The position numbers were made by a program, and so were the translations under genes. Positions 1 to 64,000 of a stretch of DNA of 64,000 nucleotides are shown one piece after another (position 1 is the stretch's first letter; the number at the start of each line of letters is the position of its first letter). This DNA is from Maribellus maritimus (GTDB lineage: Bacteria > Bacteroidota > Bacteroidia > Bacteroidales > Prolixibacteraceae). Location: NCBI RefSeq assembly GCF_022267315.1, contig NZ_JAIKLE010000008.1:1-64000 (forward strand), written 5' to 3'. The notes under the pieces are model-generated. The model searched no databases. It was not told the DNA's origin and saw only the letters and a list, made by a program, of their open reading frames with translations.

Positions 1-3000
1 GGCCAACTGTCAGTACCGGCGGGGAAATTACAGGCTTTTCATCCGGACAGCCGTACACCGTTTCCGCAACAAGTACCGGCGGATGTACTTCGGAAATTTC
101 GGCTCAGTTTACGGTTGAAGGCCCCCCGGATGCACCTTCTGCTCCAAACCTAAACCTTACACAGCCTACCTGTGATGTGCCAACCGGAACTATTATGATA
201 TCCTCACCAACAGGAGCAGGGTTCACTTACAGTATCAACGGTACAGACTTCCAATCCTCGGCAACATTCAGCGGGGTGGTTCCCGGGACTTATGATGTTA
301 TCGTAAAAAATGCAGATGAATGTGTTTCCACAGCAACACAGGCGGTTATAGAAGAACAGTTAGTACCAAATGCACCAACCATCAATGTTTCAAATGAATG
401 CGGCCAAACAGTTTTAACTGCTTCAAATTATACTGGTTCTCTTGCATGGAGTACGGGAGAAACCACCGAAAGTATTATGGTAACAGAAGCCGGAGATTAT
501 TCAGTTACTCAAACTGTGGGTGATTGCACCAGCGACCCTGCTAATGCCACGGCTGCTCCCAAAGCTATACCTATCATATCAGTAGTAGAAAACGACCCAT
601 TGTTTTGTCTGTTACCGGGTTCACTTGATTTTACATTTATAAATGTACCAAACGGAATATCCTATACAATCAATTATGATGCAGGAAGTTTTTCACCAGT
701 TCTTGTTCTGAATAACGAGGCCAGCGTAGTTACTTCTGCAGGAACATACAATAATTTAAGAATTACAATCGATGGGTGTACTTCTGCTAACGGTGTAAAC
801 GCAACATTAAATGATCCCAATGCTCCGAATGCACCAGAAATTGATATTACAGATGAATGCGGAGAGTCTTTGTTGACTGCAATAAATTATGAAGAAGGCG
901 CAACATTGGAATGGAGTACAGGAGAAACAACAGAAAGTATTACTGTCAACGAATCAAAAACATATTCTTTAACGCAAGAATTAAATGGTTGTATTAGTGA
1001 CGCGGCTACTGCGATGGCCGTTCCAAAAACAATACCTGCCAAACCTGATTTTTTAGTTACCAATAACTGCGACGGGACTTCAATTCTGGAAGCAATCGAC
1101 TTTGATGAATCTGCTGATTTGAAATGGAGTACAAATGAAACAACAAACATCATAACAGTAAATGAAGCAAAAAATTATTCGCTAATCCAATTGATTGACG
1201 GATGTGCAAGTGATACTGCATTCCACAGTGCAGCGCCAAAAACAGCGCCCACTATTACGGCATTTGAAAATAATCCGGAGGAATGCGGAAGTTTTGGAAG
1301 CATTGATTTTCTTTTCACCGATGTGCCCGATGGAATTTATACCATCTCGTATGATGAAGGCATTTTTGAAAATGTAGAAATATCTGACGATACTGCTTCG
1401 GTTGAAACTTCTGCGGGCTCGTACAGTAACCTGACCATCACGGTTGACGATTGTATATCTGCTCTGGGAATTAGTGCTATTCTTTCAGAACCCAATGCGC
1501 CAGAAACTCCAGGTGTAGTTATAGACGACAGATGCGGTGAATCACTGCTGACTGTTACCACTTTCAATCCAAACGCCTCATTACTTTGGAGCACAGGCGA
1601 TACTACACAAACGATCACAGTAGAAAATGCCGGAACCTATTCGGTTGTTCAGACACTTGCCGGATGCACAAGTGATGCTCGTTCAGTTACCGCGTTACCT
1701 AAACCGATTCCCGAAACTCCGAACTTTACCATAACAGATAACTGTGACGGGACTTCAACATTGTCTGTGACAGACTTTGCTAATAACACAACATTATTAT
1801 GGAGTACAGGAGAAACAAGTGAATTGATAAGCGTCACCGAACCGGGAAATTATTCACTTACTCAGGTTTTAGATGGCTGTGAAAGTAATTCTGTAACCAA
1901 AACGGCTGCGCCCAAAACCGCTCCGACGATTGTAGCCGAAGCTATTTCTCCGGAAAATTGTGGAGGAAAAGGAAGTATTGCTTTTACTTTCACCGGCGTT
2001 CCGGATGGAATATACAATATTTTATATGACAATGGCAGCTTCCCCGACGTCACGATTTCAGGTAATAAAACGACGGTTGAAACCACCGTAGGAACCTACA
2101 ACAATCTTAAAATTAGTATAAATGAATGCATCTCGGCTGAAGGTATTAATGTTACGCTGTCTGAGCCAAATGCACCTAATCCTCCAACCATAACTGTAGA
2201 AAACGACTGCAATAATTCTATATTAACAGTTTCCAACTATGACGAATCGGCTACATTACTTTGGAGTACCGGAAATACAACCCCTGTCCTGACTGTTTCC
2301 TCCCCCGGTACATATTCTGTTACACAAAAATTGAACGGATGTACAAGCGATGCAGCATCAGCTGTTGCTGAGCCCAAAATTACTAAAGGTGAACCAGAGA
2401 TTGAAGTATACGACAATTGCGGAGAATCGATAATAAAAATGAATAATTTACCATCCGAGACGTGGTTTACCTGGCAATACAATAATGTTGCAGACAGCAC
2501 CCGGGAAGATAGTATTATAGTAAATGAACCCGGAGAATATACGATATACCAGCAGGTCGGTCAATGTATTGGCGAAACTACTACAGTTTCGGCCAATCCA
2601 ATGGAAATTCCTATTCCTCCGATTAGCCACGGTGATGTTTTGGTTTGTATGGAAGAAAACACCGAAGTAACTGCAGAAGCCAGTGTTGTTGATGAAAATA
2701 CAATTTTAGTGTGGTACGATGCAGAAACAGGGGGCCAGATAGTACAATCGCCTGTGTTAAATTCATTCGGATCGGTAACCTATTATGCAGAATCTGAGAA
2801 TATAAACACCGGATGTAAAAGTTTAAACAGAACGCCCGTTACTTTAACCGTCTTACAATCAGCCGAATCATTTATTTTGGACTCTGCCATTATTGGGAAA
2901 CCGGAAAATAATGTTGCTGTACTCATATTTCCTGAAAATGTAGCCAGATACCAGTGGTATCTCAATAATACACAGATAGACGGAGCGACAGGGCAGTATT

Positions 3001-3407
3001 ATTATGTTCCTGATTCTGAACGAAAAAATGAAAATATATTTTCAGTAGAAGTTGAGATATCAAATGGATGTAAAGCAAAATACAGTTACTCCTATGCTGA
3101 TATTTTGAGCAGCGCAATACTTACCGGAACAAATGATTTTAAACATATAAACGCTCCGGCTTTTACCATTTATCCAAACCCGGCAAACGAAAAATTGCAT
3201 ATATCGCTCGATGTGTCAATGATAATAAACGAACCCAAAATAAAAGGTAAAATTTTCTCAGGCAACGGAATTTGTGTATCTGAATTTATCGTAAACAACC
3301 CAATTGAAACAATTAATACACAAAAACTTAGTCCTGGAATATATTCCGTCGTTTTGTATGGAGAACAAGGTAATTTTTATACCAAAAAGCTCATTGTTTC
3401 TCATTAA
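1..3407 (+). CDS. Repeat-rich secreted T9SS cargo protein, adhesin-like (5' end outside the window)
   Basis: The frame is open from base 3 to the stop at 3405-3407, so the start lies upstream; 1134 residues are visible. The visible part is built from two repeated modules. Module A contains a WSTGETTESI-like strand followed by a GxYSxTQ...GCxSD segment and occurs about six times plus one diverged copy. Module B (VPDGIY..YD.G.F...T.G.YxNL) occurs three times. Their order is B-A-A repeated three times. After a last Ig-like stretch comes a type IX secretion C-terminal domain with the YPNPANEKL motif and a final GIYSVVLYG...KKLIV segment. Such proteins are exported by T9SS and anchored on or released from the cell surface; adhesion is inferred from architecture only. 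An outer-membrane barrel gene follows 78 bases downstream. Confidence 0.85.
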   Translation, partial: PTVSTGGEITGFSSGQPYTVSATSTGGCTSEISAQFTVEGPPDAPSAPNLNLTQPTCDVPTGTIMISSPTGAGFTYSINGTDFQSSATFSGVVPGTYDVIVKNADECVSTATQAVIEEQLVPNAPTINVSNECGQTVLTASNYTGSLAWSTGETTESIMVTEAGDYSVTQTVGDCTSDPANATAAPKAIPIISVVENDPLFCLLPGSLDFTFINVPNGISYTINYDAGSFSPVLVLNNEASVVTSAGTYNNLRITIDGCTSANGVNATLNDPNAPNAPEIDITDECGESLLTAINYEEGATLEWSTGETTESITVNESKTYSLTQELNGCISDAATAMAVPKTIPAKPDFLVTNNCDGTSILEAIDFDESADLKWSTNETTNIITVNEAKNYSLIQLIDGCASDTAFHSAAPKTAPTITAFENNPEECGSFGSIDFLFTDVPDGIYTISYDEGIFENVEISDDTASVETSAGSYSNLTITVDDCISALGISAILSEPNAPETPGVVIDDRCGESLLTVTTFNPNASLLWSTGDTTQTITVENAGTYSVVQTLAGCTSDARSVTALPKPIPETPNFTITDNCDGTSTLSVTDFANNTTLLWSTGETSELISVTEPGNYSLTQVLDGCESNSVTKTAAPKTAPTIVAEAISPENCGGKGSIAFTFTGVPDGIYNILYDNGSFPDVTISGNKTTVETTVGTYNNLKISINECISAEGINVTLSEPNAPNPPTITVENDCNNSILTVSNYDESATLLWSTGNTTPVLTVSSPGTYSVTQKLNGCTSDAASAVAEPKITKGEPEIEVYDNCGESIIKMNNLPSETWFTWQYNNVADSTREDSIIVNEPGEYTIYQQVGQCIGETTTVSANPMEIPIPPISHGDVLVCMEENTEVTAEASVVDENTILVWYDAETGGQIVQSPVLNSFGSVTYYAESENINTGCKSLNRTPVTLTVLQSAESFILDSAIIGKPENNVAVLIFPENVARYQWYLNNTQIDGATGQYYYVPDSERKNENIFSVEVEISNGCKAKYSYSYADILSSAILTGTNDFKHINAPAFTIYPNPANEKLHISLDVSMIINEPKIKGKIFSGNGICVSEFIVNNPIETINTQKLSPGIYSVVLYGEQGNFYTKKLIVSH

Positions 3408-3485
3408 TTGATTTACCCATTGTGGAAATATCGAAAACATATATAGTAGAAATTAAATGATTACATGTTCTGAAAAAATATTTAT

Positions 3486-4424
3486 ATGAAAAAAACAATA
3501 ACTTTAATTTGGCTGTTGTTTGCTTATTTTGTTGCATTTCCCATAACGCCAGAGAAAAAAGAAAAAGAAAAACCAATTGAAATTTCCTCCAATCTGTCGC
3601 CGGGAGATTTAAGCTTGGATAACAGATTTATTTATCCTGCATGGGGATTTTATTTTGAGGCTTCCCCGGGCTTAACCAATATAAAAAACAACAATTTATC
3701 TTCTGAAATATGGGATTCAAAAAAAGGACTGGGGTATACATTTAACGTTGGATATTTCCAATCGCTTGGACCTTGGTTCAAAATAAAAACCGGTATTGGT
3801 ATATCAAGTTATAATAATACATTAAACGCTAATGGCGATCTTCCCACGCAAACTTTAAGCGACATAGACAATGATACCTATACCGAAACACTTACCCTGA
3901 CAAATGTTGAAAAAACAACAAATCCAATGTATTTATCTGTTCCGTTAATTTTTGAATTTGGAAATCCGAACATTGAAAGAATAGGATTTTATGCTGACCT
4001 TGGTTTGAAATACTCCTTTCTTTTAAACGAAAGCTACACTTCATCCGGCACTTATTCAACAAAAGGAAGATACGAACAGTGGGAAGTAACCCTGGAAAAT
4101 GTTCCTGAGCTGGGATTTTATAACAACAAAAACCTGGCAACAAATGCTGCTTTAAAAAACAGTAATATATCAATAGTAGCCGGAGCAGGAATTTTTGTTC
4201 CCCTTTCAACTGTTGTCATCTTTAAAGGAGGAGTAGTTACCAATTTTGGGGTTGCTGATATTGGAAATAACAAAACTGAAAATACAAATTCGAACGTTAT
4301 AAACAACCAGGTGCATGAATACCGATCGCCATACATAGACAACAGTTTGGCTGTTGTAAAAGGAAGCCGCACTTTTCATTTGGGTCTTGAATTTGGATTA
4401 TACATAAGTCATCGTTTGAAATAA
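3486..4424 (+). CDS. Outer-membrane beta-barrel protein
   Basis: A 312-residue protein starting MKKTITLIWLLFAYFVAFP, a plausible signal peptide. The rest alternates short amphipathic strands rich in Tyr, Gly and Asn (for example GWFYFEASPGL-like and YLSVPLIFEFGNP stretches) and ends with FHLGLEFGLYISHRLK, similar to the terminal strand of PorT/OmpW-like barrels. It lies 78 bases after the T9SS cargo gene on the same strand, so the two may be co-transcribed and functionally linked, as SprB-type adhesins often sit by an outer-membrane partner. It lacks a recognisable PorP/SprF signature, so a specific partner role is only a guess. Confidence 0.65.
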   Translation: MKKTITLIWLLFAYFVAFPITPEKKEKEKPIEISSNLSPGDLSLDNRFIYPAWGFYFEASPGLTNIKNNNLSSEIWDSKKGLGYTFNVGYFQSLGPWFKIKTGIGISSYNNTLNANGDLPTQTLSDIDNDTYTETLTLTNVEKTTNPMYLSVPLIFEFGNPNIERIGFYADLGLKYSFLLNESYTSSGTYSTKGRYEQWEVTLENVPELGFYNNKNLATNAALKNSNISIVAGAGIFVPLSTVVIFKGGVVTNFGVADIGNNKTENTNSNVINNQVHEYRSPYIDNSLAVVKGSRTFHLGLEFGLYISHRLK

Positions 4425-4532
4425 TAAATTTTAAATGCAATAGTTTCATTTTTAATTGATTTACAAAAAATTTAAAATCTATTTTATACATTGCACATTA
4501 CTAAATTAAATAGCATTAAGGGAATAGTAAGA

Positions 4533-5309
4533 ATGAATAAAGTATTATATATCTTTTTGATTTTGTCTCTTTCTTTTCATTCACTAGTTTTAAAGGGAAA
4601 AGAAAAACCGGGTAAGTCAATTCTTTTTGAAAAAATAGCAATAAGCTCTTCAAAAACGGTTACCCAAAACATTCAACAAGAGGTGAAAGACAATGAATCA
4701 GACAATATTCTTTCAGAATTTAAAACATATACCATTGGAAAAGATGCACTGAAAGGGACAATAACGGTTGAAGATTCAATTGTAGAAATTATTGCCAGTG
4801 GAAAAGATATTTGGGGGACAGAAGACGAAGGATATTTTGTTTTTAAACAAATAAAAGGGGATTTTGAAGTAAGCGTCAGATTTCATAATCTCTCCCCCAG
4901 CGATTTGTACACTAAAGCGGGAATAATGGCACGAAACGATTTGAGTGACAATGCAAAACACGTATTTTTTCTTGTTTTTCCCGATAACCAGGAAAGAAAT
5001 AATAACAACGGGGGATGCGAGTTTCAGTATCGGAAAAAAAGAGGACGTGAATCAAAAGCAATATATCCCAACCAGCAAACCGAGGGAGAAGCGTTCGACG
5101 TAAATTTTCCCGATACATGGATAAAGCTCAAACGGGAGAAAAATACGTTTTCCGCATTTATCAGCAGCAATGCAGAGAACTGGTATCAATATTCTTCATA
5201 CGAACAGAAAATGCCCCGAAAACTGCTTATTGGATTAGCGGTTACGTCGCATAATCCGCAAGGGTATACCAGGGCCGAATTTTCTGAACTTCAAATTAAA
5301 ACCTATTAG
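4533..5309 (+). CDS. Secreted concanavalin-fold (DUF1349-like) protein
   Basis: The likely start is the ATG at 4533 (258 residues, MNKVLYIFLILSLSF), because it opens a hydrophobic signal segment; an earlier in-frame start at 4491 would put 14 unlikely residues in front. The body contains IWGTEDEGYFVFKQIKGDF, then a beta-rich stretch with KAGIMARNDLSDNAKHVF and a later WIKLKREKNTFSAFIS. These resemble the DUF1349/laminin-G-like concanavalin fold found in sugar-binding and glycosidase-accessory proteins. No catalytic residues could be assigned. It is the third same-strand gene after the adhesin-like protein and the barrel; a shared envelope role is inference. Confidence 0.6.
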   Translation: MNKVLYIFLILSLSFHSLVLKGKEKPGKSILFEKIAISSSKTVTQNIQQEVKDNESDNILSEFKTYTIGKDALKGTITVEDSIVEIIASGKDIWGTEDEGYFVFKQIKGDFEVSVRFHNLSPSDLYTKAGIMARNDLSDNAKHVFFLVFPDNQERNNNNGGCEFQYRKKRGRESKAIYPNQQTEGEAFDVNFPDTWIKLKREKNTFSAFISSNAENWYQYSSYEQKMPRKLLIGLAVTSHNPQGYTRAEFSELQIKTY

Positions 5310-5512
5310 CTACATAAACCATATTTTCCAAAATTCATTTCTATCCTCTTATTTTTGTTAAGTTCCTCATGCTGGTAATTCATTCATTTTGTTGATAATC
5401 TGATATTTATTATACCAAATTATTTTTAATTTTGTAAAATAAGTAAAACTAAAAGCATTCAATTTCGACAAGCTTTGTGCTTGCTGTTTGAATATTGCTT
5501 ATATCAACAACC

Positions 5513-7393
5513 ATGTCAAAAGTTTTAATGCTCGGGTTTGCAATTTCTCTGTTATTCCTACCGGATATGCAGATAATCTTTGGACAGAAGTTTCTGGGAG
5601 TGGAAAATATGTCTGCCAAAACGTATCAAACTTATCTCGATTCAATCATGTCTGGAGATTGGGAAACTGCCCCCGAAAAAGAATATTATCAATGGCTGGA
5701 AGACAATAGTGAATCTATTCTGAACACTAAAAATATTTTTTTAAGATCGTTTTTTTGGGTTGAAAAAGCGATGGCTGCGGAAGCTACCAATAACGATTCT
5801 GTAGCCTATAAATGCGTCAACGAAGCTTTTACAGTATTATCCAAAACCAATCATCCAAACATCAAGCTTAGTATATTAAAAATAGGGGTATTACTATCAA
5901 CCCGGGGGTTCGATTATTTTACAAAAATTCATTTTTTAAAAAAAATTGAAAACTCCGGAATCTTAATATCTGATTCGACTGAACTTACAGATATAATGCT
6001 TCAAATTGCAGATTTATACTGGCACTTGCATCAATACGACCACTCAATCGAGTATTGTAAAAAAGCGCTACACCTATCCGGATTACAAAATTACAAAAAG
6101 GGAAAAATCAGAGCCCTTCTTACAATGTATACAAACTCCCATTTTATTTCAACCGACAAATCGTATCAGTTTTATCTTGAGGAAGCACTCCGGAATGCAC
6201 TTTCTTTAGGTGATTCGTCGCTGATTGCAGAAGTTTATTTTAATACCGGGCTTTCATTTTACAGAAATGAAAATCAGCAGGAAGCAATTAAATATTACCA
6301 GCTCTCGCGCTCGTTTGAAAAAGAAAGAGGTTCTCAGTCCGATTTATACACCTGTGCACATCTGCAATTGAGTTATACGATTGCAGATAGTATTGAAGCA
6401 GTCGGAAAAATTGCAGATTTTTTTATGCGTGAATCTGTCAAACAAAATTTTTATTCCTACCTGAGTAACGCATATCGGGGAAAAGCTTGGTATTTTGCCA
6501 AAACAGGCAAGCGTGACTCTTCTGTTTTTTATCTCGACAAGGCCTTTGAAAACAGGCAATCGCTTCCCGAAAAAAAAAATGCATCGCCGGGGTTTTACTA
6601 CAATTTGTATGTTGTTGCTGATATGTTAAGTGATAAAAACAGAGGCTTAAAATACTTAAGCCTTGCTCATGAACAATATGTAAAGGCAAACAGGGAATCA
6701 AACAAAGAACAGTTAAACAGTATTCGGGCCAGTTTCGATTATGAACTTCAGGAAGAAAAGATAAACAACCTAAGCCTTCAGAATGAACTTACTAAGGAAA
6801 AAAATACCAGACAAAAAATATTTATCAGCGCCGTTACTGCTCTGCTCATTCTCACATTATCATTTATTGTTTATATGAGAAAAAAATACAGGCAATTGCG
6901 GGATTCATACAAAGAACTGATTCGAAAAAATCTGGAACTTGATAAACTCCACTCACGAATTTCTAAAACAGAGGAAAAAGTTAACCATCAAAAAAACGGA
7001 AATGGAATAAAAAACGAAGATGAAATCTACAAGCGTATAAAGGAACTATTTGAAAAAGAAAAAATTTATAAACAGGCAGACATTTCAATCATAAATCTGG
7101 CTAAAATATTAAATACAAATACTTCCTATTTATCTTCAATTATTAACAATCATTTTGAAGAACCTTTTAAAACCATAGTTAATAAATACAGGATAGATGA
7201 AGCGCGGAGGTTACTTGGCTCTTCAGAATACACAAATTACAGCATTGAAGGGATTGCTGAAGAAGTAGGATACAAATCAAGGTCAACATTTTATCAATCG
7301 TTTAAACAAATTACCGGATTAACTCCCACTCAATACATAGAAAATGTGCGGCTTCTTTCTGATTCAAATTCAAATAAGGACAAATCTGATTGA
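5513..7393 (+). CDS. TPR-transmembrane-AraC transcriptional regulator
   Basis: The ATG at 5513 (MSKVLMLGFAISLLFLP) opens a signal-like segment, giving 626 residues. Residues about 60-420 form helix pairs of tetratricopeptide type (for example NTGLSFYRNENQQEAIKYY and YRGKAWYFAKTGKRDSSVFY). A membrane helix (IFISAVTALLILTLSFIVYM) follows near residue 440, then a coiled-coil linker and an AraC-type helix-turn-helix domain over the last ~110 residues (IINLAKILNTNTSYLSSII; GIAEEVGYKSRSTFYQSFKQ). This layout is common in Bacteroidota and puts the TPR region in the periplasm and the DNA-binding domain in the cytoplasm. A -7-like TAATTTTG sits at 5427-5434. The target genes are unknown; the two protease-like genes downstream are candidates by position. 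Confidence 0.85.
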   Translation: MSKVLMLGFAISLLFLPDMQIIFGQKFLGVENMSAKTYQTYLDSIMSGDWETAPEKEYYQWLEDNSESILNTKNIFLRSFFWVEKAMAAEATNNDSVAYKCVNEAFTVLSKTNHPNIKLSILKIGVLLSTRGFDYFTKIHFLKKIENSGILISDSTELTDIMLQIADLYWHLHQYDHSIEYCKKALHLSGLQNYKKGKIRALLTMYTNSHFISTDKSYQFYLEEALRNALSLGDSSLIAEVYFNTGLSFYRNENQQEAIKYYQLSRSFEKERGSQSDLYTCAHLQLSYTIADSIEAVGKIADFFMRESVKQNFYSYLSNAYRGKAWYFAKTGKRDSSVFYLDKAFENRQSLPEKKNASPGFYYNLYVVADMLSDKNRGLKYLSLAHEQYVKANRESNKEQLNSIRASFDYELQEEKINNLSLQNELTKEKNTRQKIFISAVTALLILTLSFIVYMRKKYRQLRDSYKELIRKNLELDKLHSRISKTEEKVNHQKNGNGIKNEDEIYKRIKELFEKEKIYKQADISIINLAKILNTNTSYLSSIINNHFEEPFKTIVNKYRIDEARRLLGSSEYTNYSIEGIAEEVGYKSRSTFYQSFKQITGLTPTQYIENVRLLSDSNSNKDKSD

Positions 7394-7472
7394 AGTAAAA
7401 AAAACAGTTTATGCTGTCCTGTTTTATAAAACAGTACAAGCAAATTTTGTTGAAAAAATACGATTGTACTTA

Positions 7473-7525
7473 TTTTATTCTTAGCCAAAAACTATTTCTT
7501 TTATTCTTAACCAAAAACTATCTCT
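7473..7525 (+). repeat. Two tandem copies of a 26-base repeat ending at the start codon
   Basis: TTTTATTCTTAGCCAAAAAC... at 7473-7499 is followed in phase by a second copy at 7499-7525 with only two changes (G to A, T to C). Period is 26 bases and the second copy ends on the base before the ATG at 7526. It lies in the leader of the first protease-like gene; a regulatory role is possible but unproven. Confidence 0.8.
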
Positions 7526-10096
7526 ATGAAAACCTTTTTAGCGCTGTTACTGTCACTTATGCTGATAAACTCATCGTCAGCTCAGAAAATTAATCTTCCC
7601 TTTTTTGATGATTTTAGTAACAATTATGAAAATTGGATATCTTATTCTTTAACCGGCGACGAGCAATGGCATTTAAGTGGCGACGATGGGATTGATGGCG
7701 GAAAATGTGCCCGCTTTTATATCATGACTGATCCGCCACAAGCGAATGACGACTGGTTGGTTTCAAAAGCTTTCAACACGGAAGGCGTTTCAAATATTGC
7801 CATCGAATTCAAATTTTTATTTCATGGAGAAGGGATCAAACCAGAATTTTACTATTCAACTTCTTTTAACGGCGACGTTTCGGCAACTGACTGGACAGAA
7901 CTTGACAATCATTTCTGGAAAAATGAATGGTCATGGAGCGATGCCAGAATAGAAATCGAAACCCCTGGAAATTCTTTAATATTTGCGATCCGATATCAGT
8001 CTGCTACTGAAAATTCAAACTATATTTTGATTGACAATTTCAGGATTAAAGCTTTTGAACCGGTTGTTGTTGAAAAAGCCGGCGAAACCAACCATTTTGA
8101 ATTCTACAGCGACACCCCGGAAAATACTGATTACTGGATTGTGATAAAAGATGAGCTTGAAGAACAATATGAAAAATATGCCAGTTACTGGAATATTCCC
8201 GGGCTAAATGATTTTATCGCGGAGAATACAAAAACCAAAATTTATCTATTTGACCGGGAGAATATTAAACTCATCAATGAAGATACACCAGACTGGAAAA
8301 TGGGGTTTTTTGACTATGAATCAAAAAGTATTTATCTCGACAATTCGATCATGCAGACTTTTTCTGCCGATAACAATCGGTATTATGACGGGCTTAAGGG
8401 ATTAGCAATTCATTCTTACGCTGGTTATGCTATTCAGTTGCGACTGGATCGCGATGGTTCTGGGAATAGTTTACCGGATTATTTTGCTGAAGGATTTGGA
8501 CTTTATGAACAAGGGTATCGTCCTAACCGTGATTCAATAATCGCATTTAAAGAAAAACATCCGGAACCGTTAAATGGCAATAAACTTTCAGCTTTTAACA
8601 GCCTTACAAATACATCGGAAAAAGATATATCTGTAGCGTATATCGAATATCAGATTCTTTTATGTGGAGGCTACCGCAATTGTAACATGTGGTACTACGG
8701 CCCGCTGTCAGATACATGGAAAAATTTCCTCATATACTTTTATACTACTGACAACGAAGATGTTCAAATAAAAAAGTACGATGAAAGTGAAAATTTCGAT
8801 ATTTATTGTTCTTCGCGGGATACAATGTTTATCGACAGTATGAAAATCTGGCTTGAAAGGACACGAACTTTTTATATTGATTCCTTTGAAATGGACATCA
8901 ATGTGAAGTTTCCATTAGTTGTTGTTTATGACGAAAAAACCGGAATGGATTTAACGGGCTATGATGATTTTAACGGTGGCTCAGGGGGAATAAATATTTC
9001 TCCGCATCACTTTTGGGGCGGATTTGACGATGGCTACGATTGGCTTCTAGGGCATGAATTCGGGCATGTCTTTAACGAATTAATGTATTCTGCCATGCCT
9101 TCAGGGTTTTATCACGAAGGGATGGCAAATTTTTCCGGATATAATGTTGCAGGTGGCGAACATCTGGATGATCTGTGGAAAATTGAATATGTATTTAATT
9201 ATTACCAGAATAATTACAAGCGAACACCTACGTTAGAAGAAATTATTACAAATCCGGACGTAGGGAAAACGGGACTTGAATATGGAATTGACTGTTACTT
9301 TTTTGGTTTTGAATTTTTCAGGTACCTAAAAAAGGAAGAAGGTTATCCGAAAATCAAGGAATTTTTTGCTAACGGAATGGACTTTTCCGTTTTTAATAAT
9401 TCCTATGGCAACCTGGAAGAAGGATATATTGAGTACCTCAAATATCTGCATTCCTTAAGAGATTACAATGAACCATCGTTAACGGTAAATAACGGAATAA
9501 GTCTCGATCGCGGAGGTTCTTCTGTAATATACTCATCAAATCTGGATGCAACAGATCAGGAAGTTTCTGATGATAAATTATATTTCAAAATCACAACAAA
9601 ACCAACCTACGGGCATCTTGAAAATATTGAAAATCCAGGTTTTGCTATTTCAAAATTTACCGAGAAGGATATTAAATCCGGCGTTATCAAATATACAAAC
9701 GACAGTACTTTTGCCACGTCGGATTGTTTCATCTTCACCTTAACAGATGAAACATGGTTTGTCGACAATAAGCGGTTCAATATTACATTATCAACACCAA
9801 CTGCAATAAATGAATTTCAATCAGATACACAAAACAAGTTCAGTATTTACCCAAATCCATTGACGAGCGAATCCGTCATTTCTTTCCAAACTAAAACCAG
9901 TGGAAAAGTAAACTTGTCAATTTTTGATTTACAGGGAAGAAAAATAGCCACTTTACTCAACAAAAACCTTAATTCAGGAATACACTTGGTTTCCGTTTCA
10001 AATTCGCTACCGGCCTGTGGCGTATATTTCTGTAAACTGCAAACGAAGGCAGGTATATTAACTGAAAAAGTAATTATTGGCATTAATAAAAACTAA
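7526..10096 (+). CDS. Secreted T9SS metalloprotease-like protein with duplicated gluzincin domain
   Basis: 856 residues. A signal peptide (MKTFLALLLSLMLINSSSAQ) precedes a beta-sandwich region resembling a choice-of-anchor/jelly-roll domain (about 21-175). The C-terminal protease domain has HEFGH at 510-514 and a Glu at 531 in a HEGMANF motif, the HExxH...E zinc signature of gluzincins of the peptidase-MA type. A similar but decayed copy precedes it: HSYAG at 296-300 where HExxH is expected, followed by LPDYFAEGFGLYEQG with Glu322. A further beta domain leads to a T9SS sorting domain starting FSIYPNPLTS. Predicted secreted or surface-bound protease; substrate unknown. Its paralogue starts just after it. 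Confidence 0.75.
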   Translation: MKTFLALLLSLMLINSSSAQKINLPFFDDFSNNYENWISYSLTGDEQWHLSGDDGIDGGKCARFYIMTDPPQANDDWLVSKAFNTEGVSNIAIEFKFLFHGEGIKPEFYYSTSFNGDVSATDWTELDNHFWKNEWSWSDARIEIETPGNSLIFAIRYQSATENSNYILIDNFRIKAFEPVVVEKAGETNHFEFYSDTPENTDYWIVIKDELEEQYEKYASYWNIPGLNDFIAENTKTKIYLFDRENIKLINEDTPDWKMGFFDYESKSIYLDNSIMQTFSADNNRYYDGLKGLAIHSYAGYAIQLRLDRDGSGNSLPDYFAEGFGLYEQGYRPNRDSIIAFKEKHPEPLNGNKLSAFNSLTNTSEKDISVAYIEYQILLCGGYRNCNMWYYGPLSDTWKNFLIYFYTTDNEDVQIKKYDESENFDIYCSSRDTMFIDSMKIWLERTRTFYIDSFEMDINVKFPLVVVYDEKTGMDLTGYDDFNGGSGGINISPHHFWGGFDDGYDWLLGHEFGHVFNELMYSAMPSGFYHEGMANFSGYNVAGGEHLDDLWKIEYVFNYYQNNYKRTPTLEEIITNPDVGKTGLEYGIDCYFFGFEFFRYLKKEEGYPKIKEFFANGMDFSVFNNSYGNLEEGYIEYLKYLHSLRDYNEPSLTVNNGISLDRGGSSVIYSSNLDATDQEVSDDKLYFKITTKPTYGHLENIENPGFAISKFTEKDIKSGVIKYTNDSTFATSDCFIFTLTDETWFVDNKRFNITLSTPTAINEFQSDTQNKFSIYPNPLTSESVISFQTKTSGKVNLSIFDLQGRKIATLLNKNLNSGIHLVSVSNSLPACGVYFCKLQTKAGILTEKVIIGINKN

Positions 10097-10097
10097 A

Positions 10098-12302
10098 ATG
10101 AGAAAATATTTACCTGTACTAATCGCATTTCTGCTTATAAATGTAATAAATGCGCAGGAACTTCCTTTTTCTGACAATTTTGAAAATGATATTGACGGCT
10201 GGACCTTACAAAATACAATTTCTAATACACAGTGGTACTGGAATAACGAAGAAGGTTTCGAAGGCACGAACAGTGCAAGTTTTACCTTAAATTTAATAAA
10301 ACCATACGACGTTAATGATGCTTGGTTTGTGACATCTGAAATAAATACTGATGCAAGTTCACACGTAAAAATTAAATTCAAATATATGCGTTGGGGCGAT
10401 TATTTAAGCCCTCAACTTTATTATACCTATAATTTTACCGGTGATGTGGAAACAACTGAATGGAATGAAATTCAGGGTATTCCATGGGGGACCGATGTGC
10501 TTGATTATTATGATATTCCGGCGCTGGAAATTGAGACGCCCGGAAACAAATTCTGGTTTGCCTTCCGATATCAGACAACTGAAGATAAGGCGGCAGCATT
10601 TTATGTCGATAATTTTAGCATTGGCAGTTACATTCCTCCGGCACCTTTCATTTTGGTGGGTGAAGCAGAACATTTTGAGTTTTACACAAATATTTCAGGT
10701 GAGGAAGATTTCTATTTAACGATTCAGGACAATCTTGAAGAACAATATGATAAGCTAAGTTCTCTTTGGAACAGGCCTGGTATTGAGGACATTTTTAAAG
10801 AATCTGACAAAATCAAGGTATATTATTCAGCAAAAAATGATATTTATTTAGCAGAAGAAGAAACTCCCGGTTGGAAAAGCGGTTTTCATAACCCCGAAAA
10901 TCTTGAGCTCTTTTTATCGCCGTTAACAAATTCAAGTCAGTTAGATTATTACAGTACTCTTGCAGGTCTGGCTGTAAATGAATTTTCGCAATTAGCCGTA
11001 TCAAAAAAACTTCTAAGAGATAATTGGTCAGACCTGCCCTCTTATTTTTTAGAAGGATTTGGGTTGTACGAAACAGGCTTTCGTCCACGAAGGGACTCGA
11101 TTACAAAATACATCGACGAAAACCCAGCAACAAACTTTGATTTCGCAACAGATACTTCTGGTATAAGTAATACTCTCAAAAAGGATTTTATTGTCAGCTG
11201 TGTTGAGGGGCCCTTACTTTCAGGGGGGAGTTATCTGGGTATTGGTCCGGTGCATTCATCCTGGCTTCATAATCAACTTTCCATATACCTAAAATATTTT
11301 TATACCGAACCAGAGAATCAAAGAATAAAGTTACAGCTCACTACACCCGATTTCGATTTTTACGGTGCAACATCGGATTCCAGTCATTTTTCCGAGCTTG
11401 TATCTTATTTTGAAGATGCATATTCATTTTATATTACCAATTACAATTTTAAACCCAAACATCGTTTCAAAGTAGTCATTGTACCAACAGAACCAATTGG
11501 AATGGATATACTGAATTACGACGACTATTTTAACGGTGGCGTAGGTTGCGGAGGAGATTTAGTCATTCAGCTTTCTCCTAATTATAATTTCGATCAGGAA
11601 ACATATGATAAGTATTACGCCAATACCAGTTCTCATGAGTTTTTTCATGTTTATTACAATCATTTTATGTGGGAAATCCCCGGTGGTTTTTGGGCTGAAG
11701 GAAGTGCTGATTTTAGTGCAAGACATGCTCTGGAGGCAGATATACACCGCGAGCGTTTTTGGATGATTGAATGGACATTCGATAAATATGCAAAAAAATA
11801 CAATGTTGAACTCGATCTGGAACATATTAGTACAAATCCGAACCTTGAACTTGATATTTATTATTTAGGAGACTTGTTTTTTGAGTTTCTATACCAAAAC
11901 TATGGAGGATATGAAAATATTAAAAAATTCTTTAATCAGGGAATGGATTATTCAGTTTTTGGCACTACTTATGAGGAAATCGATACCGGATATATTAACT
12001 ATTTAAAATCGCTGGCCGGAATTGCAACAAAGACAGATTTAGCCAAAAATTCATCTTCAAACAATCTCAGCTTAATTTTAACAGATGAATTTCACCTATC
12101 CTTTCAAATCCCAACAAGTGGAAGGGTTAATCTCTCCGTTTTTGATATTCAGGGGCGAAAAATTTGTACTTTAATTGATAAAAAACTCAGTGCAGGAAAA
12201 CATATCGTATCGCCCAACAACCCAATGATTGTCAATGGAACATATATATACAAACTAACAACTTCGAAAAACAGTTCGGTATTAAAATTTATAAAAAACT
12301 AA
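10098..12302 (+). CDS. Secreted metalloprotease-like protein, paralogue of the preceding gene
   Basis: The ATG at 10098 starts a signal peptide (MRKYLPVLIAFLLINVINAQ) one base after the previous stop codon; an in-frame start at 10077 would overlap that gene and is less likely. The 734-residue protein repeats the plan of its neighbour: beta-sandwich, a decayed gluzincin copy (NEFSQ at 294-298, LPSYFLEGFGLYETG with Glu319), then the intact copy with HEFFH at 513-517 and Glu534 in FWAEGSADF. The extra beta domain seen before the sorting region in the neighbour is absent. The end resembles a T9SS domain (SGRVNLSVFDIQGRKI...GTYIYKL) but lacks the usual YPNP opening. A strong terminator follows, so both genes probably form one transcript. 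Confidence 0.75.
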   Translation: MRKYLPVLIAFLLINVINAQELPFSDNFENDIDGWTLQNTISNTQWYWNNEEGFEGTNSASFTLNLIKPYDVNDAWFVTSEINTDASSHVKIKFKYMRWGDYLSPQLYYTYNFTGDVETTEWNEIQGIPWGTDVLDYYDIPALEIETPGNKFWFAFRYQTTEDKAAAFYVDNFSIGSYIPPAPFILVGEAEHFEFYTNISGEEDFYLTIQDNLEEQYDKLSSLWNRPGIEDIFKESDKIKVYYSAKNDIYLAEEETPGWKSGFHNPENLELFLSPLTNSSQLDYYSTLAGLAVNEFSQLAVSKKLLRDNWSDLPSYFLEGFGLYETGFRPRRDSITKYIDENPATNFDFATDTSGISNTLKKDFIVSCVEGPLLSGGSYLGIGPVHSSWLHNQLSIYLKYFYTEPENQRIKLQLTTPDFDFYGATSDSSHFSELVSYFEDAYSFYITNYNFKPKHRFKVVIVPTEPIGMDILNYDDYFNGGVGCGGDLVIQLSPNYNFDQETYDKYYANTSSHEFFHVYYNHFMWEIPGGFWAEGSADFSARHALEADIHRERFWMIEWTFDKYAKKYNVELDLEHISTNPNLELDIYYLGDLFFEFLYQNYGGYENIKKFFNQGMDYSVFGTTYEEIDTGYINYLKSLAGIATKTDLAKNSSSNNLSLILTDEFHLSFQIPTSGRVNLSVFDIQGRKICTLIDKKLSAGKHIVSPNNPMIVNGTYIYKLTTSKNSSVLKFIKN

Positions 12303-12311
12303 CTTTTAACA

Positions 12312-12349
12312 AAAAGGCCCGGAACCATCTCTTTGGTTCCGGGCCTTTT
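12312..12349. terminator. Strong bidirectional terminator
   Basis: A perfect 16-base stem (AAAAGGCCCGGAACCA pairing with TGGTTCCGGGCCTTTT) around a 6-base loop, starting 9 bases after the stop of the second protease-like gene. The A and T runs at the stem ends let it work on both strands; it also lies just past the minus-strand gene ending at 12372. Confidence 0.92.
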
Positions 12350-12371
12350 GTTGGCATTAAGTACTATCCAA

Positions 12372-12686
12372 TTATCGATCATTGCCAGATCTCCATGAAC
12401 TTCCAGAGTGGCTATGACTATTATTATTCTTTTGGTCAGATTTCCATGGTCCCTTTGACCGTTGTTGATTTTGGTGGTAATACTGTTGCTGATAATTGTT
12501 ACTGGTCCGCCCTCTTTTGGCAGAAGGGGAACAAGCCTGCGCTTTTTGACTATTCATTAAAATCATCATTGTTGTTGCAGACGCGGCAATTAATCCTGTT
12601 TTTTTGATGGCTTCCTTTCGAGAAATCTTTTTTCCCTCCAAAAGTTCGCCTTCATTTTCTACTAAACCTTCATTTTTCTCTTTCAT
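12372..12686 (-). CDS. Small exported-leader protein, possible modified-peptide precursor
   Basis: 104 residues. An acidic N-terminus (MKEKNEGLVENEGELLEGKK) is followed by ISRKEAIKKTG and a hydrophobic stretch (LIAASATTMMILM) ending SQKAQA, a Tat-like or Sec-like leader with Arg-Lys in place of twin Arg. The remaining ~50 residues are low-complexity, rich in Asn, Gln, Ser, His and aromatic residues, with a single Cys just after the leader. Gene-length leaders of this kind in front of short polar tails occur in Bacteroidota near PqqD/HprK-type genes. It is divergent from the PqqD-HprK gene at 13569 and separated by 882 bases, so a precursor role is an inference. No function recognised. Confidence 0.6.
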   Translation of the reverse strand: MKEKNEGLVENEGELLEGKKISRKEAIKKTGLIAASATTMMILMNSQKAQACSPSAKRGRTSNNYQQQYYHQNQQRSKGPWKSDQKNNNSHSHSGSSWRSGNDR

Positions 12687-13568
12687 AATTTTTACGTTTT
12701 TAAATTAACATTTATAAACTGATAATACTAAGTACGAAGTATTTTGATATATTTATATCGTTGCGAATTCCGTTAGAATCTCTGAGTTAACTCTTCTTTC
12801 TACTATAGAAGAAGCTATATTGCATCCAAAATATTTGTAATTAAACAAAACTGCGGTTTGTATCGGTCCACACCAAATAAAAATTCGCTGTTAAAAACTG
12901 ATTGGGTTAGCTTGCATAAAAAAGGAAAAAATAGGATTGATGAGAGTAGAGGTATCCCCTTAGTCACCCACATAAATGTGACGATAACAGATTCTAAAAT
13001 TCCAATGCCGAAAATTTACAAATAATTAAGTTTTCTCACAAAAGAAAAAGAAGTATATTTAACAATAATCAACAGGAGCCAATCATTTACAACGTCAAAA
13101 TACTACTGTTTTACAACAACTTACCATTCAAAATAAAACATCTATTTTTTTAAACATATTCTCAATTTGAGAAAAATTTTCCACAAACAGGACAGTGTTT
13201 CTAAATAAAAAATTAATGGGAGATATTTTCAAAAAATATAAATAAAGCCACTGTGTTTTAAAAAAAAAGCCTCTAATCCGTTAAGTATTTCTGAAAAGTA
13301 AATGAAAAGTCCTAAAACGTCAACGAGCCATACAAACCATAAATAACTCCAAAATTCTAATTATAGAAATAGAAATAAATATTTTTCTGAAATGCACAAA
13401 TATTCCATTTAAATTCTGTATACGAAATCAAACCCGGAATTCGACAGAACAAAAATACCGTCTTTCTGGTTTTATTTATTTAACAAAAGCCTTTGGCTAA
13501 ATTAGGATCTGACAAATAATTTATATATTTAATAAATCTGTTTTTTGTAATTACTTAGAATACCTTCA
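12687..13568. other. 882-base AT-rich intergenic region
   Basis: No convincing open frame was found on either strand. It must hold the promoters of the two divergent genes that flank it. Two perfect short palindromes are visible: GAGTTAACTC at 12784-12793 and TTCTCAA-T-TTGAGAA at 13159-13173. Neither has a T-run, so they are more likely protein-binding sites than terminators. No canonical -33/-7 pair was located in front of 13569. Confidence 0.5.
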
Positions 13569-14708
13569 ATGACCAACGTTCAGTTTGTAAAAAAGAAAAT
13601 CGGGACATCCTATCTTATATGGTTTAAAGAAAGCAACTTGTACTACCAATTTGAAGAACCGGTCTGGTATGTTTTTGAAAGGTTGGTAAAAAATAATACA
13701 ACCCGGGAAATTGCAAGCGGATTCTCAGAACAATATGATTTAAACTTTGAAGAAAGTTTAACTTTTGTAAACGATGTGCAAACTAAAATCAGCGAACTCA
13801 ACCAAAAAGATATTTCGCTGGAAAACAACTTACCCCTGCTGCCGAACTTAAACGGATTCAAATATAAAGCTTACGTAACACACAATTATATAATAGGAGA
13901 TAAACCGCTTCGGTTTTCTTTCGAGACCGACTGGCTCGAAAATTATGTACACCCGCTAATAGAACATCTAAAAGAGGAAACAGGGGAAGCTTATTCGAAT
14001 CATTTTGAACTTTTCACGTTCGACGACCGAGTTGTATTCCGTCACAATGGGATAGTAAAAGGAAATTGGAATGATAATGAAAGTCATTTAACAAAAGGAA
14101 AAGTTTTTATGACCTTGGTAAACACCATTTATGACAAAACGGATACTGACTGGCTAATGACAGTTCACGCATCAGCCCTGACCAATGGAAAAAAAACGAT
14201 ATTGTTTTCAGCACCTCCCAACAGTGGCAAAACTACGATAGCAGCCTTGCTGCATACAAGAGGTCTGAAGTTAATTTCTGACGATTTTGTTGCAGTAGAC
14301 CGGGATTCCTTCAACGCATATCCATTTCCTTCGGCCATGTCCGTTAAAGAGAAATCAACCGATTTATTAAAACCCTTTTTCCCGTTGTTGGAAGACAAAA
14401 AACTCAACTATATTACCGAGGAAAAAAGTGTCAGGTATCTGCCACTGGAAAATAATACTTCGATGATATTTCCGGTAAAAGAATTTGTATTTGTGAAATA
14501 CGACAAGGAAGTTGAATTCGAATGGAATAAAATGGATACACTGGATGCAATAAAACTGTTGCTTGAACAAACCTGGGTAGCTCCAACATTTCGAAATGCA
14601 GAAATACTTTTTGACAGGGTAGAAAAATCTTCTTTTTTTCAGCTTACATACAGTAACAATGAAAAAGCGCTTCAAACCATAAAACAACTATTTGATTATG
14701 AACAATAA
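13569..14708 (+). CDS. PqqD-like domain fused to HprK-related kinase
   Basis: 379 residues. The first ~80 residues (from FVKKKIGTSYLIW through WYVFERLVKNNTTREI) match the fold pattern of PqqD-like peptide chaperones that hold precursor leaders. The C-terminal half carries a P-loop, SAPPNSGKTT, with Lys221 and Thr222, then SDDFVAVDRD with Asp238 and Asp239, as in HPr kinase/phosphorylase-related proteins. HprK relatives in lasso-peptide clusters phosphorylate a Ser of the precursor, whereas free-standing HprK acts on HPr; no HPr gene is nearby. Its stop overlaps the next gene by 11 bases, which argues for tight translational coupling. The fusion of both parts in one chain supports a peptide-directed kinase; the substrate is unknown. 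Confidence 0.75.
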   Translation: MTNVQFVKKKIGTSYLIWFKESNLYYQFEEPVWYVFERLVKNNTTREIASGFSEQYDLNFEESLTFVNDVQTKISELNQKDISLENNLPLLPNLNGFKYKAYVTHNYIIGDKPLRFSFETDWLENYVHPLIEHLKEETGEAYSNHFELFTFDDRVVFRHNGIVKGNWNDNESHLTKGKVFMTLVNTIYDKTDTDWLMTVHASALTNGKKTILFSAPPNSGKTTIAALLHTRGLKLISDDFVAVDRDSFNAYPFPSAMSVKEKSTDLLKPFFPLLEDKKLNYITEEKSVRYLPLENNTSMIFPVKEFVFVKYDKEVEFEWNKMDTLDAIKLLLEQTWVAPTFRNAEILFDRVEKSSFFQLTYSNNEKALQTIKQLFDYEQ

Positions 14709-15855
14709 AGAGTTGTTTTATTTTGCAGGACGATGTTTAGCTCTTGACAAAAATCCGGAATCGAGGCAATACATTATTAACAAATGCACCGATGAGCACT
14801 TCGACTGGCAGGCATTTATACATCTCTGCAGTGACCAATTAATACTTCCTCCTGTGTGGGTAAAGTTTCAAAATCATAAAATAATCGAATATGTACCTGA
14901 TGAAGTAAAAGATCATCTTTTTGAGATTTATAAATTAAACAGGCTGCGGAATGAGAATATTATTCATCAAATTATAGAAATAACAAGGGTACTAAATGAA
15001 AACGGAATTCAACCTTTGTTTTTAAAAGGTGCAGCAAATTTACTCGATAACATTTACATGGATATTGGAGAACGGATTTTGGCTGACATTGATTTTTTAA
15101 TTCATGAAAAAGAATTTCTAACCGCTGCAAAAATTTTGGAAGAGGCAGGTTACTCGATTGTAGAAGATACCACTGATTATTCAGAATATGAAGAAATTAC
15201 CGAATTAAAACATTATCCCAAGCTTCTGCACCCGGATTTTGATGCTGTCATTGAAATCCATCGCATACCTGTTGAAGAAAAATATTCAGACTGGTTTAAT
15301 TCCGGGATGATATTTAAAAAGAAAAAAAAGCAGGAAAGTGCAGCAGGTTATTTTGTACCTTCTGACGATCACAAAATCATACATAATTTTATCCACAGTC
15401 AACTTTCCGACGAAGGTTATTTGTACGGGATCATATCTCTTCGGGAAAGTTACGATTTACTCCTGCTCTCCAATAGATGTCCTGTTGATACTACTTTATC
15501 AGAAATAAAAAAGAAAAAAACCGCAACTGCGTATTTCACGATGGCTTTTATCATTCTGGGGATAAACCAATCATTTTCATTTCCCTCAAAAAGAGATATT
15601 GCATTTTGGTTACTTTGGTGTAAACACACCTTGAATCTAAAATCTGCAACATTCTACCATATTCTCAGAAGTTCCATTTTTATAGGCCAGAGAATATTTA
15701 AAGGTTATCTCGGCCGACCTGTCAGAGCAATATATAGTAAAAGTGAAAGAAAGGCTTTTACAAATCGTTTACGGAGTCCTCAATGGCTGCAAAATCATTT
15801 GTCGTTATACACCCATTTTTTTAAAATTGGGAAAAAAAATTCGAAGATCAACTAA
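14698..15855 (+). CDS. Nucleotidyltransferase-fold protein (NTP_transf_5 type)
   Basis: The ATG at 14698 gives 385 residues; an upstream TTG at 14692 is less likely. The protein has FLKGAANLL with Lys110-Gly111, then ERILADIDFLIH with Asp130 and Asp132, the KG...R..DiD pattern of the uncharacterised nucleotidyltransferase family. A later His-containing IEIHRIP segment also fits. Proteins of this family accompany HprK-related kinases and PqqD-like proteins in peptide-modification loci and occur in lasso-peptide clusters next to the precursor kinase. Start overlaps the kinase gene by 11 bases. The likely reaction is nucleotidyl or nucleotide-derived transfer to a peptide or its phosphate; this is inference. 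Confidence 0.75.
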   Translation: MNNKELFYFAGRCLALDKNPESRQYIINKCTDEHFDWQAFIHLCSDQLILPPVWVKFQNHKIIEYVPDEVKDHLFEIYKLNRLRNENIIHQIIEITRVLNENGIQPLFLKGAANLLDNIYMDIGERILADIDFLIHEKEFLTAAKILEEAGYSIVEDTTDYSEYEEITELKHYPKLLHPDFDAVIEIHRIPVEEKYSDWFNSGMIFKKKKKQESAAGYFVPSDDHKIIHNFIHSQLSDEGYLYGIISLRESYDLLLLSNRCPVDTTLSEIKKKKTATAYFTMAFIILGINQSFSFPSKRDIAFWLLWCKHTLNLKSATFYHILRSSIFIGQRIFKGYLGRPVRAIYSKSERKAFTNRLRSPQWLQNHLSLYTHFFKIGKKNSKIN

Positions 15856-15894
15856 TACGCCCTGAAAACACCGTTTACCTAACTGTAATTTTAT

Positions 15895-18042
15895 TCATTC
15901 TACAATTTCCATTTCTTCAAGCAGATAACCTGCTCCGGCAAATTTTTCGATAATAAAAAGTGCATAACGAATGTCAAGTGTAATGTTGCGACACATTTCC
16001 GGATCATACATAATATCACTCATTGTTCCCTCCCAGCAACGATCGAAATTTAAACCAATCAGCTCTCCCTTTGCATTAATAACAGGGCTTCCTGAATTTC
16101 CGCCTGATGTATGATTGGAAGCCGTAAAACAAACGGGCACATCGCCATTTACTTCGTATTTGCCAAAATCTTTCTCCCTAAATAATTCTTTTAGTCTCTC
16201 AGGGACATCGTAGTCATAAATCTCCGGATTATCTTTTTTCATAATCCCGGAAAGTGTTGTGCAATATTTGTATTTAACTCCATCGAAAGGTTCGTAACCT
16301 TCTACTTTTCCGTAAGTAACCCGCAATGTAAGATTAGCATCCGGATACAAAGGTTTGTTACTTTGCATTTCCATAATGCCAGCCATATAAATTTTCATAT
16401 TCCTGTCGATGTTCTCCTTCAGCGTATCGACAATAGGTTTTATTTTGACATTATAATAAAAATTCAGCGTTCTTGCCATCGTTATCAGAGGGTCTTTCCG
16501 CAGTTTTAACAGCTGTTTTTCGTTTCCTGTGGCAAGTAACTCTGCCAACGTTTCCTTTTCAGTAAGTATTGATTTCCGGTATACCTTTTTAAGCAATTTT
16601 TCTTTGTCATTTTTATTCATCAATTTCTGAAAATCATAAGGCAGGAATTCCGGATCCAATTCGTCTTTTAAAAGTGGTAGTAATTCACTAAACAATTTTT
16701 CATCAACAGTCTGATTAAAATCTTTGAAAAAAGAATCGAGACTCTTCTCCATATCCAATTTCAAACTTTCAACACGTTCAGGTTGGTCACTTTCAATGTT
16801 ATTAACAATAGCGTTTGCCATTGTTGCCAGTTTAAAAATGTCGGGACCGCGCAAAACAATTTCAGAATAATAATCCGACGCTTTTATAAACCGTTGATAC
16901 TGATCATAAAGCACCTCGAAATCATTAAAAACAGGCTGATACATCGTTTGCCATGTTGAATTTTTCTCAGCCCAGTTTTTAAATTCTTCTTCAAATTCCA
17001 TTTTTTTATGTACAGCATCCAAACGTTGCAGTCCTTTTATTTCTCCCTGCCATTTTTTCCATGCATTACTAATACCCTGATATTTGGCTGAATACTGAAT
17101 TCGAACTTTGGGGTCCTTTTCCATGGCTGCCCCTATAATTTGCAGCTTTATATCTCTCAACTTTATTCGATCGGGGTCCCGCTGATTCATAATAATATCA
17201 ACTTCCTGATGCGGAACGTATTGCTGCGTGCTTCCGGGATTTCCAAAAACCATGGTAAAATCACCGGGCTGAATTCCTTTTATCGAAATCGGCAAAAACT
17301 TTTTAGGCTTGAAAGGAACATTATCCTGAGAGTATTCTGCCGGTTCGTTGTTCGCGTCGGCATAAATCCGGAACACAGAAAAATCGCCGGTATGGCGAGG
17401 CCACATCCAATTGTCGGTATCACCTCCAAATTTGCCAATAGCCGAAGGTGGTGCGCCTACCAAACGAACATCAGTGTAAGTTTTGTATACGTACAAAAAA
17501 TACTGATTGCCATAGAAAAGAGGTTTTACCTGTGCACGGTACTTGTTTTCCCCGGAAGCATCTGTTTCGATTCGGCCACAATTTCGCTGAATAACTTCAA
17601 CTTTTTTTTCTTCAGAAAGGCCTTCTGTATTTTCTAATACTTCGTCAGTAACATCTTTCATATATTCCAGAAAACGAACAGTCAACCCAGGATTGGGCAG
17701 TTCTTCGCCTTTGTTCATAGCCCAAAAACCGTTGGTTAAAATATCATTTTCCACGGAACTGTGTGATTGAATTTGACGGTATCCGCAGTGATGATTGGTA
17801 ATTAGCAAACCTTCCTCCGAGATTAATTCGCCAGTACAACCACTGCCAAAAATAACTACAGCATCTTTCATGCTGGCATGGTTCACATCGTATATATCCT
17901 GTGCAGTGAGTTTAAATCCCATTTGCTGCATTTCTTCAATATTGTACTTTCCGAGCAATGTAGGAATCCACATTCCTTCTTTTGCTGAACCAATCAGGGA
18001 GATAAAAAGAAATAAGAAAACAAAACCGAATAACTTCCTCAT
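15895..18042 (-). CDS. S46 family dipeptidyl-peptidase, DPP11-like (Asp/Glu specificity)
   Basis: The ATG at 18042 opens a signal peptide (MRKLFGFVFLFLFISLIGSA), giving 715 residues, close to the ~720 of known DPP7/DPP11. The Ser-protease triad is visible as His85 in TNHHCGY, Asp220 in PRHTGDFSVF and Ser650 in GGNSGSPV. Eighteen residues after the catalytic Ser is Arg668 (GLNFDRCWEG), the position where DPP11 has Arg and DPP7 Gly; the Arg in DPP11 selects Asp or Glu at P1. The enzyme removes dipeptides from peptide N-termini in the periplasm. It starts 83 bases downstream of the GH92 gene on the same strand and may be its operon partner. Confidence 0.92.
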   Translation of the reverse strand: MRKLFGFVFLFLFISLIGSAKEGMWIPTLLGKYNIEEMQQMGFKLTAQDIYDVNHASMKDAVVIFGSGCTGELISEEGLLITNHHCGYRQIQSHSSVENDILTNGFWAMNKGEELPNPGLTVRFLEYMKDVTDEVLENTEGLSEEKKVEVIQRNCGRIETDASGENKYRAQVKPLFYGNQYFLYVYKTYTDVRLVGAPPSAIGKFGGDTDNWMWPRHTGDFSVFRIYADANNEPAEYSQDNVPFKPKKFLPISIKGIQPGDFTMVFGNPGSTQQYVPHQEVDIIMNQRDPDRIKLRDIKLQIIGAAMEKDPKVRIQYSAKYQGISNAWKKWQGEIKGLQRLDAVHKKMEFEEEFKNWAEKNSTWQTMYQPVFNDFEVLYDQYQRFIKASDYYSEIVLRGPDIFKLATMANAIVNNIESDQPERVESLKLDMEKSLDSFFKDFNQTVDEKLFSELLPLLKDELDPEFLPYDFQKLMNKNDKEKLLKKVYRKSILTEKETLAELLATGNEKQLLKLRKDPLITMARTLNFYYNVKIKPIVDTLKENIDRNMKIYMAGIMEMQSNKPLYPDANLTLRVTYGKVEGYEPFDGVKYKYCTTLSGIMKKDNPEIYDYDVPERLKELFREKDFGKYEVNGDVPVCFTASNHTSGGNSGSPVINAKGELIGLNFDRCWEGTMSDIMYDPEMCRNITLDIRYALFIIEKFAGAGYLLEEMEIVE

Positions 18043-18125
18043 AAATAAAACTGTTGATTTTAACGGTTTACAAATTGAAAAAAATCCTAAATAATAAACT
18101 ATGATTTTAAACAAGATCCTGAACC

Positions 18126-20351
18126 TTATTTTAAATAGGATGATGTCAGTTGATTAAATAACTCAATACTCCCCCACTCCTTATTTGGTTTTTGTCCCAT
18201 TTCCAGTTTAAGCTCGCCGCCATTTACAACGTCATCATGAGTAATCCACGGACCTTCCAGTGGTTTTCCGTTTAACCACGCTTTTTGAATATAAATGTGG
18301 TTTTCAGCATAATTTTCGGTTACAACTTTGAAATCATTTCCATTATCGAGGTGGATGGTTACTTTCTCAAAAACGGGGCTGCCAATAGTATAAATAGGCA
18401 AACCGGGAACAACCGGATAAAATCCCATAAAAGAAAACACGACAAATGCGGTCATTCCACCACCATCTTCATCACCGGGAATTCCAAAAATATTGTCAGG
18501 ATACCAGGCATTCAGCAACATTCGAATTTTTTTCTGGGTTTTCCAGGGTGAATCCGTAAAATTATAAAGGTACGGAATGTGAAAACTGGGTTCATTGCCC
18601 ATGGAAAACTGACCTACAATTCCGGTAAAATCGGGAAATTTCGCCCAATTGGCGTATTTACTTCGCCCTAAATCTTCCCGAAAAAGCTGGTCGAGGCGAG
18701 CTTCAAATATTTCCCTTCCCCCCATTAAATTCATCAATCCATCTACGTCGTGTTGTACCTGCCACAAATAGGTCCAGCCATTGTTTTCATCGTAATAATC
18801 ACGGCCGCCCATACCACCTGCCCATTTAGGGTCGATGTCAATCCATTTTCCGGAAGCATCTTTGGGCATAAAAAATCCTTTTTCTTCCCAATACAAATTT
18901 TTATAATTGTTGGCTTTTTCTGAAAACAACCTATAATCATCTTCCTTCCCCAACTCTTTTGCCAACTGGCCCAGTGCCCAGTCATCATAACTATGCCCCA
19001 GAGTAACAGCAACTGCCTGTCGTTTTTCAAAGGAATGAACCATGGGTTCCGTTTCTTCTTCGTCCGGGTGCAGGGCTGGATAATACCCGTTCTCGTGATA
19101 AAATGTATCCAGCGAACAGGCCGCACCATTTCGCCAGGGTAACATGGTTCCTTCCAAAGCATTTTTTTTCATCCCTTCATAGGCTTTTTCAAGGTCGAAA
19201 TCCAGTACGTTTTTCCGAAAACCATCCAGGAAAGATACTGTTGAGTGAAAGCCATTCATACAGGGATTCTCTCCCCACAGCAAACAAAACTGAGGTAACC
19301 AGCCACTTTGCTCATACATTCTAACGTACGAACTCATCATATCATTTTCAATATCCGGGTCAAGCAAAGCACGCAAAGGATGATGTGCCAGATAAGTATC
19401 CCAAATCCAGTCGTCAATATAAAAAGCCTGCTCGTCCTCATGTACTTTACCGTCGTAATTGCTGTAATATTTCCCGTCTTCGGTGATATTAACCATACGT
19501 TCGTATGTGCGATAAAAAGCGGTATAAAAGGTTCTCTTTTGCGCTTCTGTTCCGCCTTCCACTTCTATCTGGCTTAAACTTTCCGCCCAGGCCAAACGAG
19601 CATTTTCTTTTAATTTGTCAAAATCCCAGGCTGCAATTTCATTCTGAAGATTCTTTTTTGCCTGCTCCAAACTGATATAGGAAATCGCATATTTAAAATT
19701 TAAAGATTGATTATTTTCCGAAAATGCAAGAACAAGCTGTTTTCCATCTTCCAAAGTTTCCGAGGAATTTATTTTAGCATTAAATTCTCCGTAAACAAAG
19801 GCACTCATTCCATTAAAAGATTCTACTCCGGAAACAGCATTTCCACCTTCAAGTTTGAATGTTCCATTGTTGGCTATTGTATAATTTATCTTTGCTATTT
19901 CTGAATCCGGAAATTTTATTCTGAAAAAACCTGCTTTGGCTCCCGGCACAAACTCAAGTGTTGTGTTGTAATCCATCAACCAAACCGAATAATAATAAGG
20001 AGTTGCAGTTTCGTTTTGTTTTCCCCATTCTGACACCGGATTTGTTGTTTCTCCGGTAAACGGCATCAACCTGAAAAGTTGCCCGTTCCGGTGAGAAATC
20101 ATCGATAAAGGGAATGAAGTTATCTGGTCATCCAAATAATCTTCCCGGTTTGGATACATACGAATGGGCTGGTTTGGCAACTGCACGGTTGGCCGGGTTG
20201 GCTGTAAAATATGTCCTACTCCGCCAATATTCGGATCTACATATTTGACAGGATCAAAATGTTCTCCTGTTTGTTTTGTACACGAAAAAACAGAAAAAAG
20301 AATCATCAGAACAATTAAGAATTGTCCTGACTTAACATTCAATTGGTTCAT
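18126..20351 (-). CDS. GH92 family glycosidase (alpha-mannosidase type), lipoprotein
   Basis: 741 residues. The N-terminus has a lipoprotein signal ending FSVFSC. The early segment VDPNIGGVGHILQPTRPTVQ is the usual GH92 opening. GNEPSFHIPYLYN contains Glu587 in the position of the catalytic acid, and GDEDGGGMTAF contains Asp627 and Asp629, the acidic pair assigned as base. GH92 enzymes are Ca-dependent exo-acting alpha-mannosidases that cut mannose-containing glycans. The motif is complete, so activity is expected; the exact linkage cannot be told. It starts 34 bases after the GH51 stop, so the two glycosidases form an operon. Confidence 0.92.
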   Translation of the reverse strand: MNQLNVKSGQFLIVLMILFSVFSCTKQTGEHFDPVKYVDPNIGGVGHILQPTRPTVQLPNQPIRMYPNREDYLDDQITSFPLSMISHRNGQLFRLMPFTGETTNPVSEWGKQNETATPYYYSVWLMDYNTTLEFVPGAKAGFFRIKFPDSEIAKINYTIANNGTFKLEGGNAVSGVESFNGMSAFVYGEFNAKINSSETLEDGKQLVLAFSENNQSLNFKYAISYISLEQAKKNLQNEIAAWDFDKLKENARLAWAESLSQIEVEGGTEAQKRTFYTAFYRTYERMVNITEDGKYYSNYDGKVHEDEQAFYIDDWIWDTYLAHHPLRALLDPDIENDMMSSYVRMYEQSGWLPQFCLLWGENPCMNGFHSTVSFLDGFRKNVLDFDLEKAYEGMKKNALEGTMLPWRNGAACSLDTFYHENGYYPALHPDEEETEPMVHSFEKRQAVAVTLGHSYDDWALGQLAKELGKEDDYRLFSEKANNYKNLYWEEKGFFMPKDASGKWIDIDPKWAGGMGGRDYYDENNGWTYLWQVQHDVDGLMNLMGGREIFEARLDQLFREDLGRSKYANWAKFPDFTGIVGQFSMGNEPSFHIPYLYNFTDSPWKTQKKIRMLLNAWYPDNIFGIPGDEDGGGMTAFVVFSFMGFYPVVPGLPIYTIGSPVFEKVTIHLDNGNDFKVVTENYAENHIYIQKAWLNGKPLEGPWITHDDVVNGGELKLEMGQKPNKEWGSIELFNQLTSSYLK

Positions 20352-20385
20352 TGTATTTTTAATTTATAAGCTTTCCAATTCAGGC

Positions 20386-22329
20386 CTATAAATCTAATAC
20401 AAAAACATGAAATGATTCGGCTTCGATACTAATTTTCGGTGATTTTGAATCTAATGCAACTTCCTTTTCAACCGGTTTTACCAAAAACGGCTCGTCCAGT
20501 GTATTCTCATCATCAAGATTCGCTTTTAATGTAATCTGTTTTCCTTTTAAAACACTCGGTAGTTCTTTTAATTTGAAATCAAGTTCGACTTCCTTTTCCG
20601 ATTTTCCCGTATTTGAAATTTTTAGAATGAGCTGGTCATTATCTTTATCAGTAACCACACTGGCATAAATTCCATCCTGGCCAACTACATTTTCTCCATT
20701 CATTTTTACGTTTTGTACCGTTGTACCTTTGTATTTGCTATACAACTGCTGGACATAATAATTGGCTGATTTTACCGAACGCAGATTATCAAACCAAATC
20801 ATGTCGGGTTTCCATTGCCATGCATCAACATGTGCAAAAAGCGGAGCGTAAGTTGCTAAACGTACCACATCTGAATTTCTTTCAATTCCAGTTAAAAAGG
20901 AAGCTTCACAAAGCGCTGCATAGAATGAATTTTTCTTTTCGGGCTGAACATGGCAAGCATATTCCCCGGCAAAAACTTTTGGTCCTTTACGGCTATAATC
21001 ATCATAGCGATCTGCGTTTTGCAAAAACCAGTCTGGGTCTTTATAGTAATGCTCATCTACCAAATCAACGTCCATTTTTTTCATTTCGCCCCATAAATAA
21101 TCAAATTGCTCACCATCGGCAGAGGGCCCTGAAGAGCCAATAATTTGGATTTCCGGGTATTTCTCGTCCAATGCTTTTTGAAAAGCTTCAAGATGTTTTG
21201 GAAAAACCTCGCCCCATTGTTCATTTCCAATTCCGATGTATCTTAATCCGAAAGATTCCGGGTGTCCCATTTCTGCTCTCACTTTTCCCCATTTTGATGT
21301 TACCGGGCCATTGGCGAATTCGACTAAATCCAACGCGTCCTGAATATAAGGATCCAAATCGTCGACTGGGACACATTCATCGGTTATAAACTGGCATGCC
21401 ATTCCGCAACTCACTACCGGAAGTGCATCGGCCCCAAAATCTTCGCAAAGCTGAAAATATTCAAAAAATCCCAAACCGTAAGACTGAAAATAATCAGGCG
21501 TAAAACGATGTTGAAATACGTAATTCCAACGATTTTCGTTCACCGGACGATTTTCAACCGGACCAACTGAATTTTTCCATTGATAACGGGTTTCCAGATT
21601 ATTGCCTTCGATAATGCAACCCCCGGGAAACCGAAAAACTCCGGGTTTTAATTCGGCCAAAGCCTGTGCCAAATCCTTTCGCATACCATTTTCACGGTTC
21701 CTCCATGTTTCCGCCGGAAATAATGAAACATGTTCAATATCCAGTTCTCCCTGCGAAATCAAATCAACTCGCAGTTTAGCGTGTGCACATGTCTCCTTTG
21801 CTTGCAGTTCCAGTTTGTATTTTTCCCAGTTTCCTGAATTTATCTCTACTTCGCCACTTGCAATAATCTCATTGGCTGCTGAAATAATCTCGATTTTCAA
21901 TTTATTTTCATCCTTATTCACATTTTTAGCGTATAAACTCAGGTTATATTTCTTGTTTTTCTCAACTCCAATTCCACGAAAACCTTCATTTAACAATCCT
22001 GTTCCGGTAAGCAAACCGTCATTCAATAAGCGTGCATAATGCGGATTGCGGGAAAAAGGAGCTCCTTCAGTTTGAACAGATACTTTTCCATAAGTGAGCC
22101 ACCCCATAAAGGGTGAGTTTGGGAAATCGAACGAACGGTTTTTAATCAATTCGGCGTACAAACCTCCATCGGCAGCAAAATTTATATCTTCAAAGAAAAT
22201 ACCATACATATTCGGTGCAACCGTTGTTTCAGCCTTTTGTTGTTCGACTGTAATTTTTGCAGGTACCTGAGCAACCGACCAAATAGAAAAAAATAGAAAA
22301 GCAGGAATTAGGAATGATTTAGTTTTCAT
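20386..22329 (-). CDS. GH51 family alpha-L-arabinofuranosidase
   Basis: 647 residues with a signal peptide (MKTKSFLIPAFLFFSIWSVAQ). The N-terminal region has APNMYGIFFEDINFAADGG, standard for GH51. The catalytic acid is Glu370 in GIGNEQWGE and the nucleophile is Glu456 in FAGEYACH, both at the expected strand ends of the TIM barrel. A C-terminal beta-sandwich follows. The enzyme removes alpha-L-arabinofuranosyl residues from arabinan or arabinoxylan in the periplasm. It heads the GH51-GH92-S46 run and has a well-formed promoter 55 bases upstream. Confidence 0.94.
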   Translation of the reverse strand: MKTKSFLIPAFLFFSIWSVAQVPAKITVEQQKAETTVAPNMYGIFFEDINFAADGGLYAELIKNRSFDFPNSPFMGWLTYGKVSVQTEGAPFSRNPHYARLLNDGLLTGTGLLNEGFRGIGVEKNKKYNLSLYAKNVNKDENKLKIEIISAANEIIASGEVEINSGNWEKYKLELQAKETCAHAKLRVDLISQGELDIEHVSLFPAETWRNRENGMRKDLAQALAELKPGVFRFPGGCIIEGNNLETRYQWKNSVGPVENRPVNENRWNYVFQHRFTPDYFQSYGLGFFEYFQLCEDFGADALPVVSCGMACQFITDECVPVDDLDPYIQDALDLVEFANGPVTSKWGKVRAEMGHPESFGLRYIGIGNEQWGEVFPKHLEAFQKALDEKYPEIQIIGSSGPSADGEQFDYLWGEMKKMDVDLVDEHYYKDPDWFLQNADRYDDYSRKGPKVFAGEYACHVQPEKKNSFYAALCEASFLTGIERNSDVVRLATYAPLFAHVDAWQWKPDMIWFDNLRSVKSANYYVQQLYSKYKGTTVQNVKMNGENVVGQDGIYASVVTDKDNDQLILKISNTGKSEKEVELDFKLKELPSVLKGKQITLKANLDDENTLDEPFLVKPVEKEVALDSKSPKISIEAESFHVFVLDL

Positions 22330-22383
22330 AATGAAATATTTTTTTTCTTCACTTTAAAGTCTGTTAAGTTAAAATGCTTTTTT

Positions 22384-22414
22384 CAAAAATATCGGATTAT
22401 TTTTATTTTCCAAC
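22384..22414 (-). promoter_or_regulatory. Bacteroidota-type promoter for the GH51-GH92 operon
   Basis: On the minus strand, TATTTTTG at 22391-22384 matches the TAnnTTTG -7 element, and TTG at 22413-22411 lies 19 bases upstream as the -33 element. The GH51 ATG is 55 bases beyond. The 326-base gap between 22330 and 22655 contains this promoter and the terminator at 22573-22606; nothing else was recognised in it. Confidence 0.65.
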
Positions 22415-22572
22415 TGGTTTAATGTAAAAAGTACACTTTATATAAAACGATATTTAAAATCTCCAAGTATCATCGCTCTATTCGTAACAATCATTAGACA
22501 ACTTTTAATCCACCTTCTACATAAATTGATTTGTAAGCGGTAAAATATTTTCGGTTAAAATTCATACGGATA

Positions 22573-22606
22573 CAAAAAAGCGAAAAGAGTCCAAACTCTT
22601 TTCGCT
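22573..22606 (-). terminator. Rho-independent terminator of the DUF4251 gene
   Basis: A perfect 12-base stem (AGCGAAAAGAGT with ACTCTTTTCGCT) and 4-base loop; read on the minus strand it is followed by a run of Ts at 22579-22574. It lies 50 bases past the stop of the gene ending at 22656. Confidence 0.88.
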
Positions 22607-22655
22607 AAATCTCAATCAATCAATTAAGCAATTTTGAAATCACTATCTTAAATTT

Positions 22656-23198
22656 TTATAAGGATCTTCCTTCATACACTCTTGAATTTTCTGCAGTAAC
22701 AAGGTCTCCGTCGAAAGTTAATCGCCCCGAACGCAATCCGGTCAATCTTGCCAGAGTTCCTCCTGAAGGGCCGATTGTCATGTTAACGTCGTAAATACCG
22801 ATTGGCGTCATAACGTTCATGCTTAGATAAAAAGCATTTCTCTTTTTATCTTCTTTTAAAACCCATTTGGTAATTTTTCCTTTTGCCGTTACACCACCAA
22901 CTCCGTTTGGCCCGTAGCCCCAGGGCGAACCAATTTGTATAATTGCCGTTGAGGAATCCACTTTAACAAAATTCAAATTTGAACTAACAGGATAAGTCAC
23001 GCCTCGTCTACTTTTCAGAAAATCCGATTCCAAAACAAAGTTCTTATTTTCAAGTAATTTTTTTGTCTCTTTGTACTGCTGCTCAGTTTTGGCTTTACGC
23101 TTTTCTTTTTTGGTCATTGTTGGCGCATCATTTTCAACCTGGGCAAAAACTAAATTTGAAAAAACCGCTAAAAAAACTATCAAAACATACTTTTTCAT
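22656..23198 (-). CDS. DUF4251 domain secreted protein
   Basis: The ATG at 23198 (180 residues) is chosen because AAAGGAGAT lies just before it; an in-frame ATG at 23216 precedes that ribosome-binding site. A signal peptide (MKKYVLIVFLAVFSNLVFAQ) precedes a Lys-rich helix and a beta-rich domain with IQIGSPWGYGPNGVGGVTAKG and GPSGGTLARLTGL, typical of DUF4251. The family is common in Bacteroidota and its function is unknown. It is a single gene with its own terminator. Confidence 0.85.
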   Translation of the reverse strand: MKKYVLIVFLAVFSNLVFAQVENDAPTMTKKEKRKAKTEQQYKETKKLLENKNFVLESDFLKSRRGVTYPVSSNLNFVKVDSSTAIIQIGSPWGYGPNGVGGVTAKGKITKWVLKEDKKRNAFYLSMNVMTPIGIYDVNMTIGPSGGTLARLTGLRSGRLTFDGDLVTAENSRVYEGRSL

Positions 23199-23410
23199 CT
23201 TTTTATCTCCTTTCAATAAAAAGATAACAAGTACTGTTCCATTTTTTATTTCAAAAGAACACTTTAAAATACATTAGCACGATTTAACAGATTTTAAATA
23301 TACACCATAACAAAATGGCAACCAGATGCTTCTCCATTAATATCCGGGAGATGTTTGAAAAAAAGTAAAAAATTAACCGGTAAAATTTCCAATTAAAAAC
23401 TAATTATAAA

Positions 23411-24754
23411 CTACAGCACCCACAAACTAATAAGCCAAACTGCAGTTGCAGACATAATCCCCATGGCCAGTGTGCCAAGGGTTTGAAGCTTGTATCCCTG
23501 TCTGACATTCATCCCGGTCATTTGAGTAACAACCCAGAAGTAACTGTCGTTGGCATGACTGGCAATAATTGAACCGGCTCCGATTGCTGTAACAACCAGG
23601 GCTCTTGCTGTTGGAGAATCCATTCCCAGCGAAGCTAAAAGCGGCGCCATTAAACTGGCAGTTGTAATAATGGCAACGGTACTCGATCCCTGTGCTATTT
23701 TAAGCGACAAGGCGATTATTACCGGTAACCAAATTCCTAAAGTCTGTGCACCTGAAAGATTGTTTTGGATAACCTCAGCAATTCCGGATGCCTGCAAAAC
23801 TTTACCAAACGCACCACCACTGCCGGTAACAATAATAATACTTGCGGCTGCAATTATCCCCTGTCCCAACCAACCGGTTGTTGACAGCATTTCTTTTGTA
23901 AGTTTTTTAGGAAGTAAAAAGGATAAGCCCACTCCTATGAGCAGGGCTACAGACGGCTGACCAATAAAATTTAAAATTTCAAACAAGTTCCCTTCTCCAA
24001 ACGGAATTGAAGGCAAGATGCTGACGGACCGAATTACGATTAAAATAATGGGGACAAAAACCGGCAATAACGATTTTACCAGCGAAGGGCTGTTTTTATC
24101 ATCAAATACTTGTTCTTTTTCGTCTTGTCCGCTATCCGTTTCTATTTGATGTTTTGAAGCTATTTTCAACGAAAACAGCCAGCCTGTGACTAACCCAATT
24201 AAACTAACCGGCAAACCGTAGAAAATAACCATTCCCAAATCGGCCTGTAAAATTCCAGCTGCTGCTACCGGACCGGGTGTAGGAGGAATCAACGAGTGAG
24301 TTACATACAAGCCCAGACTCAGGGCGATGGCAAGCATGGCAAGTGATATTTTTAATTTTTTTGAAATTGCTTTTGCCAGTGGAGAAAGAACAATAAACGC
24401 CGAATCGCAAAAAACCGGGATACTCACAATATAGCCTACAATACTCATTGCCAAAGGAACTTTTTTCTTTCCAACCAGTTTTAGTGCGCCACCCGCCAGC
24501 TTAAAGGCGCCCCCCGACATTTCCAAAAATTTTCCGATAATTGAGCCGGCCAGGATAACAATTCCGATGTAGCCAATTGTGCTTCCAAAACCATCATTTA
24601 CTGTTTCAACAACTTCTGTTAATGTCATTTTCCCCGACAAAACTCCAAAGCCAAAAGCTACTAAAATCAGAGATAAAAACGGGTGCCATTTCAAAACGGA
24701 GGTTGAAATAATGATAAAAACAATAGACAAAAGCAAAAGAATAATCAGCCACAT
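23411..24754 (-). CDS. GntP family permease (gluconate-type H+ symporter)
   Basis: The first ATG in frame is at 24754 (MWLIILLLLSIV), giving 447 residues; a TTG at 24793 would add 13 polar residues. The protein is almost wholly hydrophobic, with 12 or so membrane segments, and contains GFGSTIGYIGIVILAGSIIG and IPVFCDSAFIVLSPL, both characteristic of gluconate and related sugar-acid permeases of the GntP family. It takes up an organic acid such as gluconate at the inner membrane. No gluconate kinase lies beside it, so the substrate is unknown. It is transcribed away from the DegT-type gene, after a 98-base gap. Confidence 0.88.
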   Translation of the reverse strand: MWLIILLLLSIVFIIISTSVLKWHPFLSLILVAFGFGVLSGKMTLTEVVETVNDGFGSTIGYIGIVILAGSIIGKFLEMSGGAFKLAGGALKLVGKKKVPLAMSIVGYIVSIPVFCDSAFIVLSPLAKAISKKLKISLAMLAIALSLGLYVTHSLIPPTPGPVAAAGILQADLGMVIFYGLPVSLIGLVTGWLFSLKIASKHQIETDSGQDEKEQVFDDKNSPSLVKSLLPVFVPIILIVIRSVSILPSIPFGEGNLFEILNFIGQPSVALLIGVGLSFLLPKKLTKEMLSTTGWLGQGIIAAASIIIVTGSGGAFGKVLQASGIAEVIQNNLSGAQTLGIWLPVIIALSLKIAQGSSTVAIITTASLMAPLLASLGMDSPTARALVVTAIGAGSIIASHANDSYFWVVTQMTGMNVRQGYKLQTLGTLAMGIMSATAVWLISLWVL

Positions 24755-24852
24755 AACAAAGAAATTTGGTTTAGCAATTTTTGAACTGTTCAAATATACG
24801 TTAAACCAAAGGTTTTATGCTATCTTGACGAGACAAATACACTTCCAGATTA

Positions 24853-26190
24853 CTAAAATGCTTCCCTGTTTTCATAAATTTTTGTAACGGCATTTACAAT
24901 ATCATCCATATCGTGTTTATTGCCAAGCAACATTCTCTGAGAAAAAATTACTGCCTCATCTGCCAGTTGGTCATTCCCGGGCAAAACATTTTCTTCCCGC
25001 CACTGTTTCAGTCGCTGTTCAGAGAACAAGCGTTTGTAGCCCTTTGAATTGAATGCTTCTTCAATGAGCCCGTCGTAATTTTGTCTGCCATAGCCCACTG
25101 AACAATGTACTCCCTCGGCACGTAATGCTTTAATAAATTGGTCGCGCGATACTTTTCCAAATTCTTCAGAAACAAAACGAAATGGATAAAGGTGATAAGC
25201 AGAACGGGCATCTTCAGTAACCAGTTTATACGGAACAATACCGGGAATTTCAGCCAGTCTCTCATCCAGATATTTTGCATTCTCCAGGCGGATGTCGGCA
25301 TCTCTTTTAATACGTTTCATCTGCGACAATAACATCAATGCCTGAATTTGCTGCATTCTGCGATTACTACCCCGAATCGGATAATCGGAAGTACGTTCCA
25401 CTCGTCCAAATGGTCGTCCACAGTTGTGGAATGAATAACACCGATCCATAATTTCATCGTCGTTTCCAACAATGGCACCACCTTCTCCGGTGGGTAGATT
25501 TTTAGAATTTTGAAAACTAAAGCAGCCTAAATCACCTAAAGTCCCTAGTTTTTTTCCTTTATACTCTCCCAGCCAGGCCTGGCACGCGTCTTCTATTACC
25601 TTTAAATCGTTTTTTTGAGCCACTTTATTTACTTCATCCATGTCAACCGGCAAACCATAGATATGAACCGGTAGAATGGCAGAAGTTCGATCAGTTATCT
25701 TCTCCTCAATCTTCGAAGGGTCTATCAGGAAAGTTTGCGGATCGGTGTCAACAAATACCGGAAGTGCTTTATTCATAAAAATAACATTATACGTGGCAAT
25801 AAAAGTATAAGGAGAAACAAGCACTTCATCTCCGGCATCTACACCCAAAACATGGGTAGCTACTAAAAGTGCTGTGGTACCACTTGCTGTAGCCAAACAA
25901 CGTTTTGTCCCCATCATCTGGGCATATTTTTGTTCAAACTCCTCAACATGTTCGCCACTACCGCGCCACCAACGCCCGCTTCGCAACATCTCGACGATAC
26001 CATCTTCAGCAGTTTTATCCCATACGGGCCACTCCGACCAGGCTCCTTTTCTTGCTTTTTCTCCGCCATACAGCGCAAGCTTCTTTGAACTTTCAAAACC
26101 ATAAGAAGAAAATGGAGCCGACAACATTCCCAGCGTGCCGGCAGATGCTGTTACTATCGCTTTCCGGCGGCTAATTCTGTAGTTTTTCAT
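24853..26190 (-). CDS. DegT/DnrJ/EryC1/StrS family PLP enzyme with Tat-type leader
   Basis: 445 residues. The first ~38 residues are MKNYRISRRKAIVTASAGTL and a hydrophobic stretch, a twin-arginine export leader. The enzyme domain has GTTALLVATHVL, VSPYTFIATYNVI, VEDACQAW and SFQNSKNLPTGEGG with Lys230, the PLP Schiff-base lysine. DegT enzymes are usually cytoplasmic and transfer amino groups to keto-sugars of nucleotide sugars or act as dehydratases. An export leader is therefore odd: either the substrate is a periplasmic sugar, or the leader is a membrane anchor. No sugar-nucleotide genes are adjacent. Confidence 0.85.
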   Translation of the reverse strand: MKNYRISRRKAIVTASAGTLGMLSAPFSSYGFESSKKLALYGGEKARKGAWSEWPVWDKTAEDGIVEMLRSGRWWRGSGEHVEEFEQKYAQMMGTKRCLATASGTTALLVATHVLGVDAGDEVLVSPYTFIATYNVIFMNKALPVFVDTDPQTFLIDPSKIEEKITDRTSAILPVHIYGLPVDMDEVNKVAQKNDLKVIEDACQAWLGEYKGKKLGTLGDLGCFSFQNSKNLPTGEGGAIVGNDDEIMDRCYSFHNCGRPFGRVERTSDYPIRGSNRRMQQIQALMLLSQMKRIKRDADIRLENAKYLDERLAEIPGIVPYKLVTEDARSAYHLYPFRFVSEEFGKVSRDQFIKALRAEGVHCSVGYGRQNYDGLIEEAFNSKGYKRLFSEQRLKQWREENVLPGNDQLADEAVIFSQRMLLGNKHDMDDIVNAVTKIYENREAF

Positions 26191-26392
26191 AAGGCTCGAT
26201 TATTGAGATTCCTATTTTTCTCAAGTTACGGAAAATTTAGGATCAAGCAAATGCGAGAAAAAAACAAACCTTAGTATTTCCAAACTACATTTATTTTCAA
26301 ACAAATAAATCTAATTTACATAAATAGAGAAACAACCACCAGGATTTGTATTTCAAGGTAAATAATAAGAAATTTAAAAAGAAAAAACAGTG

Positions 26393-27121
26393 ATGAATAA
26401 TTGGTGCGACCAGAAAAAAACAAAATTTTTTCCATTGTTGATTTTTGCAGCTTCTATGGGATTTTTAGAGGCAATTGTAGTGGTTTACCTGAGGGAGTTA
26501 TATTACCCGGATGGTTTCAAATTTCCTTTACAAATTTTTCCTCAATGGCTGATGGGAGTCGAAATTGTGCGCGAGTTCAGTACCCTTTTTATGCTTTTTG
26601 CTTTAGCCTGGGTAGCTGGCAAAAACTTTTTACAGCGACTTTCTGTATTTCTTTTTATTTTTGGAATTTGGGATATCTTTTATTACGTGGCGTTAAAATT
26701 ATTTCTTAACTGGCCTGAATCATTGCTAACCTGGGATATACTTTTTTTAATTCCGATAACCTGGCTCGGACCTGTACTTGCGCCAGTTATTTGTTCGACA
26801 ACAATGATTTTAATGACCTTTATTTTTGAATATTTCAGGCTGAAAAATAATTCGCACAAAATTAACCGGAGTGAATTGGGATTGATGATTGCAGGGGCGA
26901 CAATTATTTTTTTCACTTTTATATATGACCTTGGAAAAATAATTTTAAAGGATGATTATTTTCATTCTTTATTAAACGTAACAAAAAATGAAAATTTTAT
27001 TCAAGAATTTTCAGAATATGTCCCGGTCAATTTCCTATGGGGCATTTTTACTGCCGGATTACTGGTTATTTTTGCAGGAATATTTATATATATAAAACGA
27101 AATTTATACGCTAAATATTAA
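26393..27121 (+). CDS. Integral membrane protein of unknown function
   Basis: The ATG at 26393 (242 residues) follows a GTG that is not needed. The sequence has six or seven hydrophobic segments, including FFPLLIFAASMGFLEAIVVV, WLGPVLAPVICSTTMILM and FLWGIFTAGLLVIFAGIFIY. Segments are separated by short charged loops. No family motif was recognised. It is a lone gene, divergent from the DegT-type gene, and 160 bases before the histidine kinase on the same strand. Confidence 0.65.
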   Translation: MNNWCDQKKTKFFPLLIFAASMGFLEAIVVVYLRELYYPDGFKFPLQIFPQWLMGVEIVREFSTLFMLFALAWVAGKNFLQRLSVFLFIFGIWDIFYYVALKLFLNWPESLLTWDILFLIPITWLGPVLAPVICSTTMILMTFIFEYFRLKNNSHKINRSELGLMIAGATIIFFTFIYDLGKIILKDDYFHSLLNVTKNENFIQEFSEYVPVNFLWGIFTAGLLVIFAGIFIYIKRNLYAKY

Positions 27122-27281
27122 GGATTCGAAGGTAATACCAAACGAATATTAAAGAATCGAATTATATCGATATATATAACTTCCAAATTATTAACACAAA
27201 TTAAACAAGGCATTTTTATTTTTCTGCTAAATTTGCATCTTACTGAATAAGTCGGACGAAGTTGTGCGTTATTTTTAAGTG

Positions 27282-29039
27282 ATGGTTTATCATTTTACAA
27301 TAGACAGTTTAATTGAATTTATGACTGCTGTAGCAGCAGTGATTGCAATAATATTTCTTTGGGAAAAACGCAAATCACAAGAAGTAAAATATATCATATT
27401 ACTTGAAATATTAGTTGCGGTCTGGGCCATTACTTATGCTTTTGAATTTGCAACCTACGATCTTCAAACCAAAATTATGTGGTCGAAATTATCGTATTTT
27501 GGCATTGCATTTCTACCTGTGTTGTATTTTTTATTCACGACAGCGTTTAGCCAAAAAACAAAAATAATTACCAAACGGAACATTTTTCTTTTGTCGATAA
27601 TACCTGCCATTACAATCGGATTAATTCTGACCAACGATACCCACAAATTAGTCTGGACCGATGTAACCCAGGATCCGATTTTAAATGTAGCCCACTATCA
27701 CCATGGAGTCTGGTTTTGGATATACTGGGGTTATGCGATGCTACTATTTGTGTCAGGACTTTATAATTTGGTATATTCTATTTACAAGTTTACAGCATAT
27801 TACAAGTCTCAAATCACTGTGCTTCTCCTGGCATCTGTTATTCCCATTTTGGGGAACCTGATGTATGTTACCGGTATAAATCCTTTCCCGGGCTTTGACT
27901 GGACTCCTGTTTCTTTTGTACTTACCGGCTTAATTATTGCTTTTGGTATAGCAAGATATAAAATGTTTGATCTGGTCCCCTTTGCCCGGAATAAACTCAT
28001 CGATACAATGGATGACGGCGCCATTGTTGTTAATCCTGATGGTTATATAGAAGATTGTAATTCTTCGGTTTACAAGATTTTTTCGCTCAATAAAACTTCA
28101 ATAATCAACAAAAGTTTTAAAGACATTTTTTTCGACTATAAAACGCTTTCTTTAGCATTGTACAGCAAGGGAGTAGAAAGAGTTCAGGTTGAAATTGACA
28201 AAAGATATTATCAGGTGCAAATTTCTCCCATTTATTATAGAAAAAGAGATTACTCAGGAAGTCTTTTATTGTTACATGATATTACCAGTATTAAACATGC
28301 AGAGGACGAGTTAAAGGAAGCAAACAAAAAATTAATGGCTGAAATTGAGATTCGTGAGAAACTAATTGAAGATTTGGATTCGTTTGCACATACGGTTGCT
28401 CATGATTTAAAAAATACTCTTGGCACGATCGTCGCTTCAAGCGAAATTCTGGAAGAAAGTGTAAATATTAAAGACACAAAACATTCTGCAAGACTGGCCT
28501 CTTTAATAAAAAATTCAGCAGACAAATCAATGCGAATTACGCAGGAGCTTCTAATCCTGGCTCGTTCAAGCCGAACTGATATTGAAAAAAGCAGCCTGGA
28601 TATGAAAACTATTTTTGCTGAAGCCACCGAACAACTAAACGAACTGATTCAAAAGGAAAAGGCTGAAATTAAATTTCCTTCTAAGTGGCTAACTTCCAGC
28701 GGATATGCCCCTTGGGTGGAAGAAGTTTGGGTAAATTATCTCAGCAATGCGATTAAATATGGTGGCCATCCGCCCAAAATTGAAGTTGGTTCGGAACTAA
28801 CCGAGGAAAATATGGTAAAATACTGGATAAAAGATAATGGCAAAGGACTAACAGAAGAAGAACAATCACAACTATTTCACAAATACGTACGCCTTTCTTC
28901 AGGAAGTATTGATGGACAAGGGCTTGGCCTTAGTATTGTAAAACGGATTATTGATAAGCTGGGAGGCAATGTTGGCGTTGAGCCCGCAAAGAACTTCAAC
29001 GAAGGCTCTGTTTTCTATTTTACATTACCGGCAATTTAA
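27282..29039 (+). CDS. Histidine kinase with N-terminal seven-helix sensor and PAS domain
   Basis: 585 residues from the ATG at 27282; the GTG just upstream is less likely. About seven hydrophobic helices fill residues 1-220, as in the 7TM sensor module of histidine kinases. A PAS domain follows (INPDGYIEDCNSSVYKIF-like, ~235-340), then HisKA with His374 in FAHTVAHDLKNTL and an HATPase domain (WVNYLSNAIKYGG; DNGKGL). It should autophosphorylate on His374 in response to a membrane or small-molecule signal. No response regulator is adjacent, so it is an orphan. A -7-like TAAATTTG lies at 27228-27235. Confidence 0.88.
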   Translation: MVYHFTIDSLIEFMTAVAAVIAIIFLWEKRKSQEVKYIILLEILVAVWAITYAFEFATYDLQTKIMWSKLSYFGIAFLPVLYFLFTTAFSQKTKIITKRNIFLLSIIPAITIGLILTNDTHKLVWTDVTQDPILNVAHYHHGVWFWIYWGYAMLLFVSGLYNLVYSIYKFTAYYKSQITVLLLASVIPILGNLMYVTGINPFPGFDWTPVSFVLTGLIIAFGIARYKMFDLVPFARNKLIDTMDDGAIVVNPDGYIEDCNSSVYKIFSLNKTSIINKSFKDIFFDYKTLSLALYSKGVERVQVEIDKRYYQVQISPIYYRKRDYSGSLLLLHDITSIKHAEDELKEANKKLMAEIEIREKLIEDLDSFAHTVAHDLKNTLGTIVASSEILEESVNIKDTKHSARLASLIKNSADKSMRITQELLILARSSRTDIEKSSLDMKTIFAEATEQLNELIQKEKAEIKFPSKWLTSSGYAPWVEEVWVNYLSNAIKYGGHPPKIEVGSELTEENMVKYWIKDNGKGLTEEEQSQLFHKYVRLSSGSIDGQGLGLSIVKRIIDKLGGNVGVEPAKNFNEGSVFYFTLPAI

Positions 29040-29052
29040 ACTTCTGGAATAA

Positions 29053-30444
29053 TTACAATCCCGCCATCTTTTGCGGATCTACCCATTTTTCAAAATCTTC
29101 AGCCGTCAAAAACCCAAGAGAAACTCCCGCCTCTTTAAGTGTTATATTTTCGGCATAGGCTTTTTTAGCAATTTCAGCCGCTTTGTTATATCCGATATGT
29201 GCATTCAGGCTCGTAACCAGCATCAATGAATTTTCAAGATGCTTTTGAATCACCTGAATATTGGGTTCTATACCTGCCAGACAATTGGTACTAAAACTAA
29301 AACAAGCATCACCAATCAACTGTGCACTTTGTAAAATATTGGCAGCTATTAGCGGTTTAAAAACATTCAGTTCAAACTGACCGTTGCTGCCCCCTACTCC
29401 AACCGCAACATCATTTCCCATAACCTGTGCCGCTACCATTGTCAGTGCTTCAGCTTGCGTAGGATTTACTTTACCCGGCATAATACTTGAACCAGGTTCG
29501 TTTGCAGGTAATTTCAACTCGCCAATTCCGCACCGAGGCCCACTGCCCAGCATACGAATATCGTTACCAATTTTCATCAGGCTAACCGCCACACGTCTAA
29601 AGGCGCCACTAAGTTCAACCATTGCATCGTGAGCTGCCAGCGCCTCAAATTTATTCGGTGCTGAAATAAAAGGAAAACCAGTTAATTTGGCAATTTTTTG
29701 AGCAACGGCTTTTGAATATCCTTTGGGACTGTTTAGCCCGGTGCCTACTGCTGTTCCTCCTAAAGCAATTTCCCCTACTCCTTTTAACGCATTTTTTATG
29801 GCAAAAATTCCTTTATCAAGTTGTTGCACATAAGCACTAAATTCCTGACCAAGTGTCAGCGGCGTAGCATCCATAAAATGAGTCCGGCCTGTTTTTACAA
29901 TGTTTTCGAATTTATTTGCTTTTTCGGAAAGTGTATCCCTTAATCCAGTTATTCCCGGAATGGTAATTTCCATCGTCATCTTAAAAGCGGCGATGTGCAT
30001 CGCTGTGGGGAATGTATCGTTACTACTTTGGCTTTTGTTCACATCATCATTCGGATGAAGATTTTTTTTTTCATCCTTTAAACTACCGCCCTTTAACTCA
30101 TGAGCCCGGTTGGTAATTACTTCGTTTATATTCATATTACTTTGCGTACCACTACCGGTTTGCCACACAACCAGCGGAAACTGGTTGTCGTGCCTGCCGG
30201 TGAGAATCTCATCGCAAACAGTGGCAATTAATTCGGCTTTTTCTTTTTCAAGCACACCCAAATCGTAATTGGTGAGTGCTGCCGCTTTTTTCAAAATAGC
30301 AAAAGCATGAATAATTTCGATGGGCATACTTGCCTGTGGCCCAATTTTAAAATTATTACGGCTGCGTTCGGTTTGGGCCCCCCAGTATTTATCGGCAGGG
30401 ACTTTTATTTCGCCCATGGTATCTTTTTCGATCCGGAATTCCAT
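29053..30444 (-). CDS. fumC: Fumarate hydratase class II
   Basis: 463 residues, the usual length of the class II enzyme. It opens with [20 protein letters not shown] and contains [16 protein letters not shown] and the signature [11 protein letters not shown] with Ser319/Ser320. It reversibly hydrates fumarate to malate in the TCA cycle in the cytoplasm as a homotetramer without iron. It ends 13 bases from the end of the convergent histidine kinase gene. Confidence 0.97.
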
Positions 30445-30595
30445 AGTTCGTTATTTAAATCTGCAAAATCAACTGTTCTATAATCGATAACAAAATCAAG
30501 GAAAATTTGATTAAGAAAATTCGTATAACTTATCTTCAATCTAAATTTCTATATTTATAATTCTACAAAAGTTTATTTTAGCAAAAACGAAATTT

Positions 30596-30964
30596 ATGGA
30601 AACTATTCTAACTAAAACAATCATTTCCGGCGTTCTCTTTTTACTGTTAATTATTAGCGGAGTTTGGCTAAGGAAGAATGGCGAGCCTTATAGAACAGCG
30701 ATTTTCACCATTCATAAATTCACAATTGTTGCCCTGACAATTTTTGTGATGTTAATTTATATCAACCATTTAAAAACATTCAGTTTTAACAGAACGGGCT
30801 TTATTCTTTTTATCACTTCCGACGTTATTTTCCTTGTAGCATTTATTAGCGGAGCTCTGCTAAGCTTTGAAAAAATAGTTTCCTATCAGTTAAAAATTGT
30901 TCACAGGCTTGTATCCTGGATAACCATTTTGTTTGTTCCCACTATTTGGTTGGTCTGCCATTAA
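30596..30964 (+). CDS. Small four-helix membrane protein
   Basis: 122 residues with four hydrophobic segments: TIISGVLFLLLIISGVWL, FTIVALTIFVMLIYI, GFILFITSDVIFLVAFISGAL and WITILFVPTIWLVCH. His residues occur near helices 2 and 4 (IHKF, IVHRL), which might bind heme, but no family was recognised. The next gene starts 84 bases later on the same strand. Confidence 0.65.
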   Translation: METILTKTIISGVLFLLLIISGVWLRKNGEPYRTAIFTIHKFTIVALTIFVMLIYINHLKTFSFNRTGFILFITSDVIFLVAFISGALLSFEKIVSYQLKIVHRLVSWITILFVPTIWLVCH

Positions 30965-31048
30965 AAGGTGAAAATGATTTCAAATTTTTTTAATTCGATT
31001 TTTTCCTACCTTTATGAGCCTGCTAAATCAACAAAAAATTACGAACGA

Positions 31049-31678
31049 ATGAAAAATAGTTTTACCATTTTATTTATATTCTTATTTGCCGGAAGTATAG
31101 GTGCGCAAAACTCATACAGACCAGGCCTCTTTTTTCGTGAAGACTGGAAAGAAACACCGGCTGAAATACCACTTTCGCAAAAACACGTTGACAATTCTGA
31201 TTTGATTGTGCAATTATACGGACCGGGACAGGACAGTCTGAAAAAAAGTAACCACGAGCAACCGGTTGATGATCCGTATTATGTATGGTCAGGACTGTGT
31301 CTTGAAAACTGGATGGTAACCTTAAAACACAAAACGCAGAATGTGGATTTAACCGGATTTGCAAAAATTCGGTGGCGTACAAAACAGTATGGATTCAGGT
31401 TGTTACGCATCACTTTAAAACTCGCCGATGAAACCTGGCTGGTAAGCAACCTGTTTGACGGGCCATCCAACGACTGGCGAATAAAAGAATTCAACCTGCA
31501 GGATATTGAATGGCATATTTTGGATGCTCAACGAATCGCAGAAGTTGGCGTGGCAAAAAATCCTGACCTTTCAAATGTGGAAGAAATTGGTTTTACCGAT
31601 TTAATGCCAGGTGGAAAATCAGCTGCTTGCTCCCGGCTCGACTGGATTGAAGTGGACGGAAAGCCTGTAATACGTTAA
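31049..31678 (+). CDS. Secreted protein of unknown function
   Basis: The ATG at 31049 (MKNSFTILFIFLFAGSIGAQ) opens a signal peptide, giving 209 residues; the in-frame ATG at 30968 would place 27 non-signal residues ahead. The mature part is beta-rich, with FFREDWKETPAEIPLSQ, WSGLCLENWMVTLKHK and ADETWLVSNLFDGPSNDW. The pattern is like a galactose-binding or jelly-roll domain, but I cannot name a family. Similar proteins occur near glycan-degrading genes in Bacteroidota, though none is adjacent here. Confidence 0.65.
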   Translation: MKNSFTILFIFLFAGSIGAQNSYRPGLFFREDWKETPAEIPLSQKHVDNSDLIVQLYGPGQDSLKKSNHEQPVDDPYYVWSGLCLENWMVTLKHKTQNVDLTGFAKIRWRTKQYGFRLLRITLKLADETWLVSNLFDGPSNDWRIKEFNLQDIEWHILDAQRIAEVGVAKNPDLSNVEEIGFTDLMPGGKSAACSRLDWIEVDGKPVIR

Positions 31679-31691
31679 AAAAAAATACTAC

Positions 31692-31708
31692 CGGGAATTA
31701 AATTTCCG
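31692..31708. terminator. Possible weak terminator between convergent genes
   Basis: CGGGAA and TTTCCG form a six-base stem (one G-T pair) around TTAAA, next to an A-run at 31675-31685 that would be a T-run on the minus strand. It sits between the genes ending at 31678 (+) and 31714 (-). Confidence 0.35.
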
Positions 31709-31713
31709 ATGTG

Positions 31714-32382
31714 TTAGGGTACGACAACCTCGCTTGTTTCTTCAAGCCCAAACAAATCAAATGGCGGTTGAACAAATGTGTCGTTAAATAAAATTACAGT
31801 TAAAACAATAAAACCCACAAATGCCAGAACTACCAACAATTGGGAAAATGAAGTCTTCTGGATGTCGTGTCTTGATTTTACGTCGCATACCTCGCCAGGG
31901 CAATATTGTACTTTATCTTTAAAAAACAAAGGGTAGAACTTACAACCGAGGCAAATTCCAAAAGCCGATTCAAAGAATAGAAAAATCAGGCAAACAAAAC
32001 ATATTAAACCGGTTACAGGACTATATGAATTGACCACGACAACAAGTGTAAACATTGTTATAGCGAGGGCAAAACCAATTTTCCATGCAAACTTTTTTTG
32101 CCGTGCACCAACATACTCGGGTGTTTGGTTGCGCACAACCAAACGTCCTAAAATAAGTGTTGGTGCAAACTTTGGATTGATAAAAACACGAATGGAGATA
32201 TCGGTTAAAAAAACGATAATGGCATATTTCAACAAGGTAAAATCACCCTTCATTATTACCGTTAAAATGGCAGTAAACATAAAAAGAAAAAGCATTCCTG
32301 CCGCTGCTCTGATTTCACGTTCGTTTAAAACAGGAATTGTATAACCCTCAACGTCTTCCCCAAATTTTACTATTTTGCTCAT
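31714..32382 (-). CDS. DUF4395 domain membrane protein
   Basis: 222 residues with about four membrane segments. The N-terminal stretch contains VLNEREIRAAAGMLF and the middle INPKFAPTLILGRLVV, both usual for DUF4395. Cysteines lie in AFGICLGCKFYPLFF and KVQYCPGEVCDV, which suggests a redox or metal role. DUF4395 proteins often carry such a CxxC near the end, but no function is established. Transcribed alone; the XRE gene upstream on the same strand is 96 bases away. Confidence 0.8.
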   Translation of the reverse strand: MSKIVKFGEDVEGYTIPVLNEREIRAAAGMLFLFMFTAILTVIMKGDFTLLKYAIIVFLTDISIRVFINPKFAPTLILGRLVVRNQTPEYVGARQKKFAWKIGFALAITMFTLVVVVNSYSPVTGLICFVCLIFLFFESAFGICLGCKFYPLFFKDKVQYCPGEVCDVKSRHDIQKTSFSQLLVVLAFVGFIVLTVILFNDTFVQPPFDLFGLEETSEVVVP

Positions 32383-32478
32383 TGTTTAATAGTTTTTATA
32401 ATGATTTTTTTGATAAAGAAATAACAATAAAAAGCGGTGCCGGTTTACACAAAATTGTTAAATATTTCAATTTTACGG

Positions 32479-32724
32479 TCAGGACTTTCTTTTCTTTTTT
32501 GCCGCTACATTAACTGGTTCATATGAAAATACATCTTGTAAAGGCGTATGAAACACCAAAGCAATTTTAAAAGCGAGTTCAAGCGAAGGTGAATAGTTTC
32601 CTTTTTCAATAGCAACAATGGTTTGCCGTGAAACTCCAACTTTGTCTGCCAATTGTTGCTGGGTCATTTCATCCGCGTCAAAACGTAATCTTCTTATGTT
32701 GTTCTGAATATTTCTGGTTGGCAT
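32479..32724 (-). CDS. XRE-family HTH transcriptional regulator
   Basis: 81 residues from the ATG at 32724, preceded by GGAAAGGAG. The helix-turn-helix is plain: TQQQLADKVGVSRQTIVAIE followed by KGNYSPSLELAFKIALVF. It starts one base after the stop of the membrane protein gene upstream, so the two are one operon. A perfect palindrome at 33258-33274 in the operon's promoter region is the likely binding site, which would make it an autoregulator. Confidence 0.9.
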   Translation of the reverse strand: MPTRNIQNNIRRLRFDADEMTQQQLADKVGVSRQTIVAIEKGNYSPSLELAFKIALVFHTPLQDVFSYEPVNVAAKKKRKS

Positions 32725-32725
32725 T

Positions 32726-33190
32726 TTAAACTCCTTTCCGGTAATAATAAATTTGCGAACCGTTATCAATCAGCTCCGAAACAACACCGCTAACAACAAA
32801 TACAATAAAAATGGAATAACTTGGTAATCCAACTGCCAGTGCAATTATAGCAAGCATAAAACCGCCCACAAACGAATAATGGGAATTCCTAAGCGCTTTC
32901 AATTTAATGAGTTTGTCCCTTTCATCTTCCGGAGGGATTTCTCTGTTATGGGTTGCTTCTGTATTATGCGTTACAATGGCATTAATAATGTGAAAAACGA
33001 TGTAAATAATGATACGGGCTACAACAGAAATTCCAGCATAAACCAAAAACAGTTTTCCCCAGGCCTGGAAGTCATCGACTAAATCGATTCTTCCTTCAAG
33101 GTGGCGTTGATAAACAAACCAGGCATAAATTGCAGTGATTATCAAACCACTAAAGATGTTAATAATGTTTTCTTTTTCTCTGTACGACAT
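32726..33190 (-). CDS. Small membrane protein encoded with the XRE regulator
   Basis: 154 residues, about four membrane segments: NIFSGLIITAIYAWFVYQ, LVYAGISVVARIIIYIV, SFVGGFMLAIIALAVGLP and IFIVFVVSGVVSELI. A charged middle loop has REIPPEDERDKLIKLKALR. Pairs of an XRE regulator and a small multi-helix protein of this shape are common in Bacteria and Archaea, but the role is unknown. It is first gene of the two-gene operon. Confidence 0.75.
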   Translation of the reverse strand: MSYREKENIINIFSGLIITAIYAWFVYQRHLEGRIDLVDDFQAWGKLFLVYAGISVVARIIIYIVFHIINAIVTHNTEATHNREIPPEDERDKLIKLKALRNSHYSFVGGFMLAIIALAVGLPSYSIFIVFVVSGVVSELIDNGSQIYYYRKGV

Positions 33191-33243
33191 GACTTCTTAG
33201 TTTTTGTATAAATAATTTTACAATTAGTTAAAAATACATGACA

Positions 33244-33285
33244 CAAAGATAATTATTTTTTACACAATGTAAAATATTTTTTACA
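33244..33285 (-). promoter_or_regulatory. Promoter with palindromic operator for the membrane-protein/XRE operon
   Basis: TTTTACA-CAA-TGTAAAA at 33258-33274 is a perfect 7+3+7 palindrome. A further TTTTACA at 33279-33285 makes a second inverted pair with the TGTAAAA half. The 11-base word TATTTTTTACA occurs at 33254-33264 and again at 33275-33285, a 21-base spacing equal to two helical turns. The minus-strand -7 element TATCTTTG lies at 33251-33244, so the palindrome covers the -33 region. Confidence 0.7.
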
Positions 33286-33402
33286 TCAAGTGTGTTTTTT
33301 TTTACTAAATAGTTTAACCAGGTATATTAAACTCATTGATTTTAGAGGTAACGCAAAAAGATTTACATTTGAAATATTATTGCAGTTGGAAAACTAAATT
33401 TT

Positions 33403-33873
33403 ATGGAAACAGCTTCACTCAGCGAAATTAAAAAGGAACTAAAAGTACTTTCCCCTCAGCAATTGCAGGAAATTCTTTTACGATTGGCCAAATACAAAAA
33501 AGAAAATAAGGAATTGCTGAGTTACCTTCTTTTTGAGGCGTTTAATCAGCAAGCATATATTGAAAATGTGAAAGGGGAAATTGATGAACAATTTAAAAAC
33601 CTTAACCAAAGCAGTTTTTACCTCGCTAAAAAAACATTACGAAAAGTCCTTCGCACAACAAAAAAGTATATTCGTTTTTCAGGTTCAAAGGAAGTTGAAA
33701 TTGAATTGCTGATTTATTTCTGCCTGAAAATACGAAAATCCGGACTTCGAATAAATTCGAGTCGTGTAGTTATGAATATGTATATCAATCAGGTAAAACG
33801 AATCAGAAAAGTGCTGTCCATGCTGCATGAGGATATCCGGCTTGACTACGAAGAGGCGCTGAACAGATTGTAA
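33403..33873 (+). CDS. Helical protein of unknown function
   Basis: 156 residues, predicted all-helical and basic, with LSPQQLQEILLRLAKYKKEN near the start and KTLRKVLRTTKKYIRF in the middle. No signal peptide or membrane segment. The high Lys content and helix pattern suggest a cytoplasmic or nucleic-acid associated protein. No family recognised. The Crp/Fnr gene begins 82 bases later on the same strand. Confidence 0.6.
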   Translation: METASLSEIKKELKVLSPQQLQEILLRLAKYKKENKELLSYLLFEAFNQQAYIENVKGEIDEQFKNLNQSSFYLAKKTLRKVLRTTKKYIRFSGSKEVEIELLIYFCLKIRKSGLRINSSRVVMNMYINQVKRIRKVLSMLHEDIRLDYEEALNRL

Positions 33874-33955
33874 TTGGTTTCGCTCAATAAAAAATACATC
33901 AAAATTTATTATTTTCACTTTTCGTTCTATCGACCAGCGCAAAAAACTGATAATA

Positions 33956-34519
33956 ATGAATTTAGTTGAAAAAATAAAAAAGTTTTACAAGCTCACGGAA
34001 AAAGAATTGGAGGCATCGGCACATGCTTTTAAACCGGCTGCCATTCCGGCAAAAACCTATTTTATGGAAGAAGGGAAAGTGGCCAACCATGTTGGTTTTA
34101 TTGAACGCGGTTTATTTCGCTCTTTTTTCTACGACGACAATGCCAATGACATAACAACCCATTTTTTTCAGCCCGGAACGGTACTTATTTCCATGAAAAG
34201 TTTTAATGACCAGGTTCCGGCCCGGGAAAACATCGTCGCTTTGGAAGATTCAGAAATTTATGTAATCAACCACGAAGAAATGATGGAGCTATATAAAAGA
34301 GTACCTGCCTGGCGTCAAATTACAAAGGATGTAGACGAGATGAAATACAACGATTTAATGAATCGGTCCATTCAGCTCCAGACTTTAACTGCAAAAGAAA
34401 GATACGAATTGTTTTGCCAAAATTATCCTGAGATTATCAAAAGGGTTGCCCTGCGTCATATTGCCTCTTACCTGGGCATTGACATTGCCACATTAAGCAG
34501 AATAAGAAAAAAATTGTAG
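33956..34519 (+). CDS. Crp/Fnr family transcriptional regulator
   Basis: 187 residues. An N-terminal cyclic-nucleotide-binding type beta-barrel (YFMEEGKVANHVGFIERGLF; ENIVALEDSEIYVINHEEM) leads through a long helix to a winged HTH (LRHIASYLGIDIATLSRIRK). No iron-sulfur cysteine cluster is seen, so it is not a classical Fnr oxygen sensor. A perfect FNR-like dyad starts 9 bases after its stop and lies in front of a flavodoxin-fold reductase, its likely target. It may also control itself or other genes. Confidence 0.9.
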   Translation: MNLVEKIKKFYKLTEKELEASAHAFKPAAIPAKTYFMEEGKVANHVGFIERGLFRSFFYDDNANDITTHFFQPGTVLISMKSFNDQVPARENIVALEDSEIYVINHEEMMELYKRVPAWRQITKDVDEMKYNDLMNRSIQLQTLTAKERYELFCQNYPEIIKRVALRHIASYLGIDIATLSRIRKKL

Positions 34520-34527
34520 TTCTTTTT

Positions 34528-34541
34528 TTGACTTTTGTCAA
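34528..34541. promoter_or_regulatory. Crp/Fnr-type binding dyad
   Basis: TTGAC-TTTT-GTCAA, a perfect 5+4+5 dyad close to the FNR consensus TTGATnnnnATCAA. It lies between a Crp/Fnr gene and the flavodoxin-fold gene starting at 34603, where it could place a Crp/Fnr protein 60 bases upstream of that start. A second inverted repeat, CAATCC...GGATTG, follows at 34543-34561. Confidence 0.6.
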
Positions 34542-34602
34542 ACAATCCAATCGGAGGATTGATTCATATTTGCATCAGAAACAACAGTCAAAAACTAATT
34601 CA

Positions 34603-35361
34603 ATGAAAGTAATAGCAATTATAGGCAGTGCAAGAAAAAAGCACACTTATGAAAGCACCGAAGGATTTCTAAAAAAACTTCAGGCCTGTGGAAATATTGA
34701 CTACGAAATGGTCAGATTGAGTGAATATCAACTCGGTGTTTGTAATGGCTGCAAACTTTGCCTGGATAAAGGTGAAGAATTGTGCCCGATAAAAGACGAC
34801 AGAAACCTGTTGCTGGAAAAAATTAAAAATTCAGATGGTGTTGTTTTTGCATCACCTAATTATTCCTTTCATGTTTCGGCGCTGATGAAACAATTCCTCG
34901 ATCGTTTGGCTTTTATTTTTCACCGCCCGCAATTCTTTGGAAAAACCTGTACATGTATTGTAACACAAGGTGTTTACGGCGGAGCCAAAATTGTAAAATA
35001 TTTCAATTTTATCGGCAAGGCGCTCGGTTTTAACGTAGTTAAAGGCATTTGTGTTACCAACCTGGAGCCGGTTTCTGAAAAAGCTGTGGCAAAAAACGAA
35101 CAGAAAATCGAAAAGCTTGCCGACAGGTTTTACAAACAGCTCATAAAAAATGAGTTACCGCAACCTTCGTTGTTTGATTTGTTTATTTTCAGAATGTCGA
35201 GAACCAGTATGAAAATGAAACTGGATGAAAATTTTAAAGATTTTAAATATTATACTCAAAAAGGCTGGTTCAACTCCGACTTTTTCTACCCGGTAAAATT
35301 ATCTCCTGCGAAAAAAATTCTGGGCAGATTATTTGACAAACTGGCCATAAAAACAGTTTGA
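34603..35361 (+). CDS. Flavodoxin-fold NAD(P)H-dependent FMN reductase-like protein
   Basis: The ATG at 34603 begins MKVIAIIGSARKKHTYESTE, giving 252 residues; a TTG at 34528 would put the dyad inside the gene. The GSAR phosphate loop, the CNGCKLCLDKGEELCPIKDD iron-sulfur or thiol segment, and ASPNYSFHVSALMKQFLDRL are typical of the flavodoxin-like oxidoreductases (isf type) that carry a CxxCxxxC near the FMN site. Likely a cytoplasmic electron-transfer protein. It lies downstream of the Crp/Fnr gene and its predicted operator. Confidence 0.85.
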   Translation: MKVIAIIGSARKKHTYESTEGFLKKLQACGNIDYEMVRLSEYQLGVCNGCKLCLDKGEELCPIKDDRNLLLEKIKNSDGVVFASPNYSFHVSALMKQFLDRLAFIFHRPQFFGKTCTCIVTQGVYGGAKIVKYFNFIGKALGFNVVKGICVTNLEPVSEKAVAKNEQKIEKLADRFYKQLIKNELPQPSLFDLFIFRMSRTSMKMKLDENFKDFKYYTQKGWFNSDFFYPVKLSPAKKILGRLFDKLAIKTV

Positions 35362-35395
35362 ACCAACTCTCCGAACTTTATTCAATTTAAGCCGA

Positions 35396-37975
35396 TTACC
35401 GGATTATTGTATTAAACAGCAATTTAAAAGTAGCGTCGGTTTGGTTTCGGTGTTGTGTACGAAAACCGATCAGCACAACTTCACCCTCGCCGTATTTGAC
35501 ACTCAGCATGGCCTGTTTTTTTGCTACAGTCTTCTCCCCGATCAACCATCCGCTTTTCAGCAAACTTTTATCTTTATAGCGCACAATGGTAGTATAATCA
35601 TCATTATGTCTTCCGGGAACTACTTCAAATGCCGGACTTGAGAAATTAAGAACCACTCCTTCATCGGGCATTCCATATGCCAGAGGCTGCGTATTATCAA
35701 AATCTACTTTTAAAGTTGAGCCAGGGCAAAACCACTCTATTGATTTTAAACCGTTTGTAACATCCGTAACTTTTAAATTAAACGCGTCAGCGGCAAACTC
35801 AAACGAATTCCCAAAAGCAACAAGAGTTCCTCCGTTTTTTACATACTCCTTCAAAGCCTCGGTACCTTCTTTATCAATTCCGCTTCTGTATTTTTCGGGA
35901 TATTCCTCTGCCTCCTGTTTATTTTGTCCTTTCAAATCTCCGGTAATGGCTTCTGCCCTGTCGTTGGGCAAAACAATTACATCGTACTTTTTATTCAGGC
36001 TACCTTCTTTAATCTCTTCGCTCATCAATGTTGTGTAGTCAAACCCAAAATTTTCAAAACACAAACGGGTCCAGCCTTCATCCATATTTCCGCCGTAATA
36101 ACGTTGAAATAAGCCTGTTCTTCCCCGCTTCACCGTATGTATCTTTTCCTGTTCAATTTTGTTAAGCGGTAAAAAGCTAAGACCTGCTTTTTCTGCTATT
36201 TCATTTAATTTTTCTGCGGGTGCTTTTTCAATAATAAAATCTCCGGGATGCAATCCTTCAAATGCTTTATCTACTCTTTTTATCTGAATTTTTTCGTTTT
36301 GTAATAAGTTAACTACCAGAAAAGCCGCATTTTGTTTCCCGTCAATCCAGTATCCTGAATTTCCTTTTTCCACTGTCCCAGGAACATTTTCCAGTTCCTG
36401 CAAAATGGGAAAATCTGATATTAAATCGGAATGCAAGCCCTCTACATTTACCCCCATAAATTCGTACATGGTATGTGTGGCCAAATCGTATGGCCGGTAA
36501 GGAACTCCATTTTCACTTCGTGTCCATGAGTTATCAGCGTAATGTGTTTCGGTCAACAGATTTTTGATAAGTCCCATCTTTGGTTGTGCCAGTGAAATAA
36601 CATAAGATCCCGCTCCAAAAACACGATTTTCGGCTACAAATTGTTTGTTTGCCTTTTTTATCTCCAAACCGGATTGTAGCAATTTGTTGATCATTTTCGT
36701 TGCCGTCAGATAATCATGTTGTTCAGCCGGAATCACCAGGGTTTTGACATTATCTTCAGCCCCTCGTTTTGTTTGATTCTGCGCTTTTATAACTGCCGTT
36801 TTTAATACGGTTTCTTTGTTTCTCGCCGCTAAATCAAGAATAGACCAGGCCGATGATTTTTGTTGCGCAACAATATTACGCAAATGCCACCAGCCACCGG
36901 GCCATGGGTTTGGAAAAGTAGACTGGGCTTCATATTCAGGGAATCCGCGTGTATTGGCTCTCAACTGCTCAGGATGCACATAAACAGGTGTAGCATAATT
37001 TGCTGTCGCCGATTCAGTAAGCATTCCGGCGATATTATGAAACGGAGTTATCCAGTGCCAGCCAAAATGTCCCCAGCCTGCGTACTGTGCAGCGTTCAAC
37101 ACTCCCTGAAAACCATCCTCTTCCAGTTTGTAAGCAATGTGCGCGCCATACCAGCTTAATTCCCTCCAAACCAGCGGATCAGCATAAGGACGAATCGGGT
37201 CGCAATAAGGCGGCACATAAAACCGTGCCCCGTATGAACCCATATGATGATGATCCACATATGCCTGCGGTTGCCAGTCGACATACATAGCCTTTGCCAT
37301 ATACCTTGATTCCTGCAGGTTTAAATAGTCTCCGTCGCGGTTATTATCATGGCCGCAATATTTGTGATAAAGATAAGGCATACTCAACCCTTCATACTCC
37401 GTTCCCACGGTTTCATTGTACCAGTCGGTAATCATCACCTGTCCGTCGGGGTTAAAACAGGGAACCATAAAAAACAACACATTATCTAAAATCCGTTGGG
37501 TTTCTTCATCATCCTTTGTAAGCAAATCATAAGCCAGTTCAGGACTCATTTGCGTCCCTCCCACTTCGCTGGCATGTAAACTCATCGATTCAAAAATAAC
37601 AGCCTTCCCTTCTTTTATATATGTTTTCAGCGAATCCTCAGAAACACCTCGCGGATCGCTTATCTTTTTGTTGATGGTTTGCAGTCTGTCAAGGTTTGTC
37701 ATGTTTTTAGATGAAGAGATCAGCAAAAGTAAAAACGGGTGTCCTTCGGAAGATGGCCCTAGATTTGTCACTTTTATTTTGTCGCTCTGTTTCTCCAGCT
37801 CGTAAAAATAATTCACAATTTTATCCCAACGGGCCAGCTTATAATCAGCTCCCATCTGAAAGCCAAAAAATTCCTCTGGCGAAGTAATTTTATTTTGCGC
37901 AATTGCACTAAAAGTATTCAGCACAAAAACAAAAATTAGAAATAAAAAGACTGGCGTTTTTAAATGATTTTTCAT
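35396..37975 (-). CDS. Secreted M14 family zinc carboxypeptidase
   Basis: The ATG at 37975 opens a signal peptide (MKNHLKTPVFLFLIFVFVL), giving 859 residues. The zinc site is H134-A-S-E137 in SLHASEVGGTQ, with CGHDNNRDGDY and DHHHMGSYGARFYVPP downstream for the third ligand and substrate pocket. A Glu-rich LTESATANYA may hold the catalytic base. The last third resembles a class I glutamine amidotransferase-like domain (NGGTLVAFGNSFEFAADAF). Such enzymes trim peptides in the periplasm or outside the cell. Single gene on the minus strand. Confidence 0.88.
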   Translation of the reverse strand: MKNHLKTPVFLFLIFVFVLNTFSAIAQNKITSPEEFFGFQMGADYKLARWDKIVNYFYELEKQSDKIKVTNLGPSSEGHPFLLLLISSSKNMTNLDRLQTINKKISDPRGVSEDSLKTYIKEGKAVIFESMSLHASEVGGTQMSPELAYDLLTKDDEETQRILDNVLFFMVPCFNPDGQVMITDWYNETVGTEYEGLSMPYLYHKYCGHDNNRDGDYLNLQESRYMAKAMYVDWQPQAYVDHHHMGSYGARFYVPPYCDPIRPYADPLVWRELSWYGAHIAYKLEEDGFQGVLNAAQYAGWGHFGWHWITPFHNIAGMLTESATANYATPVYVHPEQLRANTRGFPEYEAQSTFPNPWPGGWWHLRNIVAQQKSSAWSILDLAARNKETVLKTAVIKAQNQTKRGAEDNVKTLVIPAEQHDYLTATKMINKLLQSGLEIKKANKQFVAENRVFGAGSYVISLAQPKMGLIKNLLTETHYADNSWTRSENGVPYRPYDLATHTMYEFMGVNVEGLHSDLISDFPILQELENVPGTVEKGNSGYWIDGKQNAAFLVVNLLQNEKIQIKRVDKAFEGLHPGDFIIEKAPAEKLNEIAEKAGLSFLPLNKIEQEKIHTVKRGRTGLFQRYYGGNMDEGWTRLCFENFGFDYTTLMSEEIKEGSLNKKYDVIVLPNDRAEAITGDLKGQNKQEAEEYPEKYRSGIDKEGTEALKEYVKNGGTLVAFGNSFEFAADAFNLKVTDVTNGLKSIEWFCPGSTLKVDFDNTQPLAYGMPDEGVVLNFSSPAFEVVPGRHNDDYTTIVRYKDKSLLKSGWLIGEKTVAKKQAMLSVKYGEGEVVLIGFRTQHRNQTDATFKLLFNTIIR

Positions 37976-38134
37976 AATGATGGATTTTAGAGAAGCTGAT
38001 TTGGTATAAAAATAAACATATTTCTGAAAACCTTGTAAAATCCTTTCTTTCTTTAATAAGCTGTTAACATCGTTTAAAATCAATATTCAGCTTCGAAAAA
38101 AAATCGTAACTTACTGACAACTAATAAAAATACA

Positions 38135-39409
38135 ATGAAGAGTATTTTCCTAACATTTTATATCCTATCCATTTATTCAATATCTGTTTGCGGTCAACAA
38201 TCCCGCAACAATTCCGGAAAAACCTTTAATAACACGGTCAACTCAAGCTATAACGGAATTAATGATTCGGTCAACTATAAATCGGCTCATTTTAAAAATA
38301 ACAGCTATTTTACTTCAACAAAATTCAATGCCCCTGTAGATTTCTCTTTTTCTAATTTTGATTCAATCGCAAATTTTGAAAAAGCTGAATTTTATTCACC
38401 TGTAACTTTTCGTAGCATTGACTTTCACTCAATCGTCAAATTCAATCAGGCCAAATTTTATAAAACAACGGCTGAATTCACCTTTTCAGATTTTAGGAAA
38501 ACGGCTTATTTTACGGGTGTCACATTCAATTCTCCTGCTAAATTTAGCAGTGCAATATTTCATTCTGATGTCCATTTTGATTACACTGATTTTAATTCAA
38601 CAGCTGATTTTTCTGATACAAAATTCGACTCAACCCTAAATTTTATTAACGTCAACTTTGATTCAATTGCAAATTTTAATCAGGCCGTTTTTGGCTCAGT
38701 CGTCAATTTTTCAAATGCAAGGTTACCATCAATGCTGTATTTAAATGATGTAAAATATATAAATGATGAAATTGATTTAACCTATTCATTAACCAACAAC
38801 AAATTTAAGGTCTGCAAAATATGCCTGAATAACTCGGACATAGATAAAATCAAATTCAGGTATTCGAGATTTGAACTCTACTTTCCCGACACTACTGATG
38901 TTGACATCAAAACCAGTGTTTATGAAAAACTCCTGGCGAAACAAAAAAAAGAAGGATTTATTTCAAGCGTGGAAAAACTAGATAAGGAATATATGGAATT
39001 CAAATATTTAAAAAATGGTGATTACAGTAAAATTTGGGGGTATTTTTTAAACTTCATTGACAAAATTTGGTGGGGATATGGCTATAACAAGGAATATATT
39101 ATTAGAAACACCTTGGCAGTTTTTTTATTTTTCCTGCTACTTAACGGACTACTGATTAAATACTTAAGCACACACATATATATAATCGACAAACTTGAGC
39201 CATTAAAAGCCAGAGGCAAAATCTTCTATTTCTATTTCACCGTTCTTTACACCGGCCTTATATTTTTTGGTTTAAAAATATCGTTACAAAACTTGCAACT
39301 GAAAGATATGCCAGCATCCAGAGTATTTGGTTTTATTTATTTCTTTCTAATGTATTTATCAGGATTGATTTGTCTGGCATACTCGGCCAATTATATAATA
39401 ACAAATTAA
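38135..39409 (+). CDS. Pentapeptide-repeat protein with C-terminal channel-like membrane helices
   Basis: 424 residues. A signal peptide (MKSIFLTFYILSIYSISVCG) is followed by roughly two dozen pentapeptide repeats in pairs with an F every five residues (residues ~55-200), predicted as a right-handed beta-helix. A CKICL motif separates this from the C-terminal region with three hydrophobic segments. The last two resemble a potassium-channel pore module but contain no TVGYG filter. The repeats would lie in the periplasm. Function unknown; no related genes nearby. Confidence 0.75.
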   Translation: MKSIFLTFYILSIYSISVCGQQSRNNSGKTFNNTVNSSYNGINDSVNYKSAHFKNNSYFTSTKFNAPVDFSFSNFDSIANFEKAEFYSPVTFRSIDFHSIVKFNQAKFYKTTAEFTFSDFRKTAYFTGVTFNSPAKFSSAIFHSDVHFDYTDFNSTADFSDTKFDSTLNFINVNFDSIANFNQAVFGSVVNFSNARLPSMLYLNDVKYINDEIDLTYSLTNNKFKVCKICLNNSDIDKIKFRYSRFELYFPDTTDVDIKTSVYEKLLAKQKKEGFISSVEKLDKEYMEFKYLKNGDYSKIWGYFLNFIDKIWWGYGYNKEYIIRNTLAVFLFFLLLNGLLIKYLSTHIYIIDKLEPLKARGKIFYFYFTVLYTGLIFFGLKISLQNLQLKDMPASRVFGFIYFFLMYLSGLICLAYSANYIITN

Positions 39410-39626
39410 GCGTCTTTAATTGATATTTCGTCCTCTTTTTGTTTAGTACCCCAAATGATTTTTAAGGCAGCACCCTTAAGCTGCTACTCCCACTATTTTA
39501 GATTCCGCTTACCTTCATCAATAGAGTCAGTTTACTTGCCGGCTGATTAACAGTAAGTATATATACGCCGTTGTATTATATTACATTCTGTAAGCTTATA
39601 TTTCTTAGTATATCATAAATCTGTAG

Positions 39627-39634
39627 TATTTTTG
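39627..39634 (+). promoter_or_regulatory. -7 promoter element for ettA
   Basis: TATTTTTG, an exact TAnnTTTG match, 24 bases upstream of the ettA ATG. No good -33 TTG at the right distance. Confidence 0.5.
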
Positions 39635-39657
39635 CAAAAAAATAAAACACTTTACAA

Positions 39658-41343
39658 ATGAACGACGATAAAAAGATTATTTTTTCAATGTATAAGGTGA
39701 GTAAAATTTACCCACCCAACAAAACTGTTATAAAAGATATCTCCCTTTCATTTTTTCTGGGTGCCAAAATTGGCATCATCGGGTTAAACGGTTCAGGTAA
39801 ATCAACGCTGTTACGAATTATTGCCGGACAAGACAAAGCCTTTAACGGTGAACTGGTTTTTGCTCCCGGCTATTCGGTAGGTCTGCTGGAACAAGAGCCC
39901 AGGTTGGATGAATCAAAAACCGTAATTGATGTGGTAAAAGAAGGAATGCAGGAAACGGTGGATGTTCTGAACCGCTACGAGGAAATCAACCAGCTTTTTG
40001 GCTTACCGGAGGTATACGAAAATCCGGATGAAATGGATAAGTTGATGGGAGAACAGGCACAACTTCAGGAAAAAATTGACCAGTTGGATGCCTGGAACCT
40101 CGACAGCAAACTGGAACGCGCTATGGATGCATTGCAATGTCCTCCGGATGATCAGCCCATAGGCGAACTTTCCGGTGGAGAACGTCGGCGGGTAGCGCTG
40201 TGCCGGTTGTTGCTGAAAGAACCTGATGTATTGCTCCTCGATGAACCCACTAACCACCTGGATGCCGAGAGTATTCAGTGGCTGGAAATGCACCTTGCAC
40301 AATATTCAGGAACAGTGATCTGCATCACCCACGATCGGTATTTTCTGGATAATGTAGCCGGATGGATACTCGAACTCGACCGCGGACAGGGAATTCCATG
40401 GAAAGGAAATTATACTTCGTGGCTGGAACAAAAATCAAAACGTTTGGAACAGGAAGAAAAGGGCAGCCAAAAACGAAAAAAGACGCTGGAACGTGAACTG
40501 GAATGGGTACGCATGGCACCGAAGGCACGTCATGCAAAATCAAAAGCCCGTTTAAGTGCTTATGATAAAATGTTAAATGAAGATGTAAAACAAAAAGAGG
40601 AAAAGCTTGAAATCTTTATTCCCAACGGGCCACGACTGGGAGATAAAGTTATTGAAATGGAAGGCGTAAAAAAAGGTTATGGCAACCGCATTTTGTTTGA
40701 CGATCTGAATTTCAAACTGCCGCCTGCAGGAATTATCGGAATAATTGGGCCCAATGGAGCGGGAAAAACTACGCTGTTTAAACTGATTATGAAACAACTG
40801 GAAGCCGATGCCGGAAAAATTGAGATTGGCGACACCGTCAAAATCAGCTATGTAGACCAGACACATGCAGCCATTGATCCAAACAAATCGGTTTTTGAAG
40901 TTATCTCCGGAGGAACTGAAACCATGATGCTGGGGACCCGGCAGGTCAATTCACGGGCCTATGTTGCACGCTTCAATTTTACAGGTTCCGACCAGGAAAA
41001 AAAATGCGGTGTACTTTCCGGTGGAGAAAGAAACCGACTGCATCTGGCTCTGGCGCTTAAAGCCGAAGGAAATGTGCTGCTGCTTGACGAACCAACCAAC
41101 GATATTGATGTAAATACTTTGCGTGCACTGGAAGAAGGTTTGGATAATTTTGCAGGCTGTGCCGTTGTGGTTTCCCACGACCGCTGGTTTCTCGATAGAA
41201 TTGCTACTCACATTCTGGCTTTTGAAGGGGATGGAAATGTGTATTATTTTGAAGGTTCATATACGGAATACGAAGAAAACCGCAAAAAACGCCTCGGCGA
41301 TGAAGGCCCCAAACGGATAAAATATAAAAAACTAAAAGAGTAG
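39658..41343 (+). CDS. ettA: ABC-F protein EttA, energy-dependent translational throttle
   Basis: 561 residues, near the 555 of the E. coli protein. Two ABC domains lack membrane segments: the first has GLNGSGKSTLLR, LSGGERRRVALC and LLLDEPTNHLDA; the second has GPNGAGKTTLFK, LSGGERNRLHLA and LLLDEPTNDIDV. The arm between them is Lys/Glu-rich (KRLEQEEKGSQKRKKTLERE). EttA binds the ribosome E site and gates entry into elongation according to ATP/ADP. Single gene with its own promoter. Confidence 0.95.
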   Translation: MNDDKKIIFSMYKVSKIYPPNKTVIKDISLSFFLGAKIGIIGLNGSGKSTLLRIIAGQDKAFNGELVFAPGYSVGLLEQEPRLDESKTVIDVVKEGMQETVDVLNRYEEINQLFGLPEVYENPDEMDKLMGEQAQLQEKIDQLDAWNLDSKLERAMDALQCPPDDQPIGELSGGERRRVALCRLLLKEPDVLLLDEPTNHLDAESIQWLEMHLAQYSGTVICITHDRYFLDNVAGWILELDRGQGIPWKGNYTSWLEQKSKRLEQEEKGSQKRKKTLERELEWVRMAPKARHAKSKARLSAYDKMLNEDVKQKEEKLEIFIPNGPRLGDKVIEMEGVKKGYGNRILFDDLNFKLPPAGIIGIIGPNGAGKTTLFKLIMKQLEADAGKIEIGDTVKISYVDQTHAAIDPNKSVFEVISGGTETMMLGTRQVNSRAYVARFNFTGSDQEKKCGVLSGGERNRLHLALALKAEGNVLLLDEPTNDIDVNTLRALEEGLDNFAGCAVVVSHDRWFLDRIATHILAFEGDGNVYYFEGSYTEYEENRKKRLGDEGPKRIKYKKLKE

Positions 41344-41516
41344 TTAAAAAAAGCAGAGGAGTAGCTGAGAAAAGACTTTAAAATAAATAACTCACGATAG
41401 ATTATAAAAATGCGTCTGGAAATATACATCTTCCGGGCACATTTTTACCAGCAACTTTTCATGATCGGTTCACTCCTCTGTACCACTAAATAGCGAGGTA
41501 ATCAAAAACAAAAATT

Positions 41517-41562
41517 TTCTCTTTACAAAGAGAATCACGAATTATTCTTTCACTTAAATTTG
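41517..41562 (+). promoter_or_regulatory. Candidate operator and -7 element for the cysteine-cluster gene
   Basis: A perfect inverted repeat, TTCTCTTT-AC-AAAGAGAA, at 41517-41534 lies upstream of a TAAATTTG -7 element at 41555-41562. The gene starts at 41586, 24 bases from the -7 element. The placement over the -33 region suggests regulation. Confidence 0.45.
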
Positions 41563-41585
41563 CGCGTTATTTTTAACTCACATAA

Positions 41586-42179
41586 ATGAATGTTTTAAGC
41601 AAAGTACGTGCTGTTGAAAGGTTATATAAAGTGCTTGAAAAAGATATTCGGGAACTGCAGGCACAAACAGGAATCAATTGCGTGGTAAACTGCATAAAAT
41701 GTTGCACTACTTCGCATATTATGGCAACGGCTCTCGAATTTTATCCAATGGCCTATCATTTATACCAAACCGGTGAGGCCGATAATTTTCTGGAAAAAAT
41801 AACGCAAATAAATAACTCAGGCATTTGCCCTGCATTAAACTATTTTAATACGGAGAATACTCGTCCTGGGTGCACACAATATCCATACAGAGGGCTCATT
41901 TGCCGTTTATTTACGTACAACTACAGTACTGATAAATACGGTGTACGAAGACTTGCTGCCTGCAAAACCATTCGGCTCACACAAGCCGAAGAGCTGGAAA
42001 AAGCAAACCACTTGTTAAAGTTAAAACCTATCGGTCCCAAAGCAACCGATTTTTACTCGCGTTTGCAGGTTATCGATTTTAACGAGGCACAACGGTTGTA
42101 CCCCATCGGCGATGCCATTCGAATTGCTATCGAAACCATCATTACGAATCAGCATTACCGGGGAAAACGAGCCATGTAG
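41586..42179 (+). CDS. YkgJ-type cysteine-cluster protein
   Basis: 197 residues. Near the N-terminus CVVNCIKCC gives a C-x3-C-x2-CC pattern, followed by GICPAL and PYRGLICRLF with more Cys, as in the YkgJ family of presumed zinc or iron-sulfur binding proteins. The C-terminal half is helical. No partner gene adjacent. The family's function is not established. Confidence 0.8.
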   Translation: MNVLSKVRAVERLYKVLEKDIRELQAQTGINCVVNCIKCCTTSHIMATALEFYPMAYHLYQTGEADNFLEKITQINNSGICPALNYFNTENTRPGCTQYPYRGLICRLFTYNYSTDKYGVRRLAACKTIRLTQAEELEKANHLLKLKPIGPKATDFYSRLQVIDFNEAQRLYPIGDAIRIAIETIITNQHYRGKRAM

Positions 42180-42466
42180 TTTATTGCTTCATTAGAAAGT
42201 GGCAACTATTGTAAAGAATCAATTTCGATTATTTTTAATAATTTTCACAAATCAGTTTCTATTCTTTGCCCGATACACATATCTAAAATTCAATTATTTC
42301 GGCTGGTTTAAAGAACTGCAGTTACATACCATCATTTTTCACCTGTTTACATTTTCATTTATCTTTAAGGTGAAAATACCAAATACAACGTTTTAGATTA
42401 TGAGTTAACAATGTTTCACCTGTAGTCACATTTCGATGAAAATCATAAAAAAACCAAATAAGATCA

Positions 42467-43450
42467 ATGAAAATAGAATTCTGTTTGGATAAAATTGATG
42501 GTTTTTTACCATCGATTGCCCGGCAGCTAGGGCTTCAAATTAAAAACAATTCGTTCGCTTTGCCCGATAAACTGGGAAAAGGTTTCTTTAGTCAGGCAGT
42601 ATTTAACTGTAATCTGGCTATCACCTATTACGAAATTAATTTAGACATTCCGAGCACTATAATACGGCACAAAAGCGCCAACAGTGATATTTTACCAATT
42701 GTATTCTGGTTGTCAAATGCCGGCGTTACACAGGAATTAAATACAGAAACAAAAATAATAGGCAAAAATACGCCAAACGGTATCTTTTTCCCGTCAAATA
42801 ATATAGAGACCAATTACACTTTTCCGGCTGGAATCCCGATTAAAAATATTGCTGTGTATATTCACAAAACATGGTTTAAAAAATTCCTAAATCCCCAAAA
42901 TGATTACATCAATAATTACATTTTAAGGCAAAACAAATATTTTCTGTTTGAAGAGATAAACTTTGCCATGGAAGAAGTAATAACAGATATAGAGGCCATT
43001 TTCAAAACAAAAATAAATGATACGCTTGCACCACTCAACCTTTATATAGATACTTTAAAACTTTCCAATCTGTTCTTTGAAAAAATTTTACAACGAAAAT
43101 CAGAAAATACTTTTGTAAATATCAAACCGTACGATATTCAAAACTTATTCAAGATAAAGGGGATCATCAGTGATAACTATATCGATTTTCCCACGATGGA
43201 TTTTCTTTCAAAAGAATCGCACATGAACGAAAGAAAATTGCAAAAGTTATTTAAGCAGGTGTTTGGAAAAAGCATATATCAGTTTGCTTTATCACTGAAA
43301 ATGAGAGAAGCAAAACGTTTGCTGCAAAGTAAAAGTCATTCTGTTTCCGAGGTTGGGTATCTGGTTGGATATTCCAACCTCAGTCATTTTAGCCAAAAAT
43401 TTAGAGAACATGTTGGTATTACCCCCAAACAATATCTGACATCGCTGTAG
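42467..43450 (+). CDS. AraC family transcriptional regulator
   Basis: 327 residues without signal or membrane segments. The last ~85 residues hold the two HTH motifs (MDFLSKESHMNERKLQKLF; SVSEVGYLVGYSNLSHFSQK) and the family ending GITPKQYL. The N-terminal ~230 residues would be a ligand-binding domain of unassigned type. It lies 144 bases ahead of a GyrI-like gene and a GNAT gene on the same strand. Confidence 0.92.
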   Translation: MKIEFCLDKIDGFLPSIARQLGLQIKNNSFALPDKLGKGFFSQAVFNCNLAITYYEINLDIPSTIIRHKSANSDILPIVFWLSNAGVTQELNTETKIIGKNTPNGIFFPSNNIETNYTFPAGIPIKNIAVYIHKTWFKKFLNPQNDYINNYILRQNKYFLFEEINFAMEEVITDIEAIFKTKINDTLAPLNLYIDTLKLSNLFFEKILQRKSENTFVNIKPYDIQNLFKIKGIISDNYIDFPTMDFLSKESHMNERKLQKLFKQVFGKSIYQFALSLKMREAKRLLQSKSHSVSEVGYLVGYSNLSHFSQKFREHVGITPKQYLTSL

Positions 43451-43594
43451 TTCATAGTTCAGGCCTCCTGAAAAACGAGTTTTCATCAACCCAAAAGTCG
43501 GTTTTCGGGTATTTATTATCGTTTTACGGTTATTTTTTCTTCTTAAGACACAATACTTTTGTTTCATAATTAAAAACTTAAAAATGAAACAATT

Positions 43595-44185
43595 ATGAAT
43601 CTTTTAAAAAACATTCTGCTGGCCCCCGTTTTAAAGCAGGGTTACAAAAGAAACCTGGTATCAGGTCCTGAGGTAATTAATTTGGAGAAAAAAAGCTGTA
43701 TCGGATATTCAATCACGACTTCGCTTAAAAGAAACCGAAAAAAAAAGGAAATTCCTCCCTTTTTTCACGACATTTATGACAATAATAAACTAAACAGTTT
43801 ATGGGAGCAAAATGAACAAAATATGTATTGTATTTTTGATATGCATCCAAACAGCCAGAATTTTGATTATTACATTGCTACTGACAAAAAAGCGATGCAC
43901 CACAGTATGAAATACGCTGAAATCACTCTTCCAAAAGGGAAATATGTAAGGGTAGAATTAATGAAAAGAAATCATTCGGCAGTTAGTAATATAATGATGT
44001 ACCTGCGCGCAATTTGGCTTGAAGCAAATGGCTACAAAGCTGCAAACAGCCCGGCTTTTATTTTATACGACGAAAGATTCCATTCAAATTACAAACAACA
44101 CGGCTGCATTGATGGAAATTATCCGGGGAAACCAATTGCTTCATTTTTTATACCACTGGAAGATGAAAAAACTATTTCTGCATAA
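43595..44185 (+). CDS. GyrI-like / AraC effector-binding domain protein
   Basis: 196 residues. The pattern EKKSCIGYSITTSLKRNRKK near the start, the YIATDKKAMHHSMKYAEITL region, then LPKGKYVRVELMKR and a final PIASFFIPLE fit the SOUL/GyrI-like effector-binding fold often found fused to AraC regulators. Here it is a free-standing gene directly after an AraC gene. It may bind the same ligand as the regulator or trap small toxic molecules. The GNAT gene begins 8 bases later. Confidence 0.75.
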   Translation: MNLLKNILLAPVLKQGYKRNLVSGPEVINLEKKSCIGYSITTSLKRNRKKKEIPPFFHDIYDNNKLNSLWEQNEQNMYCIFDMHPNSQNFDYYIATDKKAMHHSMKYAEITLPKGKYVRVELMKRNHSAVSNIMMYLRAIWLEANGYKAANSPAFILYDERFHSNYKQHGCIDGNYPGKPIASFFIPLEDEKTISA

Positions 44186-44193
44186 ATAAAAAC

Positions 44194-44664
44194 ATGAAAG
44201 ATTATAGTATAAAACCTTTTAAGCAGGGAAACGAGAAAGCTGTTCATCAACTCGTAAAAGCAGTTTACGATGAGTTTGTTCGACATGAAAATACAGAAGA
44301 AGGCAACTTGCTTTTTTATGATTGGATAATGCCTCAAAAGATAGCCGCCCGGCAAAAACAGCAAAATAACTTATGGTTGGCTTGGAGCAGCAATAAAATT
44401 ATTGGTATGATAGAAATAAGAGACAATCAAAATATCACCTTGCTTTTTATAGATAAAAATTACCAAAAGCGAGGAATAGCGAGGAACCTGTTTCAAACTG
44501 CGTTAAACGAATATAAAAAAAGAGAATTTAATTTGGATAAATTCTATGTCCACGCTTCGTTGTCATCGGTACCGGTATATAAAAGTTTGGGATTTTATGT
44601 TGTCAGTAAAGCACGAAAAGAAAACGGTATTTATTATGTACCAATGGAAACAGACATTTTATAA
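44194..44664 (+). CDS. GNAT family N-acetyltransferase
   Basis: 156 residues. The acetyl-CoA loop is YQKRGIARNLFQTAL (Q/RxxGxG/A type), preceded by the beta strands KIIGMIEIRDNQNITLLFI and followed by VPVYKSLGFYVV. Substrate unknown. It is the last gene of a likely AraC/GyrI-like/GNAT cassette. Confidence 0.88.
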   Translation: MKDYSIKPFKQGNEKAVHQLVKAVYDEFVRHENTEEGNLLFYDWIMPQKIAARQKQQNNLWLAWSSNKIIGMIEIRDNQNITLLFIDKNYQKRGIARNLFQTALNEYKKREFNLDKFYVHASLSSVPVYKSLGFYVVSKARKENGIYYVPMETDIL

Positions 44665-44788
44665 AAACGAATTAACTCGAGCAAAAATCGATAAACAAAA
44701 CATGATGCTTTCTAAAAATAAATCAATTATTGTTTTTATCAGAAAAAAGAATGTGACAAGTTTTGTATAGCTTTACCGGCAAAAATCA

Positions 44789-45121
44789 ATGAAAGAACGA
44801 TGGCCTTTTATTACCGGATTTATTCTTTTGACTTTGGGAATACTGGCTAAAGTGCTAACAGAAATTCGTATTGTCCCAATTGTTTTAATACTTTCAGGAG
44901 TATCGCTCAAAATTTATTTTATATTTCAAAAAGCAAAAAAAACAAAATACCATCCGGGAATTGAAATCTCCTTTCTTTTGGCGGGATTAGCACTCTTCTT
45001 TTTCGGAATGTATTTTCTGCCAGAGGATACATTTGTCTCTCCCGATTTATTTATTGGAGCGGGGATTGGATTGAAGATAATTTTTATTATTATGTTTATA
45101 AAAAAAACAGGAAAAAAGTAA
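44789..45121 (+). CDS. Small four-helix membrane protein of unknown function
   Basis: 110 residues with four hydrophobic segments (FITGFILLTLGILAKVL; IVPIVLILSGVSLKIYFIF; ISFLLAGLALFFFGMYFL; LFIGAGIGLKIIFIIMFI). The helix pairs 1-2 and 3-4 look alike, suggesting internal duplication. Resembles GldL-like helices weakly. No family recognised. Confidence 0.65.
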   Translation: MKERWPFITGFILLTLGILAKVLTEIRIVPIVLILSGVSLKIYFIFQKAKKTKYHPGIEISFLLAGLALFFFGMYFLPEDTFVSPDLFIGAGIGLKIIFIIMFIKKTGKK

Positions 45122-45203
45122 AGCTATACATTTGCTTTAATGAACAATTTCAAAAATCAAAAGGCTGAAAAAATACATACCAGGATTATCCGATAATGAA
45201 TAG

Positions 45204-46802
45204 TTAAAATATTTTTTTCTTTTGTAAGCCGGCTGCCAACAATTGCATAAGAAGTAAAATACTTACAAACAAAAAAATACGGGCTATAAAGTCGCCATAC
45301 TTTACATAAAAAGTAATTTTATTATTGGTATTTAGTCGTCCGGCAACCGAAGCCGGCTCCCACCACTGTGTATGCAGAACAACATCGCCCCGCTGGTTTA
45401 TAAATCCGGAAATACCTGTATTTGCAGTTCTCGCGATGCTCCTCCTGGTTTCAATCGCTCGTAGTCGGGCAAACGAAAAATGTTGTTTATATCCCGGAGA
45501 ATTTCGCCACCAACCGTCGTTGGTAATAATAAAAATCAGCTCTGCACCTTTTTTTACAAACTGCGTTAAGTAATCTCCAAAAACCGATTCATAACAAATA
45601 ACGGGAGCAAGCTTTGTGCTGTCCTTTGCAAAAAAAAGCGAAGGCTCGTCCTGGCTTCCCAAATTTCCGCTGGTACCTCCCAAATCAATAAATACATTTT
45701 TTAAAAATCCGAAATATTTAAGAAAAGGCACCTTTTCTACTCCACTTACTAAAATTGATTTGTGGTAAAGCTGGTAGTCACCACTTTTCTGAAGAAAAAC
45801 GGCTGTGTTAAAAACATCAAAATATTTTCCTTCTCGGTATCTTGCTGTTTCTGAAGCTTCTTGTTCTTTATAAATTTTACTTGAGGAGACTCCAAACATC
45901 AATTCAGTATTCGGATAATGATTTTGAAAGCTTTTAAGCATCTTATATTGCTGACTATTCTGTATCCTATCAACATTCCAGTTTTTATAGTTTTCTACAA
46001 TCGTTTCCGGGCCAACAATAAAATCGGTTTGCCGGTTTGCCTTTTCACCGGCAAGTTGTATAAATTTCTCCAACTTCGCATTTTCAGCCTTCCGGCTATA
46101 ATCTTCCAAATAAGGATCTATATTGGGTTGAACAAGAATAATATTTTTAGGATTGTTTACTTCCTTATAGTTGTTGTACATTTTTAAGGATATTAATACC
46201 GGAGCAGCAATCAAAAAAAGGATAAAAAATGCCGGTTTAATCACATGGGACAAAACCTTTTCTCTAATTCCTTCAAAAAACTTTAGCACCAATATATTAA
46301 TAAGCAAAACCCATAAAGTACCACCAAAAACACCCGTAAATTCATACCATTGAATGATTTTTACATTATTGGCAAACCCATTTCCCAAAGTTAGCCACGG
46401 CCATTCAATATCCCAATGAAAATGAAAATATTCAAACGAAATCCAAAGCCCAGCCAGGGCAATATAGCCAAGTGCATGTTTTAAATTTCGGCGGGCAAAA
46501 TGTGCTAACCACAAAACCAGCGACATTACAAATGAATTTACGGCGATAGCCATTAAAGCTCCGGCAAAAGTTGCATAAGCAATCCACCAGGTAGTAACTC
46601 CATTCCAGACGAAAGTTACAATAAAAGCATGCCCCCAAAATGAAACACCGGGGTATTGTTCCTTGTTTTCAACAAAATATTTATCAAGAATGAACAGCGG
46701 AAATAAAGCGAAAAAGAGTATCCATCCGGGCAACCCAAGCCAGGGAAGACTTAATAATAATCCCGAGAAAACCGACAACAGAATCCTTTGGGTCCGTTTC
46801 AT
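45204..46802 (-). CDS. lnt: Apolipoprotein N-acyltransferase
   Basis: 532 residues. Several membrane helices precede a nitrilase domain. The catalytic triad is Glu266 in GPETIVE, Lys348 in LYHKSILVSGVEKVPF and Cys403 in PVICYES, the arrangement of the E. coli enzyme (E267-K335-C387). Lnt adds the third acyl chain to the N-terminal Cys of lipoproteins at the inner membrane. It begins 2 bases after the stop of the metallophosphatase gene, so it is the third gene of that operon. Confidence 0.96.
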   Translation of the reverse strand: MKRTQRILLSVFSGLLLSLPWLGLPGWILFFALFPLFILDKYFVENKEQYPGVSFWGHAFIVTFVWNGVTTWWIAYATFAGALMAIAVNSFVMSLVLWLAHFARRNLKHALGYIALAGLWISFEYFHFHWDIEWPWLTLGNGFANNVKIIQWYEFTGVFGGTLWVLLINILVLKFFEGIREKVLSHVIKPAFFILFLIAAPVLISLKMYNNYKEVNNPKNIILVQPNIDPYLEDYSRKAENAKLEKFIQLAGEKANRQTDFIVGPETIVENYKNWNVDRIQNSQQYKMLKSFQNHYPNTELMFGVSSSKIYKEQEASETARYREGKYFDVFNTAVFLQKSGDYQLYHKSILVSGVEKVPFLKYFGFLKNVFIDLGGTSGNLGSQDEPSLFFAKDSTKLAPVICYESVFGDYLTQFVKKGAELIFIITNDGWWRNSPGYKQHFSFARLRAIETRRSIARTANTGISGFINQRGDVVLHTQWWEPASVAGRLNTNNKITFYVKYGDFIARIFLFVSILLLMQLLAAGLQKKKIF

Positions 46803-46804
46803 TT

Positions 46805-47728
46805 TTATGTATCCTGATTGTTGGTAAATATTGCTTTTTTCTTTTTACTTGAACGCTCAAAAACAAAATCAATTTTCCCAATTACCAAACCACCCCACCA
46901 TGCCTGGTTGATAATCACTTCGTTTCCCATTTTATTCCTTTTTACAATGGGTTCTTCCAGATAAATACTGTGATTATGTCCACCAAGTATCAAGTCAGTC
47001 ATCGATGTATATTCCACCAGTTTGGTATCACATATTTTATCATCCTCACCTTCGTACATCACCCCGAGATGAGACAAACAAACCACCAGGTCGCACTTCT
47101 GTTCCTGTTTTAAAAATTGTTCCATTTCTACTGCAACTTTCACAGGATCCAGGAATTTTGTATTCCCATAGTTTTGTTTACCGACAAGCCCTTCCAATTC
47201 AATACCTAAACCATAAACGCCAATTTTGATTCCGTCACGGTCAAAAATTTTAAATCGTGGAAATTTACCGGCAAGAATCGTATCAGAAAAGTCGTAGTTT
47301 GAACATATAATAGGAAATGTAGCATTGGGCAGCGGTTCCAAAATACCTTCCAGTCCGTTATCAAATTCATGATTTCCAATTGTTCCTGCATCATAACCGG
47401 CCTGGCTCATAACTTTCAATATCAGTTCGCCTTTAAAATAATTAAAATATGGTGTTCCCTGGAACATATCTCCGGCATCGAAAAGAAACGTATTAGGATT
47501 TTTCTTTTTTTGCTCTTTTACAAATTCCGAAATTCTGGCCATTCCTCCTTTTCCATTATACTTCTCATCTGAGCCGGTAAACGGTTCGATATGGCAATGT
47601 AAATCATTGGTGTGCAAAATTGTAATTGTAACAAAATCGTTGTTGGCCAAAAGTCCTTTGGGAAATATTCCAAAACTTATACCAAGTGTCCCGGCAGAAA
47701 TATTTCGTAAAAAAATTCTCCTATTCAT
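46805..47728 (-). CDS. 5'-nucleotidase metallophosphatase domain (N-terminal half of a UshA-type enzyme)
   Basis: 307 residues. A Tat-like leader (MNRRIFLRNISAGTLGISF) precedes the calcineurin-like metallophosphatase motifs: NDLHCHIEP, GDMFQGTP, GNHEFDNG, LSHLG and GGHNHS. The 5'-nucleotidase C-terminal domain that completes UshA is missing and is encoded by the gene just upstream. The two genes overlap by 8 bases. The pair would hydrolyse nucleotides or UDP-sugars in the periplasm. The stop is 2 bases before lnt. Confidence 0.92.
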   Translation of the reverse strand: MNRRIFLRNISAGTLGISFGIFPKGLLANNDFVTITILHTNDLHCHIEPFTGSDEKYNGKGGMARISEFVKEQKKKNPNTFLFDAGDMFQGTPYFNYFKGELILKVMSQAGYDAGTIGNHEFDNGLEGILEPLPNATFPIICSNYDFSDTILAGKFPRFKIFDRDGIKIGVYGLGIELEGLVGKQNYGNTKFLDPVKVAVEMEQFLKQEQKCDLVVCLSHLGVMYEGEDDKICDTKLVEYTSMTDLILGGHNHSIYLEEPIVKRNKMGNEVIINQAWWGGLVIGKIDFVFERSSKKKKAIFTNNQDT

Positions 47729-48485
47729 AACTTATCCTCCCATCAGTTTTTGCCGTAAGTTTTTCACCTATTTCCTGCTTATCTTCAAGATGTTTGATAA
47801 TTACATTCCGAATCTTTTTGTGGGTGTTTATCATTTTTAACCGTTGAGTAAAAACTTGCATGCTACTTCCACCGTTGGCCACATAATCATTGGTTACCAA
47901 CCAATATTTTTCATTTAAATTTAAAGGTTTTCCTGCCACTAAAATTCTCTCAGCTTTTCCTTCTGATATTTTAAACCGCACACCTCCAACACTATCACCT
48001 CCGCTCGACGCAACAATATCGAGGAATATTTTTATCTGTTCGCCCGTTAACTGAAGGAAAACCATTTCGTTTTCAAAAGGCATCAGTTCAAATATATTTT
48101 CAACTGTTATTTTACCTTCAGGAATATTAGAAAGAATCCCAAAATAATTATAAAATGAAATTTCAGGCTGAAAATCCAATCCTTCAAGAATAGCTTCTTT
48201 TTTACCTTCTTCAATTAACAAATCAGCAAGAAAATTGGTTAAAATACTCTCAGGTTTATCTTTTTCCATTTCAATATTTGAAACTGAAATCACCCGGTTC
48301 ATATCTTTTTCAAGAATATTCTTATATGGTAAATATAACTGAACAACCTCATTGTCAAGACTGTTCAAACTTTCAGAAACTGTTAAGTTTTCAGTTTCAT
48401 AAGAAACTTTAGAATAATGCGTTTTACATGAACCAAGGAGTAAAACACAAGTTATCAACAACGTATAGGTGATAGTTTGTTGCAT
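47721..48485 (-). CDS. 5'-nucleotidase C-terminal domain lipoprotein
   Basis: 254 residues. A lipoprotein signal ends LLLGSC (Cys20). The domain has ISFYNYFGILSNIPEGKIT, ELMPFENEMVFLQLTGEQI and YWLVTNDYVANGGSS, matching the nucleoside-binding C-terminal half of UshA-type 5'-nucleotidases. It is transcribed before the metallophosphatase gene, so the gene order is the reverse of the domain order in fused enzymes. The stop overlaps the next start by 8 bases. Confidence 0.9.
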   Translation of the reverse strand: MQQTITYTLLITCVLLLGSCKTHYSKVSYETENLTVSESLNSLDNEVVQLYLPYKNILEKDMNRVISVSNIEMEKDKPESILTNFLADLLIEEGKKEAILEGLDFQPEISFYNYFGILSNIPEGKITVENIFELMPFENEMVFLQLTGEQIKIFLDIVASSGGDSVGGVRFKISEGKAERILVAGKPLNLNEKYWLVTNDYVANGGSSMQVFTQRLKMINTHKKIRNVIIKHLEDKQEIGEKLTAKTDGRISYE

Positions 48486-48561
48486 AGATAAAAAATAGTT
48501 TTAAAACTTACTCTTATTTTAGCATGAATAAGGTTAAAATGAAAACGATTTCAATAACAAT

Positions 48562-49596
48562 ATGTTCGATTCAAACTTACATATAAAAAATTTGACGAAG
48601 GTAATTTTGGTGCTATTTCTGGTATTGAATTTTCACCCAATCCATATTAAGGCGCAAACAAAGGAGGTGATAGCACAAAAGGGAGATGGTATTTATCGTT
48701 TGTTGACAAGAAACGGGCTTCCTGTTTCAGACTACATGACAGCATTTATCGAGTTGAATAAGAATTTATTGGGAAAGAACAACACACTCGTTGCGGGAGT
48801 AAAATACAAATTGCCCGATAGCGGGCTTGTTAATGAGTCTCCAGCAGGTTCCGGAGGAGCTTTTAGCACGTATTCTATTTTTGGGAAAGACTACGAGAGA
48901 GTTGAAATTTTGGATAATACACTCAAAGGAGCAGTTTATTATCTGGTTGCGGGTCATGGTGGCCCCGACCCCGGAGCAGTTGGGAAATACGGAAATCATA
49001 GTTTATGTGAAGATGAATACGCGTATGATGTAACATTGCGACTTGCCAGAAGGTTGATTGAACATGGCGCTTCAGTTTATATGATAACCCGCGACCCGAA
49101 CGACGGAATCAGGAATGACAGCTATCTCAAAGCAGATAAAGATGAACGTTGCTACCCCAACCAAAGCATTCCGCTTAACCAGGTAAAAAGATTAAGGCAA
49201 CGCACCGATGCGGTTAATAACTTGTATCTCAAAAATAAAACGGCCTTTCAGCGGATGATTGCTATCCATGTTGATTCCAGGAGCCGGGGCGAAAACATTG
49301 ATGTTTTCTTCTACCATGACAAGCGAAGCGATACCGGAAACAAAGCGGCCGATATTCTTTTAAAAACATTTCAGGATAAATACAACCAGCACCAACCAGG
49401 GAGAGGTTATAAGGGAAGTGTATCTTCAAGAAATTTATATGTGGTAAAAAACACCTATCCGGTAGCGGTTTATATAGAACTTGGAAACATTAACCATACC
49501 CGTGATCAACAGCGTTTTATCCGGGTTGACAACCGACAGGCAGTTGCAAACTGGCTTGCTGAAGGATTAATTACCGATTTCAAAACAAATAAATAA
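48562..49596 (+). CDS. N-acetylmuramoyl-L-alanine amidase with LysM-like domain
   Basis: 344 residues. A signal helix (VILVLFLVLNFHPIHIKAQ) precedes a LysM-like region (KEVIAQKGDGIYRLLTRNG...ELNKNLLGKNNTLV) and an Amidase_3 domain with AGHGGPDPGAVGKYG, DEYAYDVTLRLARRL and AIHVDSRS. It cuts the amide bond between MurNAc and the stem peptide in the periplasm, for cell separation or recycling. Divergent from the nucleotidase operon. Confidence 0.92.
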   Translation: MFDSNLHIKNLTKVILVLFLVLNFHPIHIKAQTKEVIAQKGDGIYRLLTRNGLPVSDYMTAFIELNKNLLGKNNTLVAGVKYKLPDSGLVNESPAGSGGAFSTYSIFGKDYERVEILDNTLKGAVYYLVAGHGGPDPGAVGKYGNHSLCEDEYAYDVTLRLARRLIEHGASVYMITRDPNDGIRNDSYLKADKDERCYPNQSIPLNQVKRLRQRTDAVNNLYLKNKTAFQRMIAIHVDSRSRGENIDVFFYHDKRSDTGNKAADILLKTFQDKYNQHQPGRGYKGSVSSRNLYVVKNTYPVAVYIELGNINHTRDQQRFIRVDNRQAVANWLAEGLITDFKTNK

Positions 49597-49710
49597 CAAA
49601 TATCGCCGATTATTGAAGCAATATAGAATTTCAATTATATGAATGGTTTTATTTTCACTGGGCAAATTTAAAAAACCACTAAATTCTCATGTATCCTTCC
49701 CGAAACAATT

Positions 49711-51669
49711 TTAATCTAGTGGTAGAAGCAAGTAAAATGTACTTCCCTTCCCGAGTGTACTTTCTACTTGAATAGTCCCTCCCTGAAGCTCAGCAAACTC
49801 TTTACACAAAATCAGTCCCAATCCATTTCCTTTCTCAGCCCCGGTCCCCGGTGTTGATTGATTTTTACCAGGCTCAAACAGCGAATTCATTTTCCCGGCA
49901 GAAATTCCAATTCCTGAATCCCTGACTCCTATTTTTACAAAATCGCCACTTTCGTTCTTTTCAACTTCCGAAGTAATCGAGATCTCTCCTCCCGTATTGG
50001 TAAATTTTACAGCATTCGACAAAAGGTTCCTAAAAACAACTTCGGTAAGATTTGCATCAGTCTTTATCATCAGCCGGGGCTGTAATAAATTTTTAAACCT
50101 TATATTTTTAATCTCAGCCTGCATACTGAAATTTTTCAGTACCCCGGCAAATCGTTTTCCAAAATCGATTTCTTCCGGCTTTACCTCTATCCTGCCCGAC
50201 TGTGCCATCGACCATTTCAGTAAATTTTCCAAAAGAATATAAACATGATGTGAAGACTCTTTTAAACTCACCAACAGTTCTTTTTTTTCTTCTGTTGAAA
50301 TATTATCGTATTCCTGCAGGATAAGATCAACCAGACTCTTCTGACTTGCTAAAGGACTGCGCAAATCATGCGCAATAATTGAAAAGAATCTGTCTTTTGT
50401 CTCATTCAATTTTTTTAACTGATTTTCAGACTCTTCAACACACTTCTCCTTTCGCTTTGAAGCGGTAATATCATAAGCATTGTAAATGATAGTGTTTTCG
50501 CTTTTGTAACTAATTCTTGCAGAAAACCAATGCTCTTCTCCATCAATTTCAAGGTTGTAATCTATAACGACCAATTTTTTTGTATCCAGACATTTTTTTA
50601 TGGCCTTCTTAAAAAAGTCAGATTTTTCTTTATCAAAAATATCTTCAAGGCTTTTGCCAATTAATTCTTCGGCAGGGAGGTAAAGTAACTCCCTGTTTTG
50701 AGAAGCAACTTTGAGATACTTTCCTTCTCTGCTAAATTCAATAATTAAACTATCAAGAGAAGCAAAAATAGCTTTTAATTCTCTTTCACTTTGCCTCAAC
50801 TGGATTAAAGCCCGTGAGAACATGGCGACCAGAATACTAATGATTAGCGCACTGACCGTAAGCAGAAGAAACAACACTTTATCCTGATCCCCGTATGATT
50901 TCCATCCCTTTTCCGGCACAGCTGCCAGTACCCATGTTCCATTTGGCAAATCGATATTAACTTTTACCGGATTTTCCTCAAAAATTGTATCATTACCCCA
51001 AAAGACTTCCCCATTTTCTCCGGTGCCGTTATACCCTTTTAATGCAAAAACATAATCTTTATCGTACAATTCCAATTTCGCCTCATTGAACAGTGCATTC
51101 ATTTTGATAACAATATCAGTTACTCCCCAGAATTTTTCATTACCGGGGCTCGTTTTATCAAATATGGGCGTGTAACTAATAAATGCAATTCCTCCTTCCA
51201 CCAGTTCCGTCGGGCCTGCAACAAAAGTCTTGTGTGTTTCTATGGTTTTTTCAACAATGATTTTTCTTTCAGGGTGTTCGAGCAAATTTAATCCTAAAGC
51301 AGCCTCGTGTTCTTCCAGAGGATAGATAGCGTTTAAAATGCAGTTTTTTGAAAGAGCCATAGAGCTGATAACGGTATCATTCCGAATATATTCCTTGGCT
51401 AGTTCGTAATAATCGTCGTTACTAATCCCCGGATTTAAAGCTACATAAGCTGCCACTCCACGTGTATAATAAATCCTTGAGTACAAAGCTTTTTCAAGCT
51501 TCGATTTTTTACTGGTCATATAATCCAGCATTCGCGCGCGAATGTCTTTCTCCCATTGCCCTGTCTTAAAACGGGTATAGCCGACTGTTGCGCCAACTAA
51601 AATAAAAAGTACAATCAGGCCAACAAAAGCAGGCTTCAATTTTTTTAATAATGGTTCGTTTGGTTCCAT
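49711..51669 (-). CDS. CHASE-domain sensor histidine kinase
   Basis: 652 residues from the ATG at 51669; a TTG at 51675 is less likely. Helix 1 (FVGLIVLFILVGATVGYT) and a second near residue 270 frame a periplasmic CHASE domain, with IYPLEEHEAALGLNL and TFVAGPTELVEGGIAFISY. PAS, HisKA (His434 in FFSIIAHDLRSPLAS) and HATPase domains follow. It senses an extracellular ligand. No response regulator is adjacent. Confidence 0.9.
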   Translation of the reverse strand: MEPNEPLLKKLKPAFVGLIVLFILVGATVGYTRFKTGQWEKDIRARMLDYMTSKKSKLEKALYSRIYYTRGVAAYVALNPGISNDDYYELAKEYIRNDTVISSMALSKNCILNAIYPLEEHEAALGLNLLEHPERKIIVEKTIETHKTFVAGPTELVEGGIAFISYTPIFDKTSPGNEKFWGVTDIVIKMNALFNEAKLELYDKDYVFALKGYNGTGENGEVFWGNDTIFEENPVKVNIDLPNGTWVLAAVPEKGWKSYGDQDKVLFLLLTVSALIISILVAMFSRALIQLRQSERELKAIFASLDSLIIEFSREGKYLKVASQNRELLYLPAEELIGKSLEDIFDKEKSDFFKKAIKKCLDTKKLVVIDYNLEIDGEEHWFSARISYKSENTIIYNAYDITASKRKEKCVEESENQLKKLNETKDRFFSIIAHDLRSPLASQKSLVDLILQEYDNISTEEKKELLVSLKESSHHVYILLENLLKWSMAQSGRIEVKPEEIDFGKRFAGVLKNFSMQAEIKNIRFKNLLQPRLMIKTDANLTEVVFRNLLSNAVKFTNTGGEISITSEVEKNESGDFVKIGVRDSGIGISAGKMNSLFEPGKNQSTPGTGAEKGNGLGLILCKEFAELQGGTIQVESTLGKGSTFYLLLPLD

Positions 51670-51880
51670 AAGCAACTAAACATAAAATGAAGAATTTGGG
51701 AAATCAAAAATTCGTAAATATTAAGTTTTACGAGCTACAAAAATAGTAGAATTATAAAATATAAAAAAGACAGAAAACTAAATTTATTTAAAAACAATAA
51801 CAAGAAGAGATAGCCCAATAAAATATAAAACATATGTGAAAAATAAGTATTTATCAAGTAACACAAAAAAAGGAAATAAC

Positions 51881-51888
51881 TACCTTTG
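51881..51888 (+). promoter_or_regulatory. -7 promoter element for the PiT-type permease
   Basis: TACCTTTG, an exact TAnnTTTG match followed by CC, 30 bases upstream of the ATG at 51918. No -33 TTG in the right window. Confidence 0.45.
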
Positions 51889-51917
51889 CCCGGAAACAAA
51901 ACAACTCCTTTTAAAAT

Positions 51918-52955
51918 ATGATATCGCCTTTATTCAGTCAATTGTTAATACCGTTCATCATTGCCATGTTTTTGGCTATAACAATGGGTGGAAGCGGCAC
52001 AGCACCTGCTTTTTCTGCCGCATACGGCGCAAATGCAGTACGTAAAAGTATTATTCCCGGCCTTTTTGGAATTATGGTTTTCGTGGGAGCAATTGTAGCA
52101 GGCAAAGGTACGGCCACAACAATGGGTAAAGGTTTACTTGCTCCGGAAATGATGACTTTCTCAACCGTTTCGATTATTCTTTTTTCAGTAGCAATTTCTC
52201 TGTTAATAGCCAATCTTGCCGGAATTCCTCAGTCAACAAGCCAGGCAACGGTACTGGCAGTAGTTGCCCCGGCACTGTACTACCAGGAGCTTAACACCGA
52301 AAAATTGTTTATGGAAATCATCCCAACCTGGTTTATCCTGCCTGTGATTTCATTCTTTATAAGCCTTTTTCTCGGAAAATATATTTACCGCCCAATGCGC
52401 AGAAGAGGATACACAATGTCGAGAGCTTATAATCAAAACCTCAAACCGGTATGGAATGGTATTATTTTAATCATGTCGATGTATGTTGCATTTTCTATCG
52501 GAGCAAACAATGTAGCTAATGCTGCTGGCCCGATTGCTTCAATGACAGCCAATGAATTAAACATATCGATTGACACAAACTTTACTTTAATAATGATTTT
52601 ATCGACCTTAATTGTAGCACCAAGTTTTGGTATTGGAAGCTCAATTTTCGGGCACAAAGTTGTTCAGAATACAGGAAAGGAAATTGTTTTATTTGGAAAA
52701 TTTGAAGCTGTAATTATAGCTTTTGTTTCTTCAAGTTTATTACTTTCGGCGTCGTTAATTAAAGGAATTCCGACGTCGCTGGTTCAACTCAATGTAGCTT
52801 CTATCCTCGGAATTGGAGTTGCAAAACTGGGGCCAAAAAACATATTCAAAAAAACAGAAGTAAAAAAATTCTTTTTGATGTGGATTATTGCTCCAACCAT
52901 TGCATTTTTACTTTCATTGCTGCTTATCTGGTTGACAGATATTTACCTGAACTAA
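51918..52955 (+). CDS. PiT-type inorganic anion permease
   Basis: 345 residues with about ten membrane helices in two repeats. The second repeat has SIGANNVANAAGP, the classical signature of phosphate transporters of the PHO-4 fold. The first repeat has MGGSGTAPAFSAAYGANA where most PiT proteins have GANDVAN. Phosphate or sulfate is the likely substrate. Ends 7 bases from the convergent glycosidase gene. Confidence 0.85.
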   Translation: MISPLFSQLLIPFIIAMFLAITMGGSGTAPAFSAAYGANAVRKSIIPGLFGIMVFVGAIVAGKGTATTMGKGLLAPEMMTFSTVSIILFSVAISLLIANLAGIPQSTSQATVLAVVAPALYYQELNTEKLFMEIIPTWFILPVISFFISLFLGKYIYRPMRRRGYTMSRAYNQNLKPVWNGIILIMSMYVAFSIGANNVANAAGPIASMTANELNISIDTNFTLIMILSTLIVAPSFGIGSSIFGHKVVQNTGKEIVLFGKFEAVIIAFVSSSLLLSASLIKGIPTSLVQLNVASILGIGVAKLGPKNIFKKTEVKKFFLMWIIAPTIAFLLSLLLIWLTDIYLN

Positions 52956-52962
52956 AAAATTT

Positions 52963-53952
52963 TTATTCAACTTTTACCGGCGGTGCAATTTCTACGGGTT
53001 GGCACCATGAATCTCTCCCGTTATAAACCCCGTTGTATAGATGTGTAATATGTTGATTATCGATTAGTAATTGAGGCCGTTCCCGCCTTATACAAAACAA
53101 GGTATCTCCGTTTTCAAAAATTATATCGTGATCATAAACCACAACCGGTTCAAATTTTTGCCAGTTATCCACACCATTTTCCGATACTAAATGAGCTCCC
53201 CATCTTTCGTGCCCGGTTAATTGTCCAACATTGTCTTCACAAATCATATGATATTTCCCATCTTTCTTATAAAAATAAAAATCTTCGATTTTTGCTGTAG
53301 GCCAAACATTTTTATTAACAACTTTATATGGCCCCCGAAAATTATCGGCGCTCGCAATTTTAACCAGTAATTCCGCATCCCGGTACATTAATTTTACACT
53401 TCCGTCATTTTCTACAAACAAGGCAGGATTGTTTGATTCTTCATCTAATACAGGAAGCTCGCTTCTTTTCCACGGACCGTTAATATTTTTTGCAGTGGCA
53501 TACCCCACCCGGCGTATTAAACGATTACTTTCTTCCCGCAATGTAGTAAAATCAGAACCAATATAAAACAAAACAAACTCGTCGCCAATTTTATGAATAG
53601 TTGGATTATGAGCCATATTCGAATCCCAGAAAATACTGTCTCTTTCGCCGATCACAACACGCTGGAAATCAAAAGGCCCCTTTGCTGAATTTGATGTTGC
53701 ATGTACAATTTCTGATTCGACAAAATAATCATCCGGAAATTTATTCTTCCTGGGCCACCGGGAGGCAAACATATGAAATGTAGAGTCAACTTTTACAACT
53801 GAACCTCCCCAAACCCAGTAGGCATCCATTTTGAAACCACTATTCTCCGGGACTGGCTGCAGAGAATCAAAAAATGTCTTTTCCTTTTCCACGCAGGAAA
53901 AAAAGTAAAAAACAAAAACAAACAGGGATAAACGTAAAATTCTTGTAACCAT
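52963..53952 (-). CDS. Five-bladed beta-propeller glycosidase (GH43-like), lipoprotein
   Basis: The ATG at 53952 gives 329 residues; an in-frame TTG at 53979 is less likely. A lipoprotein signal ends FYFFSC. Blades show WVWGGSVVKVDSTFHMF, MAHNPTIHKIGDEFVLFYIG, SNNPALFVENDGSVKLMYR and KIEDFYFYKKDGKYHMICED, the pattern of clan GH-F or related furanosidases. The acidic residues Asp in MDAYWVWGG and Glu in IEDFYF are candidates for catalysis. Exact family uncertain. Confidence 0.7.
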   Translation of the reverse strand: MVTRILRLSLFVFVFYFFSCVEKEKTFFDSLQPVPENSGFKMDAYWVWGGSVVKVDSTFHMFASRWPRKNKFPDDYFVESEIVHATSNSAKGPFDFQRVVIGERDSIFWDSNMAHNPTIHKIGDEFVLFYIGSDFTTLREESNRLIRRVGYATAKNINGPWKRSELPVLDEESNNPALFVENDGSVKLMYRDAELLVKIASADNFRGPYKVVNKNVWPTAKIEDFYFYKKDGKYHMICEDNVGQLTGHERWGAHLVSENGVDNWQKFEPVVVYDHDIIFENGDTLFCIRRERPQLLIDNQHITHLYNGVYNGRDSWCQPVEIAPPVKVE

Positions 53953-54212
53953 TCTTTTGTAGTTTAGCTTCGTATTCAATAAAACTAATGATTAAATTCA
54001 TTTAATATGTAAAAAATGAGGTGGAAAATTTTTTCCAAATTCTGGCAGCAATTCAGGCTTTTTGATAAAAAGAAACAAAATTCAGGTTTTGATAAATAAA
54101 AAAAATGTATTTTCCAACCAAATTTAATTACAACTTGGAACAAAAACATCAAATTAAATAACATAATGCAACTAAAACACACCAAATTTATTCTTTAAAT
54201 ATTTTTAATATA

Positions 54213-56222
54213 ATGAAAAAACTACGCTATTTTTGTATCGCCTGTTGTTTGTGGATACTGGGGATGCCGCTTTTTGCACAACCCCTCATCTCGTTTGACA
54301 AATACCACACGACGACAGAAGTTCAGCAAATGCTGAAAAAATTGCAGCAATCGGAGCCGGTAAAAACCCAACTTCATACGATTGCCACCAGTCCGGGGGG
54401 TACACCAGTTTCCGTTTTAGAAATAGGAAAAAATCTGGAAGATGTTCCGGCAATTTTTGTTGGAGCTAATTTTGAAGGAAATGTGCCAATCTCTACCGAA
54501 GGAGCGCTTGCTTTTGCAAAAATGCTGCTTGACTCCGCAAAATACACCGAAAAAATAAAATGGTATGTAATGCCGCTTCCTAATCCGGATGCTGCCAAAG
54601 GATATTTTGAAGGAATAAAGTTTGGGCGATCGGTTAACGATTTTGAAGTAAACAACGATATGGACGATCTACCCAACGAAGATGGGCCGGATGATTTAAA
54701 TGGCGATGGTATTATTACTCAAATGCGTTATAAGGATCTGGAAGGTTCGTTTGTTATTTCCGGCAAGGATTCGCGAATAATGACCAAAGCCGACAAAGAA
54801 AAAGGTGAACGCGGCGAGTACAAAATTATGGAAGAAGGAATTGACAACGATGGAGATGGAAAATATAATGAAGACGGAATTGGCGGAATCAATATTGGAA
54901 TATCATTCCCTCATCTATTTCCTTTTGAGAAAAAAGAAGCGGGGAAATGGGCAGGACAATCACCGGAATCATATGAAATAATGCGATTTATTTTTGATCG
55001 TCCAAACATTGCAATGGTTTATACGCTTGGAAGCTCAGGCTTTTGTATCGTTCCGCCCAAAGGCGGACGAAAAGGTGGAGCCAATCTGAGTAATATAAAA
55101 ATTCCCGGCCGTTATGCCAGAATGTTAAATGCGGATCCTCAGAAATCTTATAGTATGGACGAAGTGATTGCTCTGGTAAAAGAAAATTTTGGAGGAGAGA
55201 TGGAAATCACCCCATCAATGATTGCAGGAATGCTCGGACTGGGTGCCGCTGTTAATCCACTGGATGAAGATTTAAAATTTTACACCAAATTTTCAGAAGA
55301 CTACAAAGAATATTTAAAAGGAAAAAACTTTAATACAGAACGGCTGGACCCGACACCAGCAAAAGATGGCTCATTTGAATTGTGGGCCTATTACCACCTT
55401 GGAGTTCCTTCATTTAGTATGAATTTGTTTACGGTTCCAAAAGTAAAAGAGGAAAAGAAAGCTGTGGAAGGAGAGCTTTCGCTGGACGATGTTGAAAAAA
55501 TGAGCGCCAAAGAGTTTACGGCATTGGGAGAAGAAAAAATCAATGCTTTCTTAAAAGCAAACAACGCACCCGACAGATTTTCAGCTAAAGGTATTTCGGA
55601 TATGATGAGTTCGGGAAAATTTACACCTAAACAAATGGTGGAAATGATGAAAAAAATGCCAAAACCAAAGAAGGAAGGAGAACTTAGCGAGAAAGACAAA
55701 GCATTACTGGCCTGGTCGGACAGCGAATGGGACGGTAAAGGTTTTGTTGCATGGGAGACTGTAAAACATCCCGAATATGGAGAAATTGAAGTAGGCGGTT
55801 TTGTGCCTTATATAGAATCAACACCAAAACCCGAAGCTATCGACTCATTACTTCAAAAACAACTCCCATGGCTACTGCAATTGTCTGAAAAAATTCCTTC
55901 TGTTTTATTTGCTGATGAAAAAATTACCGATTTAGGAGGAGGTGTTTATAAACTGGAAATATACATTGAGAATAAAGGGTATTTGTCCTACCCAATTGCA
56001 ATGGGGGAAAGAAATAGCCAACCTGCACCTGTTGTAATTACTCTCGACGGAGAGGTTGATTTTCTGGAAGGAATCAGCAGAACTCCGCTTGGAAGCATTG
56101 GAGGAAATCAGGTAAAAAAACTTACCTGGCTGATAAAAACAGACAAAAAACCAACCATCACTGCCAAAATTGAGTCGGCAGTTTTTGGAACGGATGTAAA
56201 ACAAATTAAGATTGGAGGTTAA
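54213..56222 (+). CDS. Inactive M14-like protein (pseudopeptidase)
   Basis: 669 residues with a signal peptide (MKKLRYFCIACCLWILGM). The M14 fold is clear from alignment with the next gene, yet every catalytic residue is replaced: the HxxE zinc pair is Glu88 and Val91 in NFEGNV, the third ligand is Leu272, and the catalytic Glu is Asn404 in SFSMNLF. Calcium-type DxDxDG loops (DLNGDGIITQ; DNDGDGKYNED) remain. A ~120-residue Lys/Glu-rich insertion (KEFTALGEEKINAFLK) is absent from the neighbour. It ends two bases before the active paralogue, so a partner or regulatory role is likely. Confidence 0.85.
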   Translation: MKKLRYFCIACCLWILGMPLFAQPLISFDKYHTTTEVQQMLKKLQQSEPVKTQLHTIATSPGGTPVSVLEIGKNLEDVPAIFVGANFEGNVPISTEGALAFAKMLLDSAKYTEKIKWYVMPLPNPDAAKGYFEGIKFGRSVNDFEVNNDMDDLPNEDGPDDLNGDGIITQMRYKDLEGSFVISGKDSRIMTKADKEKGERGEYKIMEEGIDNDGDGKYNEDGIGGINIGISFPHLFPFEKKEAGKWAGQSPESYEIMRFIFDRPNIAMVYTLGSSGFCIVPPKGGRKGGANLSNIKIPGRYARMLNADPQKSYSMDEVIALVKENFGGEMEITPSMIAGMLGLGAAVNPLDEDLKFYTKFSEDYKEYLKGKNFNTERLDPTPAKDGSFELWAYYHLGVPSFSMNLFTVPKVKEEKKAVEGELSLDDVEKMSAKEFTALGEEKINAFLKANNAPDRFSAKGISDMMSSGKFTPKQMVEMMKKMPKPKKEGELSEKDKALLAWSDSEWDGKGFVAWETVKHPEYGEIEVGGFVPYIESTPKPEAIDSLLQKQLPWLLQLSEKIPSVLFADEKITDLGGGVYKLEIYIENKGYLSYPIAMGERNSQPAPVVITLDGEVDFLEGISRTPLGSIGGNQVKKLTWLIKTDKKPTITAKIESAVFGTDVKQIKIGG

Positions 56223-56224
56223 TT

Positions 56225-57964
56225 ATGAAACGATATATATTTTTTATACTGTTCACTGCAATTTTCCAGTTAGGTTATGCCAGTGGAGTAAAAAGTAAAA
56301 TTGAAGTTCCTTTACGTTTCGACAGGTACTACAATTACGAAGAAGTAACAGAAGCATTAAAAGTTTTACACAATGCCTATCCGGAAATGACACACCTGGA
56401 TGTGATTGGAAAAAGTGAAGAAGGCCGCGAAATTTACGCATTGACTATCAACAACAAAAAAACAGGAGAAGAACTCAGTAAACCCGGCGTTTATGTCGAT
56501 GGAAATATTCATGGAAATGAAATTCAGGCTGGAGAAGTTTGTTTGTATTATGCGAACATGCTGTTAACCAAGTATGGAGAAAATGAAAAAATAAGCAAAA
56601 TCGTTGACAAAAATGTACATTATATCATTCCTGTGGTAAACGTTGACGGGCGTGCACATTTTTTTGACGATGCACATACGATGCACTCAAGTCGCAGTAT
56701 TCGCGTTCCCAAGGATGATGATAACGATGGACTATTTGATGAAGATGCCCCCAACGATTTAGATGGTGACGGAAGTATTACTCAGATGAGGATAAAAGAT
56801 CCATACGGCCAATATAAACTTGATCCGGACGACAGCCGAATACTGGTTCGTTGCAAACCGGGTGAAAAAGGAGAATATTCGTTGATTGGATCCGAAGGGA
56901 TTGACGACGACGGAGATGGAAGATTAAACGAAGATGCTGAAGGCTATCTTGATCCAAACAGAAACTGGGGATACGACTGGGAACCTCCCTATGTACAAAG
57001 AGGTGCCGGAAATTTCCCGTTTTCCGGAGTAGGGTTGAAAGCCATCAATGAATGGATTACAAAAAGACCAAATATTATCATTGGTTTTGCCTTTCATAAC
57101 AACGGTGGAATGTGGCTCCGTCCACCGGCAGACAATAAAACACGAATCCCGGCAGCCGATATTGCAGCGTTTGATGTTATTGGAAAAAATGCAAAAAAAA
57201 TAACCCCCGGATATGTTTATATGCCTTCGGTTGATTTGTATCCAACTTTCGGAGATTTTGATTCCCACCTCTATTTTATTCATGGCATATTTTCATTTGT
57301 AGGTGAACTTTATCCTGATGGAGCAGAAACTTATCACGATGACGAAACCAAACCTAAAAAGGAAAGTGAAGGTTCCGGCTACAGAGGAGATAATACTGAA
57401 GAAACACGTGAACGTCTGAAATTCAACGACAATATCACACAAGGAGAACTATACAAAGATTGGAAACCCTATAAACACCCTGTTTACGGAGATATTGAAA
57501 TTGGAGGTTGGGTAAAAATGAGTTCAAGACTCCCCCACCCTTTTATGTTAAACGAACTGGTTCACAGAAACGCATCAGTTGTGCTGCTGGCCGCTGAAAA
57601 CACGCCGGAAATTTCGATGGAAATTATAGACGTAAAAAAAGTGGGTAATAATTTAAATCGCATTCGTGTAAGGCTAGTTAACAAAAACGGGCTACCATCG
57701 ATGGCCAAAGAATCAGAAATTAACAAAACACACCGTCAGGATATTTTGAAAATAACTGGTGGAAAAGTTGTTGCGGGAGGAAAAATTAACGATATTCGTC
57801 TGGATAAAGTAAGTTATAAAGAGAAAAAACCAGAGATTCAATTCCTTTCTATTCCAAGTTACGGGAATGTTGAATATCAATTTTTGGTTGAAGGAAAAGG
57901 CGAGATAAAAATTAACTATGAATCGTTAAAGGCAAACAACCTGGAAACGTCTGTTAAACTATAA
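56225..57964 (+). CDS. M14 family zinc carboxypeptidase
   Basis: 579 residues with a signal peptide (MKRYIFFILFTAIFQLGYAS). Zinc ligands are His96 and Glu99 in IHGNEIQAGE and His291 in FAFHNNGGMW; the catalytic Glu is Glu361 in FSFVGELYPDG. NRNWGYDW lies between. DDDNDGLFDEDAPNDLDGDG and DDDGDGRLNED are calcium-binding-like loops. It removes C-terminal residues outside the cytoplasm. Forms one transcript with the preceding inactive paralogue; a terminator follows. Confidence 0.92.
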   Translation: MKRYIFFILFTAIFQLGYASGVKSKIEVPLRFDRYYNYEEVTEALKVLHNAYPEMTHLDVIGKSEEGREIYALTINNKKTGEELSKPGVYVDGNIHGNEIQAGEVCLYYANMLLTKYGENEKISKIVDKNVHYIIPVVNVDGRAHFFDDAHTMHSSRSIRVPKDDDNDGLFDEDAPNDLDGDGSITQMRIKDPYGQYKLDPDDSRILVRCKPGEKGEYSLIGSEGIDDDGDGRLNEDAEGYLDPNRNWGYDWEPPYVQRGAGNFPFSGVGLKAINEWITKRPNIIIGFAFHNNGGMWLRPPADNKTRIPAADIAAFDVIGKNAKKITPGYVYMPSVDLYPTFGDFDSHLYFIHGIFSFVGELYPDGAETYHDDETKPKKESEGSGYRGDNTEETRERLKFNDNITQGELYKDWKPYKHPVYGDIEIGGWVKMSSRLPHPFMLNELVHRNASVVLLAAENTPEISMEIIDVKKVGNNLNRIRVRLVNKNGLPSMAKESEINKTHRQDILKITGGKVVAGGKINDIRLDKVSYKEKKPEIQFLSIPSYGNVEYQFLVEGKGEIKINYESLKANNLETSVKL

Positions 57965-57987
57965 ATGCTGTTTAATTATTATTTAAA

Positions 57988-58017
57988 AGAGATGCAAGGT
58001 TTTGTATCTCTTTTTTT
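57988..58017 (+). terminator. Terminator after the M14 pair
   Basis: AGAGATGCAA pairs with TTGTATCTCT (one G-T pair) across a 4-base loop, followed by seven Ts. It starts 24 bases after the stop. Confidence 0.88.
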
Positions 58018-58094
58018 ATCTCTGAATAAAACGGACAAAACGATACGTGGCTGGAAGTCAGCAAAAAAGCCGGAACAGTTCTGAAACCGGGTAT

Positions 58095-58351
58095 TCAAAA
58101 TACTTCCGGAGCAGGGCCTAAAGTTGGTATATAATGGTGCTGGCTGACGTATTGGAAGTACTTTCTGAAATCATCAAAAAACCGAGCTACTCCCAGAGAA
58201 GGAAAATACATTGAAGCGTCGGAAAGTGTCATGATTATTTGTACTTTTACCAAAGCAGTAAAGACCGGGAAGGTAATTATTACGATTCCCCATGCGATAA
58301 ACGATTAACAATGATTCCAAAGATGTTGCTTCGTTTGTTTTTTGCAGCCAT
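58095..58351 (-). pseudogene. Frameshifted small membrane protein gene
   Basis: On the minus strand an ATG at 58351 opens MAAKNKRSNIFGIIVNRLSH and stops at 58280-58282 after 23 codons. The next frame is open from 58304 to the stop at 58095-58097, encoding GIVIITFPVFTALVKVQIIM and later RFFDDFRKYFQYVSQHHYIP. Adding one base in the GGGG run near 58290 joins them into an 85-residue protein with one or two membrane helices. The span of 257 bases is one short of a multiple of three. It could be a real pseudogene or a sequencing error; no family was recognised. The rest of the 415-base gap at 57965-58379 holds the terminator and nothing else clear. Confidence 0.45.
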
Positions 58352-58379
58352 TGAACTGGAAAAATAAAATAACAAAATA

Positions 58380-59348
58380 ATGAAAAACCTGATTTTATCT
58401 TTTTTGCTTCTTCTTGCGATTTCCGTTCATGTAAACAGCCAAAATTCAAAAAATTTCAATACACAAGCCTATCTTGGAATTAAAGAAGGCGGCGAATGGA
58501 CATGGGTTACTAAAAGTAGTGGAAAACAGCAATACGAATATCAGGGCGGAAAATTTAAAGCCGTTACTGAACTTACGGTTGATGAAAAACACACCGACCA
58601 TTCTTTTGATATTCAATTTGAAGGTCCCGGATGGGAATCAGATAAAATCGGTTACCGGCTTTATCTCGACTGGCGAAATGCCATCGATATATTTGGAAAA
58701 AAAACTAATAAGATGGTTTTACACCATGTTGGTCTTGACGGATTTGATTCGTATCACGAAATGCAGGACTGGGGTGTTGATGTACTAAAAGTGGGAGATG
58801 CGCTGGGAATAGGCTCCATTGCATTTTGGGACGGCAAAAAAGCCATCCGCGTTGAAAAAACCGATAATATTTTTTGTGCGGTAAAATCAGGAAAAAAAAG
58901 CTCGGAAGTAAAGATAAACTATCAGGGATGGGAAATCGATAATAAAAAAACGGATTTAACAACCACCCTGAAAATAGAGGCAGGAAGTTATCTTACTCAA
59001 TACTCCATTGATTTAACAAATGAGCTTTCCAACCTGGCAACGGGAATTGTTAAACTTCCTGATACGGAAATCAAAATTATCAACGAAATTAAACCGGGAT
59101 GGAGTTGCATGATAACTTTTGGCAGGCAAACGTTACAAAACGACAACCTGGGAATGTGTATATTCTACAAAACCAACCAGCTACTCAAACAAACTGAAGA
59201 CCCAAACAGCCATGTCCTGGTTTTAAAACCCAAAAATAACAAACTGACCTACTATTTTGGAGCTGCATGGGAACAAGATGCTTCCGGGATAAAAACGATG
59301 GACGATTTTGTAGTTTTACTTCAATCTCAAATAAAATATTTAAAATAA
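58380..59348 (+). CDS. DUF4861 domain secreted protein
   Basis: 322 residues with a signal peptide (MKNLILSFLLLLAISVHVNS). A beta-rich domain contains GEWTWVTKSSGKQQYEYQGG, RNAIDIFGKKTNKMVLHH and GFDSYHEMQDWGVDVLKVG, usual for DUF4861. The family is common in Bacteroidota loci for uronic-acid polysaccharides. The KDG kinase/aldolase/TRAP operon next door supports a link to uronate use, but the reaction is not known. Confidence 0.85.
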   Translation: MKNLILSFLLLLAISVHVNSQNSKNFNTQAYLGIKEGGEWTWVTKSSGKQQYEYQGGKFKAVTELTVDEKHTDHSFDIQFEGPGWESDKIGYRLYLDWRNAIDIFGKKTNKMVLHHVGLDGFDSYHEMQDWGVDVLKVGDALGIGSIAFWDGKKAIRVEKTDNIFCAVKSGKKSSEVKINYQGWEIDNKKTDLTTTLKIEAGSYLTQYSIDLTNELSNLATGIVKLPDTEIKIINEIKPGWSCMITFGRQTLQNDNLGMCIFYKTNQLLKQTEDPNSHVLVLKPKNNKLTYYFGAAWEQDASGIKTMDDFVVLLQSQIKYLK

Positions 59349-59408
59349 AGTATTGGAAAATTGCAGTTGCCTTAAACTCTGGCAATTTCATATAGAGCAG
59401 GATTATCT

Positions 59409-59870
59409 TCAAAGAAATTTATCAACTATTTTCAAATCTATTCCATTTCTTACAAAAATGGCTTCTACTCCCAACCCCGAAACATCTTGAATATTTCTGT
59501 ACTCATCATCAAAAAACACCATGTGTTGATAGGGAACATCAAAAAAACGCCGGATTTTTTTGAAATGCGAAATTTTTGACGCCGGGTAAATTTCTTTTGT
59601 ATCAAAATATTTATCGATGTCAAATAGTTTCAATAAATCCTGCGCCCATTCCGGCTCATAAGTCCGCGAAGCAGCTGCAATGAACTTATTCTGTTTTTTC
59701 AACTCTTCCAAAACCGCAATTACATCCGGATACAAACGTATCCATCTTCCGGATCGATCCAATAATTTGTTATTCCTCCAAACATAGGGTGGATTTGTGG
59801 CATCGCACCAGGTTCCGCCGGCATCCCAAAGTGTAAAATCCAAATCGAAAACAAAAACGTCAAAACTCAT
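59409..59870 (-). CDS. MDP-1-like HAD phosphatase
   Basis: The ATG at 59870 gives 153 residues; an in-frame TTG at 59885 is less likely. HAD motif I is FDLDFTLWD, motif II near AAASRT, and the final motif VFFDDEYRN. This matches magnesium-dependent phosphatase-1, which acts on sugar phosphates or phosphotyrosine. It is cytoplasmic. It lies 67 bases beyond the TRAP operon stop and may be read from a separate promoter. Confidence 0.85.
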   Translation of the reverse strand: MSFDVFVFDLDFTLWDAGGTWCDATNPPYVWRNNKLLDRSGRWIRLYPDVIAVLEELKKQNKFIAAASRTYEPEWAQDLLKLFDIDKYFDTKEIYPASKISHFKKIRRFFDVPYQHMVFFDDEYRNIQDVSGLGVEAIFVRNGIDLKIVDKFL

Positions 59871-59937
59871 CTTCAAAAATTTCAAAAAAATAAGGGAGTA
59901 AGAATTACTCCCTTAAATATGTAATTAATTTATCAGG

Positions 59938-61401
59938 TTAGAATCCTAAACTTTTGGGTAACCAAAGCGAAATGTCCGGAATATAAGTTACCAACAACAA
60001 AACGATTACCATTGCAATAAACATTGGCAAAAGTGGTTTGATTACCTTGTCTATACTTAAACCGGCGACACTACAACCAATAAACAATACTGAACCAACC
60101 GGTGGAGTACAAAGACCAACGCTCAGGTTCAATACCATAATAATCCCGAAATGAATCGGGTCAACTCCCATTGCTGTAACAATTGGAAGAAATATTGGAG
60201 TAAAAATCAAAACTGCCGGAGTCATATCCATAAACACTCCCACAAAAAGCAAAATCATGTTAATGATAAGCAAAATCATAAACGGATTGCTTGTAACTGA
60301 AAGTAAACCTTCACTAACATTTTGCGGAATATTTTCATACGCCATAATCCACGACAAGCCCAAACAGGTAGCAACTAAAAGCATTACAACACCTGTAGTT
60401 TTTACAGAACGAAGAAAAATATCAGGCAAATCTTTGATTTTTATCTGACGATAGATAAACGACAAGACTAAGGCATATAAAACTGCAATTGCCGAAGCTT
60501 CAGTTGCTGTAAAAAATCCGGCAACAATACCACCGATCACAATTACCAACATCAACAAACTTGGTATAGCGTCGAGGAATTTTTTCGTGCCAACCTTTGC
60601 TTTTTCCTTGTTCCGAATGGTTTTTATAACGGCCCAAACTGCAAAAGCAGCCACTACCAAATACAGTAAAACCCGGTTTAACCCTACTGAGAAATTAGCA
60701 CGTGAAAATGAAACGCCTTTATATACAGCGACGATCCCAACAGCAATTAAAGTAACAATCCCCAAAGCCCTCATTGCTGCTTTTGTTCCACTTCTTTTAT
60801 AAATCAGCATGGTAATGGCAGTAATTATAATTCCCAGTCCGGTAAGAATTCCAGGTAAATAACCAGCCAGGAAAAGTGCGGTAATTGAAACCCCTCCACT
60901 GGCCAAAGAATATACAATGAGAATATTACTCGGCGGAATTGATAAACCTGTAGTTGCAGAAGTAATATTTACTGCAGCGCTAAAATTGTCAGGGTAACCT
61001 TCTTTTTTCATTTCCGGTTGCATGATACTTCCGATTGCAGAAGCAGACGCAGCCGCAGAACCGGAAATTGCACCAAACAACATATTGGCCAAAACGTTAA
61101 CCATGGCAACACCTCCGGGAATTCCACCCACTAAAATACGCGCAAAATCAATCAGACGAATCGCTATTCCTCCACTGTTCATTATGTTCCCCGCGAGTAT
61201 AAAAAACGGAATGGCAAGTAGTGCAAAACTGTCAAGCCCGGTGGCCATTCGTTGCGAAAAAGTAGTAAGTGCAGGAATCATGTCGATGCTTACCAACATG
61301 GTTAAGATTCCGGATATACCAATACTAAATGCAATCGGAACTCCAATTACAAGTAAAATTATAAAGCTAAATACAAGTACAAATATTTCAAAAAATTCCA
61401 T
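59938..61401 (-). CDS. dctM: TRAP transporter large permease (DctM)
   Basis: 487 residues with 12 or more membrane helices. PIAFSIGISGILTMLVSIDM, GISGSAAASASAIGSIMQPE-type (AISGSAAASASA), TTGLSIPPSNILIVYSLASG and GLCTPPVGSVLFIGC are typical of DctM. This subunit carries the solute across the inner membrane driven by Na+ or H+. It is longer than the usual ~430 because of an extra ~60-residue hydrophobic insertion near residue 200-280. Last gene of the operon, 5 bases after dctQ. Confidence 0.94.
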   Translation of the reverse strand: MEFFEIFVLVFSFIILLVIGVPIAFSIGISGILTMLVSIDMIPALTTFSQRMATGLDSFALLAIPFFILAGNIMNSGGIAIRLIDFARILVGGIPGGVAMVNVLANMLFGAISGSAAASASAIGSIMQPEMKKEGYPDNFSAAVNITSATTGLSIPPSNILIVYSLASGGVSITALFLAGYLPGILTGLGIIITAITMLIYKRSGTKAAMRALGIVTLIAVGIVAVYKGVSFSRANFSVGLNRVLLYLVVAAFAVWAVIKTIRNKEKAKVGTKKFLDAIPSLLMLVIVIGGIVAGFFTATEASAIAVLYALVLSFIYRQIKIKDLPDIFLRSVKTTGVVMLLVATCLGLSWIMAYENIPQNVSEGLLSVTSNPFMILLIINMILLFVGVFMDMTPAVLIFTPIFLPIVTAMGVDPIHFGIIMVLNLSVGLCTPPVGSVLFIGCSVAGLSIDKVIKPLLPMFIAMVIVLLLVTYIPDISLWLPKSLGF

Positions 61402-61406
61402 AGCAG

Positions 61407-61886
61407 TTAGTTTTTCCGGTTAGCTTTAACCATGTTATACATATTGTCAATATCAAAGTAAGCGATTAAAATTCCGCTCAAAGGCAACACCAGATAAACG
61501 GCTCCCAGCGGCATTCCCAAAGCAGCTGATTTTACTGAAAGATAAAAGCGTGTATAAACCAGCCAGCTTCCGCCAACTATCATCACGGTAATGGCAAAAA
61601 GAATAACCACAACGCTGATAAAAATTTCAAGCTTGAACTTCCTTTTAGGTGAGCTTTTCTGAAGAAGTAAATCAATTGCCAGGTGCTCTCTTTTCCCCGC
61701 AACATAAGCAGCTCCGAGAAGTCCAACCCAAATAAGGAGATATCCGGCCAACTCATCAGTATAACTACTTGGTGAATTTAGAATGTATCTGCTGGCCACC
61801 TGCCAGAGTACATCCAGAACAAGGACACTGAGTAAAAATACCAGCACCCATTCCAAAGCTTTATCAATAGTTTTTCGTATACTCAT
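61407..61886 (-). CDS. dctQ: TRAP transporter small permease (DctQ)
   Basis: 159 residues with four membrane helices; SSYTDELAGYLLIWVGLLGA and KREHLAIDLLL are the usual DctQ motifs. It pairs with DctM to form the permease. 11 bases after dctP and 5 before dctM. Confidence 0.93.
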   Translation of the reverse strand: MSIRKTIDKALEWVLVFLLSVLVLDVLWQVASRYILNSPSSYTDELAGYLLIWVGLLGAAYVAGKREHLAIDLLLQKSSPKRKFKLEIFISVVVILFAITVMIVGGSWLVYTRFYLSVKSAALGMPLGAVYLVLPLSGILIAYFDIDNMYNMVKANRKN

Positions 61887-61897
61887 AATGTTAGGTT

Positions 61898-62881
61898 TTA
61901 TTTAACGGCCTGAATTCTTTTTATATAAGAATAGATAACTTCATTGTCTTTATAACTCTCCAAAAGCGGCTGAACTTTTTCAATAAAAGGCTCTTTGTCG
62001 GGATAAATCACTTCAACTCCTGCTTTTTGCACTTCTTCCAACGACTCTTTTTCTGAATCTGCCCAAAGTTTACGTTCCAACACAGCAGACTCATCAGCAG
62101 CTTGTTGCAACCATTTTTGTTCCTGTTCACTCAATTTATCCCAAATAATTTTACTTACTACCAGTACATCAGGAATCGTTGTGTGTTCATCCAAAGAATA
62201 GTATTTACAAACTTCGTAATGGCGGGATGTATAAAGACTTGGCGGATTATTTTCAGCTCCGTCAACCACGCCACTTTGCAACGCGGTGTATAATTCTCCC
62301 CATGAAATTGGTGTAGCTGAACCTCCAAGTGCCCGAATCATTTCCACAGCAGTAATACTTCGCATCACTCTGATCTTCAACCCCGCCAAATCGTCCGGTG
62401 TATGAATGGGTTTATCGATAGTATAAAAACTGCGTGAACCTGCATCGTAATAAGTTAATCCGCGAATCCATTTATCTTCCGTACTCAACAACAAATCCTT
62501 CCCAATTTCTCCGTCCATAATTTTGAAGGAGTGTTCTTTTGATTTAAAAATATAGGGAAGCCCAAACACTTTGTACGCGTCAGTAAAACTTTCCATAACC
62601 GCGGCAGAGACCTTGGTTATTGCCAGACTTCCAATTTGCACCAGTTCCACACATTGCTGTTCCGAACCAAGTTGTTCCGCCGGATAAACTTCAATGGTTA
62701 ATTGTCCGTCAGACAGTTCTGAGCATCGCTGAGCCATAAACATCATGGCCTTGTGTACCGGATGATCTGTTGGCAGGCCATGTGCAAGCTTTAGTTCTGT
62801 TTTTTCTGAATGTGTACTGCAGGAAGTCACAAAAAACAATAAAACGACTCCCGCAACAAGTACTATTCTGTTGTATTTCAT
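61898..62881 (-). CDS. dctP: TRAP transporter substrate-binding lipoprotein (DctP)
   Basis: 327 residues. A lipoprotein signal ends FFVTSC. LAHGLPTDHPVHKAM and LKIRVMRSITAVEMIRALG contain the conserved Arg that pairs with a carboxylate of the ligand; GSATPISWGELYTALQSGVV-type and DGAENNPPSLYTSRHYEV follow. It captures a sugar acid or other carboxylate in the periplasm. The operon context points to a uronate or 2-keto-3-deoxygluconate. Confidence 0.94.
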   Translation of the reverse strand: MKYNRIVLVAGVVLLFFVTSCSTHSEKTELKLAHGLPTDHPVHKAMMFMAQRCSELSDGQLTIEVYPAEQLGSEQQCVELVQIGSLAITKVSAAVMESFTDAYKVFGLPYIFKSKEHSFKIMDGEIGKDLLLSTEDKWIRGLTYYDAGSRSFYTIDKPIHTPDDLAGLKIRVMRSITAVEMIRALGGSATPISWGELYTALQSGVVDGAENNPPSLYTSRHYEVCKYYSLDEHTTIPDVLVVSKIIWDKLSEQEQKWLQQAADESAVLERKLWADSEKESLEEVQKAGVEVIYPDKEPFIEKVQPLLESYKDNEVIYSYIKRIQAVK

Positions 62882-62891
62882 CAGCTTATGA

Positions 62892-63566
62892 TTAATTAGT
62901 TTTATATTTTTTTATAATTTGTAATGCTTCCTTACATTTATCGGTAATATAGTTATAATTTTTCTCTGCCAAAATTTCTTTTGGAAAAAGCTGAGAGCCC
63001 ATTCCAACACATGTTGAGCCGGCTTCAATCCATGCCTTCAAATTGTCTTCAGTCGGGGTTACGCCGCCTGTTGGCATTATACTTGTCCACGGCATCGGGC
63101 CTTTTACTGCTTTTACAAACGAAGGTCCTCCAACTTGAGAACCAGGAAATATTTTTACAACTTCAGCACCCAATTCGTGGGCTTTGCCAATTTCTGTAAC
63201 CGAACCACAACCAGGGCTCCAGGCAATTTTGCGTTTATTACAAACTTTCGCTGTTCCTTCATCAATGAGCGGAGAAACAATAAAATTAGTTCCGAGTGCA
63301 ATATACATTGCAGCGGTTGCTTCATCAACAACTGATCCCACACCCATAATCATCTCGGGGCAATTTTCTATTGCCCATTTGTTCAGTTCGGCAAAAACCA
63401 GAGTCGCAAAATCTCCACGATTGGTAAATTCAAAAACACGCACTCCCCCATCGTAACATGCTTTTACAACTGCTTTACAAACTTCAGGGTCTTTATTATA
63501 GAAAACCGGAACCATACCGGTTTCATTCATTTTTAATGCTACTTCTATTCTGGAAAATCTGGCCAT
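62892..63566 (-). CDS. eda: KDPG/KHG aldolase
   Basis: 224 residues. The Schiff-base lysine is Lys138 in EVVKIFPGSQ and the acidic base is Glu in RVFEFTNRG; MPTGGVTPTEDNLKAWIEAG binds phosphate. It splits 2-keto-3-deoxy-6-phosphogluconate to pyruvate and glyceraldehyde 3-phosphate. It lies between the KDG kinase and TRAP genes. A -7-like TAACTTTG sits at 63590-63597 in the 107-base gap upstream. Confidence 0.95.
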   Translation of the reverse strand: MARFSRIEVALKMNETGMVPVFYNKDPEVCKAVVKACYDGGVRVFEFTNRGDFATLVFAELNKWAIENCPEMIMGVGSVVDEATAAMYIALGTNFIVSPLIDEGTAKVCNKRKIAWSPGCGSVTEIGKAHELGAEVVKIFPGSQVGGPSFVKAVKGPMPWTSIMPTGGVTPTEDNLKAWIEAGSTCVGMGSQLFPKEILAEKNYNYITDKCKEALQIIKKYKTN

Positions 63567-63673
63567 AACTTAGTTTAAAGTTCAATATTCAAAGTTAAAA
63601 GCTACCCAATATTCTTAAAGATCTGGCAGCTCCAATATATTTTATCTATTTTTTTGAGGCGAGCAAAAATTAT

Positions 63674-64000
63674 CTACCTCGCAACTCTTCCTGATGCGTC
63701 TCCGCCCATTAATTTTTCGACTTCATCAACAGTAACCTGGTTAAAATCGCCGTAAATGGTATGTTTCAAACAAGAAGCGGCAACCGCAAAATTCAATGCT
63801 TTTTGGTCGTCATCAGTATATGTCAACAATCCGTAAATGAGACCTCCCATAAAAGAATCGCCACCACCTACGCGATCGACAATGTGTGTAATCTGATAAG
63901 TTGGTGCTTCATACAATTTCTCTCCATCCCAAAGTACGCCCGACCAACTGTTGTGATTCGCATTAACAGAACCTCGCAGGGTTGTGATTACCTTTTTACA
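63674..64000 (-). CDS. kdgK: 2-dehydro-3-deoxygluconokinase, 3' part (start outside the window)
   Basis: The frame is open to the window edge, 108 residues visible. NSWSGVLWDGEKLYEAP and VDRVGGGDSFMGGLIYGL are the PfkB-family ATP-site and catalytic Asp region (GGGDSF). The final part has FAVAASCLKHTIYGDFNQVT. It phosphorylates 2-keto-3-deoxygluconate to KDPG, the substrate of the aldolase next door. First visible gene of the uronate operon. Confidence 0.93.
   Translation of the reverse strand, partial: CKKVITTLRGSVNANHNSWSGVLWDGEKLYEAPTYQITHIVDRVGGGDSFMGGLIYGLLTYTDDDQKALNFAVAASCLKHTIYGDFNQVTVDEVEKLMGGDASGRVAR

Follow-up and report, generated by a model that had tools for sequence, protein, structure and literature searches.

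Members of a conserved family of small proteins sharing one leader go together with a kinase that bears an RRE/PqqD-fold domain and behind which a PF14907 nucleotidyltransferase (NTase) is mostly encoded. One such locus lies in the window, a 64,000-nucleotide stretch of the Maribellus maritimus genome (contig NZ_JAIKLE010000008.1, positions 1 to 64,000), and is likely a RiPP-like peptide-maturation module whose kinase–NTase pair phosphorylates and then decorates the small protein. Many marine and related bacteria have the same partnership, in most cases accompanied by a large cell-surface protein; our literature searches found no description of it. The locus comprises the following features:

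12316–12345, no strand: GC-rich hairpin between the small gene and the convergent T9SS gene, a possible shared terminator (read from the sequence)
12372–12686, minus strand: small protein of 104 aa with a leader, the predicted precursor peptide (ORF; dN/dS against the same-genus genome G031; family search)
12534–12686, minus strand: leader, residues 1–51, with KKISRKEAIKKTG, a hydrophobic stretch, a basic c-region, and an AQA cleavage-like site (alignments)
12375–12533, minus strand: core or tail, residues 52–104, beginning CSPS, with Ser53 as the predicted phosphorylation site (Ser at +2; analogy with LppK)
12687–13568, no strand: divergent intergenic region of 882 bp, presumed to hold the promoters of both transcripts (comparison with G031)
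13569–14708, plus strand: PqqD-like (RRE) domain and HprK-related kinase in one chain, 379 aa (AlphaFold model, PDB matches, alignments)
13569–13814, plus strand: PqqD-like leader-binding domain, about residues 1–82 (bbb-aaa in the model; match to TbiB1, 5v1u and 5v1v)
14148–14705, plus strand: HprK-like kinase core, residues 194–379, with P-loop K221 and D238/D239 (HprK/P matches; invariant residues)
14698–15855, plus strand: PF14907 NTase, overlapping the kinase by 11 bases (Pfam match; invariant residues)

The coordinates and reading frames of the three proteins given in the original prediction proved correct on ORF and sequence checks, as did the 11-base overlap of the kinase gene by the NTase ATG at 14698; a TTG upstream, at 14692, is also in frame. 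Comparison of the small ORF with G031 yielded a dN/dS of 0.105 over 103 codons, indicating a real gene. The intergenic region 12687–13568 matches that of G031 at 704 bases (80%), has no Rfam match, and contains promoter-like sites no more frequently than shuffled sequences; scans of the locus with Rfam and a promoter/terminator search returned nothing above chance. The hairpin at 12316–12345 is absent from the list produced by the terminator scan, and in its G031 counterpart the outermost pair is lost and one pair is changed on both sides.

In its AlphaFold model (pLDDT 88.7, pTM 0.86), the protein appears as a lasso-B1-like leader-binding domain joined to a kinase of HprK/PEPCK fold, and the model and its PDB fold matches bear out the earlier proposal that a PqqD-like domain and an HprK-related kinase are fused in one chain. 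Residues 6–79 are modeled as bbb-aaa, the three-strand, three-helix winged-helix fold of lasso B1 proteins, and this part matched leader-bound TbiB1 (5v1u_B) with a target TM of 0.74, an rmsd of 2.0 over 77 columns, a Foldseek E of 0.012, and a probability of 1.00; for the TbiB1 structures 5v1u and 5v1v, target TM ranged from 0.72 to 0.76 at modest Foldseek E values (0.012 to 0.056). The PqqD-like match rests on Foldseek, since VIA-align barely tests that part of the kinase. HprK/P structures matched the model from residue 194 or 196 to 379 with Z of 11.7–12.4 (Z 12.4 corresponding to an rmsd of 2.5 over 124 residues), and the residues originally named, K221, D238, and D239, are invariant in sets of 21 and 50 kinase sequences, each including that of the window.

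Sequence libraries recognize this protein weakly. A PqqD domain is named by none of the Pfam and NCBIfam matches of the window kinase, and PF05402 matched 2 of 21 kinases (best E 0.0093), neither of them that of the window. The window kinase scored 64 bits against TIGR04352 (HprK_rel_A) and 13 bits against TIGR04355, both with a cut-off of 200, and 11.1 bits against the HPr(Ser) kinase family PF07475 (gathering cut-off 33.3), with which it shares the fold; none of the HprK families among its listed matches was matched above threshold. At E up to 1, all 21 scanned kinases matched TIGR04352 and TIGR04355, and 8 matched ScmC (TIGR04249); searched by sequence against the PDB, the kinase profile gave no match at 0.01. 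The NTase is a member of PF14907 (NTP_transf_5; E 9.1e-34, 117.6 bits against a gathering cut-off of 31.2), the only match to this family in the window genome, and its residues K110, G111, R126, D130, D132, E186, and H188 are invariant in 17 sequences including that of the window. Among 80 named loci, 63 have the NTase immediately 3′ of the kinase, with a median overlap of 14 bases (first-start ORFs). Since the other 17 lack an NTase directly downstream, and 7 loci of relatives (L061, L064, L065, L070, L071, L072, and L075; L059 was set apart, as its contig ends there) have a kinase with no adjoining NTase, the NTase step is not universal.

The original prediction cast the small minus-strand protein as the partner of the enzyme pair, and recurrence of the small gene beside the pair across Bacteroidota had been set beforehand as the test. 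Among 120 related genomes, 21 encode both the kinase and a member of the small family, 3 the kinase only, 1 the small protein only, and 95 neither (Fisher p 3e-19, kinship ignored). Three partial or divergent kinase matches (G079, G099, and G110; E 7.4e-24 to 1.1e-6) were dropped from these counts, as were 3 weak small-protein matches in longer frames (G046, G100, and G108; E 2.9e-4 to 6.7e-4), leaving the small family in 22 of the 120 genomes; G071 was retained, its best single-sequence kinase match being 2.6e-22 but its frame full-length and its profile match 1e-120. In a phylum-wide sample of 296 genomes, with weak matches discounted (partial kinase matches at E 3.5e-15 or weaker in 28 genomes, small-protein matches at E 1.2e-3 to 8.8e-3 in 10), 4 genomes, including that of the window, have both, 292 have neither, and none has one without the other. 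The pair is thus not widespread without the small gene: a kinase with no detected small gene was found in G018, G025, G028, and G428, and a small gene with no kinase in G036.

Used as a single, location-blind query, the window small protein found profile-confirmed matches in 17 other genomes, in 14 of which match and kinase share a contig and are no more than 5 kb apart. At 50 of 74 assessable named loci, the small gene is located at most 1.5 kb upstream of the kinase; five contigs, judged by their length, are represented twice among the loci (L103/L066, L104/L069, L107/L075, L108/L060, and L109/L074). Eighteen of the 24 named kinase loci with no small gene nearby were covered by a genome-wide search (which left out L105, L138, L160, L169, L180, and L181), and 17 of these 18 genomes have small genes elsewhere; at L138 and L169, the small gene lies further upstream on the same contig. 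These 18 genomes encode a single kinase in 17 cases and two in G425, and about ten small genes are possible in a genome with one kinase. Co-occurrence, both in cis and in trans, extends over two lineages, namely the Prolixibacteraceae with their relatives and the Flavobacteriaceae. Taken with the adjacency, these patterns uphold the proposed partnership and support the small protein as the putative substrate or precursor of the kinase–NTase pair, the chemistry being inferred.

The window small protein has no Pfam or NCBIfam match, and its 22 relatives yielded weak, scattered NCBIfam matches (best E 0.0047). The family shares a leader of the form ISRKEAIKK.G (also ITRKEALKK.G), followed by a hydrophobic stretch and an AxA site; R23, A26, and G31 are invariant in an alignment of 23 sequences, whereas among 39 sequences R23 and A26 remain invariant and G31 is conserved in at least 90%. 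The pattern [ST]R[KR]xA[ILV][KRQ] occurs in 101 of 112 distinct small proteins, a set that includes near-copies and one truncated frame (L144), with RK at the twin-residue position in 110 and RR and RN in one each, and a basic c-region (K or R within the 8 residues preceding the cleavage-like site) in 102 of 107. The Tat consensus is [ST]RRxFLK, and a basic c-region in a signal serves to avoid Sec. The window genome encodes TatC, and the leader looks like a Tat-like export signal with a cleavage site, use of Tat itself being unproven; the AxA cleavage sites are pattern matches.

Set against this common leader, the cores are variable and mostly 10–12 residues long (53 in the window). Of 100 short cores, 95 have Ser at position +2 after AxA, and so does the core in the window, where Ser53 is the predicted phosphorylation site by analogy with LppK; the assignment is weakened within the clade of the window, because four of its six proteins (L054–L057) do not have Ser at +2. 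The single Cys that had drawn attention originally is present in the window protein but is not a family feature: Cys occurs in 10 of the 112 distinct small proteins, on which ground its role as the modified residue was rejected. A lipoprotein reading of AQAC was likewise rejected, Cys being found at that place solely in the window and G031. The likeness of the leader to an export signal with a cleavage site, the conserved Ser, and the T9SS partner of most relatives had been overlooked in the original prediction.

The loci fall into 2 types. In most relatives (type I), the small gene lies about 20 bp behind that for a large protein secreted by the T9SS, whose C-terminal region is conserved, an association seen for 59 of 61 small genes in named loci and 39 of 39 in loci L269–L306 (neighbors of in-trans small genes were inspected for L269–L298). 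Type II, the clade of the window, is monophyletic and comprises six genomes with a divergent gene order and a 42–53-residue tail; the kinase and small protein remain together, and the search for the T9SS module gave no strong match in the six genomes. The module is not exclusive to the system, since G002, G010, and G013 have strong module proteins (E 7.7e-131 to 2.2e-133) and neither a small gene nor a kinase detected, and G345 has twelve module matches against one small gene. The T9SS neighbors in the window, 7526–10096 and 10077–12302, were rejected both as module bearers (E 5e-4 with the module HMM for the former; no match at 0.01 for the latter) and as a fixed partner, having BLAST relatives beside the small gene of G031 and none at the loci of G056, G058, G069, and G070. 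The module model (pLDDT 75.4, pTM 0.58) gave clean but short fold matches to T9SS C-terminal domains (8gl6_D and 8qb1_A) and DUF3244 proteins (4g5a_A), with no match pointing to a function.

The small protein is probably phosphorylated and then decorated by the enzyme pair, and the following route can be envisaged. The PqqD-like domain would bind the leader in the cytoplasm, the HprK-like kinase would phosphorylate the Ser directly after the AxA site (Ser53 in the window), and the NTase would add a second group to the phosphoserine, either a nucleotide or, by way of a nucleotide, a sugar. Export of the modified protein would follow, directed by the leader in its second role as a Tat-like signal, and signal peptidase I would free the core. 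In type I, the released peptide would be about 10 residues long and encoded directly behind its dedicated partner, the large T9SS surface protein; in type II, this partner is absent, and the long hydrophilic tail of the small protein itself may take its place. We further suggest, more tentatively and with rather less than even confidence, that these loci represent an undescribed class of phosphorylated, perhaps glycosylated or nucleotidylated, Bacteroidota RiPPs, whose synthesis in the cytoplasm uses a leader with a second role as export signal. Each peptide of about 10 residues would belong to one T9SS-secreted surface protein, as its dedicated partner, ligand, or prosthetic tag, and one kinase would serve up to about ten of them per genome, the clade of the window having dropped the surface protein and lengthened the peptide.

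The tight coupling to the T9SS gene could also be taken to mean that the small protein is no modified product but a membrane or periplasmic accessory of the surface protein, its export regulated by the pair, for example by phosphorylation of the leader: the tie of the small gene to the T9SS gene (59 of 61; 39 of 39) is closer than its tie to the kinase gene, often found in trans, and the hydrophobic stretch could remain as an anchor. We consider this unlikely, given that the most constrained core residue is the Ser right after the cleavage-like site, that type II keeps the kinase and small protein with no strong module protein found in its six genomes, and that the PqqD-like fold is a leader-binding fold in RiPP systems. 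It is highly improbable that the pair acts on another substrate (a lipid, a sugar, or an HPr-like protein) and that the small gene is linked by regulation or hitch-hiking; the four kinase genomes with no detected small gene would fit such a scenario, but kinase and small gene co-occur in two lineages, in cis as well as in trans, which together with the leader-binding fold argues against it.

True membership of the window locus in the linear polyphosphorylated peptide (LPP) or lasso phosphopeptide families is scarcely credible, being already contradicted by the defining features tested, even though the enzyme pair is the same (an HprK-like kinase and an NTP transferase) and a Ser adjoins the cleavage site. 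A Pfam scan of 27 window proteins gave no lasso macrolactam cyclase, and no B2 protease was found on the contig (at E 0.001 or better, PF13471 matched once in the genome, on contig C168), so a lasso peptide was rejected, in keeping with the original view that the product would be another kind of modified peptide. The RRE-like domain sits in the kinase chain instead of being discrete, [YW]xxP is present in the first 45 residues of none of the 112 small proteins (the LPP motif is YxxPxVL), and the 27 proteins scanned, locus flanks included, yielded no discrete RRE, dedicated SpI-like leader peptidase, or MsbA-like exporter. The sole ABC_tran match among the scanned proteins, at 39658–41343, contains a pair of ATPase stretches and matches no membrane domain.

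If the maturation of the small protein by the kinase–NTase pair holds true, phosphorylated RiPPs extend beyond the Bacillota LPP and lasso families, one leader peptide acts as both enzyme-recognition element and export signal, and a modified peptide is linked to type IX-secreted surface proteins, for which our literature searches found no precedent. Cultured marine bacteria would then offer a 10-residue substrate on which to test the role of PF14907 NTases.

Several known systems offer comparisons. HprK-related kinases A and B (TIGR04352 and TIGR04355) and ScmC (TIGR04249) are matched weakly, and the kinase described here differs in that its chain starts with a PqqD-like domain. DAG-RiPPs, RiPP–lipoprotein hybrids with Bacteroidota among their hosts, likewise have a modified peptide co-opting a general export and processing pathway, but as far as they are described they rely on MNIO enzymes and the lipoprotein route, whereas a Tat-like signal and signal peptidase I are predicted here (PMC12636315). 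In lasso peptides of the paeninodin/pseudomycoidin type, a kinase acts on a precursor Ser, followed by the NTase homologue PsmN; for pseudomycoidin, the account indicates that this annotated NTase is responsible for hexoses on the phosphoserine, a host enzyme acting after nucleotidylation not being excluded (PMC9266682). The phosphorylated Ser is C-terminal in those peptides and predicted at core position 2 here, where the lasso cyclase and B2 protease are lacking and the leader contains an export-like signal (PMC9266682). Closest is the LPP system of Bacillota, in which, according to its description, LppK phosphorylates LppA at Ser3, a site mapped by experiment and lying directly behind the point of leader cleavage (AQS...) (Popov et al. 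2026, PMC13381572). As described there, the two systems share an HprK-like kinase, an NTP transferase, an RRE fold, the absence of a macrolactam cyclase, a conserved leader with a variable core, signal-peptidase-I-type cleavage (a pattern match here), and a Ser close behind the cleavage site, at position 3 in LPP and 2 here (PMC13381572). They differ, on the same account, in that LPP clusters have a discrete RRE, a YxxPxVL leader, and a dedicated SpI-like peptidase and MsbA-like exporter, whereas here the RRE-like domain is the kinase N-terminus, the leader is Tat-like, cores are mostly 10–12 residues, a T9SS partner is linked in most relatives, and the hosts belong to the phylum Bacteroidota (PMC13381572). 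The predicted mode of action thus resembles that of LPP, yet the locus departs from several LPP hallmarks, which points to a new variant of phosphorylated RiPP.

The genes in the window are arranged as the original prediction stated, including the 11-base overlap between the genes of the kinase and the nucleotidyltransferase (NTase), as the sequence and its open reading frames (ORFs) confirm:

12372-12686, minus strand: small protein, 104 aa
882 bp: spacer between the small gene and the kinase gene, which diverge on either side of it
13569-14708, plus strand: kinase, 379 aa, divergent from the small gene
ATG at 14698: NTase (PF14907), 11-base overlap with the kinase gene

The NTase is the single PF14907 match in the whole 7.3-Mb genome. 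The comparison with G031, a genome of the same genus, puts dN/dS at 0.105 (small gene), 0.085 (kinase) and 0.132 (NTase); judged from sequence, the small ORF is a real gene and a member of a family. An S46 family peptidase (15895-18114, minus strand) is convergent with the NTase gene, and three M14 zinc carboxypeptidase genes lie inside 23 kb (35396-38083, minus; 54213-56222 and 56225-57964, plus). Two related, T9SS-secreted proteins with choice-of-anchor J-like N-termini are encoded in tandem on the plus strand (7526-10096 and 10077-12302) and carry the HExxH motifs HEFGH and HEFFH; the second shares 35% identity with the G031 counterpart of the first and matches the DUF5700 zinc peptidases below cut-off. 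Both are putative secreted zinc peptidases.

Library scans of the kinase yielded 64 bits for TIGR04352 (cut-off 200), 11.1 for PF07475 (cut-off 33.3) and no match to any PqqD model. An AlphaFold model computed from a 50-sequence alignment was confident (pLDDT 88.7, pTM 0.86). In this model, residues 6-79 form 3 strands and 3 helices and match TbiB1, a lasso leader-binding protein solved with its leader (5v1u, 5v1v), with a target TM of 0.72-0.76, rmsd of 1.9-2.4 and E of 0.012-0.056, and HPr kinases align with residues 194-379 (Z 12.4, rmsd 2.5 over 124); PEPCK covers a larger part of the kinase (Z 14.6, rmsd 5.3 over 285). The TbiB1 and HPr kinase matches of the predicted fold bear out the reading of a PqqD-like and an HprK-related domain in one chain. 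G220, K221, T223, D238, and D239 are invariant in both the 21- and the 50-sequence kinase alignments. Two loci have kinase genes split over two frames (L179, from 9998; L080, 8956-9785), reflecting decay or sequencing errors.

To follow the small protein across genomes, we searched 120 related genomes with the window sequence as a single query, irrespective of location, and obtained matches in 20, the window's own included. After omission of G005 and G034, where the matches fell inside frames of >600 codons, 17 other genomes remained, 14 of which (G008, G011, G017, G019, G026, G031, G040, G056, G058, G059, G068, G069, G070, and G074) have the match and a kinase relative on one contig, no more than 5 kb apart; match and kinase are on different contigs in G021 and G022, and G036 has no kinase. 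A profile of 39 sequences, trained on kinase neighbors as the single query was not, placed the family in 22 of the 120 genomes (E 1.5e-14 or better; three weaker matches left out), and the kinase was found in 24 (three partial or divergent ones left out). Both occur in 21 genomes, the kinase alone in 3, the small gene alone in 1, and neither in 95 (Fisher 3e-19, uncorrected for kinship). Among 296 genomes drawn from the phylum, the 4 with a strong kinase match (E 3.2e-79 or better) are exactly the 4 with a strong small-protein match (G148, G207, G345, and the window's own, G000). The proposed partnership of the small protein with the kinase-NTase pair thus holds up across genomes.

A scan of species genomes with a kinase alignment provided 110 relatives, from which 80 loci were retained, mainly of Tenacibaculum and Polaribacter but also of Prolixibacteraceae and other Bacteroidota. 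The NTase directly follows the kinase in 63 of the 80, usually with an overlap of 11-38 bases (ORFs taken from the first start codon), and among the 74 loci whose upstream sequence was long enough, 50 have the small gene ahead of the kinase on the same strand and no more than 1.5 kb away. For the other 24, 18 genomes were searched whole: all contain the kinase (single copy in 17), and 17 have small genes elsewhere. One kinase seems, from these gene counts, to serve several peptides in trans, since single-kinase genomes carry many small genes: eleven matches, ten credible, in G423; eight, seven credible, in G427; and, in G207, six genes on contigs C1, C3, and C8, each preceded by a module protein gene, with the kinase followed by the NTase on C4. 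G427 also has, a short way upstream of its kinase (C32:121022), a weak hit (C32:120868-120927, E 6.8e-4) that covers the final third of the small-protein profile and may be what is left of a small gene since lost.

Of the 61 small genes at the named loci, 59 follow the gene of a large protein at a distance of 6-122 bp (median 24). These large proteins open with what looks by eye like a signal, vary in the middle and have in common a C-terminal region of ~500 residues (the module), the end of which is a T9SS type A sorting domain. The same order recurs in 39/39 cases of a second locus set (L269-L306). Among 17 loci of other relatives that are of type I, the form seen in most relatives, small gene and module gene are within 300 bp in 14; the module gene is 323 bp upstream in L079 and a few kb off on the opposite side in L058 and L072. 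Besides the small protein, the partner originally predicted, the T9SS protein is a further one, beyond what that prediction could see. A fold search with the predicted module structure assigned nothing beyond the sorting domain. Module proteins also occur outside the system: G013, G002, and G010 (L248, L249, and L250) encode strong ones with neither small gene nor kinase, each gene having another long frame behind it on the same strand. In G207, two module-small pairs lie close together (L299, 4998-5165 and 8209-8376; L302, 5992-6147 and 11495-11650), an arrangement also seen in L109, L114, L127, L134, L135, L137, and L151; module gene and small gene seem to be duplicated together.

The window, G031, G056, G058, G069, and G070 form one kinase clade (type II; support 100/100). 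In all six, the small gene and the kinase gene point away from each other, and the small protein has a hydrophilic tail of 42-53 residues. No strong module protein was found anywhere in the six genomes; partial matches reach ~1e-45 in the window's genome and G031 and 4e-35 in G056, with none at 1e-20 in G058, G069, or G070. By gene content, the core of the type II system is therefore the kinase, the NTase, and the small protein, and the T9SS protein would have been either gained in type I or lost in type II, the kinase tree being unrooted.

Among 112 distinct small proteins, 101 carry the motif [ST]R[KR]xA[ILV][KRQ], after which come a hydrophobic stretch and then an AxA-like site; a fixed rule located the site in 107, and 100 of these have cores of at most 25 residues (typically such as QSPEAPGTGF, QSSTPSPGW, and TSPSAPTPWPGGF). 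These short cores have Ser at position 2 in 95 cases, Pro at position 3 in 73, and a final Phe or Trp in 86; the five without Ser at +2 have it at +1 or +3 once the next site along is used. The window core begins CSPS, with Ser at +2. The R-K-x-A-I/L-K leader motif, together with basic residues near the site (102/107), is Tat-signal-like, and TatC is present in the genome; because the position of the second Tat arginine is Lys in 110/112, we offer Tat export as a hypothesis. AQAC at the predicted mature start (12531-12542, minus strand), restricted to the window and G031, is lipobox-like as a weak possibility.

We found no published description of the system in literature on HprK-related kinases, NTases, PqqD, T9SS, Tat, Tenacibaculum, and RiPPs, covered mostly as titles and abstract openings and largely outside subscription journals; as far as searched, it is undescribed in print. 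The closest worked example, by analogy, is the pathway of the linear polyphosphorylated peptides (LPP) of Bacillota. In the LPP study, LppK phosphorylates Ser3 of a core starting AQS, a signal-peptidase-like enzyme cleaves the leader directly before this core, the precursor lacking phosphate is poorly cleaved, and the role of LppN is left open (PMC13381572); in pseudomycoidin, hexoses on phosphoserine are attributed to PsmN (PMC9266682). Checks of the window locus found no discrete RRE, no dedicated peptidase or exporter, and no YxxP leader, and because of this we do not assign the system to LPP. Beyond gene linkage, predicted folds, and conservation, we infer every chemical step: by analogy with these pathways, the PqqD-like domain would hold the leader, the kinase would phosphorylate the Ser that follows the AxA site, the NTase would extend the phosphate, and export with signal peptidase I would set the peptide free.
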